A stretch of 64,000 nucleotides of DNA from an uncultured Saprospiraceae bacterium (GTDB taxonomy: Bacteria; Bacteroidota; Bacteroidia; Chitinophagales; Saprospiraceae): positions 1-64,000 of the forward strand of contig CALFUK010000033.1 in assembly GCA_937929945.1 (NCBI GenBank). Reading direction: 5' to 3'. The notes below the pieces were generated by a model. It was given only the letters and a program-made list of their open reading frames with translations, made no database searches and was not told the origin of the DNA. This document shows, in pieces, positions 1 to 64,000 of the stretch (positions are counted from its first letter, which is position 1; each line of letters starts with the position of its first letter). Made by a program: the position numbers and the translations under genes.

Positions 1-2
1 AA

Positions 3-107
3 ATGACTAAATCCATAGATGTGTCAGATGTAGCTCCTGGATTCTATTTTGTCACAATCAGAAATAATGTGATCAGTAAGAATGAGCGTATCATCATACA
101 GCGATGA
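3..107 (+). CDS. C-terminal end of a T9SS cargo protein (partial)
   Basis: An open frame enters from the left edge and stops at 105-107. The 34 visible residues contain APGFYFVTI followed by a short strand and a basic tail, ending IIIQR. This is the pattern of the last two strands of the type A C-terminal sorting domain, which directs proteins through the type IX secretion system of Bacteroidota. An intrinsic terminator follows 29 bases after the stop. The body of the protein lies outside the window, so its function cannot be told. Confidence 0.6.
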   Translation: MTKSIDVSDVAPGFYFVTIRNNVISKNERIIIQR

Positions 108-136
108 TCAGCTGATTAGGAATTAGAATATATAAG

Positions 137-166
137 CCCTTGGTGCAGATGTGCCAAGGGTTTTTT
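137..166 (+). terminator. Intrinsic terminator of the upstream cargo gene
   Basis: Perfect 7-bp stem CCCTTGG/CCAAGGG with a 10-base loop, followed directly by six T residues on the + strand. Confidence 0.8.
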
Positions 167-193
167 ATTATTTTAGTAATAGAATAATAAAGT

Positions 194-457
194 ATGGTTC
201 AAGCATTAAGAGACAAATTGAAAACTACCACTACAAGAATGGAATATTTTAAGGGCATGTTTTCGTTTTCTAATCTATTTTTTGTAGCTCTGATCTTCCA
301 TTCTTTAGATATTCTGATGTCGACTCATACCTCCATGTCTACATCAAAGCTAGTCTGTATAGTGCTGGCTTTAGCATGTTCTCTTTCATTGTTAATTATG
401 CAGGTTTTCTTCTTTTTTGTAATACCGAAAGACAACGAAAGACCTACTGATCAATAA
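194..457 (+). CDS. Small two-helix membrane protein, unknown
   Basis: An 87-residue frame with ATG start. It has a short polar N-terminus, a hydrophobic segment at about residues 23-40, a Ser/Thr-rich loop, a second hydrophobic segment at about 52-77 and a charged tail. The pattern is that of a two-helix inner membrane protein. I do not recognise a family. It lies alone between the upstream terminator and the convergent superoxide dismutase gene. No clear ribosome binding site is visible, so it may be a chance frame. Confidence 0.4.
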   Translation: MVQALRDKLKTTTTRMEYFKGMFSFSNLFFVALIFHSLDILMSTHTSMSTSKLVCIVLALACSLSLLIMQVFFFFVIPKDNERPTDQ

Positions 458-525
458 ACATGCTTTGCCTTATGTCGGAGGCGATTATTTGTCAATGCCG
501 TGCTCACGGTGCTGATATGCAGGTA

Positions 526-559
526 TAAAAATGCCCCAATCGCATAACAATTGAGGCAT
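526..559 (-). terminator. Terminator of the superoxide dismutase gene
   Basis: Read on the minus strand, TGCCTCAAT and ATTGGGGCA form a 9-bp stem with one mismatch and a 9-base loop, followed by TTTTTA. It lies just downstream of the sod stop codon. Confidence 0.65.
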
Positions 560-583
560 CATAAGATTATTGCTTAGGGAAGA

Positions 584-1189
584 CTACTTTGCTTCGTATC
601 TTTTTTCTACTTCATTCCAGTTGATGTGTTTGATGAAAGCCTTCACGTAGTCAGGTCTTCTGTTCTGGTAGTTGAGGTAGTAGGCGTGCTCCCACACATC
701 TATGCCTAAGATAGGCGTACCTCCACAGCCGACACCTGGCATCAGTGGATTATCTTGATTTGGACTGGAGCAGACCTCTACTGATCCATCATCATGCTTA
801 CACAGCCATGCCCAGCCTGAGCCAAATCTCGTCCCAGCAGCTTTCGCGAAGGTCTCTTCGAATGCATCTTTTGATCCGAATTTTTTATCGATGGCCTCTT
901 TCAATGGGCCTGAGAGTCTGCCTCTGTCATCAGGAGCTAATACCTTCCAGAACAGGCTGTGGTTATAGAATCCGCCACCATTATTTCTGACAGCACCATT
1001 GGACATGTCCAGTCCCTTTAGGATTTCTTCTATTGATTTGTCAGCCAAGTCAGTGCCTTCGATTGCTGCATTCAGTTTTGTGGTGTAGCCGTTATGATGT
1101 TTGGTGTGATGTATTTCCATTGTCTTCGCATCGAAGTCAGGAGCCAATGCATCGTATGCATATCCTAAGTCTGGTAGTGTAAAAGCCAT
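584..1189 (-). CDS. sodA: Superoxide dismutase, Fe/Mn family
   Basis: Converts superoxide to oxygen and hydrogen peroxide in the cytoplasm; there is no signal peptide. At 201 residues it is full length. The metal ligands are visible: His in IHHTKHH near the N-terminus, His in NHSLFW, and Asp and His in DVWEHAYY. The GGGFYNH and NQDNP segments carry the Gly and Gln typical of manganese-type or cambialistic enzymes rather than strict iron enzymes; metal choice is inferred. It is monocistronic, with its own terminator downstream. Confidence 0.95.
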
Positions 1190-1351
1190 ATATCTGTTTG
1201 TATTTTGAGTTAAATAAATAGAAGCATCCTAATGCTGGACACTATGAAAAGAACACGGGTAAAGATAAGAAGTTTAACGGTGCTGGAGAGAATTGGCTCA
1301 CTCTTAATCTCTGAGTGAATTAAAACCAAGCTTTTCGACTCCCCATACACA

Positions 1352-1381
1352 TTTGAAGAATGAGAAATAATCATATTTTTG
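1352..1381 (+). promoter_or_regulatory. Bacteroidota-type promoter of fumC
   Basis: TTTG at 1352-1355, an 18-base spacer, then TATTTTTG at 1374-1381, matching the -33 TTG and -7 TAnnTTTG elements of Bacteroidota. It lies 24 bases ahead of the ATG at 1406. A longer reading frame that starts inside this promoter (1379) is therefore unlikely to be translated. Confidence 0.75.
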
Positions 1382-1405
1382 TCCCCAATCATAACGCAAG
1401 ATCAT

Positions 1406-2800
1406 ATGGCTTTTAGAAAAGAAAAAGACAGCATCGGCTCCATTAAAGTGCCAGCAGATAAATATTGGGGTGCCCAGACACAGCGCTCTCTTCAGAATTT
1501 TAAAATAGGCGGACACCAGATGCCCATCGAAGTGATCAGAGCCTATGCTGTGCTGAAGCAGGCAGCAGCTATGACGAATGCCGAGCTGGGCGTGCTGCCT
1601 AAGGCGAAGGCCTCTGTCATAGCCAGAGTATGTAAAGAGATATTGGCTGCCAAATTAGACGATCAGTTTCCACTAGTGGTGTGGCAGACGGGCTCAGGCA
1701 CACAGACGAATATGAATGTCAATGAAGTGATCGCTAATAGAGGTCATGTGCTCAAAGGCGGTAAGCTCACAGATGATCAAAAATACCTCCACCCGAATGA
1801 TGATGTCAATAAGTCACAATCATCCAATGATACCTTTCCGACGGCGATGCATATCGCTGCCTATGAGATGGTGGTCAAGCTGACAATACCAGCGATGGAG
1901 TCACTACACCAGACACTGACAGCTAAGGCCAAAGAATTCAATAAAGTGGTCAAGATAGGCCGGACACACTTCATGGATGCCACACCTGTGACGCTGGGGC
2001 AAGAGCTTGGTGGCTATGCATCTCAGATAGAGCATGGGGTTCAAGCTATAAAGAATACGCTGGCCCACTTATCAGAATTAGCACTGGGAGGCACAGCCGT
2101 CGGTACGGGGCTGAATACACCCAAAGGATATGATAAGAAAGTCGCGAAACATATCGCTAAGCTGACCGGCTTACCATTCATCACAGGTAAAAATAAATTT
2201 GAAGGACTGGCGGCTCATGATGCTATCGTAGAAGCTCATGGCGCGCTTAAGACAGCGGCAGTATCGTTAATGAAAATTGGAAATGATATCCGAATGCTCG
2301 CTTCTGGTCCACGCTGTGGTATCGGAGAGATCAAGATACCCGCGAATGAGCCAGGCTCATCCATTATGCCTGGTAAGGTCAATCCGACACAGTCAGAGGC
2401 GCTGACGATGGCTATGGCCCAAGTATGCGGTAATGATGTGGCGATTAACATTGGAGGTATGACAGGGCATTTCGAGCTGAATGTCTTTAAGCCGATGATG
2501 ATTTATAATTTTCTGACCTCTGCCAGACTGATCGGTGATGCCTGTAATAGCTTCAATGAAAACTGCGCCAAAGGCATCGAGCCTGATCATGATAGAATCA
2601 ATCATCTGCTGCATAACTCGCTGATGCTCGTCACGGCACTTAATACGAAAATCGGATATGACAATGCAGCGACTATCGCGAAGACGGCCTATAAGAAAGG
2701 CACAAGCCTCAAAGAAGCCGCTGTTAGTCTTGGCTTTTTGACTGCTAAAGAATTTGACAGCTGGGTGAAGCCAGAAAAGATGATTGGCTCATTGAAATAA
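1406..2800 (+). CDS. fumC: Fumarate hydratase, class II
   Basis: Interconverts fumarate and malate in the TCA cycle; cytoplasmic homotetramer of the aspartase/fumarase superfamily. From the ATG at 1406 it is 464 residues, the usual class II length, and begins MAFRKEKDS like its homologues. The superfamily signature [11 protein letters not shown] with the catalytic serine loop is intact, as are the [10 protein letters not shown] substrate segment and the GRTH motif. The 1406 start is preferred over 1379 because the longer version overlaps the promoter. Class II enzymes need no iron-sulfur cluster, which fits an aerobic organism. Confidence 0.96.
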
Positions 2801-2886
2801 TAAGAGATGGGAGCGGCTTCTCGGATTCTTGGGTTTTAACGTTTGACTGCTGTGGGCATGGCCCATATTCTCGTCTTAACTATTGA

Positions 2887-4719
2887 ATGGTAAAGTATAC
2901 TTTGATCTGCGTCTTGACTTTATGCTGCAGCCTCTGGTGCTCTATGATCGATGCACAAATCAGGCTCTTCGAGCCTCTCGATGCTAAGAAGTCTGTCATC
3001 AATCATGACCAAGCCATCAGCTTGCAGCTGGACCTCTCAGTGCTTCAGTCGCTCAAAAAGTCGGCGGCTCAACCAGTAGACATCCTGCTGCCATCTTCCA
3101 ATGGCAAAAACCAAGTTCTCCAACTTCGCCCTGCCAAGCTCTTCGATCAGAAGGCCATCATCAGAGTCAGACATCAGGATCACGATGAGATGATTGATCC
3201 ATCTGATCTGGTATTTTACACAGGTACTGTGGCTGGTAAGAAGCAGTCTCTCGTAGCGCTCACCATCTCAGATGAGCAGGTCATGGGTGTCTTATCATAT
3301 GGTGGTGTCAATTGGAATATAGAGCGTGATCTGACTCATCATAACAAGTCAATGTACAGGCTCTATCCAGAAGAGAAGAATTCGAATCATCAGTATGACT
3401 GTCAGCACGCGGATGAAGAAGCGAGTGCACTGGATGTGATGCCGATACCTGACATGTCTAAACTTCGAAGAAAGAGCACAGCTCAGATGATGTCCTCGGT
3501 GGATCTATATGTAGAGTGCGACCACATCATGTATCAGGATTTTGGTAATAATACGAGCAGTGTCATTAGCTTTACCACTGGACTGCTCAATACGGTGAAT
3601 GCTGTCTTCAATATGTCTAACATCAATCTGAATGTCACTCAGATAGACGTGTGGGCCACGCCTGATCCCTACGATGCTGCTCAGGCTGAATCATCTGGAG
3701 AACTACTTAATAAATTTAAATGTGAGCTGGATGGCGACTACAATGGAAGAATCGCTCATCTGCTGTCTACAGTGAATCAGTTCGGTGGCATCGCCAATCG
3801 AAGATCCTCCTGTCCGTATGACAAACCTCTCTATGCCTTCAGCAGAATTTTCACTAATTACAATGCTAATCTGAGTAACTACTCTTGGTCTGTGAATGTC
3901 ATAGCACATGAGATTGGTCATAATCTAAGCTCCAAGCACACCCATGCCTGTGTCTGGTACGGCAATGATACTCAGATAGACGATTGTTCTAATGTGCGAT
4001 CAGTCACGAATAATAATGATACCGACTGTGATGGAGTCATCGATAATGTAGAGGAGGCGGAAGGTTCTGACTGTTTTGATCCGAGTGCGCCGATACTGCC
4101 GAATAAAGGCACGATCATGAGCTACTGTCATGTGACATCTGGAATCGGCATCGACCTATCTCAGGGCTTTCATCCTGAAGTCGGCACTCAGATGAAAAAT
4201 TTCGTTGACAACTGCTTGACACCTGATGTGACAGTCCACTGTGGCATCGTAGATCCATCCGAAATCATAGTCAATCAGCTGGGGCCGAATGAGCTGGAGC
4301 TGAGCTGCAGTCGAGTCGCTGGGATAGATCACTATGCCTGGAGGTTCGAAGTGAATGAAGATTGCTATAGTGGATTCACGGTGGTGTCGCCGACTAATAC
4401 GGTGGTTGTGAATAATGTGTTGTCCCTGAAAGAATACGAGATCATCTGTATCGTCAATTGTGATACCAGCACCGTGTGGGGCGACTGGTCTTGCCCGATC
4501 TACTTCACGACTGATACTTGTGTCGAAGACAAATCACTATCTGGACCCTACTCATATGATATCAAATACGAAGATGCCTACGATCAGATCGACTCCTGGG
4601 AGATGATTCAAGACACCTCAGAAGTTCACTACTACTTTGGCAAGCAGGCCATACTTCATCCAGGCTTTTCCGTGGAGAAGGCATCTGTATTCGTGGTAGA
4701 TACGACGACATGTTTATAA
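2887..4719 (+). CDS. Secreted zinc metalloprotease, reprolysin-like
   Basis: A 610-residue protein with an N-terminal signal peptide (hydrophobic run ending near residue 23), a propeptide-like N-terminal half of about 200 residues, and a metzincin catalytic domain with the zinc site HEIGHNLSSKHTH at about residues 340-352. Cysteine-rich segments follow. A fibronectin-like stretch occupies about residues 450-540. The last 31 residues show the L..GF.V pattern and a penultimate cysteine, shared with the M43 protease at 29065-30315. It probably digests proteins outside the cell; the substrate is unknown. Its codon-level composition looks like that of its neighbours. Confidence 0.85.
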   Translation: MVKYTLICVLTLCCSLWCSMIDAQIRLFEPLDAKKSVINHDQAISLQLDLSVLQSLKKSAAQPVDILLPSSNGKNQVLQLRPAKLFDQKAIIRVRHQDHDEMIDPSDLVFYTGTVAGKKQSLVALTISDEQVMGVLSYGGVNWNIERDLTHHNKSMYRLYPEEKNSNHQYDCQHADEEASALDVMPIPDMSKLRRKSTAQMMSSVDLYVECDHIMYQDFGNNTSSVISFTTGLLNTVNAVFNMSNINLNVTQIDVWATPDPYDAAQAESSGELLNKFKCELDGDYNGRIAHLLSTVNQFGGIANRRSSCPYDKPLYAFSRIFTNYNANLSNYSWSVNVIAHEIGHNLSSKHTHACVWYGNDTQIDDCSNVRSVTNNNDTDCDGVIDNVEEAEGSDCFDPSAPILPNKGTIMSYCHVTSGIGIDLSQGFHPEVGTQMKNFVDNCLTPDVTVHCGIVDPSEIIVNQLGPNELELSCSRVAGIDHYAWRFEVNEDCYSGFTVVSPTNTVVVNNVLSLKEYEIICIVNCDTSTVWGDWSCPIYFTTDTCVEDKSLSGPYSYDIKYEDAYDQIDSWEMIQDTSEVHYYFGKQAILHPGFSVEKASVFVVDTTTCL

Positions 4720-5139
4720 AATGCAGAATATGCTGCACTATATGAATCGATATGAAGTATTGCCTTATTCCGTGACGAGCCATCTTCTAATATCGATTAT
4801 GGACTCGGAATAATTACAGCCGTGACTCCCCATAACTACTTATTTGAAGTGACCAAAAATTGAGAGAACCCAGTACCTCATTGCCATTCGCTTAGTCTTC
4901 TTTGTTCAAGACCATATCTTACTGCTGTACCGAGTGAAGTTTCTTCTTTTGCTTTTAGTGCAAATTGCTTGTGATTGGACAAAGCTGTTGGGATTTAGAG
5001 AAGAAAAGTCTTTAAAATTTTGAGGAGAAGAGGGTAGAAATAATGTTGTTTAAAATACCAGGAAAGATGACTATTTTCATAATCTATTTCACAAAGCGAT
5101 TCACGACATCGTTTATCGTGGATCAATGGCTTAAAATTG
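4720..5139. other. Gene-free stretch before the DUF177 operon
   Basis: About 420 bases between the protease stop and the next promoter. No convincing open frame, RNA or repeat was seen; short frames here lack start signals and family resemblance. Confidence 0.5.
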
Positions 5140-5171
5140 TTGGCGAAATCGATAGGAAAAGTCTATCTTTG
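5140..5171 (+). promoter_or_regulatory. Promoter of the DUF177-rpmF-ridA-trpS-FAH-metK block
   Basis: TTG at 5140-5142, a 21-base spacer, and TATCTTTG at 5164-5171, a full match to TAnnTTTG. The coding start at 5197 follows 25 bases later. The longer frame opening with TTG at 5137 overlaps this promoter and is rejected. Confidence 0.7.
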
Positions 5172-5196
5172 CGCTCCATTTGATATACCGATCGTA

Positions 5197-5724
5197 ATGA
5201 AAGATCTAAAGAGAGCATTTTCATTGCCTATTAAGGGGCTACATGATGGTCATCATGCCTATAGTTTTATTGTCGATGCTGAGTTTTTTAAGGGCTATGA
5301 AGGTTCATTGATCACTCAGGGTCATTTCGATATCTCCTTGGCATTGGAGAAGAAGCCCTCATTGTTAGTCTTTGACTTAAGCTGTGAAGGCTATATGGAG
5401 GTGCCATGTGATCGATGTTTGACCGAGATAGCCGTCGATATGCAGGCTGAGCAGCAGAATCTCGTCAAGTATTCGGACGAACCTAAGGTGGAGGATGACA
5501 TTACATTCATACCCCACGAGTGTTCAGAATTTGATGTGTCTGATATGATCTATGAAATGATTCATCTCAACGTACCCATCTCATTTACCAAGGACTGCGA
5601 GGCAGAAGGATATCAAAATTGTGATTTGAAGACATTGGATTATCTCATATCAGAGAAAGAAAGCGCACCAGAGGAAGAAGGGAATGATATTTGGAATGAT
5701 CTGAAAAATATTAAGTTTAATTAA
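5197..5724 (+). CDS. DUF177 (YceD-like) protein
   Basis: A 175-residue cytoplasmic protein. The start at ATG 5197 (MKDLKRAFS) fits the family N-terminus and the promoter position. It has the conserved C-x-R-C core (VPCDRCLTEI) and a second cysteine pair near the C-terminus (DCEAEGYQNC), with an acidic tail. YceD family members are typically encoded just ahead of rpmF, as here (12-base gap), and have been linked to 23S rRNA and ribosome maturation; its role in this organism is inferred from that context. Confidence 0.85.
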   Translation: MKDLKRAFSLPIKGLHDGHHAYSFIVDAEFFKGYEGSLITQGHFDISLALEKKPSLLVFDLSCEGYMEVPCDRCLTEIAVDMQAEQQNLVKYSDEPKVEDDITFIPHECSEFDVSDMIYEMIHLNVPISFTKDCEAEGYQNCDLKTLDYLISEKESAPEEEGNDIWNDLKNIKFN

Positions 5725-5736
5725 AAAAGTAGCATT

Positions 5737-5931
5737 ATGGCTCATCCTAAGAGTAGGATCTCCAAGCAGAGAAAGCACAAAAGAAGAACCCACAAGAAGC
5801 TGACGGTTCCTCAAATCGCTGTATGCAAGACGACAGGTGAAGCTCACCTGTATCACAGAGCATACTATCACGACGGCGATCTCTACTATAGAGGAAAACT
5901 ATTGGTCCAAGCTGACGCAGACGTAGATTAA
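5737..5931 (+). CDS. rpmF: 50S ribosomal protein L32
   Basis: A 64-residue basic protein with the L32 N-terminus MAHPKSRISKQRKHKRRTH. Only one cysteine remains (AVCKTTGEAH) where zinc-binding L32 proteins have two CxxC pairs, so this is a zinc-independent form, common in Flavobacteria-like lineages. It sits directly behind the DUF177 gene, the widely conserved arrangement. Confidence 0.95.
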   Translation: MAHPKSRISKQRKHKRRTHKKLTVPQIAVCKTTGEAHLYHRAYYHDGDLYYRGKLLVQADADVD

Positions 5932-5953
5932 TCAGTGCTGATATAATCTATCA

Positions 5954-6334
5954 ATGAAAGAAATCATTAATACCGCCAAAGCTCCAAGTCCAGTCGGCCC
6001 TTATAATCAAGCGATTCTGGCTAATGATACCTTATACGTATCTGGGCAAATAGCCTTGGATCCTGAAAGCGGTGAGCTGGTCCAAGATTCCATTCAAGCT
6101 GAGACACATCAGGTGCTGAAGAATCTAAAAGCCATTCTATTAGCAGCGGACATGACATTCGAGAATGTCGTGAAGTGCTCCGTATTCGTCTCTGATATGA
6201 ATCAATACAGCGAGATCAATGCGATCTACGCTGAGTACTTCAGAGAAAGTACAGCACCCGCAAGAGAACTCATTGAGGTAGCGAATCTCCCCAAGTTCGT
6301 TAATATAGAAATATCGCTAATCGCCCATAAATAG
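5954..6334 (+). CDS. ridA: RidA family deaminase
   Basis: A 126-residue Rid/YjgF/YER057c/UK114 protein that hydrolyses reactive enamine and imine intermediates released by PLP enzymes. The opening KAPSPVGPYNQA, the SGQIALDP segment and the C-terminal PAREL...LPK...IEI pattern with the substrate-binding arginine are present. It is cytoplasmic, homotrimeric in the family. It lies 22 bases after rpmF and 8 before trpS, so it is likely co-transcribed with them. Confidence 0.93.
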   Translation: MKEIINTAKAPSPVGPYNQAILANDTLYVSGQIALDPESGELVQDSIQAETHQVLKNLKAILLAADMTFENVVKCSVFVSDMNQYSEINAIYAEYFRESTAPARELIEVANLPKFVNIEISLIAHK

Positions 6335-6342
6335 ACTCATCG

Positions 6343-7353
6343 ATGTCTGATCAAAAGAGAGTTTTATCTTGCATTCAGCCTACGGGCGAACTGCACCTTG
6401 GAAACTATTTTGGTGCAGTCAAAAACTGGGTAGATCTGCAGGAAAAATACAGATGCTTCTACGGCGTAGTAGACTACCACGCTATCACAATGCCTTATAA
6501 TGCGGCTAAACTCAGAAATCAGACCTGGGATCTGATCGTCGATCTGGTAGCTGTAGGCATCGACCCCAAAAATCTTTTCATCCAGTCACTCATACCAGAG
6601 CACGCAGAGCTGTGCTGGATATTTAATTGCTTTGCTTCTTTTGGCCATGTCAGCCGCATGACTCAGTTTAAAGATAAGAGCCAGTCCAGCAGCGCCAAGA
6701 GCAAGGACTCCTTTATCTCAGTAGGACTATTCGACTATCCAGTCCTGCAGGCAGCTGATATCCTCATATATAAGGCAGACTATGTCCCTGTCGGCAAAGA
6801 CCAAGACCAGCACCTGGAGCTGACCAGGGCTATCGCAGATCGCTTCAATCATGCGACGGGCAAAGACTACTTCGTGCTGCCAGAGACGCTGCACACGGAC
6901 ACACCTAAAATAAAGTCACCAGCCGACCCGACGAAGAAGATGAGTAAGAGTGCGGGTGAGAAGCACTACATCGGCGTATTCGCTGAAGAAGCCAGAATCA
7001 TCAAGCAGGTAAAATCCGCCGTCACAGATACAGGAGGGACTCCCGATGGCGAGATGAGTGCCGGTGTTGAGAATCTCTTTGAGCTGCTTAGAGCTAGTGG
7101 CGGAGAGGGATACGATGAGCAGCTGTCAGCATTTCAGAGTGGCAATTTGAGATACAGCGATCTGAAAGAAACGGTGGCTGCGTCATTAGTCAAATTGACA
7201 AAGGGCTTCAAAGAAAGAAAAGCCGAAATCCTGGAAGATAAAAGAGGACTGAAATACCAGATCAAAGAAGCATCGGCTGAAATCAGAAAAGAAGCTCAGA
7301 AGACACTGGCCGAGGTGAAAGAATTATCTGGCTTAATGAATGTGAAACTATGA
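6343..7353 (+). CDS. trpS: Tryptophan--tRNA ligase
   Basis: Charges tRNA-Trp with tryptophan; class Ic aminoacyl-tRNA synthetase of 336 residues. The HIGH-type motif appears as HLGNYFG after the PTGEL turn, and the KMSKS loop is intact (KKMSKSAGE). Its stop overlaps the start of the next gene by four bases (ATGA), suggesting translational coupling. Confidence 0.96.
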   Translation: MSDQKRVLSCIQPTGELHLGNYFGAVKNWVDLQEKYRCFYGVVDYHAITMPYNAAKLRNQTWDLIVDLVAVGIDPKNLFIQSLIPEHAELCWIFNCFASFGHVSRMTQFKDKSQSSSAKSKDSFISVGLFDYPVLQAADILIYKADYVPVGKDQDQHLELTRAIADRFNHATGKDYFVLPETLHTDTPKIKSPADPTKKMSKSAGEKHYIGVFAEEARIIKQVKSAVTDTGGTPDGEMSAGVENLFELLRASGGEGYDEQLSAFQSGNLRYSDLKETVAASLVKLTKGFKERKAEILEDKRGLKYQIKEASAEIRKEAQKTLAEVKELSGLMNVKL

Positions 7354-7955
7354 AGATATTTTGCATCGGCCTGAACTACGTGAATCATGTCAAAGAGCTG
7401 GGTAATCGGCCAGTACCGACAGCTCCAGTGATTTTCATGAAGCCTGTCACAGCGTTGCTGAAGGATCCGGGGGTCTTTTATCATCCAGAATTCAGTGAGA
7501 ACATTCACCACGAAATTGAGGTGGTCCTGAAAGTCGCTAAGAATGGTAAGCACATCCAGCCTGCCTTTGCATTGGATTATATAGAGGCAGTCTCCGTGGG
7601 CATTGATTTTACGGCAAGAGATTTGCAGTCTACATTAAAAGAGAAGCGGCATCCATGGGAGATCTCCAAGGCATTTGACGGATCAGCCTTAGTCGGCAGC
7701 TGGCAAAAGTATGAGCGTCATGAGGACATCGATTTTCGCTTAGAGAAGAATGCAGAGGTACAGCAGGTCGGGAATACTAAAGACTTACTCTTTAATTTTG
7801 AAACACTGATAACACACATATCTAAATATTTTACCCTGAATAAGGGAGATCTAATATTCACAGGAACCCCAGAAGGTGTCAGCCAGGTACAGATCGATGA
7901 TGAGATTACGGGATTCATGAATGGAGAAGAATTATTTAATTGCACCATCAAATAA
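7350..7955 (+). CDS. Fumarylacetoacetate hydrolase family protein
   Basis: A 201-residue FAH-fold enzyme. The acidic metal ligands are visible as E-x-E in HHEIEVVL and Asp in VGIDFTARDLQ, and the family segment FTGTPEGV is near the C-terminus. Short members cleave or decarboxylate beta-keto acids such as acylpyruvates or oxaloacetate; the exact substrate cannot be read from the sequence. It overlaps trpS by four bases and is 15 bases from metK. Confidence 0.88.
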   Translation: MKIFCIGLNYVNHVKELGNRPVPTAPVIFMKPVTALLKDPGVFYHPEFSENIHHEIEVVLKVAKNGKHIQPAFALDYIEAVSVGIDFTARDLQSTLKEKRHPWEISKAFDGSALVGSWQKYERHEDIDFRLEKNAEVQQVGNTKDLLFNFETLITHISKYFTLNKGDLIFTGTPEGVSQVQIDDEITGFMNGEELFNCTIK

Positions 7956-7970
7956 AACAATACAAAATCA

Positions 7971-9230
7971 ATGGCATATTTATTCACATCAGAATCTGTG
8001 TCCGAAGGGCACCCAGATAAAGTAGCTGATCAGATTTCAGATGCTTTAGTCGATCATTTTTTAGCATTTGATCCTCAGTCTAAAATAGCATGCGAGACGC
8101 TCGTCACCACGGGTCAGGTCGTGCTAGCTGGAGAAGTCAAAACTAAGACTTACCTAGACGTGCAGAAGATAGCCCGTGATGTCATCAAGAATATTGGCTA
8201 CACTAAGTCAGAATACATGTTTGAGGCCAACTCCTGCGGGGTGTTCTCGTCCATTCATGAGCAATCACCTGATATCAATCAAGGTGTAGAAAGAAAGAAG
8301 AAAGAAGATCAAGGCGCGGGAGATCAGGGTATGATGTTTGGCTATGCCACCAGTGAGACTGAAAACTACATGCCTCTTGCGTTAGATCTATCTCATAAGA
8401 TCCTGCAAGTCTTAGCAGATGTCAGAAAGGGAGGTAAGCAGATGACCTACCTCAGACCAGACTCTAAGTCACAGGTCACCATTGAGTATTCAGATGATAA
8501 CAAGCCGGTTAGAATAGACTCTATCGTCGTCTCTACACAGCATGATCCATTCGATAACAATGATGCTAAGATGCTGAAGCAAATCAAGGATGATGTAAAG
8601 AATATCATCATTCCTAAAGTAAAAAAGATGGTAAAGCCATCATTGAAAAAATTATTCGATAATAAAATCACTTATCACGTCAATCCCACAGGCAAATTTG
8701 TCATCGGTGGGCCACACGGCGATACTGGCCTGACGGGCAGAAAGATTATCGTCGATACTTACGGCGGTAAGGGTGCTCACGGTGGTGGCGCATTCTCTGG
8801 TAAGGATCCATCTAAAGTGGATCGCTCAGCAGCTTACGCGACCAGACACATCGCAAAGAATCTGGTAGCAGCTGGCGTGTGCGATGAGGCGCTTGTACAG
8901 GTATCATACGCCATCGGTGTCGCTAAGCCTACTAACATTTACATCAATACGAACGGATCTGCTAAGGTTAAACTGTCAGATGGTCAGATTGCCCAAAAAG
9001 TAGAAAAACTCTTCGATATGCGTCCGTATGCGATCGAGAGTAGGTTAAAACTTCGTAAGCCTATCTATTCAGAGACCGCTGCCTATGGACATATGGGCCG
9101 CGTGCCAGCTAAGAAGCAAGTGAGCTTCACAGACGGATCAGGTAAGGTCAAGACGATGAATGTAGAGACGTTTACATGGGAGAAACTGGACTATGTAGCT
9201 AAGGTCAAAAAGGCGTTTGCTATCAAATAA
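7971..9230 (+). CDS. metK: S-adenosylmethionine synthase
   Basis: Makes S-adenosylmethionine from methionine and ATP in the cytoplasm. At 419 residues it is slightly longer than the usual 380-400. The N-terminal [14 protein letters not shown], the [12 protein letters not shown] signature and the phosphate loop [16 protein letters not shown] are intact. A moderate insertion rich in lysine lies around residues 195-225. It is the last gene of the block and is followed by a strong terminator. Confidence 0.96.
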
Positions 9231-9241
9231 AAAGGATAAAG

Positions 9242-9282
9242 AGGTGCATACTTTGAGCTATTCGAGTATGCACCTTTTCTTT
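9242..9282 (+). terminator. Intrinsic terminator after metK
   Basis: Perfect 11-bp stem AGGTGCATACT/AGTATGCACCT with a 12-base loop, followed by a T-rich run (TTTTCTTT). Confidence 0.88.
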
Positions 9283-9332
9283 GACTCATATTAGACACTT
9301 CTTATCAAGCGAGATTCACTATTTTTGTATTC

Positions 9333-11348
9333 ATGCAGTCTATGAATCATCTTTCGCTTTTACTATTTATCATCTCCATCTCCCTCGCCTCATGTCTTCC
9401 TGCTCCTGAAAAAGAAGTAGTCGATAAGCAAATTACGACGCAGGACGCCATATTCCAATCCATCCATCAGCACGCGAATCAACAAAATCTTGATAGCATC
9501 AGATTATTGCTTTCGCATCAGAATAAATATGTTAGAGCTGCAGCAGCCGAAGTCTGTGGATCAATTAAAAAGCAAGAATACATACCGATACTGAAGTCCG
9601 CTCTCCAGGATAGCTCCATAGAAGTGCGAACTGCGGCGGTATACAGTCTTGGCCAAATAGCTGATCCTTCGAGCGAAGGCACCTTAATCCGATCATTCGC
9701 ATCGCAAGACACCATCCACGGTGAGAATACTGTGTATAATCGTATGGTCTTAGAGGCGATAGGTAAATTAGGTACAAAGCAAAGCCTAGAAAACATCAGC
9801 AGTGTCAAGTCATATACAGATGATGATACTCAGCTGCTGCTGGGTCAGGCCAAATCGATCTATAACTTTGCTCTGCGAGATATTTACTCCGATGCTGGTA
9901 CGGAGCGCATGAACTACCTGCTGAATAATCTGCGCGTGACTGATCAGATCAAAAGCGTTGCTGCTAATTATTTTTATCGTGCAAAGACCATAGATATCGA
10001 GCCCTTCAAATTTCAGATAGCCAAGCTGGTCAAAGAAGGCAAAACTCCGGAAATCAGAATGGCCTGCGCTGCAGCGCTAGTAAAAACCAATAGCCCGCAG
10101 GTGCAGTCAGTCCTGCTGGATCAGCTCGATGTCGAATCCGACTATCGGGTCAAATGCAATATCATCCGAGCTCTGAGCAGCTACAACTACATCGAAGTGA
10201 TAGAGGCTGTCCTAGCACGCACGGAAGATGATAATGTCAATGTAGCTATGGTAGCAGCAGAATATGTCCTGAATAATGGCAATGCCAGAGACATCAGCAT
10301 ATACAGAGAATACGCAGAAAAAGATATCCCATGGCAAGTAAAGTCAAAGCTCTACCAGGCAGTCCTCAGACACGTCCCAAATCGCTACCTGAACACGAGA
10401 AACATAGTCTATAATGAGGTAAGTGCGCTCATGACAGAAGCTGCAGAACCATATGCCAAAGCGGCTTATGCCAAAGCCCTGTCTGAAGATGTACTCAATT
10501 ATAAGAGTCTTCATGATCTCCTTAGCCCAAGCAGCGACATTCCTGTAAAGACGGCCCTCGTAGAGGGCCTGCACAATACTCTGAAAAGTCCTAAATGGGG
10601 CTTGGCCTACAATACAAGATCGAAGAATCGATACGCTAAGGGCGAGATCGCTGGCATGATCAAAAGCATCATGATGAATGGTGATGCTGGACAATCTGCT
10701 GCAGCCGCTACGATGCTGAGTGATGCCTCCGTCGGATTTAATGAGCTGACTATGGACTACTCTTATCTCGACTCTCTGAAAAATGAGCTGAGCTTACCCG
10801 CTGAGCTGGAGACGTATAATCTAATGGCTGATGCGATCAATCTACTCATGGATACGATCGTCAATAAAGCCGTATCAGCTACTGTGAAAGAGATCAACTG
10901 GGAACTCTTAAATGGTGTCGGGGATACCACATTAGCGACAATTAAGACATCCAAAGGAAACATTGATATCCAGCTGAAACCAAGTCTGGCTCCTGGGACG
11001 GTGGCTAATTTTATCGATTTGGCGCAGCAGAATTATTTTGATAATAAGGTCTTCCATCGCGTGGTGCCTAATTTTGTCGCTCAGGGTGGATGCCCGAGGG
11101 GCGATGGATATGGCAGTTCTGATTATACCATCAGGTCCGAGACGCCGCCTATCTCATTTGATCAAGAAGGGATGCTGGGCATGGCTTCTGCGGGACCGCA
11201 TACAGAGTCCTGTCAGTTTTTCATTACGCATTCTCCCGCCATGCATTTGGATGGTAAGTATACGATCTTTGGCCAGGTGATATCAGGTATGGACATCGCA
11301 CATGGCTTAGAGATCGGAGACCTGATCGAAGATGTCGTCATTCAATAA
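9333..11348 (+). CDS. HEAT-repeat lipoprotein with C-terminal cyclophilin domain
   Basis: A 671-residue protein with a lipoprotein signal (lipobox ending SLASC). About residues 40-480 are HEAT-like helical repeats (YVRAAAAEVCG, EVRTAAVYSLGQ and similar). Residues 530-671 form a peptidyl-prolyl cis-trans isomerase domain with FHRVVPNFVAQGG and CQFFI, which keep the catalytic Arg, Phe and Gln. It probably helps fold or hold proteins in the periplasm or on the outer membrane. The start could be the ATG at 9342, because a TATTTTTG promoter element sits at 9320-9327. The stop overlaps a possible upstream start of gcvT. Confidence 0.88.
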   Translation: MQSMNHLSLLLFIISISLASCLPAPEKEVVDKQITTQDAIFQSIHQHANQQNLDSIRLLLSHQNKYVRAAAAEVCGSIKKQEYIPILKSALQDSSIEVRTAAVYSLGQIADPSSEGTLIRSFASQDTIHGENTVYNRMVLEAIGKLGTKQSLENISSVKSYTDDDTQLLLGQAKSIYNFALRDIYSDAGTERMNYLLNNLRVTDQIKSVAANYFYRAKTIDIEPFKFQIAKLVKEGKTPEIRMACAAALVKTNSPQVQSVLLDQLDVESDYRVKCNIIRALSSYNYIEVIEAVLARTEDDNVNVAMVAAEYVLNNGNARDISIYREYAEKDIPWQVKSKLYQAVLRHVPNRYLNTRNIVYNEVSALMTEAAEPYAKAAYAKALSEDVLNYKSLHDLLSPSSDIPVKTALVEGLHNTLKSPKWGLAYNTRSKNRYAKGEIAGMIKSIMMNGDAGQSAAAATMLSDASVGFNELTMDYSYLDSLKNELSLPAELETYNLMADAINLLMDTIVNKAVSATVKEINWELLNGVGDTTLATIKTSKGNIDIQLKPSLAPGTVANFIDLAQQNYFDNKVFHRVVPNFVAQGGCPRGDGYGSSDYTIRSETPPISFDQEGMLGMASAGPHTESCQFFITHSPAMHLDGKYTIFGQVISGMDIAHGLEIGDLIEDVVIQ

Positions 11349-11364
11349 TAAAGTAAATAAGACC

Positions 11365-12459
11365 ATGACAAAGAAGACGCCCCTGTACCAAACGCATGTA
11401 GACTTACAAGCGAAAATGGTAGATTTCGCTGGCTACGATATGCCAGTGCAGTACACATCCATTAAGGAAGAGCACGCCGCTGTCAGAAATAATATGGGAC
11501 TCTTCGATGTGTCCCACATGGGAGAGTTTAGAGTGGAAGGACCTGAAGCACTGCGCTTCCTGCAGTCAGTCACGACGAATGACCTATCCACCATAGTCAT
11601 TGGCCAAGCGCAGTATAGCTGTATCCCTAATGATGCAGGAGGGATTGTAGATGATCTCATCATCTATCGGTTAGCGGAGGCCGCATATTTGTTAGTCGTG
11701 AATGCTTCTAACATAGAGAAAGATTATAACTGGATTGCAGCTCGCAATCAGTACGATGCGACACTCACTAACGTATCAGATCAGTATGGCCTGTTAGCAC
11801 TACAGGGTCCAAACGCCTTAGCATTCATCGATGGCCTCAGTGATCTGGATTTGTCTGGATTAGCTTATTACCACTTTCGGGTGGGCGATTTATTCGGTCT
11901 ATCTGATATCATTATCTCTGCGACGGGATACACTGGATCTGGTGGTGTAGAGCTGTACATACCCTCAGACAGCCTGGTGGGAGTCTGGAATCATCTCTTA
12001 GAAGAAGGTAAAGCCCACGGACTATCTCCCGTAGGCCTCGGAGCCAGGGATACTCTTAGATTGGAGATGGGGTATTGCCTCTATGGTAATGATATAGACG
12101 ATACCACCTCGCCTATAGATGCTGGCCTATCATGGATCACGAAGCTCAGTAAAACTGAGAATTTCCCATCGAAAGATCTCTTTATCACGCAGAAAGAGGC
12201 TGGGGTAAAGAGACGACTCTGCGCCATTCAGGTGGAGGATCGGAGAGTCCCGAGGCATGGCTATCAGATTTTTTCTGAGGATTCGCAGCTGATTGGACAA
12301 GTGACATCTGGTACCTTATCACCCACGCTGGAAGTACCGATTGGCTTAGGCTACATCGATGCGCCGTATCATAAGAAAGGGACCGCTGTGCTAATCGATA
12401 CGGGCAGAAAAAAACTGAAAGCTCAAGTAGTCAAGGCCCCATTCGTTAAGGTCAATTAG
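11365..12459 (+). CDS. gcvT: Glycine cleavage system aminomethyltransferase (T protein)
   Basis: Transfers the methylene group from the lipoyl-bound aminomethyl of H protein to tetrahydrofolate, releasing ammonia. From ATG 11365 (MTKKTPLYQ) it is 364 residues, the usual size; an ATG at 11332 would overlap the previous gene and adds an atypical extension. Family segments [22 protein letters not shown] and [13 protein letters not shown] are present. Other glycine cleavage genes are not in the window. Confidence 0.95.
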
Positions 12460-12617
12460 AATCAATAAGCCAAAAATTGCTCCTGTCGCTAAACAATTAT
12501 CCGCTAATAACATTGATTCCTTGTTATTTCATGAGGGTGAATTCTAATAATTGACTCTTTTGAGCCTTGGTAAGCTTAGTATTCATTTGATTCGTACTCT
12601 CTCATAAAAACAAAGAC

Positions 12618-13118
12618 ATGCAACTGACTGAAGCAAAAGAGACCTTTATATCAGAGTGGGGCAAGCTCTGTATGGACTGGGGTGTGAATCGTGCGATGGG
12701 TCAGATCCACGCCTTATTACTCATATCTCCACAACCCATGTGCTCAGAAAAGGTGATGACGGATCTGGAGATGTCACGTGGCAATGTCAATATGAATCTG
12801 AGAGCTCTTCTGGATTGGGGCCTTATCCATAAGGTATTAATTAAAGGAGAGCGAAAGGAATTCTTCATTGCAGAGAAGGACTTTTGGAAGGTATTTCAGC
12901 TGATTATTGCCAGACGTAAAAAGAAGGAACTGGAGCCTATGTTACAGCTACTTGAGACCAGCTCATGCATCGAGTCCAAATGTACTGACTCTGATGAGTT
13001 CTGCCGTGTGATCAAAGAGCTGCACCATTTCTCCAAGAAGGCTGATAAGGCTTTAGATATTCTGGTGGAAAGTAAGACAAACTTTCTGACCTCCCCACTC
13101 TTAAAAATGATGCGATAG
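12618..13118 (+). CDS. GbsR/MarR family transcriptional regulator
   Basis: A 166-residue winged helix-turn-helix protein. The N-terminal region (WGVNRAMGQIHALLL) and the recognition region (MSRGNVNMNLRALLDWGL) match the GbsR subgroup of MarR regulators; the C-terminal half is helical and likely mediates dimerisation. GbsR relatives often control osmolyte or membrane functions, but no such genes adjoin it, so its target is unknown. It stands alone between gcvT and the amidohydrolase, about 150 bases from the former. Confidence 0.85.
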   Translation: MQLTEAKETFISEWGKLCMDWGVNRAMGQIHALLLISPQPMCSEKVMTDLEMSRGNVNMNLRALLDWGLIHKVLIKGERKEFFIAEKDFWKVFQLIIARRKKKELEPMLQLLETSSCIESKCTDSDEFCRVIKELHHFSKKADKALDILVESKTNFLTSPLLKMMR

Positions 13119-13176
13119 CGATATCTCTTTCGCCCATCCATTTTATTTCTTGCCCATTTCTTTTTAGTTTTCCTTC

Positions 13177-14361
13177 ATGAGAAAGATCACCGCTGACGAG
13201 ATTCATCAGGTAAGTGCTGCTCCACTGCGAGACACTGTATTAGTGACTGATGAGGATGGCACCATACTGAGCATAGATCCTGCGGCTGATCATGATCCTG
13301 CATCAGTGGAGAGCTATTCAGGGATTATCATTCCGGGATTCATCAACACTCACTGTCATCTTGAACTATCACATATGAGAGGCAAAGTCTCTACGGGTAC
13401 GGGGCTGATCACCTTCATCCAGAGTGTGGTGCAGTTTCGAGATTTTGCTAAAGAGGAGATTGTAGACGCTATCAGAAGAGCGGATCAGGAGATGTATGAC
13501 CAAGGCATCGTTGCTGTAGGTGATATCTCTAATCAGCTCGATACAGCTGAGACCAAGCTGAACAGTCGCATCAGCTACTACACATTTGTGGAGGCGTTTG
13601 ACTTTCTAGATGATGCTAAGTCCCAAGAGATTTTCAATCAGTACCGAGCTGTCTACGATGGTCATCATGACTCAGCAGGTCATCGGAAGTCTATGGTCCC
13701 TCATGCCCCCTATTCCGTCTCTCCATCATTATTTAGTCAGATCAATCAGCTGAATGGTGAGTCCCAACAGACTGTAAGCTTACATAACCAGGAGACTACG
13801 CATGAAAACCAATTTTTCTTAGATAAGACGGGGGATATGCTGCGCTTCTATGATGGATTTGGCTTGCCACTGGATCAGTTCAGGCCCACAGGAGAGAGGT
13901 CTATCCGCTATGCACTGCAGTATATGGATCCACGTCATCGCACCATCTTAGTGCATAATACCATAGCAGACGCCGATGACATCGCATTCGCAAGTAGCTG
14001 GGGTAGCCAGGTGTATTTTGCCAGCTGTCCGAATGCCAATCTGTATATAGAAAACAGACTGCCTTCTTATGAGCTTTTTATTAAGGCTGGAGCTAAGATG
14101 ACCTTAGGGACAGACAGCCTCACTTCTAATTGGCAGCTATCCATATTAGAGGAGATGAAGACCATTCATAAGTATCAGTCTTTCGTCGGGTTTGAGAATC
14201 TACTATTGTGGGCCACGCTCAATGGGGCGGAGGCATTGGGTTATGCTGATCGACTGGGCAGCTTGGATATCGGGAAGCGCCCTGGCATCAATCTTTTGCA
14301 TCATGAAGGATGTCAGCAAGGCTTCGATTTGGCTCAGGCGAAGGTCAGACGAATCATTTGA
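13177..14361 (+). CDS. Amidohydrolase family protein
   Basis: A 394-residue metal-dependent hydrolase of the TRZ/ATZ and cytosine deaminase type. The metal ligands appear as HCH in NTHCHLELSH, His in SLHNQE, the HN of ILVHN and Asp in LGTDSL. Homologues remove amino or chloro groups from N-heterocycles or nucleosides; the substrate here is not predictable. It converges with the GSCFA gene, their stops being only one base apart (14361 and 14363). No signal peptide. Confidence 0.88.
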   Translation: MRKITADEIHQVSAAPLRDTVLVTDEDGTILSIDPAADHDPASVESYSGIIIPGFINTHCHLELSHMRGKVSTGTGLITFIQSVVQFRDFAKEEIVDAIRRADQEMYDQGIVAVGDISNQLDTAETKLNSRISYYTFVEAFDFLDDAKSQEIFNQYRAVYDGHHDSAGHRKSMVPHAPYSVSPSLFSQINQLNGESQQTVSLHNQETTHENQFFLDKTGDMLRFYDGFGLPLDQFRPTGERSIRYALQYMDPRHRTILVHNTIADADDIAFASSWGSQVYFASCPNANLYIENRLPSYELFIKAGAKMTLGTDSLTSNWQLSILEEMKTIHKYQSFVGFENLLLWATLNGAEALGYADRLGSLDIGKRPGINLLHHEGCQQGFDLAQAKVRRII

Positions 14362-14362
14362 T

Positions 14363-15358
14363 CTATTGGTCTAAAGCTGACAGCTCTTCTTCGACCATAT
14401 GTTTTTCATCTTGGTATCTGATGGTGGGCACTTCTGATTCGAGAGTCTGCATGTCTGCCAATAGCTTCTCTAAGAAGGGGCGTCTCTTAGCAGGATTGTC
14501 ACGAAGTGGTCGATGATGGAGCCTGGTATTGATCTGATTTATTTTCTTCAATAAGGTCTTAGTCTGATCGGAGCAGCTGGTATCGATCAGGTAGGCCCAA
14601 ATATAATCTACGGCTGCTGCTGATGGATGGATCATGTCATGGCTGTAGAATCGGTAATCTCTCAGATCGTCTTGTAGGATTTCGTAGGAGGGGAAGTAGT
14701 GGCAGTCATTGGACTGGTCGATGACGCTATGAATGCAACTGATCAGGGCTGCTTTGCTTCGCTGATTGGCGACGAGTCCATGGCGCGTGTGACGGACGGG
14801 GCTGACTGTGAAAATAATTTTTATATCAGGATTGATCGCTTTAGCATTGCTGATCATTTGCTCTACCGCGCTCAAAATCTCTTGGTGACTGAGAAAGTTC
14901 TGTTCAAAAAGAGCCTGGGGCATCTTATGACAATTAGAGACGATAGCGCCAGTGGACTTCAAACGATGTACAATGGAAGTACCAAGCGAAATAAAGCAAG
15001 TCGCGCTTTTCTCCAGATACGAGCGGCATAGGTGCTGGACATCTTGAATCTTTTCTCGTAGATCTGCTGCTTGCTCTGCGACGATGCTGCTGTGGTAGTC
15101 GTAGTGATAAAATGCACCGTCTCTTTCTATCATCTTATCCGTATCAGATGGGCTCCCATTAGCTGCAGCGGCTAGCATCTGAGCGATGGACACTGGATTA
15201 TAGCTGATGCCACATGGATTCATCACACAGTCAAACTTAGCCTGCCTCATGCGAGTGCCAATGTGCTCTGTGAAGCAAGACCCCACAAGGGTCACTGCAT
15301 CCTCATGTCGCAGCTCAAAAGACGATGGTTCTGTCTCGATTATGGTTCGGAATATCAT
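14363..15358 (-). CDS. GSCFA domain protein
   Basis: A 331-residue protein of the GSCFA family, named after its N-terminal motif, here GSCFTEHIG at about residues 26-34. The C-terminal DMIHPS segment gives an Asp/His pair like that of SGNH hydrolases, so a lipase or esterase-like role is plausible but untested. The family is common in Bacteroidota. There is no signal peptide. It converges tightly with the amidohydrolase, and its 5' end lies back to back with the next + strand gene. Confidence 0.88.
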   Translation of the reverse strand: MIFRTIIETEPSSFELRHEDAVTLVGSCFTEHIGTRMRQAKFDCVMNPCGISYNPVSIAQMLAAAANGSPSDTDKMIERDGAFYHYDYHSSIVAEQAADLREKIQDVQHLCRSYLEKSATCFISLGTSIVHRLKSTGAIVSNCHKMPQALFEQNFLSHQEILSAVEQMISNAKAINPDIKIIFTVSPVRHTRHGLVANQRSKAALISCIHSVIDQSNDCHYFPSYEILQDDLRDYRFYSHDMIHPSAAAVDYIWAYLIDTSCSDQTKTLLKKINQINTRLHHRPLRDNPAKRRPFLEKLLADMQTLESEVPTIRYQDEKHMVEEELSALDQ

Positions 15359-15454
15359 ATTGATCAGTTGATTAGATTCAGCGTGTTTGGTAAATTTAAT
15401 TGTAAGACATTAGATTCAAAGGATAGACTGCTATATTCGGGTCCTTTAAGACTG

Positions 15455-16783
15455 ATGAATTTTATAAAACGACTATTTCGAGCTAATCCCGCCACTGAGG
15501 CACCGAGCATCAAGTTTGGCAGATTCTCTGATTCATATAAGGAGGAGGAGCGGTACTTGGAGTGGGATAAGTCCTTAGTCTCTTTTGAAAAAGGAGAATA
15601 TCTGGAAGCCTTCGAGCTATTTCTACGGTATCTCCAAAACAATCAAGATAACCTCAAGTATAACAGAGAGGCTGACTACATCGAATTTGAGCTGTATCAG
15701 GGATCTAAAAAAATCACAGGAAGAGCTGATCAGGAGAAGATATCAGCGGAGGCTAATATTGCCGTTGCGAAAGAAACAAACATCGGATTTCTGCGAAAGC
15801 TGATCGAACTCAACTTTCATTTGAAGTACTCTCGCTATGCATTGAATGATGATGACGCCATCACCCTGACATTCACATCATACATGCTGGATGCATCTCC
15901 GTATAAGCTGTATTATGCCCTCAAAGAATTATCGGTCAATGCTGATAAGCAAGATGACATCCTGTTAGAAGAATTCGAAACACTAGAACCAATCAATACG
16001 GGGCACCTGGAGCTCATCTCAGATGAAGAGAAAGAAGTGAAATCTCAATTTTTGCATTCCCAGCTGTCGCATGTGATCGATGTGATCGAGAATGGTAAGC
16101 TGGATTTTCAAAAATATCCAGGTGGAAAGTCATATCTGATTTTAGCTACTGTCTATAAGCTGGACTACCTACTCAGACCTGAGGGCTCCACCATGGAGCT
16201 ATTTGAAAAGCTACACAAGACCTTTTTTACGAAGGACGGGAAGAATGAGCAGCGGCGTAACCATGATATGCTGAAAAACCTCAAAAAGATAGCAAGCAGA
16301 GACCCGGCCCAATTCCACAAGGAGCTGTATGAGGTCAAGTCGACATTTGGGATTACGGCACCGACTTCGCACGAGCGGCTGAAGGAACTCATAGATGACG
16401 AAATACCCAATATGGACTGGTACATCCAGAATAATTACCGAGAAGTCGCGCTGTCCATACCTTCCTACATTGTGGGGTACTCACTGTTCAATTATGCAGT
16501 GCCGCTGCCAGACCGAAAGCTGTTCACACTTTACTATAAGATACTGAACCAGTCATTTTTTAATGATCTGAATTTTGATCTGAATTTTAAGCAGGAGAAT
16601 AAGCTTAACAAACCAAAAATCATAGCTGCTGTCAGGGATATCGAGAGGCAGCTCAAATCAGAGTATCCTAAGTTTAGCCCGAATTCGAGTCAGTTGGTAT
16701 TCACCTCAGTACCCCGATTTGCTAAGAGTTACCTGCTCATGATGAGAGATCTGGACGTCACTAAAATCAAACCGACTCAATGA
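15455..16783 (+). CDS. Unknown protein with YbjN/chaperone-like N-terminal region
   Basis: A 442-residue protein. I chose ATG 15455 (MNFIKRLFR) because the longer frame from 15263 runs antisense through the GSCFA start. An N-terminal helical repeat (FEKGEYLEAFELFLRYL) resembles a TPR. About residues 55-175 alternate strands and helices, with LRKLIELNFHLKYSRYALNDDDAI, in the manner of YbjN or type III secretion chaperone folds (inferred). The C-terminal 250 residues are helical and charged and match nothing I know. The stop overlaps the start of the protease gene by four bases, so the two products are probably made together. Confidence 0.7.
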   Translation: MNFIKRLFRANPATEAPSIKFGRFSDSYKEEERYLEWDKSLVSFEKGEYLEAFELFLRYLQNNQDNLKYNREADYIEFELYQGSKKITGRADQEKISAEANIAVAKETNIGFLRKLIELNFHLKYSRYALNDDDAITLTFTSYMLDASPYKLYYALKELSVNADKQDDILLEEFETLEPINTGHLELISDEEKEVKSQFLHSQLSHVIDVIENGKLDFQKYPGGKSYLILATVYKLDYLLRPEGSTMELFEKLHKTFFTKDGKNEQRRNHDMLKNLKKIASRDPAQFHKELYEVKSTFGITAPTSHERLKELIDDEIPNMDWYIQNNYREVALSIPSYIVGYSLFNYAVPLPDRKLFTLYYKILNQSFFNDLNFDLNFKQENKLNKPKIIAAVRDIERQLKSEYPKFSPNSSQLVFTSVPRFAKSYLLMMRDLDVTKIKPTQ

Positions 16784-17868
16784 CAAGATCTGACATCATA
16801 GAATCAGTAAGAGATCTTGTCATCCAGATAGCTACACCGTACAGCACGGGTACAGGATTTTATCTAAAGAGTGCTAACCTAATCATAACGAATGAGCACG
16901 TGATCAGAGAGAATCGCCGCGTAGTGATTAAGGGCAAAGATATACCTAAGCAGATCTGTGAAGTCCTTTATGTAGATCCGAGATATGACCTGGCATTCTT
17001 AGCTCCGCCAGAAAATGTGGAGCTGGAAGAGCCCCACTTTTTAGAAGATGGATCGCTTAGTGAGGGCGACCTCGTTATTGCCGTCGGTCACCCATTTGGA
17101 CTCAACTATACCGCCACCGAAGGCATCGTCTCCAATATGAGGCATGATCAGGATGGGGTGAACTACATCCAACACGATGCGGCGCTCAATCCTGGTAACA
17201 GTGGAGGCCCTCTGCTCAATTTGGATGGTAAAATCATCGGAGTCAATACCTTCATTATCAAGGATGGTAATAATATTGGTTTTTCGCTGCCAGTACATTA
17301 CCTCAGATCCACCTTAGACACCTTTTTAGCGAATGATCTACAAGAGGCCGTCAGATGTAATTCTTGTTTGAATATTATATTCGAAGAGCACGTGGAGAAT
17401 GGCTACTGTCAGCACTGTGGCTCTAAGGTGACTATGATCTCGGAGATCGAGCCTTATGAACCAGTCGGAGTCAATAAGACCATAGAGGAAATGCTCTTAG
17501 ATAGTGGCTATGACATCGACCTATCCAGGCGTGGCCCGAATCAATGGCAGATCAAAAAGGGCAGCGCTATCATCAATATCTCATACCATGTGAAGTCAGG
17601 TCTGATCATTGGGGATGCCTATCTGTGCCTGCTGCCCTCGACTGACATCAAGCCAATCTACACCTATCTGCTAAGGGAAAACTATAAGCTGGAAGGCCTG
17701 ACGCTGAGTGTCAAAGGTCAAGACATCATCCTTTCTCTATTGATCTACGATCAATACCTGAATATTGGTTCTGCCAAAAAGTTATTCAAAAAACTATTCG
17801 AGGCGGCTGACGACTATGACAATGTCTTGGTGGAAGAATACGGAGCCATCTGGAAGAAGGAGAACTAA
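16780..17868 (+). CDS. HtrA-like trypsin protease with zinc ribbon and YbjN-like domain
   Basis: A 362-residue protein without a signal peptide. Residues 10-185 are a trypsin-fold serine protease with the full triad: His40 (TNEHVI), Asp70 (YDLAFL) and Ser141 (GNSGGP). A zinc ribbon follows with Cys193, Cys196, Cys210 and Cys213. Residues 230-360 look like a YbjN or type III chaperone-type alpha/beta domain rather than the PDZ domain of normal HtrA. It therefore appears to be a cytoplasmic protease with an attached peptide-binding module. It is coupled to the preceding unknown gene by ATGA overlap. Confidence 0.82.
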   Translation: MTRSDIIESVRDLVIQIATPYSTGTGFYLKSANLIITNEHVIRENRRVVIKGKDIPKQICEVLYVDPRYDLAFLAPPENVELEEPHFLEDGSLSEGDLVIAVGHPFGLNYTATEGIVSNMRHDQDGVNYIQHDAALNPGNSGGPLLNLDGKIIGVNTFIIKDGNNIGFSLPVHYLRSTLDTFLANDLQEAVRCNSCLNIIFEEHVENGYCQHCGSKVTMISEIEPYEPVGVNKTIEEMLLDSGYDIDLSRRGPNQWQIKKGSAIINISYHVKSGLIIGDAYLCLLPSTDIKPIYTYLLRENYKLEGLTLSVKGQDIILSLLIYDQYLNIGSAKKLFKKLFEAADDYDNVLVEEYGAIWKKEN

Positions 17869-18112
17869 GCTATGATCTGACAGCTGGTCGTAGGCCCGTA
17901 TCTCGCTATCACACCCAGGTGAAATGACTCATGAAAACGATTCAGCGAGCGAGAGGAGGGCGGATTAAGCATAGGATTCTTATGGGGTAATACAAGTTAT
18001 TCTCTGGTAGATCAGGATAAACTGCAGCTGGAGATAATATTTTAGCGGATTTGTCTTTTAATACTAGGTCGTTTGATCCCTTGAATAGTCAATTGTTTTT
18101 ACTTTTGTGCCA

Positions 18113-19159
18113 ATGATACTTGAATTCTGTAAAAAGAGAGTTTATTTACTGTTTTTCTGTTTGATGTCTATTTCTATAGGCGCACAGGACATTCATTTCT
18201 CTCAGTTTTACCAGTCCCCTATGAATCTTAATCCTGCATTGACAGGTGTGATGAGGTCTAGCCAGAGATTCATAGCTAACTATCGCAATCAGTGGGCATC
18301 AGCCTTAGGTGCTAATGCATATAATACATACTCAGCTTCATATGACACTAAAATCCCAGTAGGGACCTACGATTACTTCGGTATTGGTGGCTCGTTTTGG
18401 GGTGATGTGGCAGGAGCGTCCCGTTTTGGCCAGAATAGTGCGCGGTTATCCGCCTCTTTTAGTTACTATGTCAATGGTAGCTGGAAGTCAGCTCATTACC
18501 TCACAGCTGGATTTGATGTGGGATTAGTGCAGAGGCGCGTACGCACAGGAGATCTAAGATGGCCTGCACAGCATGATGGTAATGGCGGACGAATAAATGA
18601 CCCTTCATTAGGAGAGACCATCGATAACAATAACATAGCTTATCCTGATGTAGGCCTTGGCTTGATGTGGTTCAGCATATTTGATGAATCTAACAGTCTG
18701 TATGTAGGTCTATCAGCAGCACATCTGAATGAGGCCAATGTCTCATTTCTTAATCGAGATGTGAGTCTTTACAGGAGGTATACACTTCATGGTGGTGGAG
18801 AATACCAAATCAATAATCGATTTGGCTTAGTTCCAGGATTTGTCGTCATGGTGCAAGGACCGCACCGCGAATATAATGCAGGTACGAGCTTCAAATTTGG
18901 TATAGGAGAAGATTCCAATGAGTTTTTTCAAGTTGGAATCTGGGGAAGACTAGGCACACAAGATGGGGGAGGACTTCACTCTGATGCGGTTATCCTCTCG
19001 ACAAAATTTGATTCTGGTAATTATGGTATTGGCTTTAGCTACGACTTCACAACTTCAGAATTTAAGCAGGCTGGCACGGCTAATGGCTCATTCGAATTGT
19101 CATTTACCTACTTGATCAACAGGACTGACGCCAGGAAATTCTGGTATCCTCAGATATAA
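18113..19159 (+). CDS. PorP/SprF family type IX secretion membrane protein
   Basis: A 349-residue outer membrane protein with signal peptide cleaved after SIGAQ and the family opening DIHFSQFYQSP..LNPALTG. The rest is beta-strand rich, consistent with a barrel. PorP/SprF proteins assist secretion or surface attachment of specific T9SS cargo. The start at ATG 18113 is chosen over GTG 18107, which lies inside a TACTTTTG promoter-like element (18100-18107). It is followed by a close paralogue, with no large adhesin gene beside them. Confidence 0.92.
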   Translation: MILEFCKKRVYLLFFCLMSISIGAQDIHFSQFYQSPMNLNPALTGVMRSSQRFIANYRNQWASALGANAYNTYSASYDTKIPVGTYDYFGIGGSFWGDVAGASRFGQNSARLSASFSYYVNGSWKSAHYLTAGFDVGLVQRRVRTGDLRWPAQHDGNGGRINDPSLGETIDNNNIAYPDVGLGLMWFSIFDESNSLYVGLSAAHLNEANVSFLNRDVSLYRRYTLHGGGEYQINNRFGLVPGFVVMVQGPHREYNAGTSFKFGIGEDSNEFFQVGIWGRLGTQDGGGLHSDAVILSTKFDSGNYGIGFSYDFTTSEFKQAGTANGSFELSFTYLINRTDARKFWYPQI

Positions 19160-19223
19160 TCAGTAGATTAAGGCTTCAAAACAAACAATGAATATCAACC
19201 ATTGGATGTAAGTGAAAGTTGAT

Positions 19224-20276
19224 ATGTCAAGATATTGGTATCATGTTGTTCTATTCTGTCTGATCTTCGGTCGCCTCGGAGCACAGGACATTCACTTTTC
19301 TCAGTTTTACATGTCACCGCTCAATTTGAATCCTGCTATGACGGGTGTGTCAAATCAATCTCAGCGACTCATACTGAACTATAGGAATCAATGGGCACCA
19401 GCTCTGGGGGCTAATGCCTACAATACCTCATCTTTCTCCTATGATGCGCGTATCCCAGTCGGCTATAGAGATTATGCAGGTATCGGTGGTACTCTTTGGG
19501 GAGACGTAGCTGGTGAGGCTAATTTTGGTACCTTTCAGGCACGTCTATCCGGATCCTATTCTAAGTTTCTCTTTGGAAAATATAAGACAGCGAATTATCT
19601 CGTCGTCGGTGCTGATATCGGGATGACTCAGCGTCGGATTAATTTGACAGATTTGCGATGGCCGCAGCAGCACAATGGTCGCGGAGGCTTTGATCCGGCA
19701 GCACTCAGTGGCGAAAATAATATGCTGGACCCGAATAGTTCTCCCTCACTGACTTATCCTGATTTATCTATTGGGGTCTTATTTTTCTCAGTTCAGGAGT
19801 CGAGTAGTTACTACGGAGGGATTGGCTTCAGCCATATTAATCAGCCTAACGTGTCCTTTTTAAACAGTGATGCCAGTCTATACACTAAAATCACCCTGCA
19901 CGCAGGCGCGGAGTACAGTCTAAATCGCTATTACAGTGTACTGCCTAATGCCATCGTCTTGGTCCAGGGACCGCACAGAGAGTATAATCTGGGTGGCAGT
20001 CTTCGCTATAAGTTAGGTAGTGTGGAGTTTTCGCAAGAATACATCCAGCTGGGATTCTGGTACAGAGCTGGTAATCAAGTCAATGGAGGTCTTCATTCGG
20101 ATGCCTTTATCACGGCAATAAGATTTGAGACGGGTAGTTATGGCATCGGTTTTAGCTATGATTTGACGACTTCAAGATTTCGTCGTGCGGGTACGGCTAA
20201 TGGCTCCTTTGAGCTTTCGATGAACTACTACATACGGGGTAAAGAGCGGAGCACAGTCTATTGCCCAACTTTTTAA
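19224..20276 (+). CDS. PorP/SprF family type IX secretion membrane protein, second copy
   Basis: A 350-residue paralogue of the preceding gene, sharing DIHFSQFY, LNYRNQWAPALGANAYNT and the C-terminal GSYGIGFSYDLTTS segment. The signal peptide ends near RLGAQ. The start at ATG 19224 is preferred over the GTG at 19212. The two genes are 64 bases apart and arose by tandem duplication. They may be partners for two different cargo proteins encoded elsewhere; this is inference. Confidence 0.92.
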   Translation: MSRYWYHVVLFCLIFGRLGAQDIHFSQFYMSPLNLNPAMTGVSNQSQRLILNYRNQWAPALGANAYNTSSFSYDARIPVGYRDYAGIGGTLWGDVAGEANFGTFQARLSGSYSKFLFGKYKTANYLVVGADIGMTQRRINLTDLRWPQQHNGRGGFDPAALSGENNMLDPNSSPSLTYPDLSIGVLFFSVQESSSYYGGIGFSHINQPNVSFLNSDASLYTKITLHAGAEYSLNRYYSVLPNAIVLVQGPHREYNLGGSLRYKLGSVEFSQEYIQLGFWYRAGNQVNGGLHSDAFITAIRFETGSYGIGFSYDLTTSRFRRAGTANGSFELSMNYYIRGKERSTVYCPTF

Positions 20277-20357
20277 ATACTATTTTAGCATCCACCTCAA
20301 TTTGTTGTATATTGATGCTATAACACACCTTTCTACTAACTCAAAATATAGAAAACT

Positions 20358-20816
20358 ATGTTTGGAAATAACAAAAAAGAAAAGCAGTCACCTGTAGTCA
20401 CATCAAAACAAACGACCAGCCAACAAGGGAATCAATCTACAGGACTTAATATAAACAGCCTTGGAGCTGGCACAAAGATGGAAGGAACGATTAATTCTGA
20501 ATCAGACATCAGAATCGATGGTGAATTAGTGGGGACACTGCACTGTAAAGGTAAAGTCATCATCGGACCCAAAGGTTTTGTAGATGGTAACATAGAATGT
20601 ACTAATGCAGTCATCGAAGGTCACTTCAAAGGTGTCATGAAGGCTACAGAACTGCTAAATGTGACAGAGTCTGCGGTGCTGGATGGAGAAGTAACTACAG
20701 GTAAGCTCGCTGTACATCCTGGTGCGAAATTCAATGTGCAGTGTGCTACAGGTGCGGGTAAAGGAGCATCACCCAAGCCTCTACAGGAAAAAATGCTATC
20801 ATTCGCTAAGGGGTAG
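20358..20816 (+). CDS. Bactofilin (polymer-forming cytoskeletal protein)
   Basis: A 152-residue protein with a disordered Gln/Ser-rich N-terminus and a central beta-helix of repeating strands (EGTINSESDIRIDGELVGTL, then ..KVIIGPKGFVDGNIEC). Bactofilins form filaments at the inner membrane that organise cell shape or local wall synthesis. It starts a unit with atpZ, 6 bases downstream. In Bacteroidota this pair commonly leads into the ATP synthase operon, but not here. Confidence 0.93.
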   Translation: MFGNNKKEKQSPVVTSKQTTSQQGNQSTGLNINSLGAGTKMEGTINSESDIRIDGELVGTLHCKGKVIIGPKGFVDGNIECTNAVIEGHFKGVMKATELLNVTESAVLDGEVTTGKLAVHPGAKFNVQCATGAGKGASPKPLQEKMLSFAKG

Positions 20817-20822
20817 CCTCAG

Positions 20823-21032
20823 TTGAACAAAAAAAAGGAAAGCGGCACTTCCGTATATATGAGATATGCGGGCATGTGCTTTCAGTTATTCATTCTCATC
20901 ATTTTATTATTATTTATAGGAGGTAAAGTTGATCGTTATTTTGGAATGACAAATTCCATTTTTACAGCAACCTTACCAGTCGTCGGTCTTATAGCATATT
21001 ATTTTAAAATCTATTTTGACTTATTTAAATGA
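20823..21032 (+). CDS. AtpZ/AtpI family protein
   Basis: A 69-residue membrane protein with a basic N-terminus and two hydrophobic segments (about residues 15-33 and 42-66), as in AtpZ/AtpI proteins that assist assembly of the ATP synthase c-ring or magnesium transport. The start is TTG at 20823; the next ATG (20859) would remove the basic N-terminus seen in homologues. The stop overlaps the methyltransferase start by four bases. Confidence 0.8.
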   Translation: MNKKKESGTSVYMRYAGMCFQLFILIILLLFIGGKVDRYFGMTNSIFTATLPVVGLIAYYFKIYFDLFK

Positions 21033-21745
21033 TATTGAATTCTCCAACTTATTATAACAAGAAGATAGCGGAACACTATGCAGAGTATCGACCGGCGCTG
21101 CATGTTGATATTTTAGCGTATTTTTTTAGAGACTTTGCGGCTTTCACTAAGGGTCTTGATGTAGGCTGTGGCGTTGGTCATTCTTCGATAGCCCTATCTA
21201 ATTTTTGTGTAGAGGTAGAGGCCATAGACAGCAGCACAGAGATGCTCTCACACACCATCGCACAGGAAGAAATACAGTATCAGCACTGTGAGGTGCCATC
21301 GATGCCTTTCGAAGATCGCACTTTTGATGTAGTGACTCTAGGTGGCGTGCTTCCTTACATCAAATCTCAGGAGCTACTTGATGAGATCATACGCGTCAGT
21401 AAGCGTAGGAGTCGCATCTTAGTTTATGATTTTCGTATCGATATGACTGATGTCTATCAGAAGCTCGGACTTCGGGTAGACCCTGATCAATACCAGTTTG
21501 ACACCAATTTTGCCAGACTGAATACAGAGCCATATTCGATTCAAAATGAGCTAAATGATGAGGTCCTGATCCGTGTAAATAGCGAGGATCTGATACACCT
21601 TTTGCATTCCTCAAATGTCAGTGGGGCGGCTATAGATCATCACTTTGCATCAGAAGAAGCACTCAGACGTCAGGTGAGTGAGTCTATCAGTCAGACTATT
21701 GAGCTGAATGTAAGACGTTATGCCGCGCTGTATGGCTATCAATAG
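21029..21745 (+). CDS. Class I SAM-dependent methyltransferase
   Basis: A 238-residue methyltransferase with the SAM-binding motif LDVGCGVGHSS, the acidic residue of motif II (EAIDSS) and a motif IV-like segment FDVVTLGGVLPYI. Its substrate is unknown; the general shape (HYAEYRP near the N-terminus) is that of small-molecule or lipid methyltransferases. It replaces the expected ATP synthase genes after atpZ and is coupled to it by ATGA overlap. Confidence 0.85.
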   Translation: MILNSPTYYNKKIAEHYAEYRPALHVDILAYFFRDFAAFTKGLDVGCGVGHSSIALSNFCVEVEAIDSSTEMLSHTIAQEEIQYQHCEVPSMPFEDRTFDVVTLGGVLPYIKSQELLDEIIRVSKRRSRILVYDFRIDMTDVYQKLGLRVDPDQYQFDTNFARLNTEPYSIQNELNDEVLIRVNSEDLIHLLHSSNVSGAAIDHHFASEEALRRQVSESISQTIELNVRRYAALYGYQ

Positions 21746-21845
21746 GGGCCCATCAGTGGCACTAGGTAGTCTTGAGGAGCGCACTGCGTCATTGTATCGT
21801 TACACATATGTGTTATGCTAGTTTACATCAGAGACATTTACGACT

Positions 21846-22343
21846 ATGGCAAAAAGAGATAAAAGAGGCATTCAGACTTTATTCAGAGCCGTTCTCAAGA
21901 ATCATTATACTTTATTAGAAGCCATCGATCGTAAGGCGAGCATCATCCTCACCATCAATTCTATTTTGATTTCCATTGTGTTGGGTGCCAGCTATTTGGC
22001 TGATCCTGAGCAGATAGACGGCATTACCTTGATTGCACGCGTGTGTGTCAATTTTGGCATTTTTTCCATGGCATTTGCCCTCTTAGCCATACGTCCGCAT
22101 CGGTATAAGAACAGAGGCTCCCTGCTCTATGCCGGATCATTCGATAAGATCACTAAGGCAGAATACCGCCAGCAGATGAATGAGCTACTCGATACTGGAG
22201 ATGAAATCTATGACAAGATGATGGATGACGTATACGATATCGGGGAGACCATCCGGGCGAGGCAGCGGATGCTGTACGTTTCTATTGGGATATTTCTAGT
22301 GGGCTTGGCTTCAGCCTTTATATTGGGAATGATTCATTTGTGA
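21846..22343 (+). CDS. Pycsar effector-like membrane protein (DUF5706-type), stand-alone
   Basis: A 165-residue protein with a cytoplasmic N-terminus, the characteristic DRKASIILTINSILISI segment leading into a first transmembrane helix, a second helix at about residues 70-85 and a third at about 145-163. This layout matches the transmembrane effectors of Pycsar anti-phage systems, which damage the membrane after binding a cyclic pyrimidine nucleotide. No cyclase gene and no HD domain are adjacent, so a defence role is unproven; it could be a housekeeping relative. Confidence 0.7.
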   Translation: MAKRDKRGIQTLFRAVLKNHYTLLEAIDRKASIILTINSILISIVLGASYLADPEQIDGITLIARVCVNFGIFSMAFALLAIRPHRYKNRGSLLYAGSFDKITKAEYRQQMNELLDTGDEIYDKMMDDVYDIGETIRARQRMLYVSIGIFLVGLASAFILGMIHL

Positions 22344-22533
22344 GCATAGTTTAATCAGGTTTTATACATCCTCACTATAGATGGCGATCAATCTTGTATA
22401 AAATTGCCTCAAAAGGTTATAAAATTTACCCTAATTTCTTGTCTATTAAAGATTTCATAGTCATATGATAAGGCTCTGAATTCGACCAAATTAGTAAACC
22501 GCATCATCAAATCCACCAATCAAGGAAATCAGA

Positions 22534-23562
22534 TCAGTGCTTAATCTTATCTATCAATTTGTGTAATTCTCTCAGTTCTCGAGCTAAGTCTGGCAGCTTT
22601 TTGAAGACCGCATATGACTTGAGGTATTGATAAAATGGCATTGCGGGATAACCATACCACTTTTTGTTCATGTCCTTTATATCGGATGCAACGCCGCTTT
22701 TGCCTTGTATTTGGGATTTATCAGCCACCTCAATATGCCCGACGATGGCGACCTGACCACCGATTTGACAATGGGTGCCAACCTTCGCACTGCCTGCCAC
22801 ACCGGACTGTGCAGCCATCACAGTATGCGACCCGATTTCTACATTGTGGGCTATTTGGATCAGATTATCCAGCTTCACTCCTTTTTTGATGATCGTAGAA
22901 TTGAAAGCGGCTCTATCGATCACCGTGTTGCTACCGATCTCTACATCCTGCTCGATGATGACATTGCCGAGCTGATGAATTTTGTTATACTGACCATTGG
23001 AGAAAGCATAACCAAAACCATCACTACCGATGACCGCATTACTGTGAATGATGACCCGGTCACCGATCACACAGTCGTGATATATTTTGACACCGGGATA
23101 TAAGATGCAGTCCTCTCCGATCTGAACATTTTCTCCGACATAGACTTGTCCGTGTATTTGAGTTCTGCTACCGATTTTGGCACCATCTTCTACGATACTG
23201 TAATGTCCTAGACTGATATCATTGGATAAAAATGCGGTCTCGCCTACGGTACTGTGTTTAGAAATGATAGTGTTAGACGTGCGCTGGTTTAATCGGACTG
23301 AGAGCTGCTGCATGCCTGACATCACGTCTTCTAATAATATGTACGCCTGTCCTGGTTGGGGGTCTTCTTTTGTATCTGCGGGCACGAGGATGATCGAAGC
23401 CTGACAGTCAGATAGGTATTTTTTATACTTTAAGTTGCCCAGAAAGCTAATGTTTCCAGCGTGAGCTTTTTCGATGCCACTGATTTTTGAAGCGCTGATG
23501 CTCGGATCCCCAATGACGGTCCCACCTATGGCAGCTGCAAGTTGCTGTGCGGTCATTTGCAT
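22534..23562 (-). CDS. lpxD: UDP-3-O-(3-hydroxyacyl)glucosamine N-acyltransferase
   Basis: Adds the N-linked acyl chain in lipid A biosynthesis. The 342-residue protein has the N-terminal uridine-binding domain (residues 1-100), a left-handed beta-helix of hexapeptide repeats (about 105-300) and a C-terminal helix. The catalytic His lies in [11 protein letters not shown]. The start may be the second ATG (23556). It is divergent from hemC, sharing an 85-base promoter region. Other lipid A genes are not in the window. Confidence 0.94.
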
Positions 23563-23619
23563 AAGGCGAAAGATAGTAATATTCGAATCTCAAAGCCAAT
23601 CTGACCGTGAATTATAGTC

Positions 23620-23627
23620 TATATTTG
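23620..23627 (+). promoter_or_regulatory. -7 element (TAnnTTTG) ahead of hemC
   Basis: TATATTTG at 23620-23627 in the lpxD-hemC divergent region. No good TTG lies at the expected distance upstream. A nine-codon frame (23629-23655) opens two bases later and its stop overlaps the TTG start of hemC. Confidence 0.5.
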
Positions 23628-23647
23628 CATGATTAATACGAAGGCAT

Positions 23648-24547
23648 TTGGATAAGAAAATATTAGGCACAAGAGGGAGTAAGCTGGCACTATGGCAGGC
23701 GAATCACGTATCAGATCGATTGCGGAAAGCTGGTATAGATGTCGAGATTCAGGTCATCAAGACGCAGGGTGACAAGGTGCAGCATTTGGGTTTTGACAAA
23801 CTCGAGGGCAAAGGTTTCTTCACGAAGGAGATCGAAGATGCTCTCCTAGCCGGCCAGGTAGACTTCGCCGTGCATTCTATGAAGGATATGCCTACGGTAC
23901 AGCCTGAAGGTCTGGTACTGGGTGGAGTATCGGAGCGAGCTGACGCTCGAGATACCCTACTGATCCATGCAGATCAATTAGTGAGTCAGACACCTATCCA
24001 ACTGAAGCCAGGTACAGTGATCGGTACCTCCTCTGTCAGGCGCAAGGTGAATCTCAACCACTTATTTCAAGACATCGAGATCAAGGACATCAGAGGTAAT
24101 GTGCCGACTCGAATCCAGAAGCTGAGGGATAGGACCTATGATGCGATCATTCTGGCTAAGGCAGGACTGGACAGATTAGAGATCGACCTGAGTGAGTTTT
24201 TCGTCTTTCATTTTCATCCTTCAGAGTTTATTCCAGCACCTGCACAAGGCGTATTAGCTTATCAGTGTCGAGCAGAGGATCGTGATATGAGAAAGATATT
24301 GCTGAGCATCCACAGTCAGGAGACAGCTAAGTGTACGAATGTAGAGCGTAAGATACTGCAGCTGATCGAAGGTGGCTGCCATGTACCTTTAGGAGCTTAC
24401 TGTCAGCAAGACGCTAATGCCTACTACCATGTCCATGCCTGCTATGCGCGCGAGGTCGACCATCCGCTGAAGCGGGTAAAACTTTCGCAGAGTACGAGCC
24501 ACCAATTAGCTGATACCGTATTTAAAGAATTAGTGAGTGAAGCCTGA
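23648..24547 (+). CDS. hemC: Hydroxymethylbilane synthase (porphobilinogen deaminase)
   Basis: Joins four porphobilinogen units into hydroxymethylbilane in heme synthesis. The 299-residue protein carries the opening GTRGSKLALWQA, the catalytic Asp region (DFAVHSMKDMPT) and the dipyrromethane-binding Cys in EGGCHVPLG. The start is TTG; no in-frame ATG is available upstream, and homologues begin at this point. It heads a hemC-exonuclease-like-hemD cluster. Confidence 0.95.
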   Translation: MDKKILGTRGSKLALWQANHVSDRLRKAGIDVEIQVIKTQGDKVQHLGFDKLEGKGFFTKEIEDALLAGQVDFAVHSMKDMPTVQPEGLVLGGVSERADARDTLLIHADQLVSQTPIQLKPGTVIGTSSVRRKVNLNHLFQDIEIKDIRGNVPTRIQKLRDRTYDAIILAKAGLDRLEIDLSEFFVFHFHPSEFIPAPAQGVLAYQCRAEDRDMRKILLSIHSQETAKCTNVERKILQLIEGGCHVPLGAYCQQDANAYYHVHACYAREVDHPLKRVKLSQSTSHQLADTVFKELVSEA

Positions 24548-24610
24548 TATGAAGCATCATATCTTAATTTTCCCATATTTTTACGGGGCACTTTAACCAA
24601 GCCATCATAT

Positions 24611-25210
24611 ATGTACCTAATATTCGATGTATCAGCGAATGGAAAGCCACAGAGCTATAAGGCTTCTCCCAATGACGTTTTTAACTGGCCAAGGCTGATC
24701 CACATATCGTGGATCGTGCTCAGTGAGGCTTTGAAGCCAGTCCAAGATTATAATTGTCTGATCAAGCCAGAGGGATTCACGATCAAAGAGGAATCGGTGG
24801 AGCGACACACCATTGATATGGAGAAACTGAACAGCGGCGCAGAAGACATTAAGTCAGTCCTGACTCACTTTTCTAAAGCCGTCGATGAGGCGCAGTTCGT
24901 CTTTGCTCATAACCTGGACTATAATGAAAATATAGTCGGAGCCGAATTCAAGCGGGCTCAGATGGAACACCGATTATTCGCTTCTGAGCGACTCTGCCTC
25001 ATGCAGGAGGGTACCTTTTACGCTAAAATTCCCAATCGCCGAGGCGGATATAAGTGGCCCAGTCTACAGGAGCTGCACACTGCCATCTTCAGACAGGGGT
25101 TTAGCCCAGTGAATAATGCTCGCGCAGACGTGATTGCAGCTTCACGCTGTTTCATCGCCCTGCATAAGGCTGGCGCATTTGATGATCTCACTGATCCAGA
25201 AGAATCGTAA
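24611..25210 (+). CDS. DEDDh exonuclease homologue with degenerate active site
   Basis: A 199-residue RNase T/DnaQ-fold protein. The family landmarks are clear: IFD at the start, HNLDYNENIVGAEF in the middle, KWPSLQELH and NNARADVIAASRCF near the end. However, catalytic residues are replaced: the motif I Glu is Ser8 (DVS), the motif II Asp is Asn105, and the motif III His is Asn168; Asp6 and Asp173 remain. It is therefore probably not a nuclease, though it may still bind nucleic acid or a protein. It lies between hemC and hemD, three bases before the latter. Confidence 0.8.
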   Translation: MYLIFDVSANGKPQSYKASPNDVFNWPRLIHISWIVLSEALKPVQDYNCLIKPEGFTIKEESVERHTIDMEKLNSGAEDIKSVLTHFSKAVDEAQFVFAHNLDYNENIVGAEFKRAQMEHRLFASERLCLMQEGTFYAKIPNRRGGYKWPSLQELHTAIFRQGFSPVNNARADVIAASRCFIALHKAGAFDDLTDPEES

Positions 25211-25213
25211 CAT

Positions 25214-25915
25214 TTGGAGCAGCCCAGAATATTTCTTTCGCGTCATCTTGATCACGACTCACCCTTTCGATCTTTAGCTGAGTCAGGAGAGATAGGGATG
25301 GTAGCACAGTCACTTCTACTATTTAGTCCGGTGCATTTTCGAACTATTCCGAAGGGAGACTGGCTGTTTTTCTATAGTAAATCTGGAGTTAAGTATTTTT
25401 TAGATCAGCTGAGCACTCTGGTACAAATAGCTTCATACCAGATCGCATGCTATGGTCCTTCTACAGCACGGCTGTGGTCTAAGATGGCTGATCGCGATCC
25501 TGATTTCATAGGAGATGGTAAGCCTGCTCATGTGCCGACAGACTTTGTACGTCACATTCAAGCGGCAGATACGGTGGTGTTTGTCAGGGCGGCTAACTCC
25601 AGGATGACCGTACAGCGAGCTATAGAAGACCAGATCGTCTGCCAAGATATGATCGCCTATCGGAATGAACAGCGTCAGGATGTGGACATTCACGGCCATT
25701 TCGACTGCGCTCTGCTCACCAGTCCATTGAATGCTGATGCATTCTTACAGCAGGCAGTTGGCTTTAAGGGAGACATCATCACGCTGGGCTCTACCACCGC
25801 TGATTTTGTCAGGCAGAAGTTCGATATAGAGTGCATTGTCTCAGAAGATGTGGCAGAAATGGGCATGTTTCGCAGTTTTCAGACCTGGATGAAAGACCGA
25901 AGCGGTGAGGTCTGA
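25214..25915 (+). CDS. hemD: Uroporphyrinogen-III synthase
   Basis: Closes hydroxymethylbilane to uroporphyrinogen III with inversion of ring D. The 233-residue protein has the weakly conserved two-domain HemD pattern, with FFYSKSGVKYFLDQL in the first domain and DIITLGSTTADFVRQK, the most conserved HemD segment, near the C-terminus. Location next to hemC supports the call. It starts with TTG three bases after the exonuclease-like gene. Confidence 0.85.
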   Translation: MEQPRIFLSRHLDHDSPFRSLAESGEIGMVAQSLLLFSPVHFRTIPKGDWLFFYSKSGVKYFLDQLSTLVQIASYQIACYGPSTARLWSKMADRDPDFIGDGKPAHVPTDFVRHIQAADTVVFVRAANSRMTVQRAIEDQIVCQDMIAYRNEQRQDVDIHGHFDCALLTSPLNADAFLQQAVGFKGDIITLGSTTADFVRQKFDIECIVSEDVAEMGMFRSFQTWMKDRSGEV

Positions 25916-25984
25916 ATTTCATTTGTCAAAAGATTTAGTCAGAATAATTCAGTAACTACGCGGCAGCAGCTTAATTTTACCACT

Positions 25985-27643
25985 ATGCTCACATCGCTCT
26001 TGATTAAAAACTATGCCATCATCGAATCTGTCGAGTTAAGTCTCAATGATGGCTTAATCATCATCACTGGTGAGACAGGTGCGGGTAAGTCCATTATCAT
26101 CGGTGCGCTACAGCTGATTATGGGTAAGCGAGCTGATCTAAAAGTGCTCTACAATAAAGACAAAAAATGCATCGTCGAGGGTGTCTTCGATATCAAGGAT
26201 GATAACCTACGAGCCACCTTTGCTGAGCATGACCTGGAGTATGATGACGAGCTGATCATCCGCAGGGAGATCAGTGCCTCGGGTAAGTCAAGAGCCTTTA
26301 TCAATGATACGCCGACGACCCTTTCTGTATTAGGGCAGATAGCCAGCAGACTGATCGACCTCCACCAGCAGTTTGACACCTTGGAGATACATGAGGCCAG
26401 CCATCAGGTAGATCTGGTAGATACCATGGCAGAGACGCACAAGCAGCTGACTAAGTATAAAGCACTGTATAGCAAGTATCAGTCGGGCAAAAAGGAGCTC
26501 GAAGAGGTCAAGCAGAAAATAGCAGAAGGGGAGAAAGAACTCGATTACATTAAATTTCAGCTGGAAGAATTTAATAGCATAGAGCTTACAACGGGAGAGC
26601 AGGAGCCACTCGAGCAGGAGATGTCTACGCTGGAGAACGCCGAAGAAATACAGACGATACTCAGTCAGATCGTCAATCGAATCTCTCAGAGCGAACAGAA
26701 TCTGCTGGACGAACTGCAAGATCAAGTCAAATCCTTGATCCAAATCTCTAAATATAATCCAGAGCTGTCATCCCTTTCCGATCGCCTCATCGCGACGAAG
26801 GAGGAGCTCCATGATATTGCGAATGAGCTGGAAGGCATCAATGACTTAACGGAGCATAATCCAGAAAAGCTAAGCGAGATCAGTCAGCGACTGGACATGA
26901 TATACCGCCTGCAGCGTAAGCATCAGGTCCAATCTGTGGATGAATTGATGGAGATCCAGGAGCGGCTCTCAAAGAATTATGCTGCCTACTCTGATTCGGA
27001 TAATTACATCAGTCAGCTCGAAGCAGATCTGGCAGTCTCACTGGCAGGTGCTAAAGCGGAAGCGAAAAAAATCTCTGCCAAGCGTAAGAAAGTGATCCCG
27101 ACCATTCAGAAAAAGATAAAGTCATTTTTGAAAGAATTAGCGATGCCACACGCATCTCTCATGATAGACCAGCAGACAGCCACTGAGCTGAATCCGTATG
27201 GCATTGACAAGATCGAATTCTTATTCGCTGCGAATCAAGGTAGTACGCCCATGCCCTTAAAAAAGGTGGCTTCTGGCGGAGAATTATCTCGGCTGAATCT
27301 CAGTCTGAAGAATCTGGTCGCTGATCAGATGAATCTACCTACTCTGATCTTTGATGAGATCGACATCGGTATATCTGGAGAAGTGGCGCAGCGTATGGGC
27401 TCCATCTTATCTGAGCTGGGAGCCAAGCATCAGGTCATCGTGATCACTCACTCGCCTCAGGTCGCTTCTAAAGCAGATACTCACCTGCTGGTCTATAAGC
27501 AGACGACTCATAAAACCACCCATACAGCCATCAAGTCACTCGCACATGAGGATCGAGTTCAGGAGATTGCCAAAATGCTCAGTGGCGATCCACCGACTAA
27601 GTCTGCCATTCTTAATGCTGAAGAACTCATAGAGCATACCTAA
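25985..27643 (+). CDS. recN: DNA repair protein RecN
   Basis: An SMC-like ATPase for double-strand break repair. The 552-residue protein has Walker A GETGAGKSI near residue 31, a long central coiled coil (about 150-380), the ABC signature GGELSRLNLS, Walker B DEIDIGISG and the switch histidine region ITHSPQVAS. Length is normal. The acyltransferase gene follows after three bases, probably in the same transcript. Confidence 0.96.
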   Translation: MLTSLLIKNYAIIESVELSLNDGLIIITGETGAGKSIIIGALQLIMGKRADLKVLYNKDKKCIVEGVFDIKDDNLRATFAEHDLEYDDELIIRREISASGKSRAFINDTPTTLSVLGQIASRLIDLHQQFDTLEIHEASHQVDLVDTMAETHKQLTKYKALYSKYQSGKKELEEVKQKIAEGEKELDYIKFQLEEFNSIELTTGEQEPLEQEMSTLENAEEIQTILSQIVNRISQSEQNLLDELQDQVKSLIQISKYNPELSSLSDRLIATKEELHDIANELEGINDLTEHNPEKLSEISQRLDMIYRLQRKHQVQSVDELMEIQERLSKNYAAYSDSDNYISQLEADLAVSLAGAKAEAKKISAKRKKVIPTIQKKIKSFLKELAMPHASLMIDQQTATELNPYGIDKIEFLFAANQGSTPMPLKKVASGGELSRLNLSLKNLVADQMNLPTLIFDEIDIGISGEVAQRMGSILSELGAKHQVIVITHSPQVASKADTHLLVYKQTTHKTTHTAIKSLAHEDRVQEIAKMLSGDPPTKSAILNAEELIEHT

Positions 27644-27646
27644 GGC

Positions 27647-28381
27647 ATGAGGAGCATCGTATCTATTTTCAGAGGCATCATCACGGCTCTATCTATGATC
27701 TTATATCTGATACCCTATGGCATCAGGACTATTTTTAAGAAGCATACGCCTGAGTCCGGATTTAGACTGCGTAAAGCATGGACAGTAGTAGGTAATCCTA
27801 TATTGGGCCATAAGATAGAAAACAGGGGGCAGGCCTATGATGGGGCAGCGATTTACATGAGCAATCATCGATCATTTTCAGATCCGCTGATCCAGGCCAA
27901 ATTTTTTGATGCTTATATCATCGCTAAGGCGGAAGTAGCTGATATTCCCTTGATGAGCCAGGTAGCGCTTATCACAGGTATCATATACGTCAAAAGAGAA
28001 AGTCTCAAGAGCAGGAAAGATACCCGTCTGGCCTTAGTGGACACCCTTCTAAATGGCTATAACGTGCTCATCTATCCAGAAGGGACCACGGGGGCACAGG
28101 AAGGCACCAAAGTATTTAAGAAAGGCGCATTTTTTTCAGCAGCAGAGCACCAGATACCCATCATACCAGTCGCAATAGAGTATAAAGATCCTGCAAACTA
28201 CTGGGTGGGGACTTCTCTCGCTAAGCACTTCATCAAGCAGTATAGTAAGTGGAGGACGACAGTCGTCGTCAGTCTCGGAGATCCCATTCGCTCTGATGAT
28301 GGTCACGAATTATTGCAGCGGACCCAAGAGTGGATTGATCAAGAATTAATCGATATAAAAAGGAGGTGGAATACTAAGTGA
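27647..28381 (+). CDS. 1-acyl-sn-glycerol-3-phosphate acyltransferase family protein
   Basis: A 244-residue PlsC-type acyltransferase that would add an acyl chain to lysophosphatidic acid or a related lipid at the inner membrane. The catalytic HX4D motif is NHRSFSD and the glycerophosphate-binding motif is YPEGTTG. The N-terminal hydrophobic helix (about 8-28) anchors it. It is coupled to recN by a three-base gap. Confidence 0.9.
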   Translation: MRSIVSIFRGIITALSMILYLIPYGIRTIFKKHTPESGFRLRKAWTVVGNPILGHKIENRGQAYDGAAIYMSNHRSFSDPLIQAKFFDAYIIAKAEVADIPLMSQVALITGIIYVKRESLKSRKDTRLALVDTLLNGYNVLIYPEGTTGAQEGTKVFKKGAFFSAAEHQIPIIPVAIEYKDPANYWVGTSLAKHFIKQYSKWRTTVVVSLGDPIRSDDGHELLQRTQEWIDQELIDIKRRWNTK

Positions 28382-29064
28382 TCGACTTATTGCTGAAGAG
28401 TTAAGCAGAACAATTCAAGATGCTAAGCGAGTCGATGCTACTTATCTAATTTCAATCAGATACTTCACGCGAAGTAAAAAAAGACAGGTTCCACTCGTGA
28501 GAGCAAAACCCATCTTCACAGTCTAAGGGTTATTCCTTTTTAGACTTAGATATGTATGGGGAATTGTATTTTAGTATTGAATCTTGAAGCTATCATCGGG
28601 AGAAGAAGACTTACCCGAAAGTCTGAGACATAATGAAGAATGTACCCAAGGAAAATATGGCCAGTAACATTCCTGTGTTGATGACTCTCTCTATTGAAAT
28701 GTTTAGGACTTGATTCATAATCTTCGAATTTGACGTTGGACAACTGTATCATATGATACACCTTTAAGACGAAAATTTATAGATGAGGTAACAGATCGTC
28801 TACATGTTATATACAAATGTATATCAATTAGGCTCTTTTGGGATGCAAACGCTTGTAATTGGGGTCGTATAATTCTTCATCAGCTGTCGTATACAAATGT
28901 CTTTACGCATTTCACCAATGGGAGAATCCATCTGATGGAGGTGAATATTGACTTTTCACTAAGTATAAAAAATACCTCACTTGCTATAATTATTCATAGA
29001 GTTAGGATAAACACTGATAGGTGTTACAGTTAAGGGTCATATATTTAGGGCATAATTACTCTCT
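28382..29064. other. Gene-free AT-rich stretch with a 16-bp palindrome
   Basis: About 680 bases with no convincing gene. It contains the perfect palindrome TGTATCATATGATACA at 28745-28760, which could be a regulator site, and two copies of the 11-mer TATACAAATGT near 28809 and 28890. A 71-codon minus frame across 28546-28761 has no recognisable family. Confidence 0.5.
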
Positions 29065-30315
29065 ATGAAATACTCTCTTATTCTTTTATTCTCTGTTGTT
29101 TTTATTTGTGTCCAGTATAGATCTTTCAGTCAGACCAGATGTGGTAGCCACGTGCATCAGCATGAAAAGCTCGAGTCTAATCCACTACTTAAGCAAAAAA
29201 AGAGAAAGTTGGACAAGCAAATAGGTGACTATCTGAAATACAACAAGAAAAGTCTTAGCTCTGCGGTAATGACGATTCCTGTTGTGTTTCAGATCATACA
29301 TAATGGTGATCCAGTCGGTCAGCAAGAAAACCTATCTAACAGTCGGATCATGGCACAGTTAGATCAGCTCAATGCGGATTATGGAAGGACGAACAGCGAT
29401 GCAGCTAATACGCCTCAGTCGTTTCAGTCAATCGCTGCTGATACTGAAATCCAATTTTGCTTAGCTACCACGGACCCCAATGGTAATCCATCTACGGGCA
29501 TCAATCGATATAATATAGCAAATCTGAATAATGTCAATCAAGCTGCTTGTTGGGATTTTGATTACGTCGATGATAAAATCATCCGACCATTGATCTGGAA
29601 TTCGACAGTTTACTTGAACATATTTACGACGATTAGATTAGATAACAGGGAGAATGGACAGTGTCTTAAGGATGAATTATTGGGCTTTGCCTCGTTCCCA
29701 GGGACGAATTCTGATGTAGATGCTGCAGTGCATGCTTACTACACCATAGGTTCTTTATCATCACCTAATCCAGATGGCGGCCAGTTTGGTATGGGTAGAA
29801 CAGTCACTCATGAGGTGGGTCATTGGCTGGGTCTGGAGCATATCTGGGGAGGATTTGATGGAGGATGTTCAGAAGATGATAATATCTCTGATACACCTCT
29901 TCAGAATGACTCGAGTACAGGATGCCCAGTCGCTCCTCTTTATGACAATTGTACTTCTTCTGGACCAGGCCTCATGTTTATGAATTACATGGATTATTCT
30001 GATGACGCATGTATGAACATGTTCACTCAGGGACAGGCTAATGTCATGGTGGCGGCAATCAATGTGTCAAGACCAGGACTGCTAAGTGCCGTCTGCGGTG
30101 GCGGTGTAACAAATCCTAACTGTGATCAGATAAATGTGGTAAACGGTACCATCAATAGTGATACGTACAAAGCATCACAGACAGTGAGGTCAGCGGGACA
30201 AATTAATGCGAACCGTACAGTCATATTTTCTTCGAAAGGGACTGTATGTTTAGATGCTGGTTTTAATGTGAAGGCTGGCGGTCAGTTTAGCACAGACAAC
30301 GTCGGGTGTCAATGA
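29065..30315 (+). CDS. Secreted zinc metalloprotease, M43 pappalysin-like
   Basis: A 416-residue protein with signal peptide (hydrophobic run to about residue 22, RSFSQ). The catalytic site is HEVGHWLGLEHIWGG at about residues 250-264, with the Met-turn MNYMDYSDD, both diagnostic of family M43B. Residues 350-416 form a C-terminal module with the L..GF.V pattern that ends in Gly-Cys-Gln. This tail aligns without gaps to the end of the other secreted metalloprotease (2887-4719), suggesting a shared sorting or anchoring signal. Likely digests extracellular proteins. Confidence 0.9.
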   Translation: MKYSLILLFSVVFICVQYRSFSQTRCGSHVHQHEKLESNPLLKQKKRKLDKQIGDYLKYNKKSLSSAVMTIPVVFQIIHNGDPVGQQENLSNSRIMAQLDQLNADYGRTNSDAANTPQSFQSIAADTEIQFCLATTDPNGNPSTGINRYNIANLNNVNQAACWDFDYVDDKIIRPLIWNSTVYLNIFTTIRLDNRENGQCLKDELLGFASFPGTNSDVDAAVHAYYTIGSLSSPNPDGGQFGMGRTVTHEVGHWLGLEHIWGGFDGGCSEDDNISDTPLQNDSSTGCPVAPLYDNCTSSGPGLMFMNYMDYSDDACMNMFTQGQANVMVAAINVSRPGLLSAVCGGGVTNPNCDQINVVNGTINSDTYKASQTVRSAGQINANRTVIFSSKGTVCLDAGFNVKAGGQFSTDNVGCQ

Positions 30316-30484
30316 TTCACACTGCATCGTAAAGGGGGTATAGAATCAGTTACTATAAATATTGAAAACCCTCTGCATCTCTCCCAATGGTGACTGGGAT
30401 AGACTATTGAGGAGGAGACTTCTGTCTGCGATCTAACCTGCCTTGCCAAGTGTACATTACTTTTTCGCTGTAGGTCTTGCTTCC

Positions 30485-31129
30485 TTATTCTTTGATGCCT
30501 ATGGCGTAGGTGTCTGCGTATTTACCAGAGGCAATCACTCGTTTCAGCGCATTCATGGTTTTGATGGGCCCCTTGGTAATGCCAAAATTCACAATCCACG
30601 CTGGTAGCTTGCCTCCTGGATTCGTCTGGACTGTATACAGCACATCTATGATGCCGTCAGTCATAGGGCTCAGTACGTAGCGAGAATTGAATAAGGGGAC
30701 TCTCACATAGTCTTCGTGAACTGCGATGTGCTCGGGGACGGCTGTGGAGTTAGTGGTTACCACCTTGGATTCTTGATCTTGCTCTCTCTTATAATAGATC
30801 ACGACATCTCTATCCTGAGCCGGGAATGGAAAATCAGAAGACACATAGTAATACAGTTCACTATCGCTGATCTGCTCCAGGATTCTTGAATCTATGGTGA
30901 ATGGCACCCACTCTTTGTGAGCTTCTATATCTTCCAGGGCTGCGACCAGTTCGTTCATACGGCTGTGGATGCGAGCCGTTATTTTCACCTCCTTCACTTT
31001 GGAGTTGTCATTATTTCTGGTGTAGACCTCTATGTCATTGCCTCCGATGACAAATTCCCAGTCAGATTGAGCCGTCGCAGATGTCCAGGCGAAGCAGGTA
31101 AACAGTAGGAAAAGGGTGAGTCGCGCCAT
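30485..31129 (-). CDS. START/SRPBCC domain secreted protein
   Basis: A 214-residue protein with a signal peptide ending near TSATA. The rest matches the START lipid-binding fold: WEFVIGGNDIEVYTR at the start, SDFPFPAQDRDVVI in the middle and a C-terminal helix (KTMNALKRVIA). START domains bind sterols or phospholipids in a hydrophobic pocket; a bacterial periplasmic member could carry lipids, but the ligand is unknown. It is divergent from the methyltransferase gene. Confidence 0.82.
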   Translation of the reverse strand: MARLTLFLLFTCFAWTSATAQSDWEFVIGGNDIEVYTRNNDNSKVKEVKITARIHSRMNELVAALEDIEAHKEWVPFTIDSRILEQISDSELYYYVSSDFPFPAQDRDVVIYYKREQDQESKVVTTNSTAVPEHIAVHEDYVRVPLFNSRYVLSPMTDGIIDVLYTVQTNPGGKLPAWIVNFGITKGPIKTMNALKRVIASGKYADTYAIGIKE

Positions 31130-31200
31130 TGACCCGCAATTTACTCGCTTATTCTATCGGATGCTATTGATGAATTATTAAGGAAGTCTTAATATTTAAA

Positions 31201-31229
31201 TTGAAATTTATCTATTCTGGTTATTTTTG
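31201..31229 (+). promoter_or_regulatory. Promoter of the restriction-modification unit
   Basis: TTG at 31201-31203, an 18-base spacer and TATTTTTG at 31222-31229. The ATG at 31236 lies six bases beyond the -7 element, so the message would be leaderless or nearly so. A TTG at 31227 lies inside the promoter and is not a likely start. Confidence 0.65.
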
Positions 31230-31235
31230 GTGGAC

Positions 31236-32513
31236 ATGGAGTCATTCAGTCATCAGATCATTCGAGGAGACAGCAGAGATATGCTAAGTGTCACAGAGCG
31301 CAGCGTGCAGCTGGTGGTGACTTCTCCTCCGTACTGGCAGCTGAAAGATTACGGTACTTCGGAGCAGATAGGCTTTTATCATGATTATGAGACCTACATC
31401 AATCATTTGAATCTGGTGTGGGCTGAGTGCTATCGGATTTTGGAGCCAGGCTGCCGGCTCTGTGTCAATATAGGTGATCAGTTTGCCCGCGCAGCGACCT
31501 ATGGGAGGTATAAGGTGATACCGATCAGGTCCGAGATCATCCGATGTTGTGAAGCTTTAGGTTTTGACTATATGGGGGCGATCATCTGGCAGAAGCGCAC
31601 GACGACTAATACCACTGGTGGAGCCTCTCTGATGGGTAGTTATCCTACTCCGCGTAATGGGGTCATTTCGATTGACTATGAGTTTATCCTCCTGTTTAAA
31701 AAATTAGGCAAGGCTCGAAAAGTGGATCCAGAGATCAAAGCAAAGTCTAAGATGACCAAGGAGGAATGGAAGAGCTTCTTCGCAGGACACTGGCACTTTG
31801 GTGGAGCGAGGCAGTCGGGGCATATCGCTATGTTTCCAGAGGAGTTGCCGAAGCGCTTGATCAAGATGTTTTCCTTTTACGGCGAGACAGTGCTCGACCC
31901 CTTCGCTGGGAGTGGGACCACATCACTCGCTGCGATGCATCAGGGGCGATCATCCATCGGCTACGAGATCAATGAGGCATTTATCCCCATCATTGAGGAA
32001 AAATTAGCTGGAAGTCCTGAAGGACATACGGTTAGCTATATGCGTGATGAGATACATATTAATAAAAGTCTATCTGGCCTTCCTTATGTATTTAAGGATC
32101 CTCATCAGCTCCAGCAAAAAGTCGATCCTCGAGCTGTAGACTACGGGTCCGTCGTCGATGAAAAGCAGCAAAGCACCATCGAATATCACACCATTGATGA
32201 GATCGTATCGCCAGCTGAGATCAGGCTCAAGTCAGGTAGCTTGATCACTCTGATCGGGATAAAAATCAAACCAACTAAAGTGGAGGAGGCATTATTATTC
32301 TTACATAAAAAGACGAATAAGCAAAAGATATACCTCAAGGAAGATATCTCCATCGCTGATGCGGACCAATATAAATATGTATATCTCAAGAATAAAACTT
32401 TCATCAATGCCCATCTGATCAAACATGGCTATGCAGATGTAGATGAGAGTTACGAATACCAAAACCGACAAAAGTTTATCAAGCTATGGCGCAAGTCACA
32501 GGAGACGAATTAA
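31236..32513 (+). CDS. Site-specific DNA methyltransferase with SNase-like C-terminal domain
   Basis: A 425-residue beta-class methyltransferase: the catalytic motif TSPPYW lies near residue 30 and the SAM motif DPFAGSGTT near residue 225. The TSPPYW form is typical of N4-cytosine methylases. The last 100 residues (SGSLITLIGIK, YVYLKNKTFINAHLIKHGYADV) follow the staphylococcal nuclease fold, but the Arg, Asp and Glu of its active site are absent, so the domain probably binds DNA or protein. Specificity is unknown. It overlaps the putative endonuclease gene by 28 bases. I use ATG 31236 because the promoter ends at 31229. Confidence 0.85.
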   Translation: MESFSHQIIRGDSRDMLSVTERSVQLVVTSPPYWQLKDYGTSEQIGFYHDYETYINHLNLVWAECYRILEPGCRLCVNIGDQFARAATYGRYKVIPIRSEIIRCCEALGFDYMGAIIWQKRTTTNTTGGASLMGSYPTPRNGVISIDYEFILLFKKLGKARKVDPEIKAKSKMTKEEWKSFFAGHWHFGGARQSGHIAMFPEELPKRLIKMFSFYGETVLDPFAGSGTTSLAAMHQGRSSIGYEINEAFIPIIEEKLAGSPEGHTVSYMRDEIHINKSLSGLPYVFKDPHQLQQKVDPRAVDYGSVVDEKQQSTIEYHTIDEIVSPAEIRLKSGSLITLIGIKIKPTKVEEALLFLHKKTNKQKIYLKEDISIADADQYKYVYLKNKTFINAHLIKHGYADVDESYEYQNRQKFIKLWRKSQETN

Positions 32514-33103
32514 ACTATCTCAATGGCAAGTATGCCATCTCATCTCCAGCTAACTCTGTACCCGTCATGAAGCTGATCAAGTACCATCGTCCATATACCG
32601 AAGCCGAATTAGAAGTACTAATCTGTAGCCATGTGAACTCTATCTGTGACTGCGGTGTCCGCAGTAAGGGTGATGTGAGCGCTTTTGCCAAAAACCTGTA
32701 CGAAGCTCAACAAAAGGAGTGGAGCGAATACCGATACAGCCTGGAAGTCTGTGAGGAATGGCAGTACAATTTATTCATCCGTCAGTCTATGAAGGGGCGA
32801 ATGATGGAGCTGAAAGCCATGGCCTTATTTAGAGATCACTTTCCTGGCTGTGAGGTCAGCTTGGCGTCTGACCATCTCGATGAAAATTATAGAGTCGACA
32901 TCGTCATGAGCCAGAACGATACGATTCTTTGGGGGATACAAGTCAAGCCTGAATCATTCAAAAATGCACGGTCTTCTGTGCAGCAACATCATGCCCGTCA
33001 GAATGCGAGCTGCCCTTTCCCCGTCATATACCTGTATTACAACAAAAGTATGGATTTCATTAATTTCAATATTCTCAAATCTGACATGAATCAAAAGGAC
33101 TGA
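32486..33103 (+). CDS. Putative type II restriction endonuclease
   Basis: A 205-residue protein encoded directly behind, and overlapping, a DNA methyltransferase gene. Residues 107-160 fit a PD-(D/E)xK nuclease core: Glu in KGRMMELKAMALF, Asp in YRVDIVM and the GIQVKPE motif with the catalytic Gln-x-Lys. Residues 50-90 hold a cysteine pair (CDCGVRSKGD). I do not recognise the restriction family, so the recognition site is unknown. The operon context makes a restriction partner the best reading. Confidence 0.65.
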   Translation: MAQVTGDELNYLNGKYAISSPANSVPVMKLIKYHRPYTEAELEVLICSHVNSICDCGVRSKGDVSAFAKNLYEAQQKEWSEYRYSLEVCEEWQYNLFIRQSMKGRMMELKAMALFRDHFPGCEVSLASDHLDENYRVDIVMSQNDTILWGIQVKPESFKNARSSVQQHHARQNASCPFPVIYLYYNKSMDFINFNILKSDMNQKD

Positions 33104-33280
33104 AGTGGTCCGTGTGCTATCTCGTAGAGTACCTATTTGAGTCAGTGAATCTGCTATTTTTTGGCTTAGTCCAGCTTTCATCGAAGAAGGATCCCCGTTA
33201 GTCTAATGCCGGAAACTTTAGATTAATCACTATTGGTTGACAGGATATAGGATATGATTTCCTATGGTAAAAAGTCAAAC

Positions 33281-33451
33281 ATGAGTATTTTCAGAGTCAT
33301 CTTAGCCATAATATTTCCACCCTTAGCTGTCATCGACAAGGGACTTGGCTCCTTCATTATCACCTTACTTCTGACTTTATGTGGCTGGGTACCGGGTGTG
33401 ATTGCCGCATTGATCATCGTGAATCGGGGGAGAGAGTACGTTTATTCTTAG
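33281..33451 (+). CDS. Pmp3/YqaE family small membrane peptide
   Basis: A 56-residue protein with two hydrophobic helices separated by a short loop. The pattern MSIFRVILAIIFPPLAV followed by LLLTLCGWVPGVIAAL is that of the Pmp3/YqaE (UPF0057) family, linked to membrane potential and salt or cold stress. The start at ATG 33281 matches family length; the in-frame ATG at 33254 adds nine atypical residues. Confidence 0.85.
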   Translation: MSIFRVILAIIFPPLAVIDKGLGSFIITLLLTLCGWVPGVIAALIIVNRGREYVYS

Positions 33452-33671
33452 CGATTAGAATAGATATGGATTTTTAGAATCAGGGCTTTTAGTGATAGTT
33501 CCCCGTTTTCAATAGCCTGTCCGGTAAATATGCGGGAGGAATACAAGGGGGGCAACTCTTTTAGGATAACTTATGTTTAAGTGCCAATAACCATCCTGGC
33601 AGGCCAATACGCTTCTTTAAAAAATATGCCTTTTTCAAGTGGAATTCCAAGAGCTTACTCCTTACTTATAA

Positions 33672-33683
33672 TCTAACGTTAGA
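33672..33683. repeat. 12-bp palindrome downstream of dnaA
   Basis: TCTAACGTTAGA is a perfect palindrome located between the Pmp3-like gene and the dnaA stop. It has no T-run and may be a protein-binding site or chance. Confidence 0.3.
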
Positions 33684-33733
33684 ATTTCAGATTTACGAGC
33701 TTTAATTTCGCTATTCCTCGTCATGCTGATAGC

Positions 33734-35128
33734 TTAGCCATTTAGGCTCAGCTGTACTTTGCGCTCTAGCTCTGTGACTGTATCCTTGAATATCAGGTCT
33801 GTATCCATAAGGTCTTGCACTGCTTTACAAGAGTAGATGACTGTACTGTGATCTCTTCCGCCGAAGTTCTCCCCGATGGATTTGAGTGACTTATTCGTCA
33901 GGTTTTTAGCTAGGTACATGGATAGCTGTCTCGCGATGACCACGGATCTTTTTCTGGTTTTGCTTTGTAGCTTTTCGACTGGTAGGTCAAAGTGCTCCGC
34001 GACTAAGCCTTTGATGCTGTCTACGGTGACTTCCCGATTGATCTTTTTGACAAAGTTCTGTATGACTTCTTTGGCAAGATTGATGTCGATGGTACGTCTG
34101 TTCAGCGTCGATTGCGCGATGATCGAGATCAGCACACCTTCGAGTTCTCTGACATTGTTTTTGATATTGTAGGATATGAATTCTGTCACGTCCTGAGGCA
34201 GCTCTATGCCTTCTTTCTCCATCTTATGATACAGGATGGCTTGTCGAGTCTCGAATTCAGGTGCTTGAAGATCGGCAGACAGACCCCACTTGAACCGAGA
34301 GATGAGTCTGTCTTCCATATCTTCCAGGTCTTTGGGAGGCCTATCTGAAGTAAGTACGACTTGTTTTTTATTTTGGTGCAGGTGATTGAAGATGTTGAAA
34401 AATATCTCTTGGGTCTTCACTCTGCCTGCTAAGAACTGGATGTCATCGACAATGAGGACGTCCACCATCTGATAGAAGTTCATGAAGTCTCCGACTGCAT
34501 TATTTCTGATGGATTCTATAATTTGATTGGTAAATTTTTCGGAAGAGACGTACAGTACATTTTTCGTCGAGTGCTTTTTTAGTACCTCATTACCAATGGC
34601 CTGAGCCAGGTGTGTCTTTCCGAGGCCTACATCACCGAAGATCACGAGCGGATTGAAGGCTGTGCCGCCTGGATTAGCAGCGATAGCATGGCCTGCTGAT
34701 CGTGCCAGCTTATTGCAGTCACCTTCTATGAATGTGTCAAAGGAGTAATCAGAATTAAGCTGGGGGTTAATATGCATCCTTTTGATGCCTGGTATAATAA
34801 AGGGGTTTTTAATTTTATCGGCACTGACCATCTGGTCTGCGTCTCTTCCTGTGTGTCCTGGTGTCTTATGATTTTCTAAGAGTATCTGGTATTCTAATTT
34901 GCCTGTATCTCCTAATTCGTATCTCAGCGATTCTTTAAGTAGGCTCACGTAGTTCTCCTCTAACCACTCGTAGAAAAATTTATTGGGTACTTGTATGGTA
35001 AGCGAGTTATCGACCAGTTTGACAGCTTTGATCGGCTCGAACCAAGTTTTGAAACTTTGAGGATTGATATGATCCTTTATGAATAGGAGACAGCTGTCCC
35101 ATACCTGTTCATGTTTGTTCAACACCAT
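33734..35128 (-). CDS. dnaA: Chromosomal replication initiator protein DnaA
   Basis: Binds DnaA boxes at the origin and opens the duplex. The 464-residue protein has domain I (1-85), a linker, the AAA+ domain with Walker A GDVGLGKTH and Walker B DDIQF, and domain IV with the box-binding signature SIGENFGGRDHSTVIYSC. Length and motifs are normal. dnaN, recF and gyrB are not beside it, as is usual in Bacteroidota, and no cluster of DnaA boxes was seen nearby. Confidence 0.97.
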   Translation of the reverse strand: MVLNKHEQVWDSCLLFIKDHINPQSFKTWFEPIKAVKLVDNSLTIQVPNKFFYEWLEENYVSLLKESLRYELGDTGKLEYQILLENHKTPGHTGRDADQMVSADKIKNPFIIPGIKRMHINPQLNSDYSFDTFIEGDCNKLARSAGHAIAANPGGTAFNPLVIFGDVGLGKTHLAQAIGNEVLKKHSTKNVLYVSSEKFTNQIIESIRNNAVGDFMNFYQMVDVLIVDDIQFLAGRVKTQEIFFNIFNHLHQNKKQVVLTSDRPPKDLEDMEDRLISRFKWGLSADLQAPEFETRQAILYHKMEKEGIELPQDVTEFISYNIKNNVRELEGVLISIIAQSTLNRRTIDINLAKEVIQNFVKKINREVTVDSIKGLVAEHFDLPVEKLQSKTRKRSVVIARQLSMYLAKNLTNKSLKSIGENFGGRDHSTVIYSCKAVQDLMDTDLIFKDTVTELERKVQLSLNG

Positions 35129-35435
35129 ATGCAGGTTTATTCTAGTTTTATTTATATAAAAAATGTATGTCGGAATTGGGAATTTTGACTAAAAAGAAAC
35201 TTGGGAGTGTATCTCTTTCTGGCCTCTGGTTTATAATCGCTTATCAACCCCGAGTAACAAAGGAAATAAAATTTAAAGGTCCGACCAAGTCTATGAAACT
35301 AAATTTTGGAATTAATTTTTTCAATGTAACTTTCTGATAGTCAGATTAATATATCTTATTTTATGTAATACGAAATGGCTTGAAATTCGGTATTTTACGC
35401 CTAGCCATATATTATATTTATAAATGTTTGGAAAT
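35129..35435. other. AT-rich intergenic region between dnaA and the metallophosphatase gene
   Basis: About 300 bases holding the dnaA promoter region on the minus strand. Only one weak DnaA-box-like 9-mer (TTATCAACC) was seen, so an origin is not supported. No gene is visible. Confidence 0.4.
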
Positions 35436-36356
35436 CTATACGCGTCCAATAAATAGATTCGTACAGCTATCACACCTGTTCTTTTTGTTGCGCTCGAAGC
35501 TGACGTCGATGCGACCGAGCATGATGCCTGCCCATCCCACTTGATTCACAATAACGGGCTTTCCTTTTTTGTTTTTAAGGATGTCTGGTGCGTTCAGGAA
35601 GCTGTGCGTGTGGCCCCCTATGATCAGATCAATGTCTTCGCTCTCAGCGGCTAAACTTAAGTCGTCAATAAAGTCATTTCTATATTTATATCCGAGGTGC
35701 GATAGACAGATCACGTAGTCACATCCCATTTCGTTTCTTAGTTTGGCGGCCATTAGATTAGCCGCCGGCACGGGGTCTTCATACTGGGTGTCACCATAGA
35801 GATGCTTTGGTACCAGACCATCTAATTTGATGCCGACTCCTGTCACGCCGATTTTGATGCCTCCTTTTTCAAAGATCTGATAGGGGCGTACGACATCACC
35901 CAGCACGGTATCTTCTAATCGGTAGTTACAGTTGATCATCGGAAAGCCTCCCAAGGCGAGCTGCTCTTTTAGGTTGTCCATTCCAGCGTCGAAGTCATGA
36001 TTGCCGATGGTCGCGGCATCATAGCCCATCAGCTTCATCGCTTTCATCTCTACCTCTCCTTCATAAAAGTTAAAGTAGGGCGTGCCTTGGAATATATCAC
36101 CCGCATCTAATAAAAGGGTGTGTGGTTGTTGATTTTTGATTTTAGCTATCAGGCTGGCTCGCTTAGATAGACCACCAAGGCCTTGATTTCGGCTGCCATC
36201 CATCGGGAATGGTTCTATGCGACTATGCATATCATTCGTGTGCAGGATGGTCAGCGTGAGTAGCTCGTGAGCTGGTATTGAGCTGAAGGGGATGCTTCCT
36301 GCAGACAGGATGACTCCAGATTGAAAGCTTTGCTTGAGGAATATTCTTCGATCCAT
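35436..36356 (-). CDS. 5'-nucleotidase-type metallophosphatase, catalytic half, with Tat signal
   Basis: A 306-residue calcineurin-like phosphoesterase equal to the N-terminal domain of UshA. The N-terminus MDRRIFLKQSF with a following hydrophobic stretch is a twin-arginine signal, so it is likely exported folded with its metals. Metal-binding motifs are intact: HTNDMHSR, DAGDIFQGT, GNHDFD and GGHTH. It would remove phosphate from nucleotides in the periplasm. The C-terminal, substrate-recognising half is a separate gene immediately upstream. Confidence 0.92.
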   Translation of the reverse strand: MDRRIFLKQSFQSGVILSAGSIPFSSIPAHELLTLTILHTNDMHSRIEPFPMDGSRNQGLGGLSKRASLIAKIKNQQPHTLLLDAGDIFQGTPYFNFYEGEVEMKAMKLMGYDAATIGNHDFDAGMDNLKEQLALGGFPMINCNYRLEDTVLGDVVRPYQIFEKGGIKIGVTGVGIKLDGLVPKHLYGDTQYEDPVPAANLMAAKLRNEMGCDYVICLSHLGYKYRNDFIDDLSLAAESEDIDLIIGGHTHSFLNAPDILKNKKGKPVIVNQVGWAGIMLGRIDVSFERNKKNRCDSCTNLFIGRV

Positions 36357-36358
36357 GG

Positions 36359-37117
36359 TTAGTCTTTATAAGTGATGCGACCAGTGATTTCTTGACGGAC
36401 GGTCTCTCCAGATGCGGTCAGCTCAGTGAGGTAATCGATCATCACCTCTCTGATGAGTTTTTTCGTGTCGATTCGCTTTTCCTGAGAAAGGAAGTCGGAG
36501 CCGTCTCCACCATTCGCGATGTAGTCTGGGAGGGCGTAGGTATAAGTCTTATCATGGTCCAGCGCCTCACCCATGATGCTGATGTCTACCGCTTTTTCTC
36601 CATCGATCACAAAGCGTAGCCCCTTGCTGCTGGGCCACCCGCCACTGGAAGCGATCTTATCACAGAGCCTCTGTACGACATCTCCTTTTGATTCTAAGAT
36701 CAGCAGGCTGTTGTCGAAGGGCATGATCTCGAAGACCTTACCCTTGGTGATGTCACCAGGAGCGACGGAAGGGACCCTGATGCCACCGTAGTTTTGCACC
36801 GCAAAGGCTACCTCTCTATCGGTATACTTTTCGGCTTGGACTTGCATGATGTCCGCCAGGAAGTTGCCCAGCGTCGATTCGGGTCTTTGTTTTGTCAGCT
36901 CGTGGTCCAGCACAGCGATGACTTCATTCATCTCCTGGTCTAGCTCTGCCTTGTAGGGAGCGATCAGGGCATTGATGTCGGCATCTTCACTGACTCCGAC
37001 GTACCTGTCGAAGCGATAGGTTTCTGGATCTATCTCCGTCAGCTGCCAGCTCTGCTGACTTTTGCACGCCAAGAAGAGACTGCAGAGGATGATTCCTAAT
37101 AATCCATGTTTTCTCAT
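36359..37117 (-). CDS. 5'-nucleotidase C-terminal domain lipoprotein
   Basis: A 252-residue protein with a lipoprotein signal (lipobox LFLAC at about residue 17). The rest matches the UshA C-terminal domain: STLGNFLADIMQ, FAVQNYGGIR, and PFDNSLLILE, with Phe and Tyr residues that would stack on the nucleobase. Together with the next gene, two bases downstream, it makes a split 5'-nucleotidase. It overlaps the preceding gene by four bases. Confidence 0.92.
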   Translation of the reverse strand: MRKHGLLGIILCSLFLACKSQQSWQLTEIDPETYRFDRYVGVSEDADINALIAPYKAELDQEMNEVIAVLDHELTKQRPESTLGNFLADIMQVQAEKYTDREVAFAVQNYGGIRVPSVAPGDITKGKVFEIMPFDNSLLILESKGDVVQRLCDKIASSGGWPSSKGLRFVIDGEKAVDISIMGEALDHDKTYTYALPDYIANGGDGSDFLSQEKRIDTKKLIREVMIDYLTELTASGETVRQEITGRITYKD

Positions 37118-37653
37118 AAGAGTAACTGTATTTCTTTTTTGACCGCGGATAGGGCGGTAGGTATTGGCTTCGTCTGCTGACTACTGTGGCGCTCTATCAG
37201 CGCCTCTGCTAACTCATGACTAGCTCTTTTAGGGTCGAGGGGCTCATAGCAGCTGGTGATCGTGGATAGGATATTATCCTTAGCAGCGATGATGATGTGC
37301 CAGAGCTGATCAGAGACATAGAGCTGCTGTACATGGTTGTGCTCCAGTTCTTTTTGCACTGATATCATCAGCGCATTGAATAGGTCTTCATTCGTCATTT
37401 GGTTCGTCCTGAGGCGCATCAATAAGCTCGGTATGTCGATCCTTTCGAGGAATAGAATCAGTCGCTCATAGGCCTGTAGCTTGATCTCTAGGCTCTGGCC
37501 TCGGTCATTCTGTCTGTATTTCAGCTGCTCCAGTTCTAGCTCATGGGCGGTCAGTCGCTTATAGAATACATAGACTAATACGATACACAGTGCCACCAGC
37601 AGTAGTCCCAAGATGATGAATGTAGCGTTAAGATATGTAGGCATAAGGACCAA
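37114..37653 (-). CDS. Conserved Bacteroidota membrane-anchored protein, unknown
   Basis: A 179-residue protein with one N-terminal transmembrane helix (about residues 9-30), a charged coiled-coil-like segment and the conserved-looking LQAYERLILFLERI, followed by helices with EHNHVQQLYVSDQLW. I recognise the type as a conserved Bacteroidota hypothetical but no function is known. It is the first gene of the split nucleotidase operon, overlapping the next by four bases. Confidence 0.7.
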   Translation of the reverse strand: MVLMPTYLNATFIILGLLLVALCIVLVYVFYKRLTAHELELEQLKYRQNDRGQSLEIKLQAYERLILFLERIDIPSLLMRLRTNQMTNEDLFNALMISVQKELEHNHVQQLYVSDQLWHIIIAAKDNILSTITSCYEPLDPKRASHELAEALIERHSSQQTKPIPTALSAVKKEIQLLL

Positions 37654-37712
37654 AAGTAATACTTTATATGATGAGCTTTGGAGGCCAGAAAACTTTTTAA
37701 TCAGCCATTACG

Positions 37713-37743
37713 TTTCACTGCTATAAATTAATCCATAACTTTG
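37713..37743 (+). promoter_or_regulatory. Promoter of the IscA-type gene
   Basis: TAACTTTG at 37736-37743 matches TAnnTTTG. TTTC at 37713-37716 stands at the -33 position with a 19-base spacer and one mismatch. The ATG follows 21 bases later. Confidence 0.5.
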
Positions 37744-37764
37744 CGACACTAATAGTAAGAAGCC

Positions 37765-38121
37765 ATGGCAGAAGTAAGCGAACAAGTCAAAACCCAACCG
37801 ATCATTATCACTGAGGGTGCTGTGAAGCAGCTGAAGAGAATCATGTCCGAGCAGAATATACCTGCTGACCATGGGCTCAGAATCGGTGTGAAGGGCGGTG
37901 GATGTTCTGGATTCTCCTATATCCTCGGCTTTGACCTAATGAAAGACAACGATCAGACTTTTGAAATAGGTGGTATGAATGTATACATGGAGAAAGCCCA
38001 CTCTCTGTACCTGCTGGGCATGGAGATCGACTGGGTAGATGGCCTCGAAAATCGAGGATTCACCTTTGCGAATCCGAATGCGACTGATACCTGTGGCTGC
38101 GGTACCAGCTTTTCTGCATAA
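37765..38121 (+). CDS. Iron-sulfur cluster assembly protein, IscA/ErpA type
   Basis: A 118-residue A-type carrier that hands iron-sulfur clusters to target enzymes. The three cluster cysteines are present: Cys47 (GGGCSGFSY), Cys110 and Cys112 (TCGCGTSF). An acidic Asn/Asp-rich N-terminus is short. Whether it acts as IscA, SufA or ErpA cannot be decided from the sequence; no other isc or suf genes are nearby. Confidence 0.94.
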   Translation: MAEVSEQVKTQPIIITEGAVKQLKRIMSEQNIPADHGLRIGVKGGGCSGFSYILGFDLMKDNDQTFEIGGMNVYMEKAHSLYLLGMEIDWVDGLENRGFTFANPNATDTCGCGTSFSA

Positions 38122-38170
38122 TTTTTCTGATCCTCCAACCATCCGATATTGTTTTTAGGTCTATATCAGT

Positions 38171-38851
38171 ATGAGATATAGCCTAATGATCAGCTTTATA
38201 CTTCTTTGTCACTATTCCATCAGTTACGCATGCTCGTGTTATTCCGTGAGTAACTATTGCGACTACCTATCACCTGATGATGCTATAGTCGTAGCTCGGG
38301 TCAAAGATATAGCGTCAGAAGAAGCCGATATTCTAATAGAGATGGTGGTATCTGGTCGACTGGCCGAAGGTTTATATCATTTTCAAGGAGACCAGCGTAC
38401 GTCTTGCGAGGCGAGCATCGCTGAGATGGAAGCTGGAGAATATTACCTATTGAGTTTCGCCTCTCGCTATCTTCCAGGGGACACGATCACCTACTATCAG
38501 TGCATGGCGCCGATACTCAAGTTGGTGTCATATAGTCCAGGCCAAAATCATGTACTCATCAAGGCTGTAACTAAAGCCTGTCAGCTTCCTGAGAACACGC
38601 TCGATGCCTCAGTATACCCTAACCCTGTACAGACTTCTGAGATCACCGTAGCAGTAGAAGAATCTTCGGGAGAAATCACTTTTAGCCTGTTCTCAGTCGA
38701 TGGAAAACAAAGAAGATCAGGCCGCTACATTGTCTCTGAGTCTGATGCCGTGCTGCGGATTCCGATCCCAGACTTACCATCAGGAATATACACATTGCAC
38801 ATGACTGATGGAGTGCTTTCTCGATCGGATAGGATATATGTGTACAGATAG
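38171..38851 (+). CDS. Secreted T9SS cargo protein with NTR/TIMP-like N-terminus
   Basis: A 226-residue protein with a signal peptide ending at SYACSC. The mature part begins with a Cys-x-Cys and continues with DDAIVVARVKDI and FQGDQRTSC, the pattern of netrin/TIMP-like OB-fold domains (inferred). From about residue 147 it has a type A sorting domain: VYPNPVQT, then FSLFSVDGKQ, and LPSGIYTLHM before a basic tail. It would be secreted by the type IX system and fixed to the cell surface. Its partner is unknown. Confidence 0.8.
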   Translation: MRYSLMISFILLCHYSISYACSCYSVSNYCDYLSPDDAIVVARVKDIASEEADILIEMVVSGRLAEGLYHFQGDQRTSCEASIAEMEAGEYYLLSFASRYLPGDTITYYQCMAPILKLVSYSPGQNHVLIKAVTKACQLPENTLDASVYPNPVQTSEITVAVEESSGEITFSLFSVDGKQRRSGRYIVSESDAVLRIPIPDLPSGIYTLHMTDGVLSRSDRIYVYR

Positions 38852-38888
38852 CTGATTCTTATGTATTCTTGCATCAAATCGAAGTCAT

Positions 38889-39068
38889 ATGAGAAAATAT
38901 GAATACCGGATCATCGAAGCAGAAATGAAGAATTATGTATTTGATCCAGAGGCCAATGAGGCCCTGCTGACGGGCCATGGATTAGATGGATTTAGATTGG
39001 TCAAAATCGAAAAGGATGCACAATACATGAAGGTGTGGTTCTACTTGGAGAAAGAGATAACTACCTGA
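38889..39068 (+). CDS. Small 59-residue protein, DUF4177-like pattern
   Basis: A short frame from ATG 38889 to TGA 39066-39068. The product opens MRKYEYRII, has a GHGLDGFRLVKI centre and ends in a strand with MKVWFYLEK. The strand-helix-strand layout with a Gly-x-(W/F)-x-L-V core resembles small DUF4177-type proteins. Codon use is like that of neighbouring genes. It lies 37 bases downstream of the cargo gene. Function unknown. Confidence 0.5.
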   Translation: MRKYEYRIIEAEMKNYVFDPEANEALLTGHGLDGFRLVKIEKDAQYMKVWFYLEKEITT

Positions 39069-39275
39069 ATCATCAACTGATGCGGTCAGTACCTACTACT
39101 GCATGTATTTGCTTCGCCAAGTCTGGATGAAGCATCCCCCTTTTTAGGTATTTTATCTATTCGGAAGCTTGTTTTTTTATAATCATGGGTCACTTTTTAC
39201 TCCGTGGAGACACTGTAGGTCAAGAGTTATTAGATGCCATTCCCCATTATTTTATAATTCAAACAACCACCACTT

Positions 39276-41297
39276 ATGAAATTTAGAAAGCAATTAGCCT
39301 TGGAAAAAAGGCAAGAAGCAGCTCGCTTAGCTTCAGAACGACCTCATCCCAGACACTACAGCAATGCTGACGAACACCGCTTCAGGCATACAAAGGAGAT
39401 CAGCAAATGCCACGCCCATGATCATTTTGACAAACACTCGGAGGATATTAAAAATCATAAAAAGAATGCGCTGAATATAAAAGGTCAGCCCTCCTATTTG
39501 GTGAGCTTCACGAAGGGCCTGCCCCATAATTACAGCACTGGACTGCTGGAGAATCCCGAGCACATGTCTTACTTTATCAAGGGCATAGACAGCGGTGATC
39601 CACGAGACTTCAGAGATACGCCCCTGGGGCAAGTCGATAATGTCGCATCCACCTCGCCATGCGTCTTAGAGGAGGGGTTCTGGAAATCCGAAAAGATTAA
39701 GAAAATAACCAAGCGGGAAAGAACAAAACAGAAAGAAAAGGGAGAACACCAAGATTTTCAGGTCAAGGCCAGGGCCTGGGAAAGTCAGAGTGCGGGTCTG
39801 TCGTGTGATCTCGAAGGTCCTGACGCTCAGGCCGTCACCATGCCACCCGCACCTACCTTGGGCAGCGAGGAGCTCACGGCTGAGATAGCCGAAGTGTATG
39901 CTCAGGCTCTGCTTAGAGACGTCCCATTCCATGCCATGTCCACAGGCAGCACTAAGAAGAACTTAGATGTGATCTGTACGGCTGCAGAAGATGTGAAGCA
40001 GGTGAAGGCATGTACAGATCAGCTTAGTAAGCTGAGCTGGTTTGATCCACAGGCCCAACTGCAACTTAGTGCGGCACAAGCAGCACGCAGAAGAGCCAGC
40101 ACACAGACCACTGCCTCAGCATTCAGAGGCATCACCAAGGGGGATGATATTGGTCCTTATCTATCACAGTTTTTATTGATTGGGAATCAAGGTATTAATG
40201 CAAGAGATGAAGAAAGAAGTCCCGCAGATGGCCTGATCTCCTATGGAGCTATATCCATAGATCAGCGAGTGCGTATAGCTGAGCCAGGCATAGATTACAT
40301 GACAGAGTGGGATGAGTGGTATGACGTGCAGAATGGGGCGGATCTTCGAGGGGAGGAAATATATGTAAAACCAAAAAAAGGTCAAATCTCACGGAGATTC
40401 ATCCATACGCCCAGAGATCTGGCTACTTACGTCCATTATGATGCGCTGTATGAAGCCTACCTCAATGCCTGCTTGATCATGCTGGGGAATGGAGTCAAAT
40501 TTGACGCTGGCATCCCCTTCCAAGAGCCAGATGACAGGGATCATCAGCAGGGCTTTGCCCACTTTGGTGGTCCACACATTCTGTCCCTGGTGACTGAGGT
40601 GGCGACCAGAGCACTGAAGGCTGTCAGATTTCAGAAGTATAATGTACATCGCAGATGCAGGCCAGAAGTTCTGGCAGCGCGCATACATAGAGCTGATATG
40701 CTCTCTCATATGGCGCCAGAATTAAAAGCCATGCGTGATGAACTGGAAAAAGGAAGCAAAAGCCTTCTGTCCAAAGTACGAGATCATAACTCCAAGCTGG
40801 GAGAAAAGACAGAGCTGCTGCCGATGGCTTTCTGCGAGGGCTCACCCATGCACCCTGCATATGGGGCTGGACATGCCACTGTCGCTGGGGCCTGTGTCAC
40901 CATTTTGAAAGCGTTCTTTGATCATCAGCATATTCTCTCGGTGGTCCCTGAGAAGGACGTAGCAGCATTGCCGAAAGACAAAAGACCAGCTGGATTCAAG
41001 CCAGCTCAGTACGCTTATGTATCCACAGAGGAAGGCACCAAGCTCCAAGCAATACCCGTCATGGATCAAGCCTGTAATCCGGCATATCTCACGGTAGAAG
41101 GGGAGCTGAATAAATTAGCGTCCAATATTTCCATTGGTCGTAATTGGGCTGGTGTCCACTACTTTACGGATTACTATGAGTCACTCCTGATGGGCGAAGA
41201 GATAGCCATCGGTATATTAGAGGAGCAGAAGTTAATGTATACTGAAAATTTCTCTATGACCATTCCACTCTTTAATGGAGATGCCATCAGGATTTAA
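39276..41297 (+). CDS. Vanadium-dependent haloperoxidase
   Basis: Would oxidise bromide or chloride with hydrogen peroxide. The 673-residue protein has the vanadate-binding motifs of the PAP2/haloperoxidase superfamily: Lys and Arg in KYNVHRRCRPE (about 454-464), the SPMHPAYGAGHATVAGA region (about 522-538) with the catalytic His, and Arg and the vanadate-coordinating His in GRNWAGVHYFTDYY (about 620-633). The usual Pro-Ser-Gly-His reads Gly-Ala-Gly-His, losing the serine. The first 200 residues are basic and variable. There is no signal peptide. Common in organisms living with marine algae. Confidence 0.88.
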   Translation: MKFRKQLALEKRQEAARLASERPHPRHYSNADEHRFRHTKEISKCHAHDHFDKHSEDIKNHKKNALNIKGQPSYLVSFTKGLPHNYSTGLLENPEHMSYFIKGIDSGDPRDFRDTPLGQVDNVASTSPCVLEEGFWKSEKIKKITKRERTKQKEKGEHQDFQVKARAWESQSAGLSCDLEGPDAQAVTMPPAPTLGSEELTAEIAEVYAQALLRDVPFHAMSTGSTKKNLDVICTAAEDVKQVKACTDQLSKLSWFDPQAQLQLSAAQAARRRASTQTTASAFRGITKGDDIGPYLSQFLLIGNQGINARDEERSPADGLISYGAISIDQRVRIAEPGIDYMTEWDEWYDVQNGADLRGEEIYVKPKKGQISRRFIHTPRDLATYVHYDALYEAYLNACLIMLGNGVKFDAGIPFQEPDDRDHQQGFAHFGGPHILSLVTEVATRALKAVRFQKYNVHRRCRPEVLAARIHRADMLSHMAPELKAMRDELEKGSKSLLSKVRDHNSKLGEKTELLPMAFCEGSPMHPAYGAGHATVAGACVTILKAFFDHQHILSVVPEKDVAALPKDKRPAGFKPAQYAYVSTEEGTKLQAIPVMDQACNPAYLTVEGELNKLASNISIGRNWAGVHYFTDYYESLLMGEEIAIGILEEQKLMYTENFSMTIPLFNGDAIRI

Positions 41298-41331
41298 TCT
41301 TAGAATCTAATTCTAAGGTAAGACACGCAGC

Positions 41332-41367
41332 TTAGTCAGCACTGGAAGGTGCTGGCTAATTTTTTTG
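41332..41367 (+). terminator. Intrinsic terminator after the haloperoxidase gene
   Basis: Stem TTAGTCAGCAC/GTGCTGGCTAA with one G-T pair and a 6-base loop, followed by seven or more T residues. Confidence 0.85.
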
Positions 41368-41600
41368 CTAAGTGGTTTCGAGTGTCATTTTTTGGTTAGC
41401 GCATTCTTGCACTTGTCCCACCATAGTAAGGTATTTCCATTAGCAGCCCTTTTTGTTTAGCCAGGATTAATGCACCTTCTAAATTTCCAACTACGTTCAC
41501 TTTACTTGCATGAGCTGCACTGTTTAATGATTGATAAATCAAATATTGATGCCGATCTTTAAGGATTTCATCTTCGAAGTCTGTGCGTACTCTGTGAGCT

Positions 41601-42060
41601 GTGGAAGCTTATGCCCACAATGAAAATTTGTCCGAAATAATGGGGTACTTTTTTAAGATTGGCAGAACTACCATGAGGGTCTGTGCTCGCAAAATGAAAA
41701 GTGTACAGCTGGACATGGATCAAGAGTTAGACCAACGAACCATCCAGCTGATCCGCAATAATCATCACATACGGCAGAGCGATGCTAAAGCTGATCCGAC
41801 CCAGAGACTGCCAGATATCTGCTAGCAACTCAGCAGTGTCGACCTCACCCGTGAGCTTCTTTCTGATGAATATCGACCCAGCTATCCGCGGGGATACAGC
41901 TATGGACAGTTTTGCCAAGAGATGAAGGGATTACTAAGCCGTCCAGAACGTACTCTGCGCATCGACCACAGTAGAGGTAGACACCATGCCAGTTGACTTT
42001 TCGGGTAAAAAACGGCCTTACTATGATCAGAAGTCAGGTGTAAAGCGATATGAATTGGCC
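41601..42060 (+). pseudogene. Broken IS21-type transposase gene (istA remnant)
   Basis: Three frames carry pieces of an IstA-like transposase. Around 41640-41760 a helix-turn-helix piece reads KIGRTTMRVCARKMKS. At 41838-41996 a second frame reads LTRELLSDEYRPSYPRGYSYGQFC, split here by its stop, the hallmark IstA segment before the catalytic core. A third frame from about 41970 continues with DTMPVDFSGKKRPYYD, the usual next segment. The rest of istA and all of istB are missing. The element is dead and marks a past insertion between the haloperoxidase and the alginate locus. Confidence 0.75.
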
Positions 42061-42093
42061 AGAATTGATCAGTTTTTCAAATATTATGATATA

Positions 42094-42137
42094 TTTGGTC
42101 AACCAATAATTGGGCGTTCAATTATTGGTTGCCCAAA
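42094..42137 (+). promoter_or_regulatory. Inverted repeat, candidate operator of the FadR-type regulator
   Basis: Perfect 13-bp arms CAACCAATAATTG and CAATTATTGGTTG with a 6-base spacer, extended by five further pairs beyond one mismatch. Each arm contains a TTGGT-(2)-CCAA type core similar to FadR-family GntR sites (TGGT..ACCA). No T-run follows, so it is not a terminator. It lies 24 bases ahead of the regulator start, suggesting autoregulation. Confidence 0.5.
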
Positions 42138-42160
42138 ATTATGCATGAAGGAATAAGTCT

Positions 42161-42856
42161 ATGTTAGAAAATCTAAGCAGAATAGAAGTAGAAAATCCAG
42201 TTGACTTAATCATCTCTCAAATCAGAGATCTCATCAGTTCTGGGAAGATCAAACCGGGAGAAAAGCTCCCTCCCGAAAGAAAGCTGGCCGAGCATTTTGG
42301 TGTCAGCCGCAATCAAGTCAGAGAAGCCATCAACAAGCTACAGATCTATGGTATCGTCAAAGTACAGCCACAAAGCGGTACGACAGTAACTGGGATCGGT
42401 ATCGTTGCGATTGAGGGATTGATCACTGACATCTTAAGAATTGAAAAGACTGACTTCAAGTCTCTGGTAGATACTCGAATTCTGTTGGAGAAAGAAGCTG
42501 CAAGATTAGCCGCGATTAACAGAAGCAATGATGACCTGATAAAGATGAACATTGCTTTGAATCACTACGAAGGCATACTACTGAACGATGGTTTCGCTAT
42601 AGAAGAAGACTTATTATTTCACTTGAAAATTTCTGAAGCTTCTAAGAATACAGTGCTCCGATCACTGATGATGATCATTACGCCCGACATACTTAAGAGT
42701 TTTACCAACTTAAAAGTCTGTAATGAGAATACCAATAAAAAAACCATTGATGAGCATCGCCATATTCTGGAGATGATCTCCGAAAAAAATCCTGATGGAG
42801 CCATCGAAGCGATGGAATTGCACCTCAAAGATGTCATAGAATTCAGCAATAAATAA
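42161..42856 (+). CDS. FadR-type GntR transcriptional regulator of the alginate locus
   Basis: A 231-residue protein. Residues 10-75 are the winged helix-turn-helix of GntR regulators (KPGEKLPPERKLAEHFGVSR, then VREAINKLQIYGIV). Residues 90-225 are the helical FCD effector domain. Regulators of this class sit at the head of many alginate and pectin loci and are usually repressors released by the sugar-acid intermediate (KDG or DEH); that role is inferred. It is 48 bases ahead of susC. An inverted repeat just upstream is its likely operator. Confidence 0.88.
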   Translation: MLENLSRIEVENPVDLIISQIRDLISSGKIKPGEKLPPERKLAEHFGVSRNQVREAINKLQIYGIVKVQPQSGTTVTGIGIVAIEGLITDILRIEKTDFKSLVDTRILLEKEAARLAAINRSNDDLIKMNIALNHYEGILLNDGFAIEEDLLFHLKISEASKNTVLRSLMMIITPDILKSFTNLKVCNENTNKKTIDEHRHILEMISEKNPDGAIEAMELHLKDVIEFSNK

Positions 42857-42904
42857 TCAATAATCTTTTAATAAATACAAAATTATCTATTCAGAAATAA
42901 ATAC

Positions 42905-45900
42905 ATGAAAAAATCTACAATTATGAAGAAACCTATTAAACTCTGGCTTTACAAAGCCAGCTTTATGCTGTGCCTCATGTTGTTTGGTATAGCATATACA
43001 CAAGCACAAGTGACAGGACAACTAACAGATGAAAACGGAGAAGCATTAATTGGTGCTAATGTCATGGTAGATGGTACCAATGTAGGAACCATCACAGATA
43101 TAGACGGTAGATTCTCAATTGATGCTCAAGAAGGTGATGTCTTATCAGTCAGTTATATTGGCTATACGACTCGAGAAATGGTAGTTGGTTCAGATCCCAA
43201 TATTAGTATTACATTAGTTCAAGATGCTGCTGCACTTGAAGAGGTCTTAATCGTTGGATATGGTACACGTAAAAGATCACACAATACTGGTGCCATCTCT
43301 CAAGTAGGTGGTTCAGAGGTCGCAGCCATTCAGTCGAGTCGAGTGGATGAAGCTTTAGGAGGAAAACTGGCAGGTGTCTTAATTCAAAATCAAGATGGCG
43401 CACCTGGCGCAGATCCTAAGATTCAAATACGTGCAGCATCATCTATTTCGGGTGATTCTAATCCATTGATCGTTGTTGACGGCTACCCGATATCTGGAAG
43501 TTTAGCCACTGTAAATCCTAACGACATAGAAAGCATGGAGGTATTAAAAGATGCTGCCTCTGCTGCTATATATGGTTCAAGAGGTGCTAATGGTGTCATC
43601 TTAGTCACCACTAAAAAAGGTAAGACGGGAAAGCCTACCATCAGCTATAATTCATATGTCAGCACTTCAAGTAAATATCGAGCTAATATATTAAAGACTG
43701 GTCCAGAATGGGCTGCATTCGCCAGAGAAGAAATAGCCGCTGGAAATTGGGACCTATCCCAAGTCGACCCTGATTTTGTAGAATTTAGATTGAATGCTTA
43801 TGAGAATTCGCCAGATGTATTGAGTGTAGAAGATTGGCTCTATAGAAGTGGTACTAGCACGAATCATGACTTCAGCATCAGCGGTGGTACGGACGACATC
43901 AATTACTTTGCGTCAGTAGGCTATCTTAATGCAGAGGGTATTGTCATTACTCAAGGCTTTGAAAGATACAATGCTCGTATGAATGTCGATGCGAAATTAG
44001 GCAAACGCTTCAAGGCCGGCTTAAATTTAAATGGATTCTTAGGAGATAGAGATATCGTAGGTCATGACTTAAGAGACCTTTCAAGAGCATACAGTGTTCA
44101 CCCAGTATATCATACAGAAGCTTCGATTGCATTTGTACAGCAATTAGATCAGCAAGCACAAGCTTTGGGACTCTCCCCATTTGACAATGGTTACAGAGGC
44201 GGTGACGCTCCATTTATCAATAGCATTCAGGACTTACAACCTGGAGACCAGGCTAATGACTGGCACTATGGAAGAGCCAATAATGGAATAGGAGGTTCTG
44301 GAGATGCAGGTCCTGCGACTAAGCTTGATAACACTGATCGATATCAAAAAACAGTATTTGGTAACCTCAGTTCATACTTACAATACGAGCTTATTGAGGG
44401 TCTAAATATCAAAACCGTACTGGGTGGAGATATGAGAGATACGGAAGACTTTTTCTCAAGAACGCTTGAATTTGATTCTAGAGCACGGACTAACCAAACT
44501 CGACTGAATACTGCGAATGTGAAAAGATCATCCGTGTTAAGTGAAACGACTTTGAACTATAGCAAACTAATAGGCAGACATGACATTGGCGCCGTAGCAG
44601 GAATAGAATTTCAAAATTTCTACATCAAAGGACTTAGTTTGAACGGGTCCAATGTACCATTCGGCCAACCACTGAATTATGCTTTATTAGATCCAGCAGA
44701 TATAGCAGTCTCAGAAAGAGATGAGACAGTATCCAGAAGAAGTGTTTTTGGAAGAATTAACTATGCGTTTGATAATCGTTATTTAGCCTCAGTCTCTGTC
44801 AGAAGAGATGGTGATTCACGATTCGGAGAAAATAATAGATATGAAATCTTCCCAGCTTTTTCCTTAGGATGGAATGTGCATAATGAATCATTTTGGAATT
44901 CTAACTTTCTTACTGATTTAAAGCTGAGATTTAGTAGAGGTTCACTAGGTACCACTTCTTTCTTAGGATCTTACGGCTCCTTGAGTTTGCTAAACCCACA
45001 AGCTACCATATTTGGAAATGGATTTTTGATTCCTTCAGATATAGCGAATCCAGATCTGACTTGGCAGACCAATACAGAGACTAACTTTGGAATCAATTTA
45101 GGGTTCTTGGGCAATCGATTTACTGTAGGCGTAGATTACTACACCTCAGATATCGAAGATATTTTGATTAATCAAAGTGTATCTGAAGTACTGGGTACTA
45201 CCTCAATCGTGCTTAATTCTGGAGACGTAAGAAGTTCTGGATTAGAGCTGGAAGTAGGTGCTGCAGTGATTAATAACAGCAAGCTCAGATGGAATGTCAG
45301 TGCTAACCTATCGACAGTCAATACAGAAATTACCGATTTAGGTGGACTGGACGAATTGCCTCAAGCTCAGTACGGACAGAGTGGAAGAGGTCCCATTTTT
45401 AGAAACTATGTCGGTGGCGAGATTGGTGAAATGTGGGGATTAGAAACCAGCGGATCAGTAGAAATGCGATACTTAGAAGATGGTACAAGACACCCTAACA
45501 ATCGTACTGGAGAATCATACGTCATTGATCAAAATGGTGATGGTGTCATCGACAGAACTAAGACAGTGGAAGAAGGTGGAGACTTAGTGAAAATAGGTCA
45601 AAATACACCAGATTTTTATTGGGGCATTAATAGTCAACTTGCCATAAGTGATGTCGATATATCGTTCCAGTTCCAAGGATCACAAGGTGGAGAAGTATAC
45701 AACATTGATCCCCTGTATTATGGCTCTGAGTGGAGTGGTAGGCTAGTAGACAGCTTTGATGAGGATGGAGATGGTCTTGCAGATCACAACGGAGAGCACT
45801 ACATCGGCAACAGAAGGCAGACTGATTATGGCATCCAGGATGCCTCGTACATTGCTTTAAGAAATCTCACTATAGGCTACACGCTTAATTCTGACATGAC

Positions 45901-46105
45901 TAATAAAATAGGCTTAGGCTCTGCCAGAGTATATGCAGCAGCGACTAACTTATTATACTTGATGGGATCAGATTACACCTCTTATAATCCAGAAGGTGTA
46001 GAGATAACTAATGGTGGCTACCTAGGCCCAACCACATATGGTGTACAAGTAGGCGCAAGCCCAGTGGTCAGAAGCTTTACTGCTGGAGTAAATGTTAAAT
46101 TCTAA
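42905..46105 (+). CDS. SusC/RagA-type TonB-linked outer membrane transporter
   Basis: A 1066-residue outer membrane barrel. After the signal peptide (ending TQAQ) comes a carboxypeptidase-regulatory-like domain (about 35-115), then a TonB box region (EEVLIVGYGT), the plug domain (about 120-240, with NPLIVVDGYPI and AAIYGSRGANGVILVTTKKGK, split here for length) and the barrel. With SusD it imports oligosaccharides using TonB energy; the locus implies alginate oligomers. It is 11 bases from susD. Confidence 0.95.
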   Translation: MKKSTIMKKPIKLWLYKASFMLCLMLFGIAYTQAQVTGQLTDENGEALIGANVMVDGTNVGTITDIDGRFSIDAQEGDVLSVSYIGYTTREMVVGSDPNISITLVQDAAALEEVLIVGYGTRKRSHNTGAISQVGGSEVAAIQSSRVDEALGGKLAGVLIQNQDGAPGADPKIQIRAASSISGDSNPLIVVDGYPISGSLATVNPNDIESMEVLKDAASAAIYGSRGANGVILVTTKKGKTGKPTISYNSYVSTSSKYRANILKTGPEWAAFAREEIAAGNWDLSQVDPDFVEFRLNAYENSPDVLSVEDWLYRSGTSTNHDFSISGGTDDINYFASVGYLNAEGIVITQGFERYNARMNVDAKLGKRFKAGLNLNGFLGDRDIVGHDLRDLSRAYSVHPVYHTEASIAFVQQLDQQAQALGLSPFDNGYRGGDAPFINSIQDLQPGDQANDWHYGRANNGIGGSGDAGPATKLDNTDRYQKTVFGNLSSYLQYELIEGLNIKTVLGGDMRDTEDFFSRTLEFDSRARTNQTRLNTANVKRSSVLSETTLNYSKLIGRHDIGAVAGIEFQNFYIKGLSLNGSNVPFGQPLNYALLDPADIAVSERDETVSRRSVFGRINYAFDNRYLASVSVRRDGDSRFGENNRYEIFPAFSLGWNVHNESFWNSNFLTDLKLRFSRGSLGTTSFLGSYGSLSLLNPQATIFGNGFLIPSDIANPDLTWQTNTETNFGINLGFLGNRFTVGVDYYTSDIEDILINQSVSEVLGTTSIVLNSGDVRSSGLELEVGAAVINNSKLRWNVSANLSTVNTEITDLGGLDELPQAQYGQSGRGPIFRNYVGGEIGEMWGLETSGSVEMRYLEDGTRHPNNRTGESYVIDQNGDGVIDRTKTVEEGGDLVKIGQNTPDFYWGINSQLAISDVDISFQFQGSQGGEVYNIDPLYYGSEWSGRLVDSFDEDGDGLADHNGEHYIGNRRQTDYGIQDASYIALRNLTIGYTLNSDMTNKIGLGSARVYAAATNLLYLMGSDYTSYNPEGVEITNGGYLGPTTYGVQVGASPVVRSFTAGVNVKF

Positions 46106-46116
46106 AAACTAAAACA

Positions 46117-47430
46117 ATGAAAAATTTATATATAATACTGCTGTCATTTGTGCTGATCACAGCATGCGAAAATGACTTGGACCAATTTCCGCCAAACATT
46201 GCAAGCTCAAATTCTTTAACCAGCTATGCAGGTGTACTCAATGCGGCATATTTTTATCAGCATTCAGGAGCGACACCTATGGCAGTCATGGGAGATTTTC
46301 GTGCGGATAATGCACGGATGGAGGAAGAGCCATATCCGTCATTTGATAGATACAATGGTGATTTGGTGGATATGGAAGACCAATTTTTCGGTCCGTTTTA
46401 CTCGGGTTTATACAAGTCCATATTAAGTGCTAACAATGTGATTGATAATTCTACGGATGCTACCGAAGTTGGAGAAGCAAGATTTTTACGGGCTCTGTCA
46501 TATTTTAAGTTAGTTAGAGTATTCGGTGATGTGCCGGTGAATTTATCAGCTTCACCAAGTGTATCTGATGATTCTATCTTAGCGAGACAATCCGCTTCAA
46601 GTGTATATAGCACAGTGATCATTCCAGATCTGGAGGCGGCCATAGCTGCACTAGGCACTGAGATCGTAGGTGGAAGAGCATCTAAACATGCTGCTCAAGG
46701 TATGCTGGGTAAAGTGTACGCGCAGTTAGGTGATTTTGGAAGTGCTGAGTCACAGCTCGCTGCAGTTGTCAATGGAGCAGGCGCTGCTGGAATTAGCTTG
46801 CAAGAAAATTTCGCTGATATTTTTGGAGAAGCTAATGATCTAAATTCGGAAATCATTTATGCCACTCAAATATCAAGTTCTATTTCAGATGAATATGGCT
46901 TTACCGAGTTTTGGTCATGGTCAGGTGGACTTGATACTAAGTCACTCATGCCATTGGATCCAGACTTAGTTGCTGCTTTTGATGCGAGCGAGGGAGATTT
47001 AAGAAGAGATGTCACCATCAATACTGAGACGATGGCTTCACCAAAATTTCCACAAACTGGAGGTCCTGATCATGATTGGATCGAATTGAGATTAGCAGAT
47101 GTCATACTCTTACATGCAGAGGCTCGTAATGAAAATGGTGCATCTCCTGATGAAGTACTTAGTCTATTAGACCCTATCAGGACCAGAGCTGGATTAGCTC
47201 CTTTAGATCCTGCAGTGTTAAATTCACAAGCATTGGTAAGACAGGCTATCCAGGACGAAAGAAGACTTGAGTTAGCTTTTGAAGGTCAGAGATGGTTTGA
47301 TCTGGTCAGAACAGGTACAGTCAATGCTGAGATGGGAGAGTCAATCGGAAGTCAGTATCACCTGTTTCCAGTGCCTATTTCTGAAGTGTTAGCAAGCTCT
47401 GGCGTCATTACACAAAATGAAGGGTACTAA
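46117..47430 (+). CDS. SusD/RagB-type surface glycan-binding lipoprotein
   Basis: A 437-residue lipoprotein (signal MKNLYIILLSFVLITAC). It has the SusD pattern: an N-terminal TPR-rich helical part with EARFLRALSYFKLVRVFGDVP, and the conserved C-terminal QDERRLELAFEGQRWFDLVRTG region. It forms the lid of the SusC barrel and captures the oligosaccharide. A hairpin 38 bases after its stop may reduce transcription of the genes behind. Confidence 0.95.
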   Translation: MKNLYIILLSFVLITACENDLDQFPPNIASSNSLTSYAGVLNAAYFYQHSGATPMAVMGDFRADNARMEEEPYPSFDRYNGDLVDMEDQFFGPFYSGLYKSILSANNVIDNSTDATEVGEARFLRALSYFKLVRVFGDVPVNLSASPSVSDDSILARQSASSVYSTVIIPDLEAAIAALGTEIVGGRASKHAAQGMLGKVYAQLGDFGSAESQLAAVVNGAGAAGISLQENFADIFGEANDLNSEIIYATQISSSISDEYGFTEFWSWSGGLDTKSLMPLDPDLVAAFDASEGDLRRDVTINTETMASPKFPQTGGPDHDWIELRLADVILLHAEARNENGASPDEVLSLLDPIRTRAGLAPLDPAVLNSQALVRQAIQDERRLELAFEGQRWFDLVRTGTVNAEMGESIGSQYHLFPVPISEVLASSGVITQNEGY

Positions 47431-47467
47431 TCAATAATAAAAAATTAGATAGTTTTTTCATGCTTTA

Positions 47468-47496
47468 GTAGGAGAAGCCACATGGTCTTCTCCTAC
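47468..47496 (+). terminator. Hairpin between susD and the transporter gene
   Basis: Perfect 10-bp stem GTAGGAGAAG/CTTCTCCTAC with a 9-base loop. There is no strong T-run after it, so it is more likely a partial terminator or an mRNA-stabilising hairpin that sets susCD expression above the downstream genes. Confidence 0.55.
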
Positions 47497-47519
47497 ACTT
47501 TATAAGGCAAACCAGAAGA

Positions 47520-48791
47520 ATGTCTACGATAACAAAAGAGAAAAATAAAATAGGCAATTTTCTGATTGCACTGGGCCCAGCCTTCATGGCGATCGGCTAT
47601 ACCATCGGTACAGGTAGCGTGACCTCTATGGTCGTAGCAGGCAATAATCATGGGATGAAACTATTGTGGGTCTTAATACTAAGTTGTCTATTCTCTTGGG
47701 TACTCATGGAAGCTTATGGCAGATATACCTTAGTGACAGGACAGACAGCTCTATTTGGTATAAGAAAGAATATCACCGGAGGTAATTTAATTGCTATCCT
47801 CATCATTATAGGTATCACCATTGGTCAGTGGAATTCTTTGATCGGCATTTTAGGAATCTCAGCTAATGCCATGTTTGAAGCGCTCTCACTATTCTTTCCG
47901 GCACTCGTGCCATATAAATACATGACAGTTCTGCTGATCGCCATTGTGATTTTAGCAATCATGTACTTCATACTATGGCAAGGGAAATATAGCATACTGG
48001 AGAAAGTATTAATATTCTTTGTTTCTATTATGGCTATTTCTTTTGTGCTCTCATTATTCTTTGTAGTCCCCAGTCCGAGAGAGATCGCCAGTGGTTTAGT
48101 CCCAACAATTCCACAAGTAGCAGGAGGCAAAATGCTGGTTGCAGCATTCGTCGGGACAACAATGGCAGCTGCCACTTTCTTATCCAGATCGCTTTTTGTC
48201 AAAGGTAAAAATTGGAATGTCGATAATCTCTCTGATCAAAGTAGAGATGCAAAAATAGCAGCTGTGCTCATTTTTGTTATCAGTGGTTCTATCATGGCAA
48301 TTGCAGCTGGCTCACTTCATGGTACAGGCCAAACGATAACCAAGGTATTTGATATGGTCAGTACATTACAACCGATTCTGGGGAATTTTGCTGTCACGGT
48401 ATTCTTATTCGGTATATTGGGTGCTGGTCTATCTTCGGTTTTCCCTATCTTGCTGATAACACCGATCTTAATTGCTGATTATCAATCTGGAGACCTTGAT
48501 TTACAATCAAAGCAGTTTAAGATCATTACTGGTGTCGCGTGCTTGATAGGTCTTACTGTCCCTATCTTCGGAGCCAATCCTATTAATGCTCAAATTTTGA
48601 CTCAAGTTTTTAATGTATTCGTTTTGCCTTTAGTTATTATCTCAATCATTATATTGGTCAATAGGCCCAAGCTGATGGGAAAACATAAAGCTTCTTTATT
48701 TCTTAATACCGGTATGATAACAGCTTTGATTTTTGCCACTGTCATTTCTTATACTGGGATTGTCGCCATTTTAGATTCGCTCAACATTTGA
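47520..48791 (+). CDS. Nramp-family transporter homologue lacking the metal-binding motifs
   Basis: A 423-residue inner membrane protein with about 11 hydrophobic segments. The opening FLIALGPAFMAIGYTIGTGS and the G..LLW pattern place it in the Nramp/NRMT branch of the LeuT-fold transporters. The canonical DPGN of helix 1 is replaced by IGTGS, and the MPHN of helix 6 is replaced by TMAAAT (about 208-215), so it probably does not carry manganese or iron. Its place between susD and the alginate lyase suggests a role in uptake of a uronate or a counter-ion. Only 4 bases separate it from the lyase gene. Confidence 0.8.
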   Translation: MSTITKEKNKIGNFLIALGPAFMAIGYTIGTGSVTSMVVAGNNHGMKLLWVLILSCLFSWVLMEAYGRYTLVTGQTALFGIRKNITGGNLIAILIIIGITIGQWNSLIGILGISANAMFEALSLFFPALVPYKYMTVLLIAIVILAIMYFILWQGKYSILEKVLIFFVSIMAISFVLSLFFVVPSPREIASGLVPTIPQVAGGKMLVAAFVGTTMAAATFLSRSLFVKGKNWNVDNLSDQSRDAKIAAVLIFVISGSIMAIAAGSLHGTGQTITKVFDMVSTLQPILGNFAVTVFLFGILGAGLSSVFPILLITPILIADYQSGDLDLQSKQFKIITGVACLIGLTVPIFGANPINAQILTQVFNVFVLPLVIISIIILVNRPKLMGKHKASLFLNTGMITALIFATVISYTGIVAILDSLNI

Positions 48792-48795
48792 ATCA

Positions 48796-50826
48796 ATGAA
48801 AAGAAAAACTAATAGTTTACTCTCTATACTTGTGATTCTTGTAATCATATGTGCCTGCTCTACCAAGCCGGATAAAATAAATGTACCGACTGATGGCGCT
48901 ACCACTTATGCCAGCGCAATCATGCCCCTATTAAAAGAGTTCAAACTCATTTTAGGCGATGGAACGAATGCGGGCATACCAGAAAATTTTGAAAACAAAG
49001 ACTTCTTTTACACCACCAATGAGGATGGACAAGACTGGGTCGTCTATAAAACACCCAATGCTGGCAATACGCATGGCACATCTAATAATACCAGGACCGA
49101 ATTAGCTCAAACCAAGAAATGGTCACCTATGGCAGGTGGAAAGCTATCAGCGACATGCAAGGTCATGAATGTGTCTCCTACTGGTGATCCACGGGTAGCT
49201 GCATCTTATTCTGTCGTGGTAGGTCAGATACATAGTGCAGACGGTCACGAAAATGAACCGCTGAAAATATTTTACAAAAAATTTCCAGGGCATTCTAAAG
49301 GTTCTGTCTTTTGGAACTACGAGATTAATACTGCGGGTGATGATAATTCTGGAAGATGGGATTATTCTTACCCTGTATGGGGCTATGACTTTTCCGAAGT
49401 CAGTACTGATAAAAATGTATTCCCTGCAGAACCCAAGGATGGTATCGCTTTAGGAGAAGCCTTTAGTTATGAAGTAGAAGTAAAGGATGGTATCATGACT
49501 GTGAATTTCACAAGCGAAGGACACGAGACCAAGTCATTCACAAAAAATCTCATCCAGTCCGAATATGCGACCAAAGCAGATATGCCGCAGCAGGTCAAAG
49601 ACTTATTCGTACCCATAGGCCAGGATGGTGTAGAGCGTGCCAATGCTTATGCAGAGGAAGGACTATTCTTTAAGCAGGGATCCTACAATCAGACTAATGG
49701 TAAAGACCCGATCGTGAATAGAGTATGGTGCGCTGGTGCTGAGACGCATGGTGGAGATCTCAAAAAACAATATGCTGATGGTAACTATGCGGAAGTCTGG
49801 TTTAAGCAGGCAAGTGTAGTGATATCTGATGAAGCCATATCTAACGAAGGCTACTTCTCTGCTAATGATGGCTTAAGTGCGAAAATAGTCTACCCCAGTG
49901 AGGTCATACCATTCATGGATAAATTTAAAATGCTGATGGGTGATGGTGCATCAGTTGATGAATTAGTAGACTTCCAGGATCCAGACTTTTTCTATACTGT
50001 GATCGATGGCACGATGCGCTGGGTCGTCTATAAGACACCTAATGCTGGAGTCACTTCCAAGAACTCAAGCAATACCCGCACAGAGCTACACGAAAAAAGA
50101 GAGTGGACGCCAGAAGAAGGCGGTAAGCTGACTGCTGACTGCAAAGTGATGCATGTATCAACTTCTGGTGATGCCAGAGTCGCCGCTTCTTATTCCGTCG
50201 TCATCGGCCAAATCCACAGCGGCGAGGGCCATGAGAATGAGCCTTGCAAAATATTCTACAAGAAATTCCCAGGTCATACCAAGGGTTCAGTCTTTTGGAA
50301 CTATGAGATCAATACTGCAGGCGATGACAATTCAGGTAGATGGGATTATTCTTATCCAGTATGGGGTCACGATTTTTCAGTTGTCGGTACAGAGCCAGCA
50401 GATTTTCCGCCTGAGCCATCGGACGGCATAGAACTGGGAGAGGAATTCTATTATGAAATCAATGTGCATGAAGGCATCATGTATCTCACTTTCAAAAGCG
50501 AAGGTCATCCGACCAGGACGTTCACAAAGAATTTAATACAATCAGAATATACTTCTAAAGAAGATCTGCCTGAGCAAACCAAAAACTTATTCGTACCAAT
50601 AGGTCAGGATGGTGTCGAACGCCCCCAAGCTTACGCGGGAGAATTAAATTATTTTAAACAAGGTGCCTACAATCAGACCAACGGTAAAAGTCCAGAGTCA
50701 AATATGGTCTGGTGTGCTGGTGCAGAAACCTACGAAGGTGATATTGCAAAACAGTACGCTAATGGTAGCTACGCTGAAGTATGGTTTAAAGACGCATCGG
50801 TAGGCGAAAGCTCCAATCCTAAATAA
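48796..50826 (+). CDS. Tandem-domain PL7 alginate lyase lipoprotein
   Basis: A 676-residue lipoprotein (lipobox Cys21). It carries two complete polysaccharide lyase family 7 domains, roughly residues 35-340 and 363-668. Each has the RTEL motif (Arg100, Arg428), the QIH motif (Gln144-His146, Gln472-His474) and the F-K-Q-G-x-Y-N-Q motif with catalytic Tyr (Tyr297, Tyr625). All offsets are exactly 328, showing a gapless internal duplication. QIH, rather than QVH, is usually linked to activity on G-containing alginate. Several segments are almost identical between domains (KGSVFWNYEINTAGDD). It cleaves alginate by beta-elimination, on the cell surface or in the periplasm. Confidence 0.93.
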   Translation: MKRKTNSLLSILVILVIICACSTKPDKINVPTDGATTYASAIMPLLKEFKLILGDGTNAGIPENFENKDFFYTTNEDGQDWVVYKTPNAGNTHGTSNNTRTELAQTKKWSPMAGGKLSATCKVMNVSPTGDPRVAASYSVVVGQIHSADGHENEPLKIFYKKFPGHSKGSVFWNYEINTAGDDNSGRWDYSYPVWGYDFSEVSTDKNVFPAEPKDGIALGEAFSYEVEVKDGIMTVNFTSEGHETKSFTKNLIQSEYATKADMPQQVKDLFVPIGQDGVERANAYAEEGLFFKQGSYNQTNGKDPIVNRVWCAGAETHGGDLKKQYADGNYAEVWFKQASVVISDEAISNEGYFSANDGLSAKIVYPSEVIPFMDKFKMLMGDGASVDELVDFQDPDFFYTVIDGTMRWVVYKTPNAGVTSKNSSNTRTELHEKREWTPEEGGKLTADCKVMHVSTSGDARVAASYSVVIGQIHSGEGHENEPCKIFYKKFPGHTKGSVFWNYEINTAGDDNSGRWDYSYPVWGHDFSVVGTEPADFPPEPSDGIELGEEFYYEINVHEGIMYLTFKSEGHPTRTFTKNLIQSEYTSKEDLPEQTKNLFVPIGQDGVERPQAYAGELNYFKQGAYNQTNGKSPESNMVWCAGAETYEGDIAKQYANGSYAEVWFKDASVGESSNPK

Positions 50827-50860
50827 TGAACTATTATATATAAAAACTGAAATAGATTAT

Positions 50861-51250
50861 ATGAGTTTACACGAAAACATAAAGCCAACAAAAGAATATT
50901 GGATAAACGCTGACACAGAGTGGGAAGACGTAGGTGGAGGCATCACCAGGCAAATCATGGGCTATGATGATAAGATCATGCTGGTCAAAGCCAAATTCGA
51001 AGTAGGTGCAGTCGGCCAGCTCCACAAACATTATCACTCGCAAGTGACCTACGTAGAAAGTGGCGCATTTGAAATGACGATTGGTGACGATATTCGAATG
51101 ATAAAAAAAGGAGATTCTTACTATATCCCTCCACACGTCATGCATGGATGTGTGTGTAAAGAGCCAGGCATTTTGATCGATGTATTCAGTCCTGCCAGAG
51201 AAGACTTTTTAGGTCATGAGCAATTAGATTTAAAATCATGGCCAAAGTAA
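50861..51250 (+). CDS. kdgF: KdgF-type cupin, unsaturated uronate linearising enzyme
   Basis: A 129-residue cupin. The metal ligands are visible in HKHYHSQVTYVESG (His, His, Gln) and in PHVMHGCV (His). KdgF proteins speed the ring opening of the 4,5-unsaturated monouronates made by alginate and pectin lyases, giving DEH (4-deoxy-L-erythro-5-hexoseulose uronate). It is cytoplasmic. It overlaps the MFS gene by 13 bases, which couples monomer uptake to its conversion. Confidence 0.9.
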   Translation: MSLHENIKPTKEYWINADTEWEDVGGGITRQIMGYDDKIMLVKAKFEVGAVGQLHKHYHSQVTYVESGAFEMTIGDDIRMIKKGDSYYIPPHVMHGCVCKEPGILIDVFSPAREDFLGHEQLDLKSWPK

Positions 51251-52551
51251 CTGCAAAGAAAGTTGGTGGATTAAGATGGTGGGTCATTGGCCTAATTGGA
51301 TTAGCCACTATGATTAATTACATTGATCGCCAAGCCCTAGGCGTATTGTGGCCTGATATAGCAGCAGACCTATATCCAGATGAAGATAGTGACGGCAGAA
51401 AAGCGATCTATGGATGGATCACCGGAAGCTTTATTTTTTTCTATGCGATGGGGCAAGCTTTGTTCGGAAAAATATTTGACTGGATAGGGACCAGATTAGG
51501 CTTTGCCTTATCTATAGGCGTATGGTCTATTGCGACCGCACTTCATGCCTTTGCCAGCGGCGCTTGGTCATTTGCCATTTTTAGATCTATCCTTGGTGTC
51601 GCCGAAGCTGGTAACTGGCCAGGGGCAGCTAAAGGAAATGCCGAGTGGTTTCCGACTCATGAACGAGCATTTGCACAGGGGCTGTTCAACTCGGGAGCAG
51701 CGATCGGTGGCATCATAGCCATTCCAGCTATTGCATTCATGACAATTTATTTTAGTTGGCCAGTGATATTTATTGTGGTCGGTCTTATAGGTCTCCTATG
51801 GTTGATCCCTTGGTTTTTGATCGTCAAAGCACCACCCCAATATCACCCTAACATTACTGAAGCAGAACGCCAGTACATCCTCAGTGGACAAATCTCCAAA
51901 AATGAAGATGAATCTAATGAGGACGAGTATAATCCCACGACAGTGCAATTAATGGCTCACAAAGAGAGCTGGGGTGTCATCTTAGCTTCAGCGGCCATCG
52001 ATCCTATATGGTGGTTATTCATAGTATGGATTCCCATTTATCTCAATGGCGTGTATGGCATGGATGTGAAAACCATTGGCATCTACGGATGGGTGCCCTA
52101 CGTCGGAGCCATGTTTGGTGCATGGTTTGGAGGCTTACTAGCACAAAATAGAATCAAGGCTGGATGGGACGTCAATAAGACGCGTAAGTGGGTCATCACC
52201 CTTGGGTGTTTGATCATGTTTCCTTCCTTCTTTCTATTGATGAATCCTGGATCACCTACGACTGCTGTGATTATTATGGCTGTCATCTTGTTTGGCTTTC
52301 AGACTGCTATCGGCAATGTACAAACACTTCCGAGTGATTTATTCGGTAAGGATTCCGTAGGTACCTTATCAGGTATCGCTGGTATGGCAGCTAAGTTGGG
52401 CGCATTTGGCCTGACAGTCTTGGTGCCTATACTCACGGCAGGAGACAATTACACCCCAGCATTTTATGTGGGAGCAGCGCTGACCGTCATTGCCTTACTT
52501 GCAGTATGGGGACTTATACCAAAAGTTGAAAAAGTACAACCAATATTTTGA
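51238..52551 (+). CDS. MFS transporter, hexuronate/ACS family
   Basis: A 437-residue permease with about 12 transmembrane helices. The first helix carries MINYIDRQALGVLWP, and the following loop shows the MFS A-type motif (GKIFDWIGTRLG), as in ExuT-like anion:cation symporters. In alginate loci such proteins import unsaturated uronate or DEH across the inner membrane; this substrate is inferred. It overlaps kdgF and is 71 bases ahead of the SDR gene. Confidence 0.9.
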   Translation: MAKVTAKKVGGLRWWVIGLIGLATMINYIDRQALGVLWPDIAADLYPDEDSDGRKAIYGWITGSFIFFYAMGQALFGKIFDWIGTRLGFALSIGVWSIATALHAFASGAWSFAIFRSILGVAEAGNWPGAAKGNAEWFPTHERAFAQGLFNSGAAIGGIIAIPAIAFMTIYFSWPVIFIVVGLIGLLWLIPWFLIVKAPPQYHPNITEAERQYILSGQISKNEDESNEDEYNPTTVQLMAHKESWGVILASAAIDPIWWLFIVWIPIYLNGVYGMDVKTIGIYGWVPYVGAMFGAWFGGLLAQNRIKAGWDVNKTRKWVITLGCLIMFPSFFLLMNPGSPTTAVIIMAVILFGFQTAIGNVQTLPSDLFGKDSVGTLSGIAGMAAKLGAFGLTVLVPILTAGDNYTPAFYVGAALTVIALLAVWGLIPKVEKVQPIF

Positions 52552-52622
52552 ATAGAAACTGATACAGAAGTGTAAATATTTAACTTTGAACCTTAAAGAA
52601 AAGAAATACAAAATTTAGAAAT

Positions 52623-53384
52623 ATGAATTTAGAAGGAAAAGTAGCAATTGTAACTGGTGCAACCGGTGGTATCGGATTAGAAGTTGCAAAACAACTAGGT
52701 AAGCATGGATGCACGGTCATTCTAAATGGGAGAAATGATGAAAAAGGGGCTGATGCTCTACAGCAATTAACCGACCAGGGCAGCACTGCAGAGTATCACG
52801 GATTTGATGTCACTGATGAAGCTGAAGTCAGCAAACATATCAAAGCCATTGGTGAAAAATATGGTAAGATAGATGCGCTCGTGAATAATGCTGGTGGACT
52901 GGGTGGTAGATCAAGATTTGAGGAAATGACGACTGAGTTTTACAGATCCGTCTTAGCACTTAATCTAGATTCCGTATTCTTTGCATCTAGAGCAGCTATT
53001 CCGTATCTCAAGAAAGGGACTCACCCGACCATCATCAATTTCACATCTAATGCCGCATGGAATGCGGGAGGACCTGGTGCTGGCATGTATGGCACATCCA
53101 AAGCTGGAGTCCATACCATTACAAGAGCATTAGCAAAAGATTTGGCAGAGTATGGCATTCGAGTTAATGCTGTATCTCCTGGAACCATTGATACTGATTT
53201 TCATATTGGTATCAAATCGACTAAGCCAGAAGTATTCAAGTCTTGGGCTAATAATATCATGTTAGGCAGATTAGGGAAGCCAGAAGATGTAGCAGGTGTT
53301 GTTGCTTTCTTAGTCAGTGGAGAAGCATCATTCATAACTGCAGAGACAATCCAAATAGGTGGCGGACAGGCCTTAGGTATTTAA
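52623..53384 (+). CDS. SDR family oxidoreductase, probable DEH reductase
   Basis: A 253-residue classical short-chain dehydrogenase: TGATGGIG cofactor loop, NNAGG, catalytic Ser in NFTSNAAW, and YGTSK with Tyr and Lys. The ILNGRN after strand 2 has an Arg that suggests NADPH preference. In alginate loci this enzyme reduces DEH to 2-keto-3-deoxygluconate; the role is inferred from position. A TAACTTTG element at 52581-52588 may give it an extra promoter. It is the last intact gene of the locus. Confidence 0.88.
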   Translation: MNLEGKVAIVTGATGGIGLEVAKQLGKHGCTVILNGRNDEKGADALQQLTDQGSTAEYHGFDVTDEAEVSKHIKAIGEKYGKIDALVNNAGGLGGRSRFEEMTTEFYRSVLALNLDSVFFASRAAIPYLKKGTHPTIINFTSNAAWNAGGPGAGMYGTSKAGVHTITRALAKDLAEYGIRVNAVSPGTIDTDFHIGIKSTKPEVFKSWANNIMLGRLGKPEDVAGVVAFLVSGEASFITAETIQIGGGQALGI

Positions 53385-53430
53385 TCGTTAATTAAATTGA
53401 TCAAAACAGAATAATCAATTCAACGGTTAA

Positions 53431-53624
53431 GTAGCAGTGGTTACTGGAGGTGGAAGAGATAGTGGTGGATCAATATTCATCGAGCTTGCTGAAGAAGAAG
53501 CTTAAGTCTTGGTGAATTATAGTACTTCAGAACTGGCTGCTCAGGAAACAATGGATCAAATAAGATCGCAGGAGGTGAAGCGAATGCAGTGAAAGCACAC
53601 TGCTATGGTAAATCACCTCAGTAA
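53431..53624 (+). pseudogene. Decayed second SDR gene fragment
   Basis: The frame from 53431 reads VAVVTGGGRDSGGSIFIELAE, then a stop, then VLVNYSTSELAAQETMDQI, which is the start of an SDR enzyme (cofactor loop and strand 2). A frameshift then moves to AGGEANAVKAHCYG, the usual next segment. It lacks the catalytic part and a start codon. It is clearly a different SDR from the intact one upstream and marks decay at the right edge of the alginate locus. Confidence 0.75.
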
Positions 53625-53706
53625 ACTACGGTGCAGAGTCAATACTTAGCACACGATCAGCAACATCATTTTTTTCTTGGCAAAAGGAGGAAAAATAGCG
53701 GAGCTA

Positions 53707-53747
53707 TTTGAAAATCCCCTCCCAACCGAAGGGGAGGGGTTTTCAAA
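53707..53747. repeat. Long GC-rich hairpin
   Basis: Arms TTTGAAAA-T-CCCCTCCC and GGGAGGGG-TTTTCAAA pair over 16 bases with one bulge around an 8-base loop. Symmetric flanks give T-runs or A-runs on both strands, so it may act as a terminator or be a mobile palindromic repeat. The similar CCCCTTGAAAAGGGG hairpin lies near 63849. Confidence 0.6.
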
Positions 53748-53800
53748 TACTGGAGCGGACGTAAATATTCATAACTTACAGTCAACATCAGACCCAAATT

Positions 53801-53909
53801 AAAGTGTATGGTTTATGCTAACTGTCAGATGAAGTAGTGGCTATTACACATCATGCGCAAAGTAAAGCGTATGTTTTATGCTAACTGTCAGGTGAAGTAG
53901 TGGCTATTA
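53801..53909. repeat. Two direct copies of a 46-bp repeat
   Basis: Copies at 53801-53846 and 53864-53909 differ at four positions and are separated by 17 bases. Both contain TTTATGCTAACTGTCAG and GAAGTAGTGGCTATTA. The region carries no gene. Confidence 0.75.
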
Positions 53910-53984
53910 GAATTTAAGCAATTGACACAGTTATTGAAATGCTTCCGTCCTATCTAGTATTATCGGTTGCTCTTCTTTTATTCA

Positions 53985-55082
53985 TCATGGCGTAAATCTT
54001 TCAAATGTTTCACCATTGAATTTATATACTCCCGTTTCATGTGTGCCAAGCCAAATTTGGTCTTGTTTGTCCTTGTAAATAGAGAACAGTGAGATGTCTT
54101 GACCATTATCTTTTATTGGATAATGAGTAGACTCATTTCCATCATATCTCCATACTCCTCGATTGTATGTTGCCATCCAAATATCACCCTCCTTATCTTT
54201 TATAGCAGACATGAAATAAATATAATCTTTTCCGTCTGCGGATTTAATATCATCAATGCCATTTTCTCTTTCGTATTTGACTAAAACACTTCCATTTTCT
54301 TTTATACTGTCAGGAGAAATGTTGAATCTATAGCGGGTATTACAGAACCAGAATTTACCTTTTTCGTCTTCCAGAATGGAGCGAATACCAAACGAGCCCC
54401 CTTCTGGCGTATTTGTCAAGTGGTCTTCAAATAGCCAACTAAGTGAATTTCCATCATAGCGGCAGACGCCAAAGTTTGATGTACCAAACCACATTTTTCC
54501 TTTACTGTCTTTGTAAATATAATATACATCATATGGACTCCAGGATTTATTTGGAAATCTTGCGAAATACTCGTCAGCCATATAGTGTTTGGGGAATTTA
54601 AGCTGATAAAGGTTTTTTCCGTCATACCGATAAGGTCCTTTATCTCCATTTTTTCCAAGAATACCAAACCATAAATCATCAGTTTGGAGTTTCCAATTAT
54701 CACTTGAAGATTTGCTTGGAATGGCGGTCAACGTCGAAAAAGTATGTCCATCATACTTATTTATACCTTCCATATTTGAAATGTAAATATTTCCTTGTTT
54801 GTCCTCTTGAATGTCTCTGATGCGATTGCTGCTTAATCCATCCTTTGTTGAAAAATTAGTAATTGTCTTTCCGTCATAACAAAATACACCATCTGTGTCA
54901 CTACCATACCAGTAGTCACCGTTTGCAGCTTGAAAAACAATCCAAATACTATTACTGAGTTCTGAAACCGTGTCGCATAAAACAACTATAGAATTGTGGT
55001 TTGCATTGTTAGTGGAATTTTGTCCGTTGCATGAAGTCAATACAATCAAGATGTAAAAACTAAGAAGTGTATTTAATTTCAT
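53985..55082 (-). CDS. Two-component-regulator-type propeller lipoprotein
   Basis: A 365-residue lipoprotein (lipobox VLTSC at about residue 18). The rest is a series of Reg_prop-like blades, each with D..G..W.G....GV..YDG and a Trp or Phe; about seven blades can be traced (YWYGSDTDGVFCYDGKTI, MWFGTSNFGVCRYDGNSL and others). Unlike hybrid regulators it has no Y_Y_Y, histidine kinase or DNA-binding domain. It is an exported sensor-like or binding propeller. The gene is visibly richer in A and T than its neighbours, suggesting recent acquisition. Confidence 0.82.
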   Translation of the reverse strand: MKLNTLLSFYILIVLTSCNGQNSTNNANHNSIVVLCDTVSELSNSIWIVFQAANGDYWYGSDTDGVFCYDGKTITNFSTKDGLSSNRIRDIQEDKQGNIYISNMEGINKYDGHTFSTLTAIPSKSSSDNWKLQTDDLWFGILGKNGDKGPYRYDGKNLYQLKFPKHYMADEYFARFPNKSWSPYDVYYIYKDSKGKMWFGTSNFGVCRYDGNSLSWLFEDHLTNTPEGGSFGIRSILEDEKGKFWFCNTRYRFNISPDSIKENGSVLVKYERENGIDDIKSADGKDYIYFMSAIKDKEGDIWMATYNRGVWRYDGNESTHYPIKDNGQDISLFSIYKDKQDQIWLGTHETGVYKFNGETFERFTP

Positions 55083-55446
55083 TTTCTGTCTGTTTGAAAA
55101 TTACATTGTCTTCATTTAGTTACCGATACCTCAAAGGAATGTATACATAAACCGATAGCTTAAATATAAAGTCATGCCTTATGGTGCATACACTTTAGTT
55201 GAACAATGCCCCCACGTTACATCACTCTTCTACTAAAGGGTAGGTGTATGGCCCAGCTCAGGGAGACGTTGACCGACCGTAATTCTAAGATACAGTATTC
55301 TATTGATTTTAGTTTGGTATGACCGTACATCCCTGGTGAGTTGATGTCCTCTGATATAGTGAGTCATACATAGGTATGTGCACATTACTTTCACAGTGGG
55401 GACTCAAGATACCAGTCAATAAGAGGCATACCCTATATCACATCAC
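55083..55446. other. Intergenic stretch between the propeller gene and the icd terminator
   Basis: About 360 bases carrying the minus-strand upstream region of the propeller gene. No gene or RNA recognised. A CATACACTTTA segment near 55190 matches, inverted, the start of the 46-bp repeat at 53801. Confidence 0.4.
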
Positions 55447-55478
55447 AAAAAAAGCCAACTGCAAATAAGCAGTTGGCT
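55447..55478 (-). terminator. Intrinsic terminator of icd
   Basis: On the minus strand a perfect 10-bp stem AGCCAACTGC/GCAGTTGGCT with a 6-base loop is followed by seven T residues. It lies 51 bases after the icd stop. Confidence 0.88.
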
Positions 55479-55529
55479 CCAAAGTTTCATCTGGTTAGGA
55501 TGATGTTTTAAAAAAGGGTAAAGATTATC

Positions 55530-56753
55530 TTACATATTTTTGATGATCTCGTCACCGAATTCTGAGCACTTCAGCTTCGTGGCATCTTTCATCAATCTCT
55601 CAAAATCATAGGTCACTCGCTTGGTTTTGATGGCTCCTTTCAGGCCTTTCTCGATGATCTTACCGACCTTTTTCCAGCCCATGTAGTCAAACATCATCAC
55701 ACCTGAGAGAATGACAGAACTCGGATTCACTTTATCTTGGCCAGCATACTTAGGTGCAGTACCGTGAGTCGCTTCGAAGACGGCTATACCTGTATTGTAG
55801 TTGATATTCGCTCCGGGAGCGATACCGATACCACCGACGATAGCAGCTAGTGCATCTGACACGTAGTCCCCATTGAGGTTAAGCGTAGCGATGACATCAT
55901 ACTCAGCAGGACGCAGGAGGATCTGCTGTAAGAATGCATCAGCGATCACATCCTTCACGATGATTTCACCCTTGCTGTGCTTGATGATCTGCCATGGTCC
56001 TCCGTCCAGGTCTTCGGCACCGTACTGGTCCTTGGCCAGCTGGTAGCCCCACTCTTTGAATTTCCCTTCGGTGAATTTCATGATGTTACCCTTGTGGACT
56101 AAGGTTACAGACTCACGCTTATTCGCGATGGCATATTCTATGGCAGCTTTGACGAGCCTCTCTGTACCTTCTACGGATACGGGCTTCACACCGAGTGATG
56201 CCGTATCGGGAAATCTGATGCCAGTGACACCCATCTCTTCGATCAAAAATGCTTTTACCTTATCATTCTCTGGAGTGCCATGTAGGTACTCGATACCAGC
56301 GTAGATATCCTCTGTATTCTCTCTGAAAATCACCATATCCACCAGTCCTGGCTTCTTGACTGGTGAGGGGACACCTCGGTACCATTTTACAGGTCTGACA
56401 CAGGCGTAGAGGTCTAGTATCTGTCTGATGGCTACATTGAGTGATCTGAATCCTCCGCCGACGGGTGTCGTCAGTGGCCCTTTGATGGCTACGAGGTGCT
56501 CCGCGATGCTATCAGTCGTGACCTTAGGTAGCCATTCGCCTAATTTTTCGTTCGCTTTTTCACCAGCGTATACTTCTTTCCAATGGATCTTTCGGTCTCC
56601 GTCATATGCTTTTTCGACTGCTGCATCGAATACTTTTTGGGCTGCTGCCCAGATATCCGCTCCGATACCATCACCTTCGATAAAGGGGATGATCGGGTCT
56701 TTAGGCACAGTCAGATTTCCTCTTCTGTTTAATGTTATTTTAGTACCACTCAT
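55530..56753 (-). CDS. icd: NADP-dependent isocitrate dehydrogenase
   Basis: Oxidatively decarboxylates isocitrate to 2-oxoglutarate in the TCA cycle. The 407-residue protein is of the homodimeric E. coli type. The substrate loop [13 protein letters not shown] includes the serine that is phosphorylated in enteric bacteria. NADP-specifying residues are present: Lys and Tyr in [12 protein letters not shown] and Tyr and Arg in [17 protein letters not shown] element lies 33 bases upstream on the minus strand. Confidence 0.96.
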
Positions 56754-56785
56754 ATGTATTATTTATTGTTATTGATAAGGAGCTG

Positions 56786-56793
56786 CAAAAGTA
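56786..56793 (-). promoter_or_regulatory. -7 element (TAnnTTTG) of icd
   Basis: TACTTTTG read on the minus strand, 32 bases before the icd start. No good TTG is found at -33. Confidence 0.45.
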
Positions 56794-56919
56794 TGAAAAC
56801 AAAAATCATCATTATAGGATAAATAGCCTTATCCATGCGCGAATGCATAAAAAACCATCAATTTTGTGGCCTTTTCGTGCTTATACGGAGGACATATGAC
56901 GATTATAGATAATACTTCT

Positions 56920-56927
56920 TACTTTTG
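56920..56927 (+). promoter_or_regulatory. -7 element (TAnnTTTG) of ruvB
   Basis: TACTTTTG, 15 bases before the ATG at 56943. It overlaps the TTG (56925) at which a longer frame would open, which argues for the ATG as the true start. Confidence 0.5.
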
Positions 56928-56942
56928 TATCTCAATCATCTT

Positions 56943-57965
56943 ATGAATCCGCACTTAGATCCCACGAACGAACCCGCGACACCAGAAGAGCAAAATGTAG
57001 AGCGTGCTCTGCGACCGAAGATGCTGGATGACTTCAGTGGTCAGCCGCAGATCGTGGATAACCTCACAGTGTTTATCCAGGCGGCTAAACTGCGCGGAGA
57101 GGCTTTGGATCATGTCCTACTCCATGGACCTCCAGGGCTGGGTAAGACCACACTCTCGCACATTGTGGCTAACGAATTAGAGACGGGCATCAAGATCACA
57201 TCGGGACCCGTCATCGAGAAGCCAGGCGACTTAGCGGGGCTCTTGACGAATCTGGCAGAGGGCGATGTCCTCTTCATCGATGAGATACACCGGCTGAATA
57301 CCGTGGTCGAAGAATACCTGTATTCTGCTATGGAGGACTATACCATAGACATCATGATCGACTCTGGACCTAATGCACGCAGCATCCAGATCACCATTAA
57401 TCCCTTTACACTGGTGGGAGCCACCACGCGGATGGGACTCTTGACGCCCCCGCTCAGAGCGAGATTCGGGATCACCTGTCATCTTAACTACTATGATGTG
57501 CCGACGCTGAAGTCCATCATCAAGCGAAGTGCGGGCCTGTTAGAAATACCGATAGAGCCAGATGGAGTCACTGAGATCGCCAGGCGGAGCCGAGGGACGC
57601 CGCGGATTGCCAATGCACTACTCAGACGAGTCAGAGACTTTGCCCAGATCAAAGGGAATGGGACGATCGATAAAGCCATCGCAGAGTATGGTCTGGAGGC
57701 GCTGCACGTGGATCAGAATGGACTGGATGAAATGGACAATCGGATCCTGAAGGCTATCATCGAAAAATTCAAAGGTGGACCCGTGGGCATCAAGAATGTC
57801 GGTACGGCTGTGGGAGAAGAGTCAGGCACGATCGAAGAAGTACATGAGCCTTTTCTGATCATGGAGGGCTATATCCAGCGGACGCCCCGCGGGCGCATCG
57901 CGAGCGAAAAAGCCTATCGCCATCTGGGTATTGTGCCGCCACAGGCTACGGGGACTTTATTTTAG
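56943..57965 (+). CDS. ruvB: Holliday junction branch migration ATPase RuvB
   Basis: Hexameric motor that, with RuvA, drives branch migration of Holliday junctions. From ATG 56943 it is 340 residues, the normal length. Walker A is GPPGLGKTT, Walker B DEIHR, sensor region [15 protein letters not shown], and the C-terminal winged helix ends in the family pattern [13 protein letters not shown]. ruvA and ruvC are not adjacent. Confidence 0.97.
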
Positions 57966-58075
57966 TCAGTTACAGTGGGCTAATGAAGCTTTAAATTTTT
58001 AATTGAGCTGCAGTTTCGGTCATTCATCTTCGAGCTGCTGCAGAGCTTAACATAAATTCACCAGTCTCTCTTTTC

Positions 58076-59002
58076 TCAATTTCTCCTGATAATCTCATAG
58101 TGAAAGGTAGAATCATCTATGGAGAGGCTCCTGATGAATCCATCTGAGTCATACTCCATTTGATAAATGACATCATGACGGTCATCATCTCCAGAGAAGA
58201 GCAGGCTGATTTCAGATGGTTTGTTGAGCTCGTTTTTGTACTTGAATGCGTGTGTTATATTATCATGTCGTTGACCATGTTCATCAATTGAAATATCTTC
58301 CATTTTCTCTAATCTATTTGTGTGATCATAGCTGTAAATTCTGGTCGAGCTAAGCTTGAGTTCAGTAGAGTCTATCGGTGCTGGTCCCATGATAGAGTAT
58401 TGCTGCCTTGATGTTAACTGACCCTCTGCGCTGTAGTTGTAGATTAATTGGTTAATTGATTCGATCGGATATTCTTTATCATGAGTCTTGTAGCGCAGCA
58501 CTTTGCTTTGGATGAGATGTTGATCAAATGTCTTTATAAGCTGGTAATCATTTAATCGATGTCCAGATGCACTTGGTCTGCTCCAACTTTCTATCACTGT
58601 CTGATTGTCTCGGTAATTGTATTGTATTTGAATGATGATTTTTTCATCATTGATGAGTTGCTCTTTTAGGATGTGATCTAAGCGCCCTTCTTCATCGTAG
58701 AAATATGAGAATTCCTCCTGTGTGATCTTTGGTATGTGAGTTTCTGCATCGCCTACATAAACTCTCCAGCCGACTGACCTGTAGTCACTCTCGGTCTTCA
58801 GTCTTCCTGATTGATCAAAGATCCATCTACGCAATACAGCGGCATCATCATCCCGTTCTGTTAGCATCTTGATATCGAATGTAGAGCTGTTATCGAATAT
58901 ATCCCCTAAGAGAATTTCATCTAAACCAATAAGACTTTTTTGAGCTGTCAGCTGCGAAAATGCGATTAGACAAGAAGCTATTATGATCAGGCAGTTGGAC
59001 AT
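58076..59002 (-). CDS. Secreted protein with RHS/YD-like strands, unknown
   Basis: A 308-residue protein with a signal peptide ending near SQLTAQ. The mature part is made of repeated short strands of the kind FYDEEGRLDHI, YNYSAEGQLTSR and YSYDHTNRLEKM, similar to YD repeats but too few to form a full RHS shell. It ends in a basic tail. Function unknown. The gene stands alone, 60 bases before the Dabb gene in the same orientation. Confidence 0.65.
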   Translation of the reverse strand: MSNCLIIIASCLIAFSQLTAQKSLIGLDEILLGDIFDNSSTFDIKMLTERDDDAAVLRRWIFDQSGRLKTESDYRSVGWRVYVGDAETHIPKITQEEFSYFYDEEGRLDHILKEQLINDEKIIIQIQYNYRDNQTVIESWSRPSASGHRLNDYQLIKTFDQHLIQSKVLRYKTHDKEYPIESINQLIYNYSAEGQLTSRQQYSIMGPAPIDSTELKLSSTRIYSYDHTNRLEKMEDISIDEHGQRHDNITHAFKYKNELNKPSEISLLFSGDDDRHDVIYQMEYDSDGFIRSLSIDDSTFHYEIIRRN

Positions 59003-59063
59003 TTGAATCAGATTTGGTCAATGCTATGAATATCGTGAAGCTACACATAGAGCTCGCTGTAGA

Positions 59064-59489
59064 TCAATTCCAAAAGTCCAGCACCAAGACATCATCCAGA
59101 TGTGGCTTCAGCACTTCCACGAATGCCAGATGAGCAGGGTGGGGGAGGTACACAGCGCGATCCGCCTCACTGTCAAAAGTCACTAGAAAGCAATGTGTAA
59201 ATCCTTTGTCAAGTCCCTCGGGGCTGTTGTTGATGCCCCATTCATAATCACTGATTTCTTTGATCTGACCAGGCAGCTTACTGAAGGCTTGCTCCACCGT
59301 TTTGATGTCAGCATCAGTAGCGCTTTCTTTGAATTTGAAGATGACGACGTGCCTGAGCTGTTTGGTTTCAGTCATGTTTTTGGCCATTGTAGCTTGATCA
59401 TCTGACATCACTTTGTTCGCTTTTGGACTGCATCCGATGCAGATCAGAGTGAGCAATAGACTATAGCACAGGGTCTTTAATGGAGTCAT
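59064..59489 (-). CDS. Dabb (stress-responsive A/B barrel) lipoprotein
   Basis: A 141-residue protein with a lipoprotein signal (LICIGC). Residues 45-141 match the dimeric alpha/beta barrel family: LRHVVIFKFKESAT, then FTHCFLVTFDSEADRAVY and the closing DVLVLDFW. The family includes small-molecule-binding and enzyme-like members; its role here is unknown. It is four bases behind the DUF3467 gene. Confidence 0.85.
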   Translation of the reverse strand: MTPLKTLCYSLLLTLICIGCSPKANKVMSDDQATMAKNMTETKQLRHVVIFKFKESATDADIKTVEQAFSKLPGQIKEISDYEWGINNSPEGLDKGFTHCFLVTFDSEADRAVYLPHPAHLAFVEVLKPHLDDVLVLDFWN

Positions 59490-59492
59490 GGA

Positions 59493-59807
59493 TCAGGCTT
59501 GAGCGGTAGGCGTGAAATTCATCGGTGGTAGCTTCGGCTGCTTCTGCGCTTGGATCGGTCCGTTTTGAGCTTCGTATTTTTTGATGTTATCATTGAGAGC
59601 GCCCATCAGTCGCTTAGCATGTTGGGGAGTCAGGATGATTCTGGACTTCACTTTTGCCTTTGGGACATTGGGGACTAGCCTGACAAAATCCACGATGAAT
59701 TCTGAGTTGGAGTGGGAGATGATCGCTAGATTGGAGTATACGCCTTCTGAGACTTCTTCGCTTAGCTCTATGTTGATCTGATTTTTCTTTTTCTTTTCTT
59801 CTGCCAT
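59493..59807 (-). CDS. DUF3467 protein
   Basis: A 104-residue cytoplasmic protein. After a lysine-rich start it has INIELSEEVSEGVYSNLAIISHS..EFIVDFV and TPQHAKRLMGALNDNI, the two conserved parts of DUF3467, followed by a disordered Gln/Pro tail. Family function is unknown. It is co-transcribed with the Dabb gene. Confidence 0.88.
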   Translation of the reverse strand: MAEEKKKKNQINIELSEEVSEGVYSNLAIISHSNSEFIVDFVRLVPNVPKAKVKSRIILTPQHAKRLMGALNDNIKKYEAQNGPIQAQKQPKLPPMNFTPTAQA

Positions 59808-59876
59808 TTGCCTAAGTTTATTCTGCGAGTGCAGTTTCTATGAGTAATGCCACAAAGATAATTAAATCAAAGCCCC

Positions 59877-60692
59877 ATGTCAGCATCAGACCAGAATAGT
59901 ACGTATTTCGATATGAATCGGACACTATGGAATGCCCGCACTGCAGTCCACCTGCAGTCTGATTTTTATAATAATGAATCGTTTCTTCAGGGGCGCAATA
60001 CGCTCACTGAGCCTGAGATGGCCCACTTAGGAGATGTGCAGGGCAAGTCCATCATCCATCTACAGTGCCACTTTGGGCAGGACAGCCTCTCACTGGCCAG
60101 AATGGGTGCGCAGGTCACCGGCATCGATCTATCAGATGCTGCCATAGCACAGGCCAAAGCCATGAATGATCAGCTGGGGCTGAATGCAGAATTCGTCTGC
60201 TGCAATGTACTGGATACACTTCAGCATGTCTCTGATACTTATGACATCGTCTTCGTGACCTACGGAGCTACCTGCTGGCTACCTGATCTGAAGCCTTGGG
60301 CTCACATCGTGTCGCAGCTGCTGCGGCCTGGTGGTTACCTGTACTTCTGTGAGTTTCACCCCACGTTCTACATGATAGACGACAGGCAGCAAAAGATCGG
60401 CTACCCCTACTTCAATCAGGGGGTGCAGATAGAAACGCATGACAGCACCTATACCGATGGAGAGTTGACTCATGGTTTGAAAGAGGCATTCTGGAATCAC
60501 TCCATAAGCGACATCATCAGTCCGCTGCTGCAAGAAGGGCTGAGACTGGACTCCCTAAGAGAGTTTGACTACTCTCCTTATAGCTGCTTTGAGAATATGG
60601 TAGAAATCCAGAAGGGAAAGTACGTACTGGAAGTCAATGGCTTCAGACCGCCTCATCTGCTTCAGCTGAAGGTCTCTAAACCGGAGAGTTGA
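59877..60692 (+). CDS. Class I SAM-dependent methyltransferase
   Basis: A 271-residue methyltransferase with the SAM motif IIHLQCHFGQDS, acidic end of motif II (TGIDLS) and motif IV-like FVTYGATCWLPDLK. The HF-G-D-S version of motif I and the N-terminal WNARTAVH are shared by a group of uncharacterised small-molecule methyltransferases. Substrate unknown. It is divergent from the DUF3467 gene. Confidence 0.86.
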   Translation: MSASDQNSTYFDMNRTLWNARTAVHLQSDFYNNESFLQGRNTLTEPEMAHLGDVQGKSIIHLQCHFGQDSLSLARMGAQVTGIDLSDAAIAQAKAMNDQLGLNAEFVCCNVLDTLQHVSDTYDIVFVTYGATCWLPDLKPWAHIVSQLLRPGGYLYFCEFHPTFYMIDDRQQKIGYPYFNQGVQIETHDSTYTDGELTHGLKEAFWNHSISDIISPLLQEGLRLDSLREFDYSPYSCFENMVEIQKGKYVLEVNGFRPPHLLQLKVSKPES

Positions 60693-61001
60693 TCGTGTAC
60701 GACGCTGATTCAGGTCGCCTTTTTACGATATACATTTCTTTTCCAGTAAGACTTCTAAAATAGCTTCAAATTTTTCAAAGTGCAAATATCAATAGTGCTG
60801 TGAGTGAGGCACAATTTTTTTAAACGAGGACATCTTACGTTTTTGGTTGCATACAGTAGGGGTGGTAGGTATTACACATATTGCTTTAATTAATCATATG
60901 TATAACATTGATATTCAATAATATTTTCTTAGTATTGCGTAAGATTTGATTGGTTTTATACTGAACACCCCAAACAATCAAGTCGTACAAAACGAAAACC
61001 G
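60693..61001. other. AT-rich intergenic leader
   Basis: About 310 bases with a poly-T run near 60828 and no gene. It resembles a long upstream region for the short frame at 61002, but no clear promoter was found. Confidence 0.35.
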
Positions 61002-61271
61002 ATGCAAAGAAAACTACAACACAGTTTTTCCCCCAGCTCTGTGTCTATAGCTAATGCGCCCATAGCGAAAAGCTATTTTTCAGAGAGCTTTTTATTATGT
61101 TTCCTGATTGTCATGGGCGTCCTTGGCTTCTTCTGTATACATGAGAGCCTCAGCGCATCTCATATTAGTATGCATAAGCCGACGAGATCGCACTTGAGCC
61201 TGACATCTTCATCTTCAGCAATATGTCAGCCCTATGGTCACTTGATCTCTTATACTCAAAGCCTAGAGTAG
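61002..61271 (+). CDS. Short frame with signal-anchor segment, possibly a truncated surface protein
   Basis: An 89-residue frame with a polar N-terminus, a hydrophobic segment at about residues 30-47 ending near LSAS, and a Ser/Thr-rich tail. The long N-region before the hydrophobic stretch resembles signal peptides of large secreted proteins in this lineage. It stops just before the 161-bp repeat array, so it may be the remaining 5' end of a larger gene. Its reality is uncertain. Confidence 0.3.
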   Translation: MQRKLQHSFSPSSVSIANAPIAKSYFSESFLLCFLIVMGVLGFFCIHESLSASHISMHKPTRSHLSLTSSSSAICQPYGHLISYTQSLE

Positions 61272-61305
61272 CTAAGAAATCCATAAAGGTTCTTATCAGC
61301 CTCCC

Positions 61306-61894
61306 ATCACCGGGATTGCTAAGCCCGCTAGGGATTGGTAAGCCGTCCACTAGTGAAATACATGGCAAGCCCACGCGCATGTGATGCTACTGCCTGGGCT
61401 CAGCTCAGCGATCTCTAACGAGCTCACCGATCTCAGCGCCCCTTTAGTCATCAGTTACGAGACCCCATCACTGGGATTGCTAAGCCCGCTAGGGATTGGA
61501 AAGCCATCCATTAGTGAAGTACATGGCATGCCCACGCGCATGTGATGCTACTGCCTGGGTTCAACTCAGCGATCTCTAACGAGCTCACCGATCTCAGCGC
61601 CCCTTCAGTCATCAGTTACGAGACCTCATCACTGGGATTGCTAAGCCCGCTAGGGATTGGAAAGCCATCCATTAGTGAAATACATGGCAAGCCCACGCGC
61701 ATGTAAAGCTATTGCCAAGGCTCAGCTCAGCGATCTCTAACGAGCTCACCGATCTCAGCGCCCCTTCAGTCATCAGTTGCGAGACCCCATCACTGGGATT
61801 GCTACGCCCGCTGGATTGGTAAGCCATCCATTAGTGAATTACATTGCAAGCCCACGCGCATGTGATGCTACTGCCTGAGCTCAGCTCAGCGATC
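61306..61894. repeat. Tandem array of 161-bp repeats (three full and one partial)
   Basis: Units begin at 61306, 61467, 61628 and 61789, each with GGGATTGCTAAGCCCGCTAG near its start, ACGCGCATGT in the middle and ATCTCTAACGAGCTCACCG towards its end. The period is exactly 161; the last unit is truncated at about 61894 and has a 2-base deletion. Because 161 is not a multiple of three and stops occur, the array is not coding. It has no spacers, so it is not CRISPR. It is clearly richer in G and C than its flanks. Confidence 0.93.
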
Positions 61895-61978
61895 ATAAGT
61901 CAAGACACCATACAGGAATAAGCACTTTTCGCAACGAAGGTTTTGACTATTTCATGAAAATCTCTATCTTCATCAGAC

Positions 61979-62194
61979 ATGGGGACCCTTAGATCAATTA
62001 TAGAAAAGTATTCATTTGGTGTATGTAGCTATCTTGGTGCCAAGATGGGACTGCAGTCATCACGGGTAAGACTCTACTTCATATACACCAGCTTCGTCAC
62101 GCTGGGCTCTCCCATCATCATCTACTTAGTCGTGGCTTTCTGGCTCAATATCAAGAGCTACATCAAGCGGAATGGCAGCTTGCTCTTCGATTAG
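61979..62194 (+). CDS. PspC domain small membrane protein
   Basis: A 71-residue protein with the PspC pattern: FGVCSYLGAKMGLQSSRVRLYFIY followed by a transmembrane helix (about 43-58) and a basic end; the segment is shown with its usual spacing. PspC proteins sense envelope stress, but no other phage-shock genes are present. It converges with the DUF4159 gene, three bases away. Confidence 0.82.
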   Translation: MGTLRSIIEKYSFGVCSYLGAKMGLQSSRVRLYFIYTSFVTLGSPIIIYLVVAFWLNIKSYIKRNGSLLFD

Positions 62195-62197
62195 GAA

Positions 62198-62860
62198 TTA
62201 AAATTCAAAAACATACTGTAACATATTAGCGCCCATTCGGAGTGCTGCGAGTCTGATCTCTGGGGGGTCTTTATGGACTTCTTCATCTTCCCAGCCGTCT
62301 CCCAGATCACTTTCGTAGGAGTAGTAACAGATTAATCGGCCTTCGAAGATCAGGCCCAGACCTTGAGCCGCTTTCTCATCGTGCTTATGGATCTTCGGCA
62401 GGCCTTTTTCAAATTTGAATTTCTGATGATAGATCTCATGAGAGAAGGGCAGCTCTACGAATTCTAATTCTGGAAATACCTTCTTCATAGCTGGCCTGAC
62501 GTAGGGGTCCATGCCATAGTTATCATCGATGTGCAGGAAGCCACCAGCTAGCAGATATTGCCGCAGATTTTCAGCATCTCGATCGGAGAAGACCACATTA
62601 CCGTGCCCTGTCATGTGCAGAAAGGGATAATTGAATATATCGACACTGCCGACCTCTACGGTCTCGTATTCATTGGAGAAGTTGGTGCCAAACTGGCTAT
62701 TGCAGAATAAAGCCAGATTCTTCAGTGCTGTCGGATTAGAGTACCAGTCACCACCACCGCTGTATTTTAGCAGGGCCAGCTGGAGTGTCGGCTTAGGTGC
62801 CGCGAAGGCTGATCCGATCATCACCGTGACTAAGAGTATGTATTTTAGGTATTTCATCAT
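62198..62860 (-). CDS. DUF4159 secreted protein
   Basis: A 220-residue protein with signal peptide ending near SAFAA. The family patterns YSGGGDWYSNP, MTGHGNVVFSD, LLAGGFLHIDDNYG and FSHEIYH are present. DUF4159 has a glutamine-amidotransferase-like or ThuA-like fold and often occurs in gene clusters with MoxR ATPases; here it stands next to rsmE. Function unknown. Confidence 0.88.
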   Translation of the reverse strand: MMKYLKYILLVTVMIGSAFAAPKPTLQLALLKYSGGGDWYSNPTALKNLALFCNSQFGTNFSNEYETVEVGSVDIFNYPFLHMTGHGNVVFSDRDAENLRQYLLAGGFLHIDDNYGMDPYVRPAMKKVFPELEFVELPFSHEIYHQKFKFEKGLPKIHKHDEKAAQGLGLIFEGRLICYYSYESDLGDGWEDEEVHKDPPEIRLAALRMGANMLQYVFEF

Positions 62861-62891
62861 AGGGACTAACGTATAAAAGTGTCGTTTCTGT

Positions 62892-63596
62892 TCATTTTAG
62901 CGATCGATTCACAGAATTAAATATGCTGCAGGCCATGATGCCAGCAGTCTCCGTGCGCAGGCGGTAGGGGCTCAGCCCTACAATGGGGAGTTTCAGCTCT
63001 TTGATTTGGCTCATCTCCTTGGAGGAAAAGTCACCTTCTGGACCGATCAAGATGTTGTAGCTTCCGTCTTTATGCAGCTGGTCCGCCAGATGAATTTGTT
63101 CTGGCTGGTAGTGCGCCACCAGCGTATTTTCGGGTGTAGCTTCGTCCAGAATCTCTTGTAAAGGCCTCAGCTCATCCAGCGTGGGGAAGTGATACTTTAG
63201 AGACTGGGTAGCAGCCGAGATCACCTTCTTTCGGCAGCGCTCCGCATTGAAGTGCTTTCGCTCAGAGTGATCGCAGATGAGTGGCGTGACCCGCTCGATG
63301 CCCATCTCCACTGCCTTCTCCAGAAACCACTCAAAGCGGCTCATATTTTTCGTAAGCGCCATCGCGATGTGTAGACGAGGGATGCGCTGAGTGATTGCTT
63401 CTTTTTTCATGATCTGGAGGACCGCTTCTCGCTTGCTGATGGACTGGATCTGGCACTCGTAGCTCATACCATGGCCATCAGTCATCTGTATGTGGTCACC
63501 CTGCTGCACTCTCAGCACCTTAGTGGCGTGCCTCAGCTCGTCACCGCTCAGAATGGCCGTATCACCAGCTATATCTGTGATGTGAAATAGGATCAT
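62892..63596 (-). CDS. rsmE: 16S rRNA (uracil-1498-N3)-methyltransferase
   Basis: Methylates U1498 of 16S rRNA using SAM. The 234-residue protein has the N-terminal PUA-like domain (1-70) and the SPOUT methyltransferase domain with the deep knot segments ILIGPEGDFSSKE and GLSPYRLRTETAGI. Length is normal. It lies 32 bases upstream of the DUF4159 gene in the same direction. Confidence 0.95.
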   Translation of the reverse strand: MILFHITDIAGDTAILSGDELRHATKVLRVQQGDHIQMTDGHGMSYECQIQSISKREAVLQIMKKEAITQRIPRLHIAMALTKNMSRFEWFLEKAVEMGIERVTPLICDHSERKHFNAERCRKKVISAATQSLKYHFPTLDELRPLQEILDEATPENTLVAHYQPEQIHLADQLHKDGSYNILIGPEGDFSSKEMSQIKELKLPIVGLSPYRLRTETAGIMACSIFNSVNRSLK

Positions 63597-63602
63597 GGTT
63601 TT

Positions 63603-63802
63603 ATATGTTTAAATTTCAGGGCAAAATGCCAATCTGTAACTAACTAAGTTTACTCATCCACTTGGGTGTCTTAGTTATCTAAGTCATAGACGTTTCATAT
63701 GTTTAAATTTCAGGGCGAAATGCCGATCAGCATATAACTAAGTTTACTCATCCACTTGGGTGTCTTACCTATCTACGTCATAGACGTTTCCTATGTTTAA
63801 AT
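63603..63802. repeat. Tandem 94-bp repeat (two copies and a 12-bp stub)
   Basis: Copies begin at 63603 and 63697, with a stub at 63791. Each contains TATGTTTAAATTTCAGGGC and ACTCATCCACTTGGGTGTC. A few substitutions separate the two copies. No reading frame continues through it. Confidence 0.85.
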
Positions 63803-64000
63803 TTTATGAATATCCGCATAATTGCCAGTAAGTATAAACCCTTGTATTCCCCTTGAAAAGGGGAACTTTAGCTCACTTTATGAGGAGATTTTGGATTAAC
63901 ATTTTGCTTCTCAATGCCAAAATATAAAGTCTCCCTTTCTAAGGAAGATACAGAGGGTTCAGAATTTCAATACGTGGTAATTTAAGGGACATTCATTTTA
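63803..64000. other. Gene-free right end with a short hairpin
   Basis: The last 200 bases hold no supported gene. TCCCCTTGAAAAGGGGA at about 63848-63864 forms a short hairpin similar in core to the one at 53707-53747. Confidence 0.4.

Follow-up and report, generated by a model that had tools for sequence, protein, structure and literature searches.

Nramp-related proteins are already known as a set, most of it uncharacterised: in a figure legend of PMC12873925 all groups are given as uncharacterised except two, the NRMT-like group and G-motif 3 (MntG), the only ones with a proposed role there. Databases call such genes divalent metal transporters, in catabolic operons too. YcsG (B. subtilis), a member of the same superfamily, was reported to be a Mn2+ importer (PMC10448178). 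The Nramp-family protein PxpT (C. glutamicum) is required for growth on 5-oxoproline, which gives an organic-acid role in this family a precedent, and metal transport was not excluded by its authors (PMC13274462). EleNRMT is a Mg2+ uniporter, and NrmT genes have been described in an M-box or MgtE-domain context (PMC4072509). The inner-membrane routes for alginate products listed in PMC13390454 are Pit-ABC, SusCD-MFS, porin-SSS and TTT, none of which, as listed, includes an Nramp-fold carrier. A "Nramp, metal-ion transporter" has been drawn in Alteromonas alginate clusters (PMC6431674, Fig. S3 legend), the label standing there without motif or function analysis in the available part of the text.

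The window analysed here is a 64,000-nucleotide stretch of a contig from an uncultured Saprospiraceae bacterium. It contains a co-directional run of GntR, SusC, SusD, Nramp, PL7, cupin, MFS and SDR genes, with the following features.

42161..42856, + strand: GntR/FCD-family regulator (Pfam)
42905..46105, + strand: SusC-like TonB-dependent receptor (Pfam)
46117..47430, + strand: SusD-like lipoprotein (Pfam)
47520..48791, + strand: Nramp-related transporter gene (ORF call, PF01566, model and fold comparison)
47604..47618, + strand: helix 1 motif I29-G30-T31-G32-S33, which replaces IDPGN (alignment)
47826..47837, + strand: helix 3 Q103-W104-N105-S106, a polar stretch that hardly varies within the close clade (alignment)
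48153..48176, + strand: helix 6 break G212-T213-T214-M215-A216-A217-A218-T219, which replaces GATIMPHV (alignment; predicted break at 215-216)
48186..48188, + strand: R223, aligned with MntH His216 and unchanged throughout the clade rows seen, a candidate carboxylate ligand (alignment)
48796..50826, + strand: PL7 alginate lyase of 676 aa with two tandem Alginate_lyase2 domains (Pfam)
50861..51250, + strand: cupin, probably KdgF-like (uronate ring opening), by its Cupin_2 match and, for the KdgF name, its context
51238..52551, + strand: MFS permease (best NCBIfam model D-galactonate transporter, under cut-off)
52623..53384, + strand: SDR oxidoreductase of the type adjoining the MFS gene, probable DEH reductase

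The initial annotation had placed the Nramp gene between susD and the alginate lyase, and the coordinates agree: 89 bases separate the SusD stop (47430) from the Nramp ATG, and the lyase ATG (48796) follows after a four-base gap. Names such as KdgF, KdgK, KdgA and DehR rest, throughout, on family and context. The 676-aa double-PL7 lyase has cluster members of similar length in several Saprospiraceae loci. On the 5' side of the locus, a 673-aa ORF (39276-41297) matches neither Pfam nor NCBIfam models at E<=0.001. Elsewhere in the same genome a second alginate cluster was found on contig C30 (PL7 at 20195, PL6-family match at 21139, heparinase/PL17-type domain at 24511), and the only further PF01566 match, under cut-off, lies on contig C46.

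The ORF at 47520-48791 starts with ATG and encodes 423 aa; it is intact and full-length, and a broken gene was thereby ruled out. Its sole Pfam family is PF01566 (Nramp; E 4.5e-61, 207.3 bits vs a cut-off of 29.8), matched over residues 34-392 and profile positions 1-356 of 357, which places it in the superfamily. The protein also clears the cut-off of the NCBIfam model "Nramp family divalent metal transporter" (84.7 bits, cut-off 50), whereas the MntH and nramp subfamily models score far under their cut-offs. While a single-sequence AlphaFold model was unusable (pLDDT 44.6), the AF2 model built on an alignment of 72 of 80 named relatives reached pLDDT 83.0 and pTM 0.84 and places a break in helix 6 at residues 215-216. 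Foldseek ranked EleNRMT first (TMq 0.81), followed by DraNramp entries (0.71-0.79, one partial chain 0.62), and placed the YcsG model (9a52), ApcT and AdiC lower. Among the families in its list, VIA-align gave DraNramp a Z score of 43.8 (385 aligned, 2.7 A), EleNRMT 41.5 and AdiC 29.1. The window protein is thus predicted to have the LeuT-type Nramp fold.

Column-by-column alignment with E. coli MntH puts G30-T31-G32-S33 at D34-P35-G36-N37 of helix 1 and A216-A217-A218 at M209-P210-H211 of helix 6; in addition, T213 stands at A206 and R223 at H216. The metal-coordinating residues of MntH in these two helices, D, N, M and H, are accordingly G, S, A and A. The proton-path residues of MntH helix 3, D109 and E112, are L107 and I110, and the column of E112 holds I, V or L in 103/103 IGTGS rows. 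The arginine pair of MntH helix 9 reads K331-Q332, in a gapped region of the alignment. Loss of the helix 1 DPGN motif to IGTGS, as first noted, is confirmed. For helix 6, where MAAAT had been read in place of MPHN, the loss stands and the register does not, since M215 aligns with MntH I208 and MPH corresponds to AAA. Restoration of either motif by correct alignment was ruled out in the same comparison.

Judged from the alignments, the substitutions are not noise, as they are common to relatives: I29-G30-T31-G32-S33, G212-T213-T214 and R223 recur in all ten rows of an alignment of the window protein and nine relatives. R223 is found in 103/103 IGTGS rows of a wider alignment, near-copies included, and in 3/39 rows without IGTGS, the three being close-set rows with a varied or cut-off motif. 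Within the close set, R223 occurs in 82/82 rows and IGTGS in 79/82, and helix 3 keeps Q103 in 80/82, N105 in 80/82 and S106 in 82/82. The 80 named relatives were fetched by peptide patterns covering both motifs, so that motif conservation there is partly selection; neither pattern extends to R223.

Scanning species genomes gave at least 519 confirmed relatives, and the best 80 of these 519 are 56-75% identical to the window protein. These best 80 include, in Bacteroidota, Saprospiraceae MAGs (the nearest), the Flavobacteriaceae Zobellia, Arenibacter, Maribacter and Winogradskyella, a Labilibaculum MAG and Cyclobacterium, and, in Gammaproteobacteria, Alteromonas, Catenovulum, Gayadomonas and Gilvimarinus. 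In the tree, made by a quick method from 28 of the 82 close rows and 60 others and with long branches elsewhere, an IGTGS clade of 52 rows, 50 of them with both IGTGS and the arginine, has an SH-aLRT of 99. On this tree and alignment, the window protein belongs to a supported clade marked by helix 1 IGTGS and an arginine at the place of MntH His216. By the definition given in the available part of PMC12873925, its sequence makes it Nramp-related and not a canonical Nramp. It shares with the G-motif groups as outlined there the Pfam family, the fold, the lack of DPGN and MPH, a glycine-type helix 1 and a non-polar helix 3 proton path. The initial remark that this subgroup has no characterised role agrees with open-licence PubMed Central print, including the legend cited above (PMC12873925).

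The window locus and those of the best 80 of the 519 relatives (81 close loci) were compared by calling and clustering genes and mapping their order, the clusters being named by Pfam from one or a few members each. Counts were obtained by profile search of all six frames with HMMs built from the close loci, so that detection is favoured there; controls were scored with the same HMMs. A lyase or KdgF/KdgK/KdgA was found in 70/81 close loci vs 0/20 loci of other-motif Nramps from the same phylum (Fisher p 1e-13, overstated since the loci are related and relatedness was ignored). The proposed tie to alginate use is thus borne out. Individually, alginate lyase is present in 51/81 close loci, KdgF/KdgK/KdgA in 55/81, SusC or SusD in 59/81 and MFS in 40/81; among the 56/81 that hold at least 15 kb, 50/56 have a lyase or KdgF/KdgK/KdgA. 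The controls, hand-picked from 47 lower-scoring places, comprise 18 IGPGT and two (L/F)GPGS proteins, and a SusC match occurs in 3/20. A phylum sample gave a further 19 loci, seven of them with a lyase or KdgF/KdgK/KdgA: L033-L036 and L039 from the close group, L037 with a 54% identical relative, and L046, where the match is aldolase-type only. Four genomes (G130, G158, G162 and G234) each gave one control and one of these 19 loci. In a sample of 296 genomes, a PL6-family match at E<1e-30, a threshold set after the list was seen, occurs in 7/8 genomes with a copy of >50% identity vs 27/288 others (Fisher p 1e-6, relatedness again ignored). The association is not strict: 11/81 close loci have neither lyase nor DEH genes nearby, and the genomes behind five of these 11 gave no PL7-family match at all.

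Linkage is kept in many marine bacteria, across several gene orders in both Bacteroidota and Gammaproteobacteria. At least four orders recur among the close loci: SusCD-Nramp-lyase (the window type); GntR-MFS-SDR-KdgK-PFK-KdgA-Nramp, with some variation, in Zobellia, Maribacter and their relatives; PL6-PL7-[GntK-6PGD]-Nramp-PL7-SDR-PL17-KdgF-SusCD in Winogradskyella and kin; and SDR-Nramp-GntK-PL6, beside LacI, PL7 and a TonB receptor, in Alteromonas and kin. Same-strand neighbours within 250 bases were scored in 80 of the 81 loci, the Nramp gene of L057 having been missed by the ORF caller. On the 5' side they are KdgA (22), a gluconokinase-6PGD fusion (14), SusD (8), SDR (8), PL7 (7) or none (10), and on the 3' side PL7 (16), PL17 (8), gluconokinase (5), PL6 (4), others (13) or none (28). 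Two Nramp copies share one alginate locus in L092, where they lie side by side, and in L059, where the second copy reads VGTGS.

The alginate tie is confined to the close clade. A sister group at 38% identity has SusC-type receptors and GH20 genes in its loci, a sodium symporter in five and a GH2 cluster in six, of which the tested member is a beta-glucuronidase (PRK10150, 616 bits, cut-off 544); none of these loci has an alginate lyase. The concern of the initial annotation, that homologues might lie mostly outside polysaccharide loci, is therefore answered for the close relatives, which sit inside alginate loci, whereas the 38% group does lie outside them, in other polysaccharide loci. Of more distant clade members, the 54% relative in L037 adjoins genes for 2-keto-3-deoxy-galactonokinase and a KDPG-type aldolase, an enolase-superfamily gene stands at a distance of five genes from a 53% relative, and others lie near amidohydrolase, NagB-like and 3-keto-sugar genes. 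In L037, the Nramp gene is preceded by four consecutive genes of one cluster (4630-9907), the tested one with BNR repeats. A 36.5% relative occurs in 546/5,426 complete E. coli genomes, about a tenth. One E. coli accessory run between dnaB and qorA (L140:3600-9297) contains CoA-transferase, enoyl-CoA hydratase, Nramp-like and FAD oxidoreductase genes. An 834-kb "E. coli plasmid" record with dnaB, alr, tyrB and dusA looks chromosomal (L132, CP054241.1 799196-816424); the Nramp relative on it, which lacks an annotated gene, gives a match in two pieces.

Outside the clade, two halobacterial IGPGT Nramps lie directly before hydantoinase/oxoprolinase A and B genes (L134:4983-9819, L138:4983-9811), and a Mesobacillus Nramp follows CoA-transferase and thiolase genes. 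Around the Nramp copies of Pseudoalteromonas, Ketogulonicigenium, Caballeronia and Halocatena no clear organic-acid operon was seen. Organic-acid settings thus recur across Nramp-related proteins, though not everywhere.

With moderate confidence, the window protein can be read as an inner-membrane secondary transporter in which the metal and proton sites have been lost and whose imported cargo is a uronate or another sugar acid. This reading draws on the alginate/DEH linkage of the close loci against the controls and on sugar-acid neighbours (beta-glucuronidase, 2-keto-3-deoxy-galactonokinase, KDPG-type aldolase and adjoining GntK). With the acidic divalent-cation ligands gone and an arginine fixed nearby, sugar-acid import would be the simplest account. 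Genomic linkage alone does not name the cargo; a monomeric uronate is most likely, either unsaturated uronate/DEH or saturated mannuronate/guluronate. Direction, ligand roles and coupling ion, like the substrate, are what we infer. SusC/SusD and the lyases would carry oligo- and monouronates into the periplasm. The backbone of the broken helices 1 (G-T-G-S) and 6 (G-T-T), together with Arg223 and polar residues of helix 3, may then bind the carboxylate and hydroxyl groups at the place that Mn2+ occupies in canonical Nramps. By alternating access the acid would pass to the cytoplasmic KdgF, SDR, kinase and aldolase enzymes, in parallel to the MFS permease. A GSG break in helix 1 is a feature of APC carriers, and IGTGS resembles it, as an analogy and not a proof. 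In AdiC, the backbone amide after the serine of this break binds the substrate carboxylate (PMC5877779).

Several observations count against the importer reading, among them the 11/81 close loci without lyase or DEH genes and the lyase-free loci of the 38% sister group. Arg223 lies five residues past the position of MntH His211. Some clade members accompany 3-keto-sugar, amino-sugar or fatty-acid type genes and not uronate genes, and ahead of a distant Halocatena Nramp lies a gene for a sodium:calcium antiporter. Among the 11 genomes with the strongest PL6 matches, five carry a >50% copy and six do not. The alginate route also already has a carrier, since each of the 13 genomes searched, out of 16 behind named loci, contains an MFS relative 43-72% identical to that of the window; in four genomes this MFS gene and the Nramp gene share a contig, about 12-18 kb apart. 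While 32/70 alginate/DEH loci have no nearby MFS gene, several of them on short contigs, the 13 genomes ruled out the idea of Nramp as sole carrier in MFS-less loci. With both present, Nramp and MFS probably divide transport between them, whether according to monomer type, to affinity or to coupling ion.

A definite side pathway is proposed in one sub-case of uronate import: the protein carries saturated uronates or derived D-gluconate to gluconokinase and 6-phosphogluconate dehydrogenase, yielding ribulose-5-phosphate, and the MFS permease carries DEH. The small kinase beside the Nramp gene in Alteromonas is a GntK-type gluconokinase (TIGR01313 over cut-off, one member tested), and the Winogradskyella-type 5' neighbour is a GntK-6PGD fusion (TIGR01313 and TIGR00873 over cut-off, one member tested). 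The two GntK clusters occur in 20/81 close loci, each time directly adjoining the Nramp gene and nowhere else in the 81 loci. KdgA adjoins it in 22 other loci, giving 42/81 with a KDPG-type aldolase or gluconokinase next to the gene, and no locus has both KdgA and GntK. The GntK link suggests that some hosts use the protein for gluconate itself or for a uronate later converted to it. The fusion was seen in alginate loci at L106:8089-9966 and, by cluster, at L101:8085-9965 and L129:8077-9957, and may point to alginate catabolism with a gluconate branch. Three SDR types are seen among the close loci at 52-56% linkage, of 41 (MFS-adjoining, that of the window included), 23 and 17 members, plus three singles; the latter two types merge at 48% linkage. 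The separate 17-member type, found beside lyases or the Nramp gene and mostly in GntK loci, also fits a gluconate branch. L-guluronate reduced at C1 yields D-gluconate. On the other hand, no GntK lies near the Nramp gene in 61/81 loci, that of the window included, and the window's genome gave no match to GntK-6PGD, in a search run without positive control. Lyase action, moreover, leaves only one saturated residue per original alginate chain. A fungal route from uronate through gluconate to gluconokinase is described in the accessible text of PMC6353982, and no print on such a bacterial route was found in open-licence PubMed Central. As an explanation for the clade this sub-case is unlikely, although it survives better than the other alternatives.

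Slightly weaker is the view that the protein carries a divalent cation (Mg2+, Ca2+ or Mn2+) in the manner of NRMT or MntG and is co-regulated with alginate use, either because alginate and its oligomers bind or deplete cations or because lyases need them. EleNRMT is the best Foldseek match and the second by VIA-align, and scores 52 bits by phmmer; YcsG/MntG is a reported Mn2+ importer (PMC10448178), and the NCBIfam divalent metal transporter model is passed. The Alteromonas gene labelled as a metal-ion transporter in PMC6431674, from the alginolytic systems of Alteromonas sp. 76-1 and relatives, is by its description there probably of the same family and setting, and Alteromonas loci were found here too (L108, L111). 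However, the helix 1 Asp that EleNRMT keeps (phmmer alignment with 7qia) is Gly in 103/103 clade rows, which sets the clade apart from NRMT, and an Arg has been gained near the site. An Rfam scan of 41200-54000 gave no match at E<=1, hence no M-box, a feature not required of every NRMT; neither the M-box nor the MgtE-domain context described in PMC4072509 was seen at the window locus. The aldolase or gluconokinase genes next to 42/81 copies also speak against a cation. Compared by description and fold only, PxpT and YcsG share with the window protein the superfamily and a place in an organic-acid catabolic operon, but have pxpABC as neighbours in their published accounts, in contrast to GntR, SusCD, PL7, cupin, MFS and SDR here. 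A cation role is therefore less likely than sugar-acid import. Of the substrates offered by the initial annotation, uronate gains from the alginate/DEH linkage, and a divalent cation loses from the absent helix 1 Asp and the lack of an Rfam match.

Export of a by-product (organic acid overflow) or counter-ion, or a sensor role, is improbable: the MFS permease could suffice for import and the E. coli relative keeps company with CoA-transferase and enoyl-CoA hydratase genes, but gene order pairs Nramp with uptake and first catabolic steps, and the protein has no further Pfam domain.

Returning to sugar-acid import, it can be proposed tentatively, at somewhat under even chances, that the whole clade turned from metals to sugar acids, a helix 1 glycine break as in amino-acid carriers and one invariant helix 6 arginine taking over from the metal site in an inner-membrane uronate importer, with some hosts feeding the gluconokinase/6-phosphogluconate branch. 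The locus kind and the chain of lyase, KdgF, DehR, KdgK and Eda are as outlined in PMC13390454, and a uronate importer of this fold would be unlike the four routes for alginate products listed there. New here are the clade with its arginine signature, the controlled and broad alginate linkage, the gluconokinase link and the finding that MFS is not replaced. If the reading is true, marine alginate turnover includes a carrier step overlooked so far, and the name metal transporter would be wrong for a wide group, including the gene in 546/5,426 complete E. coli genomes. Through the arginine, the helix 1 motif and genetics, the reading is open to direct test. If it is true, Nramp-related proteins would retain the APC superfamily's role with organic substrates, or have regained it, and the Nramp family would become a test case for one fold switching between metal cations and organic anions.
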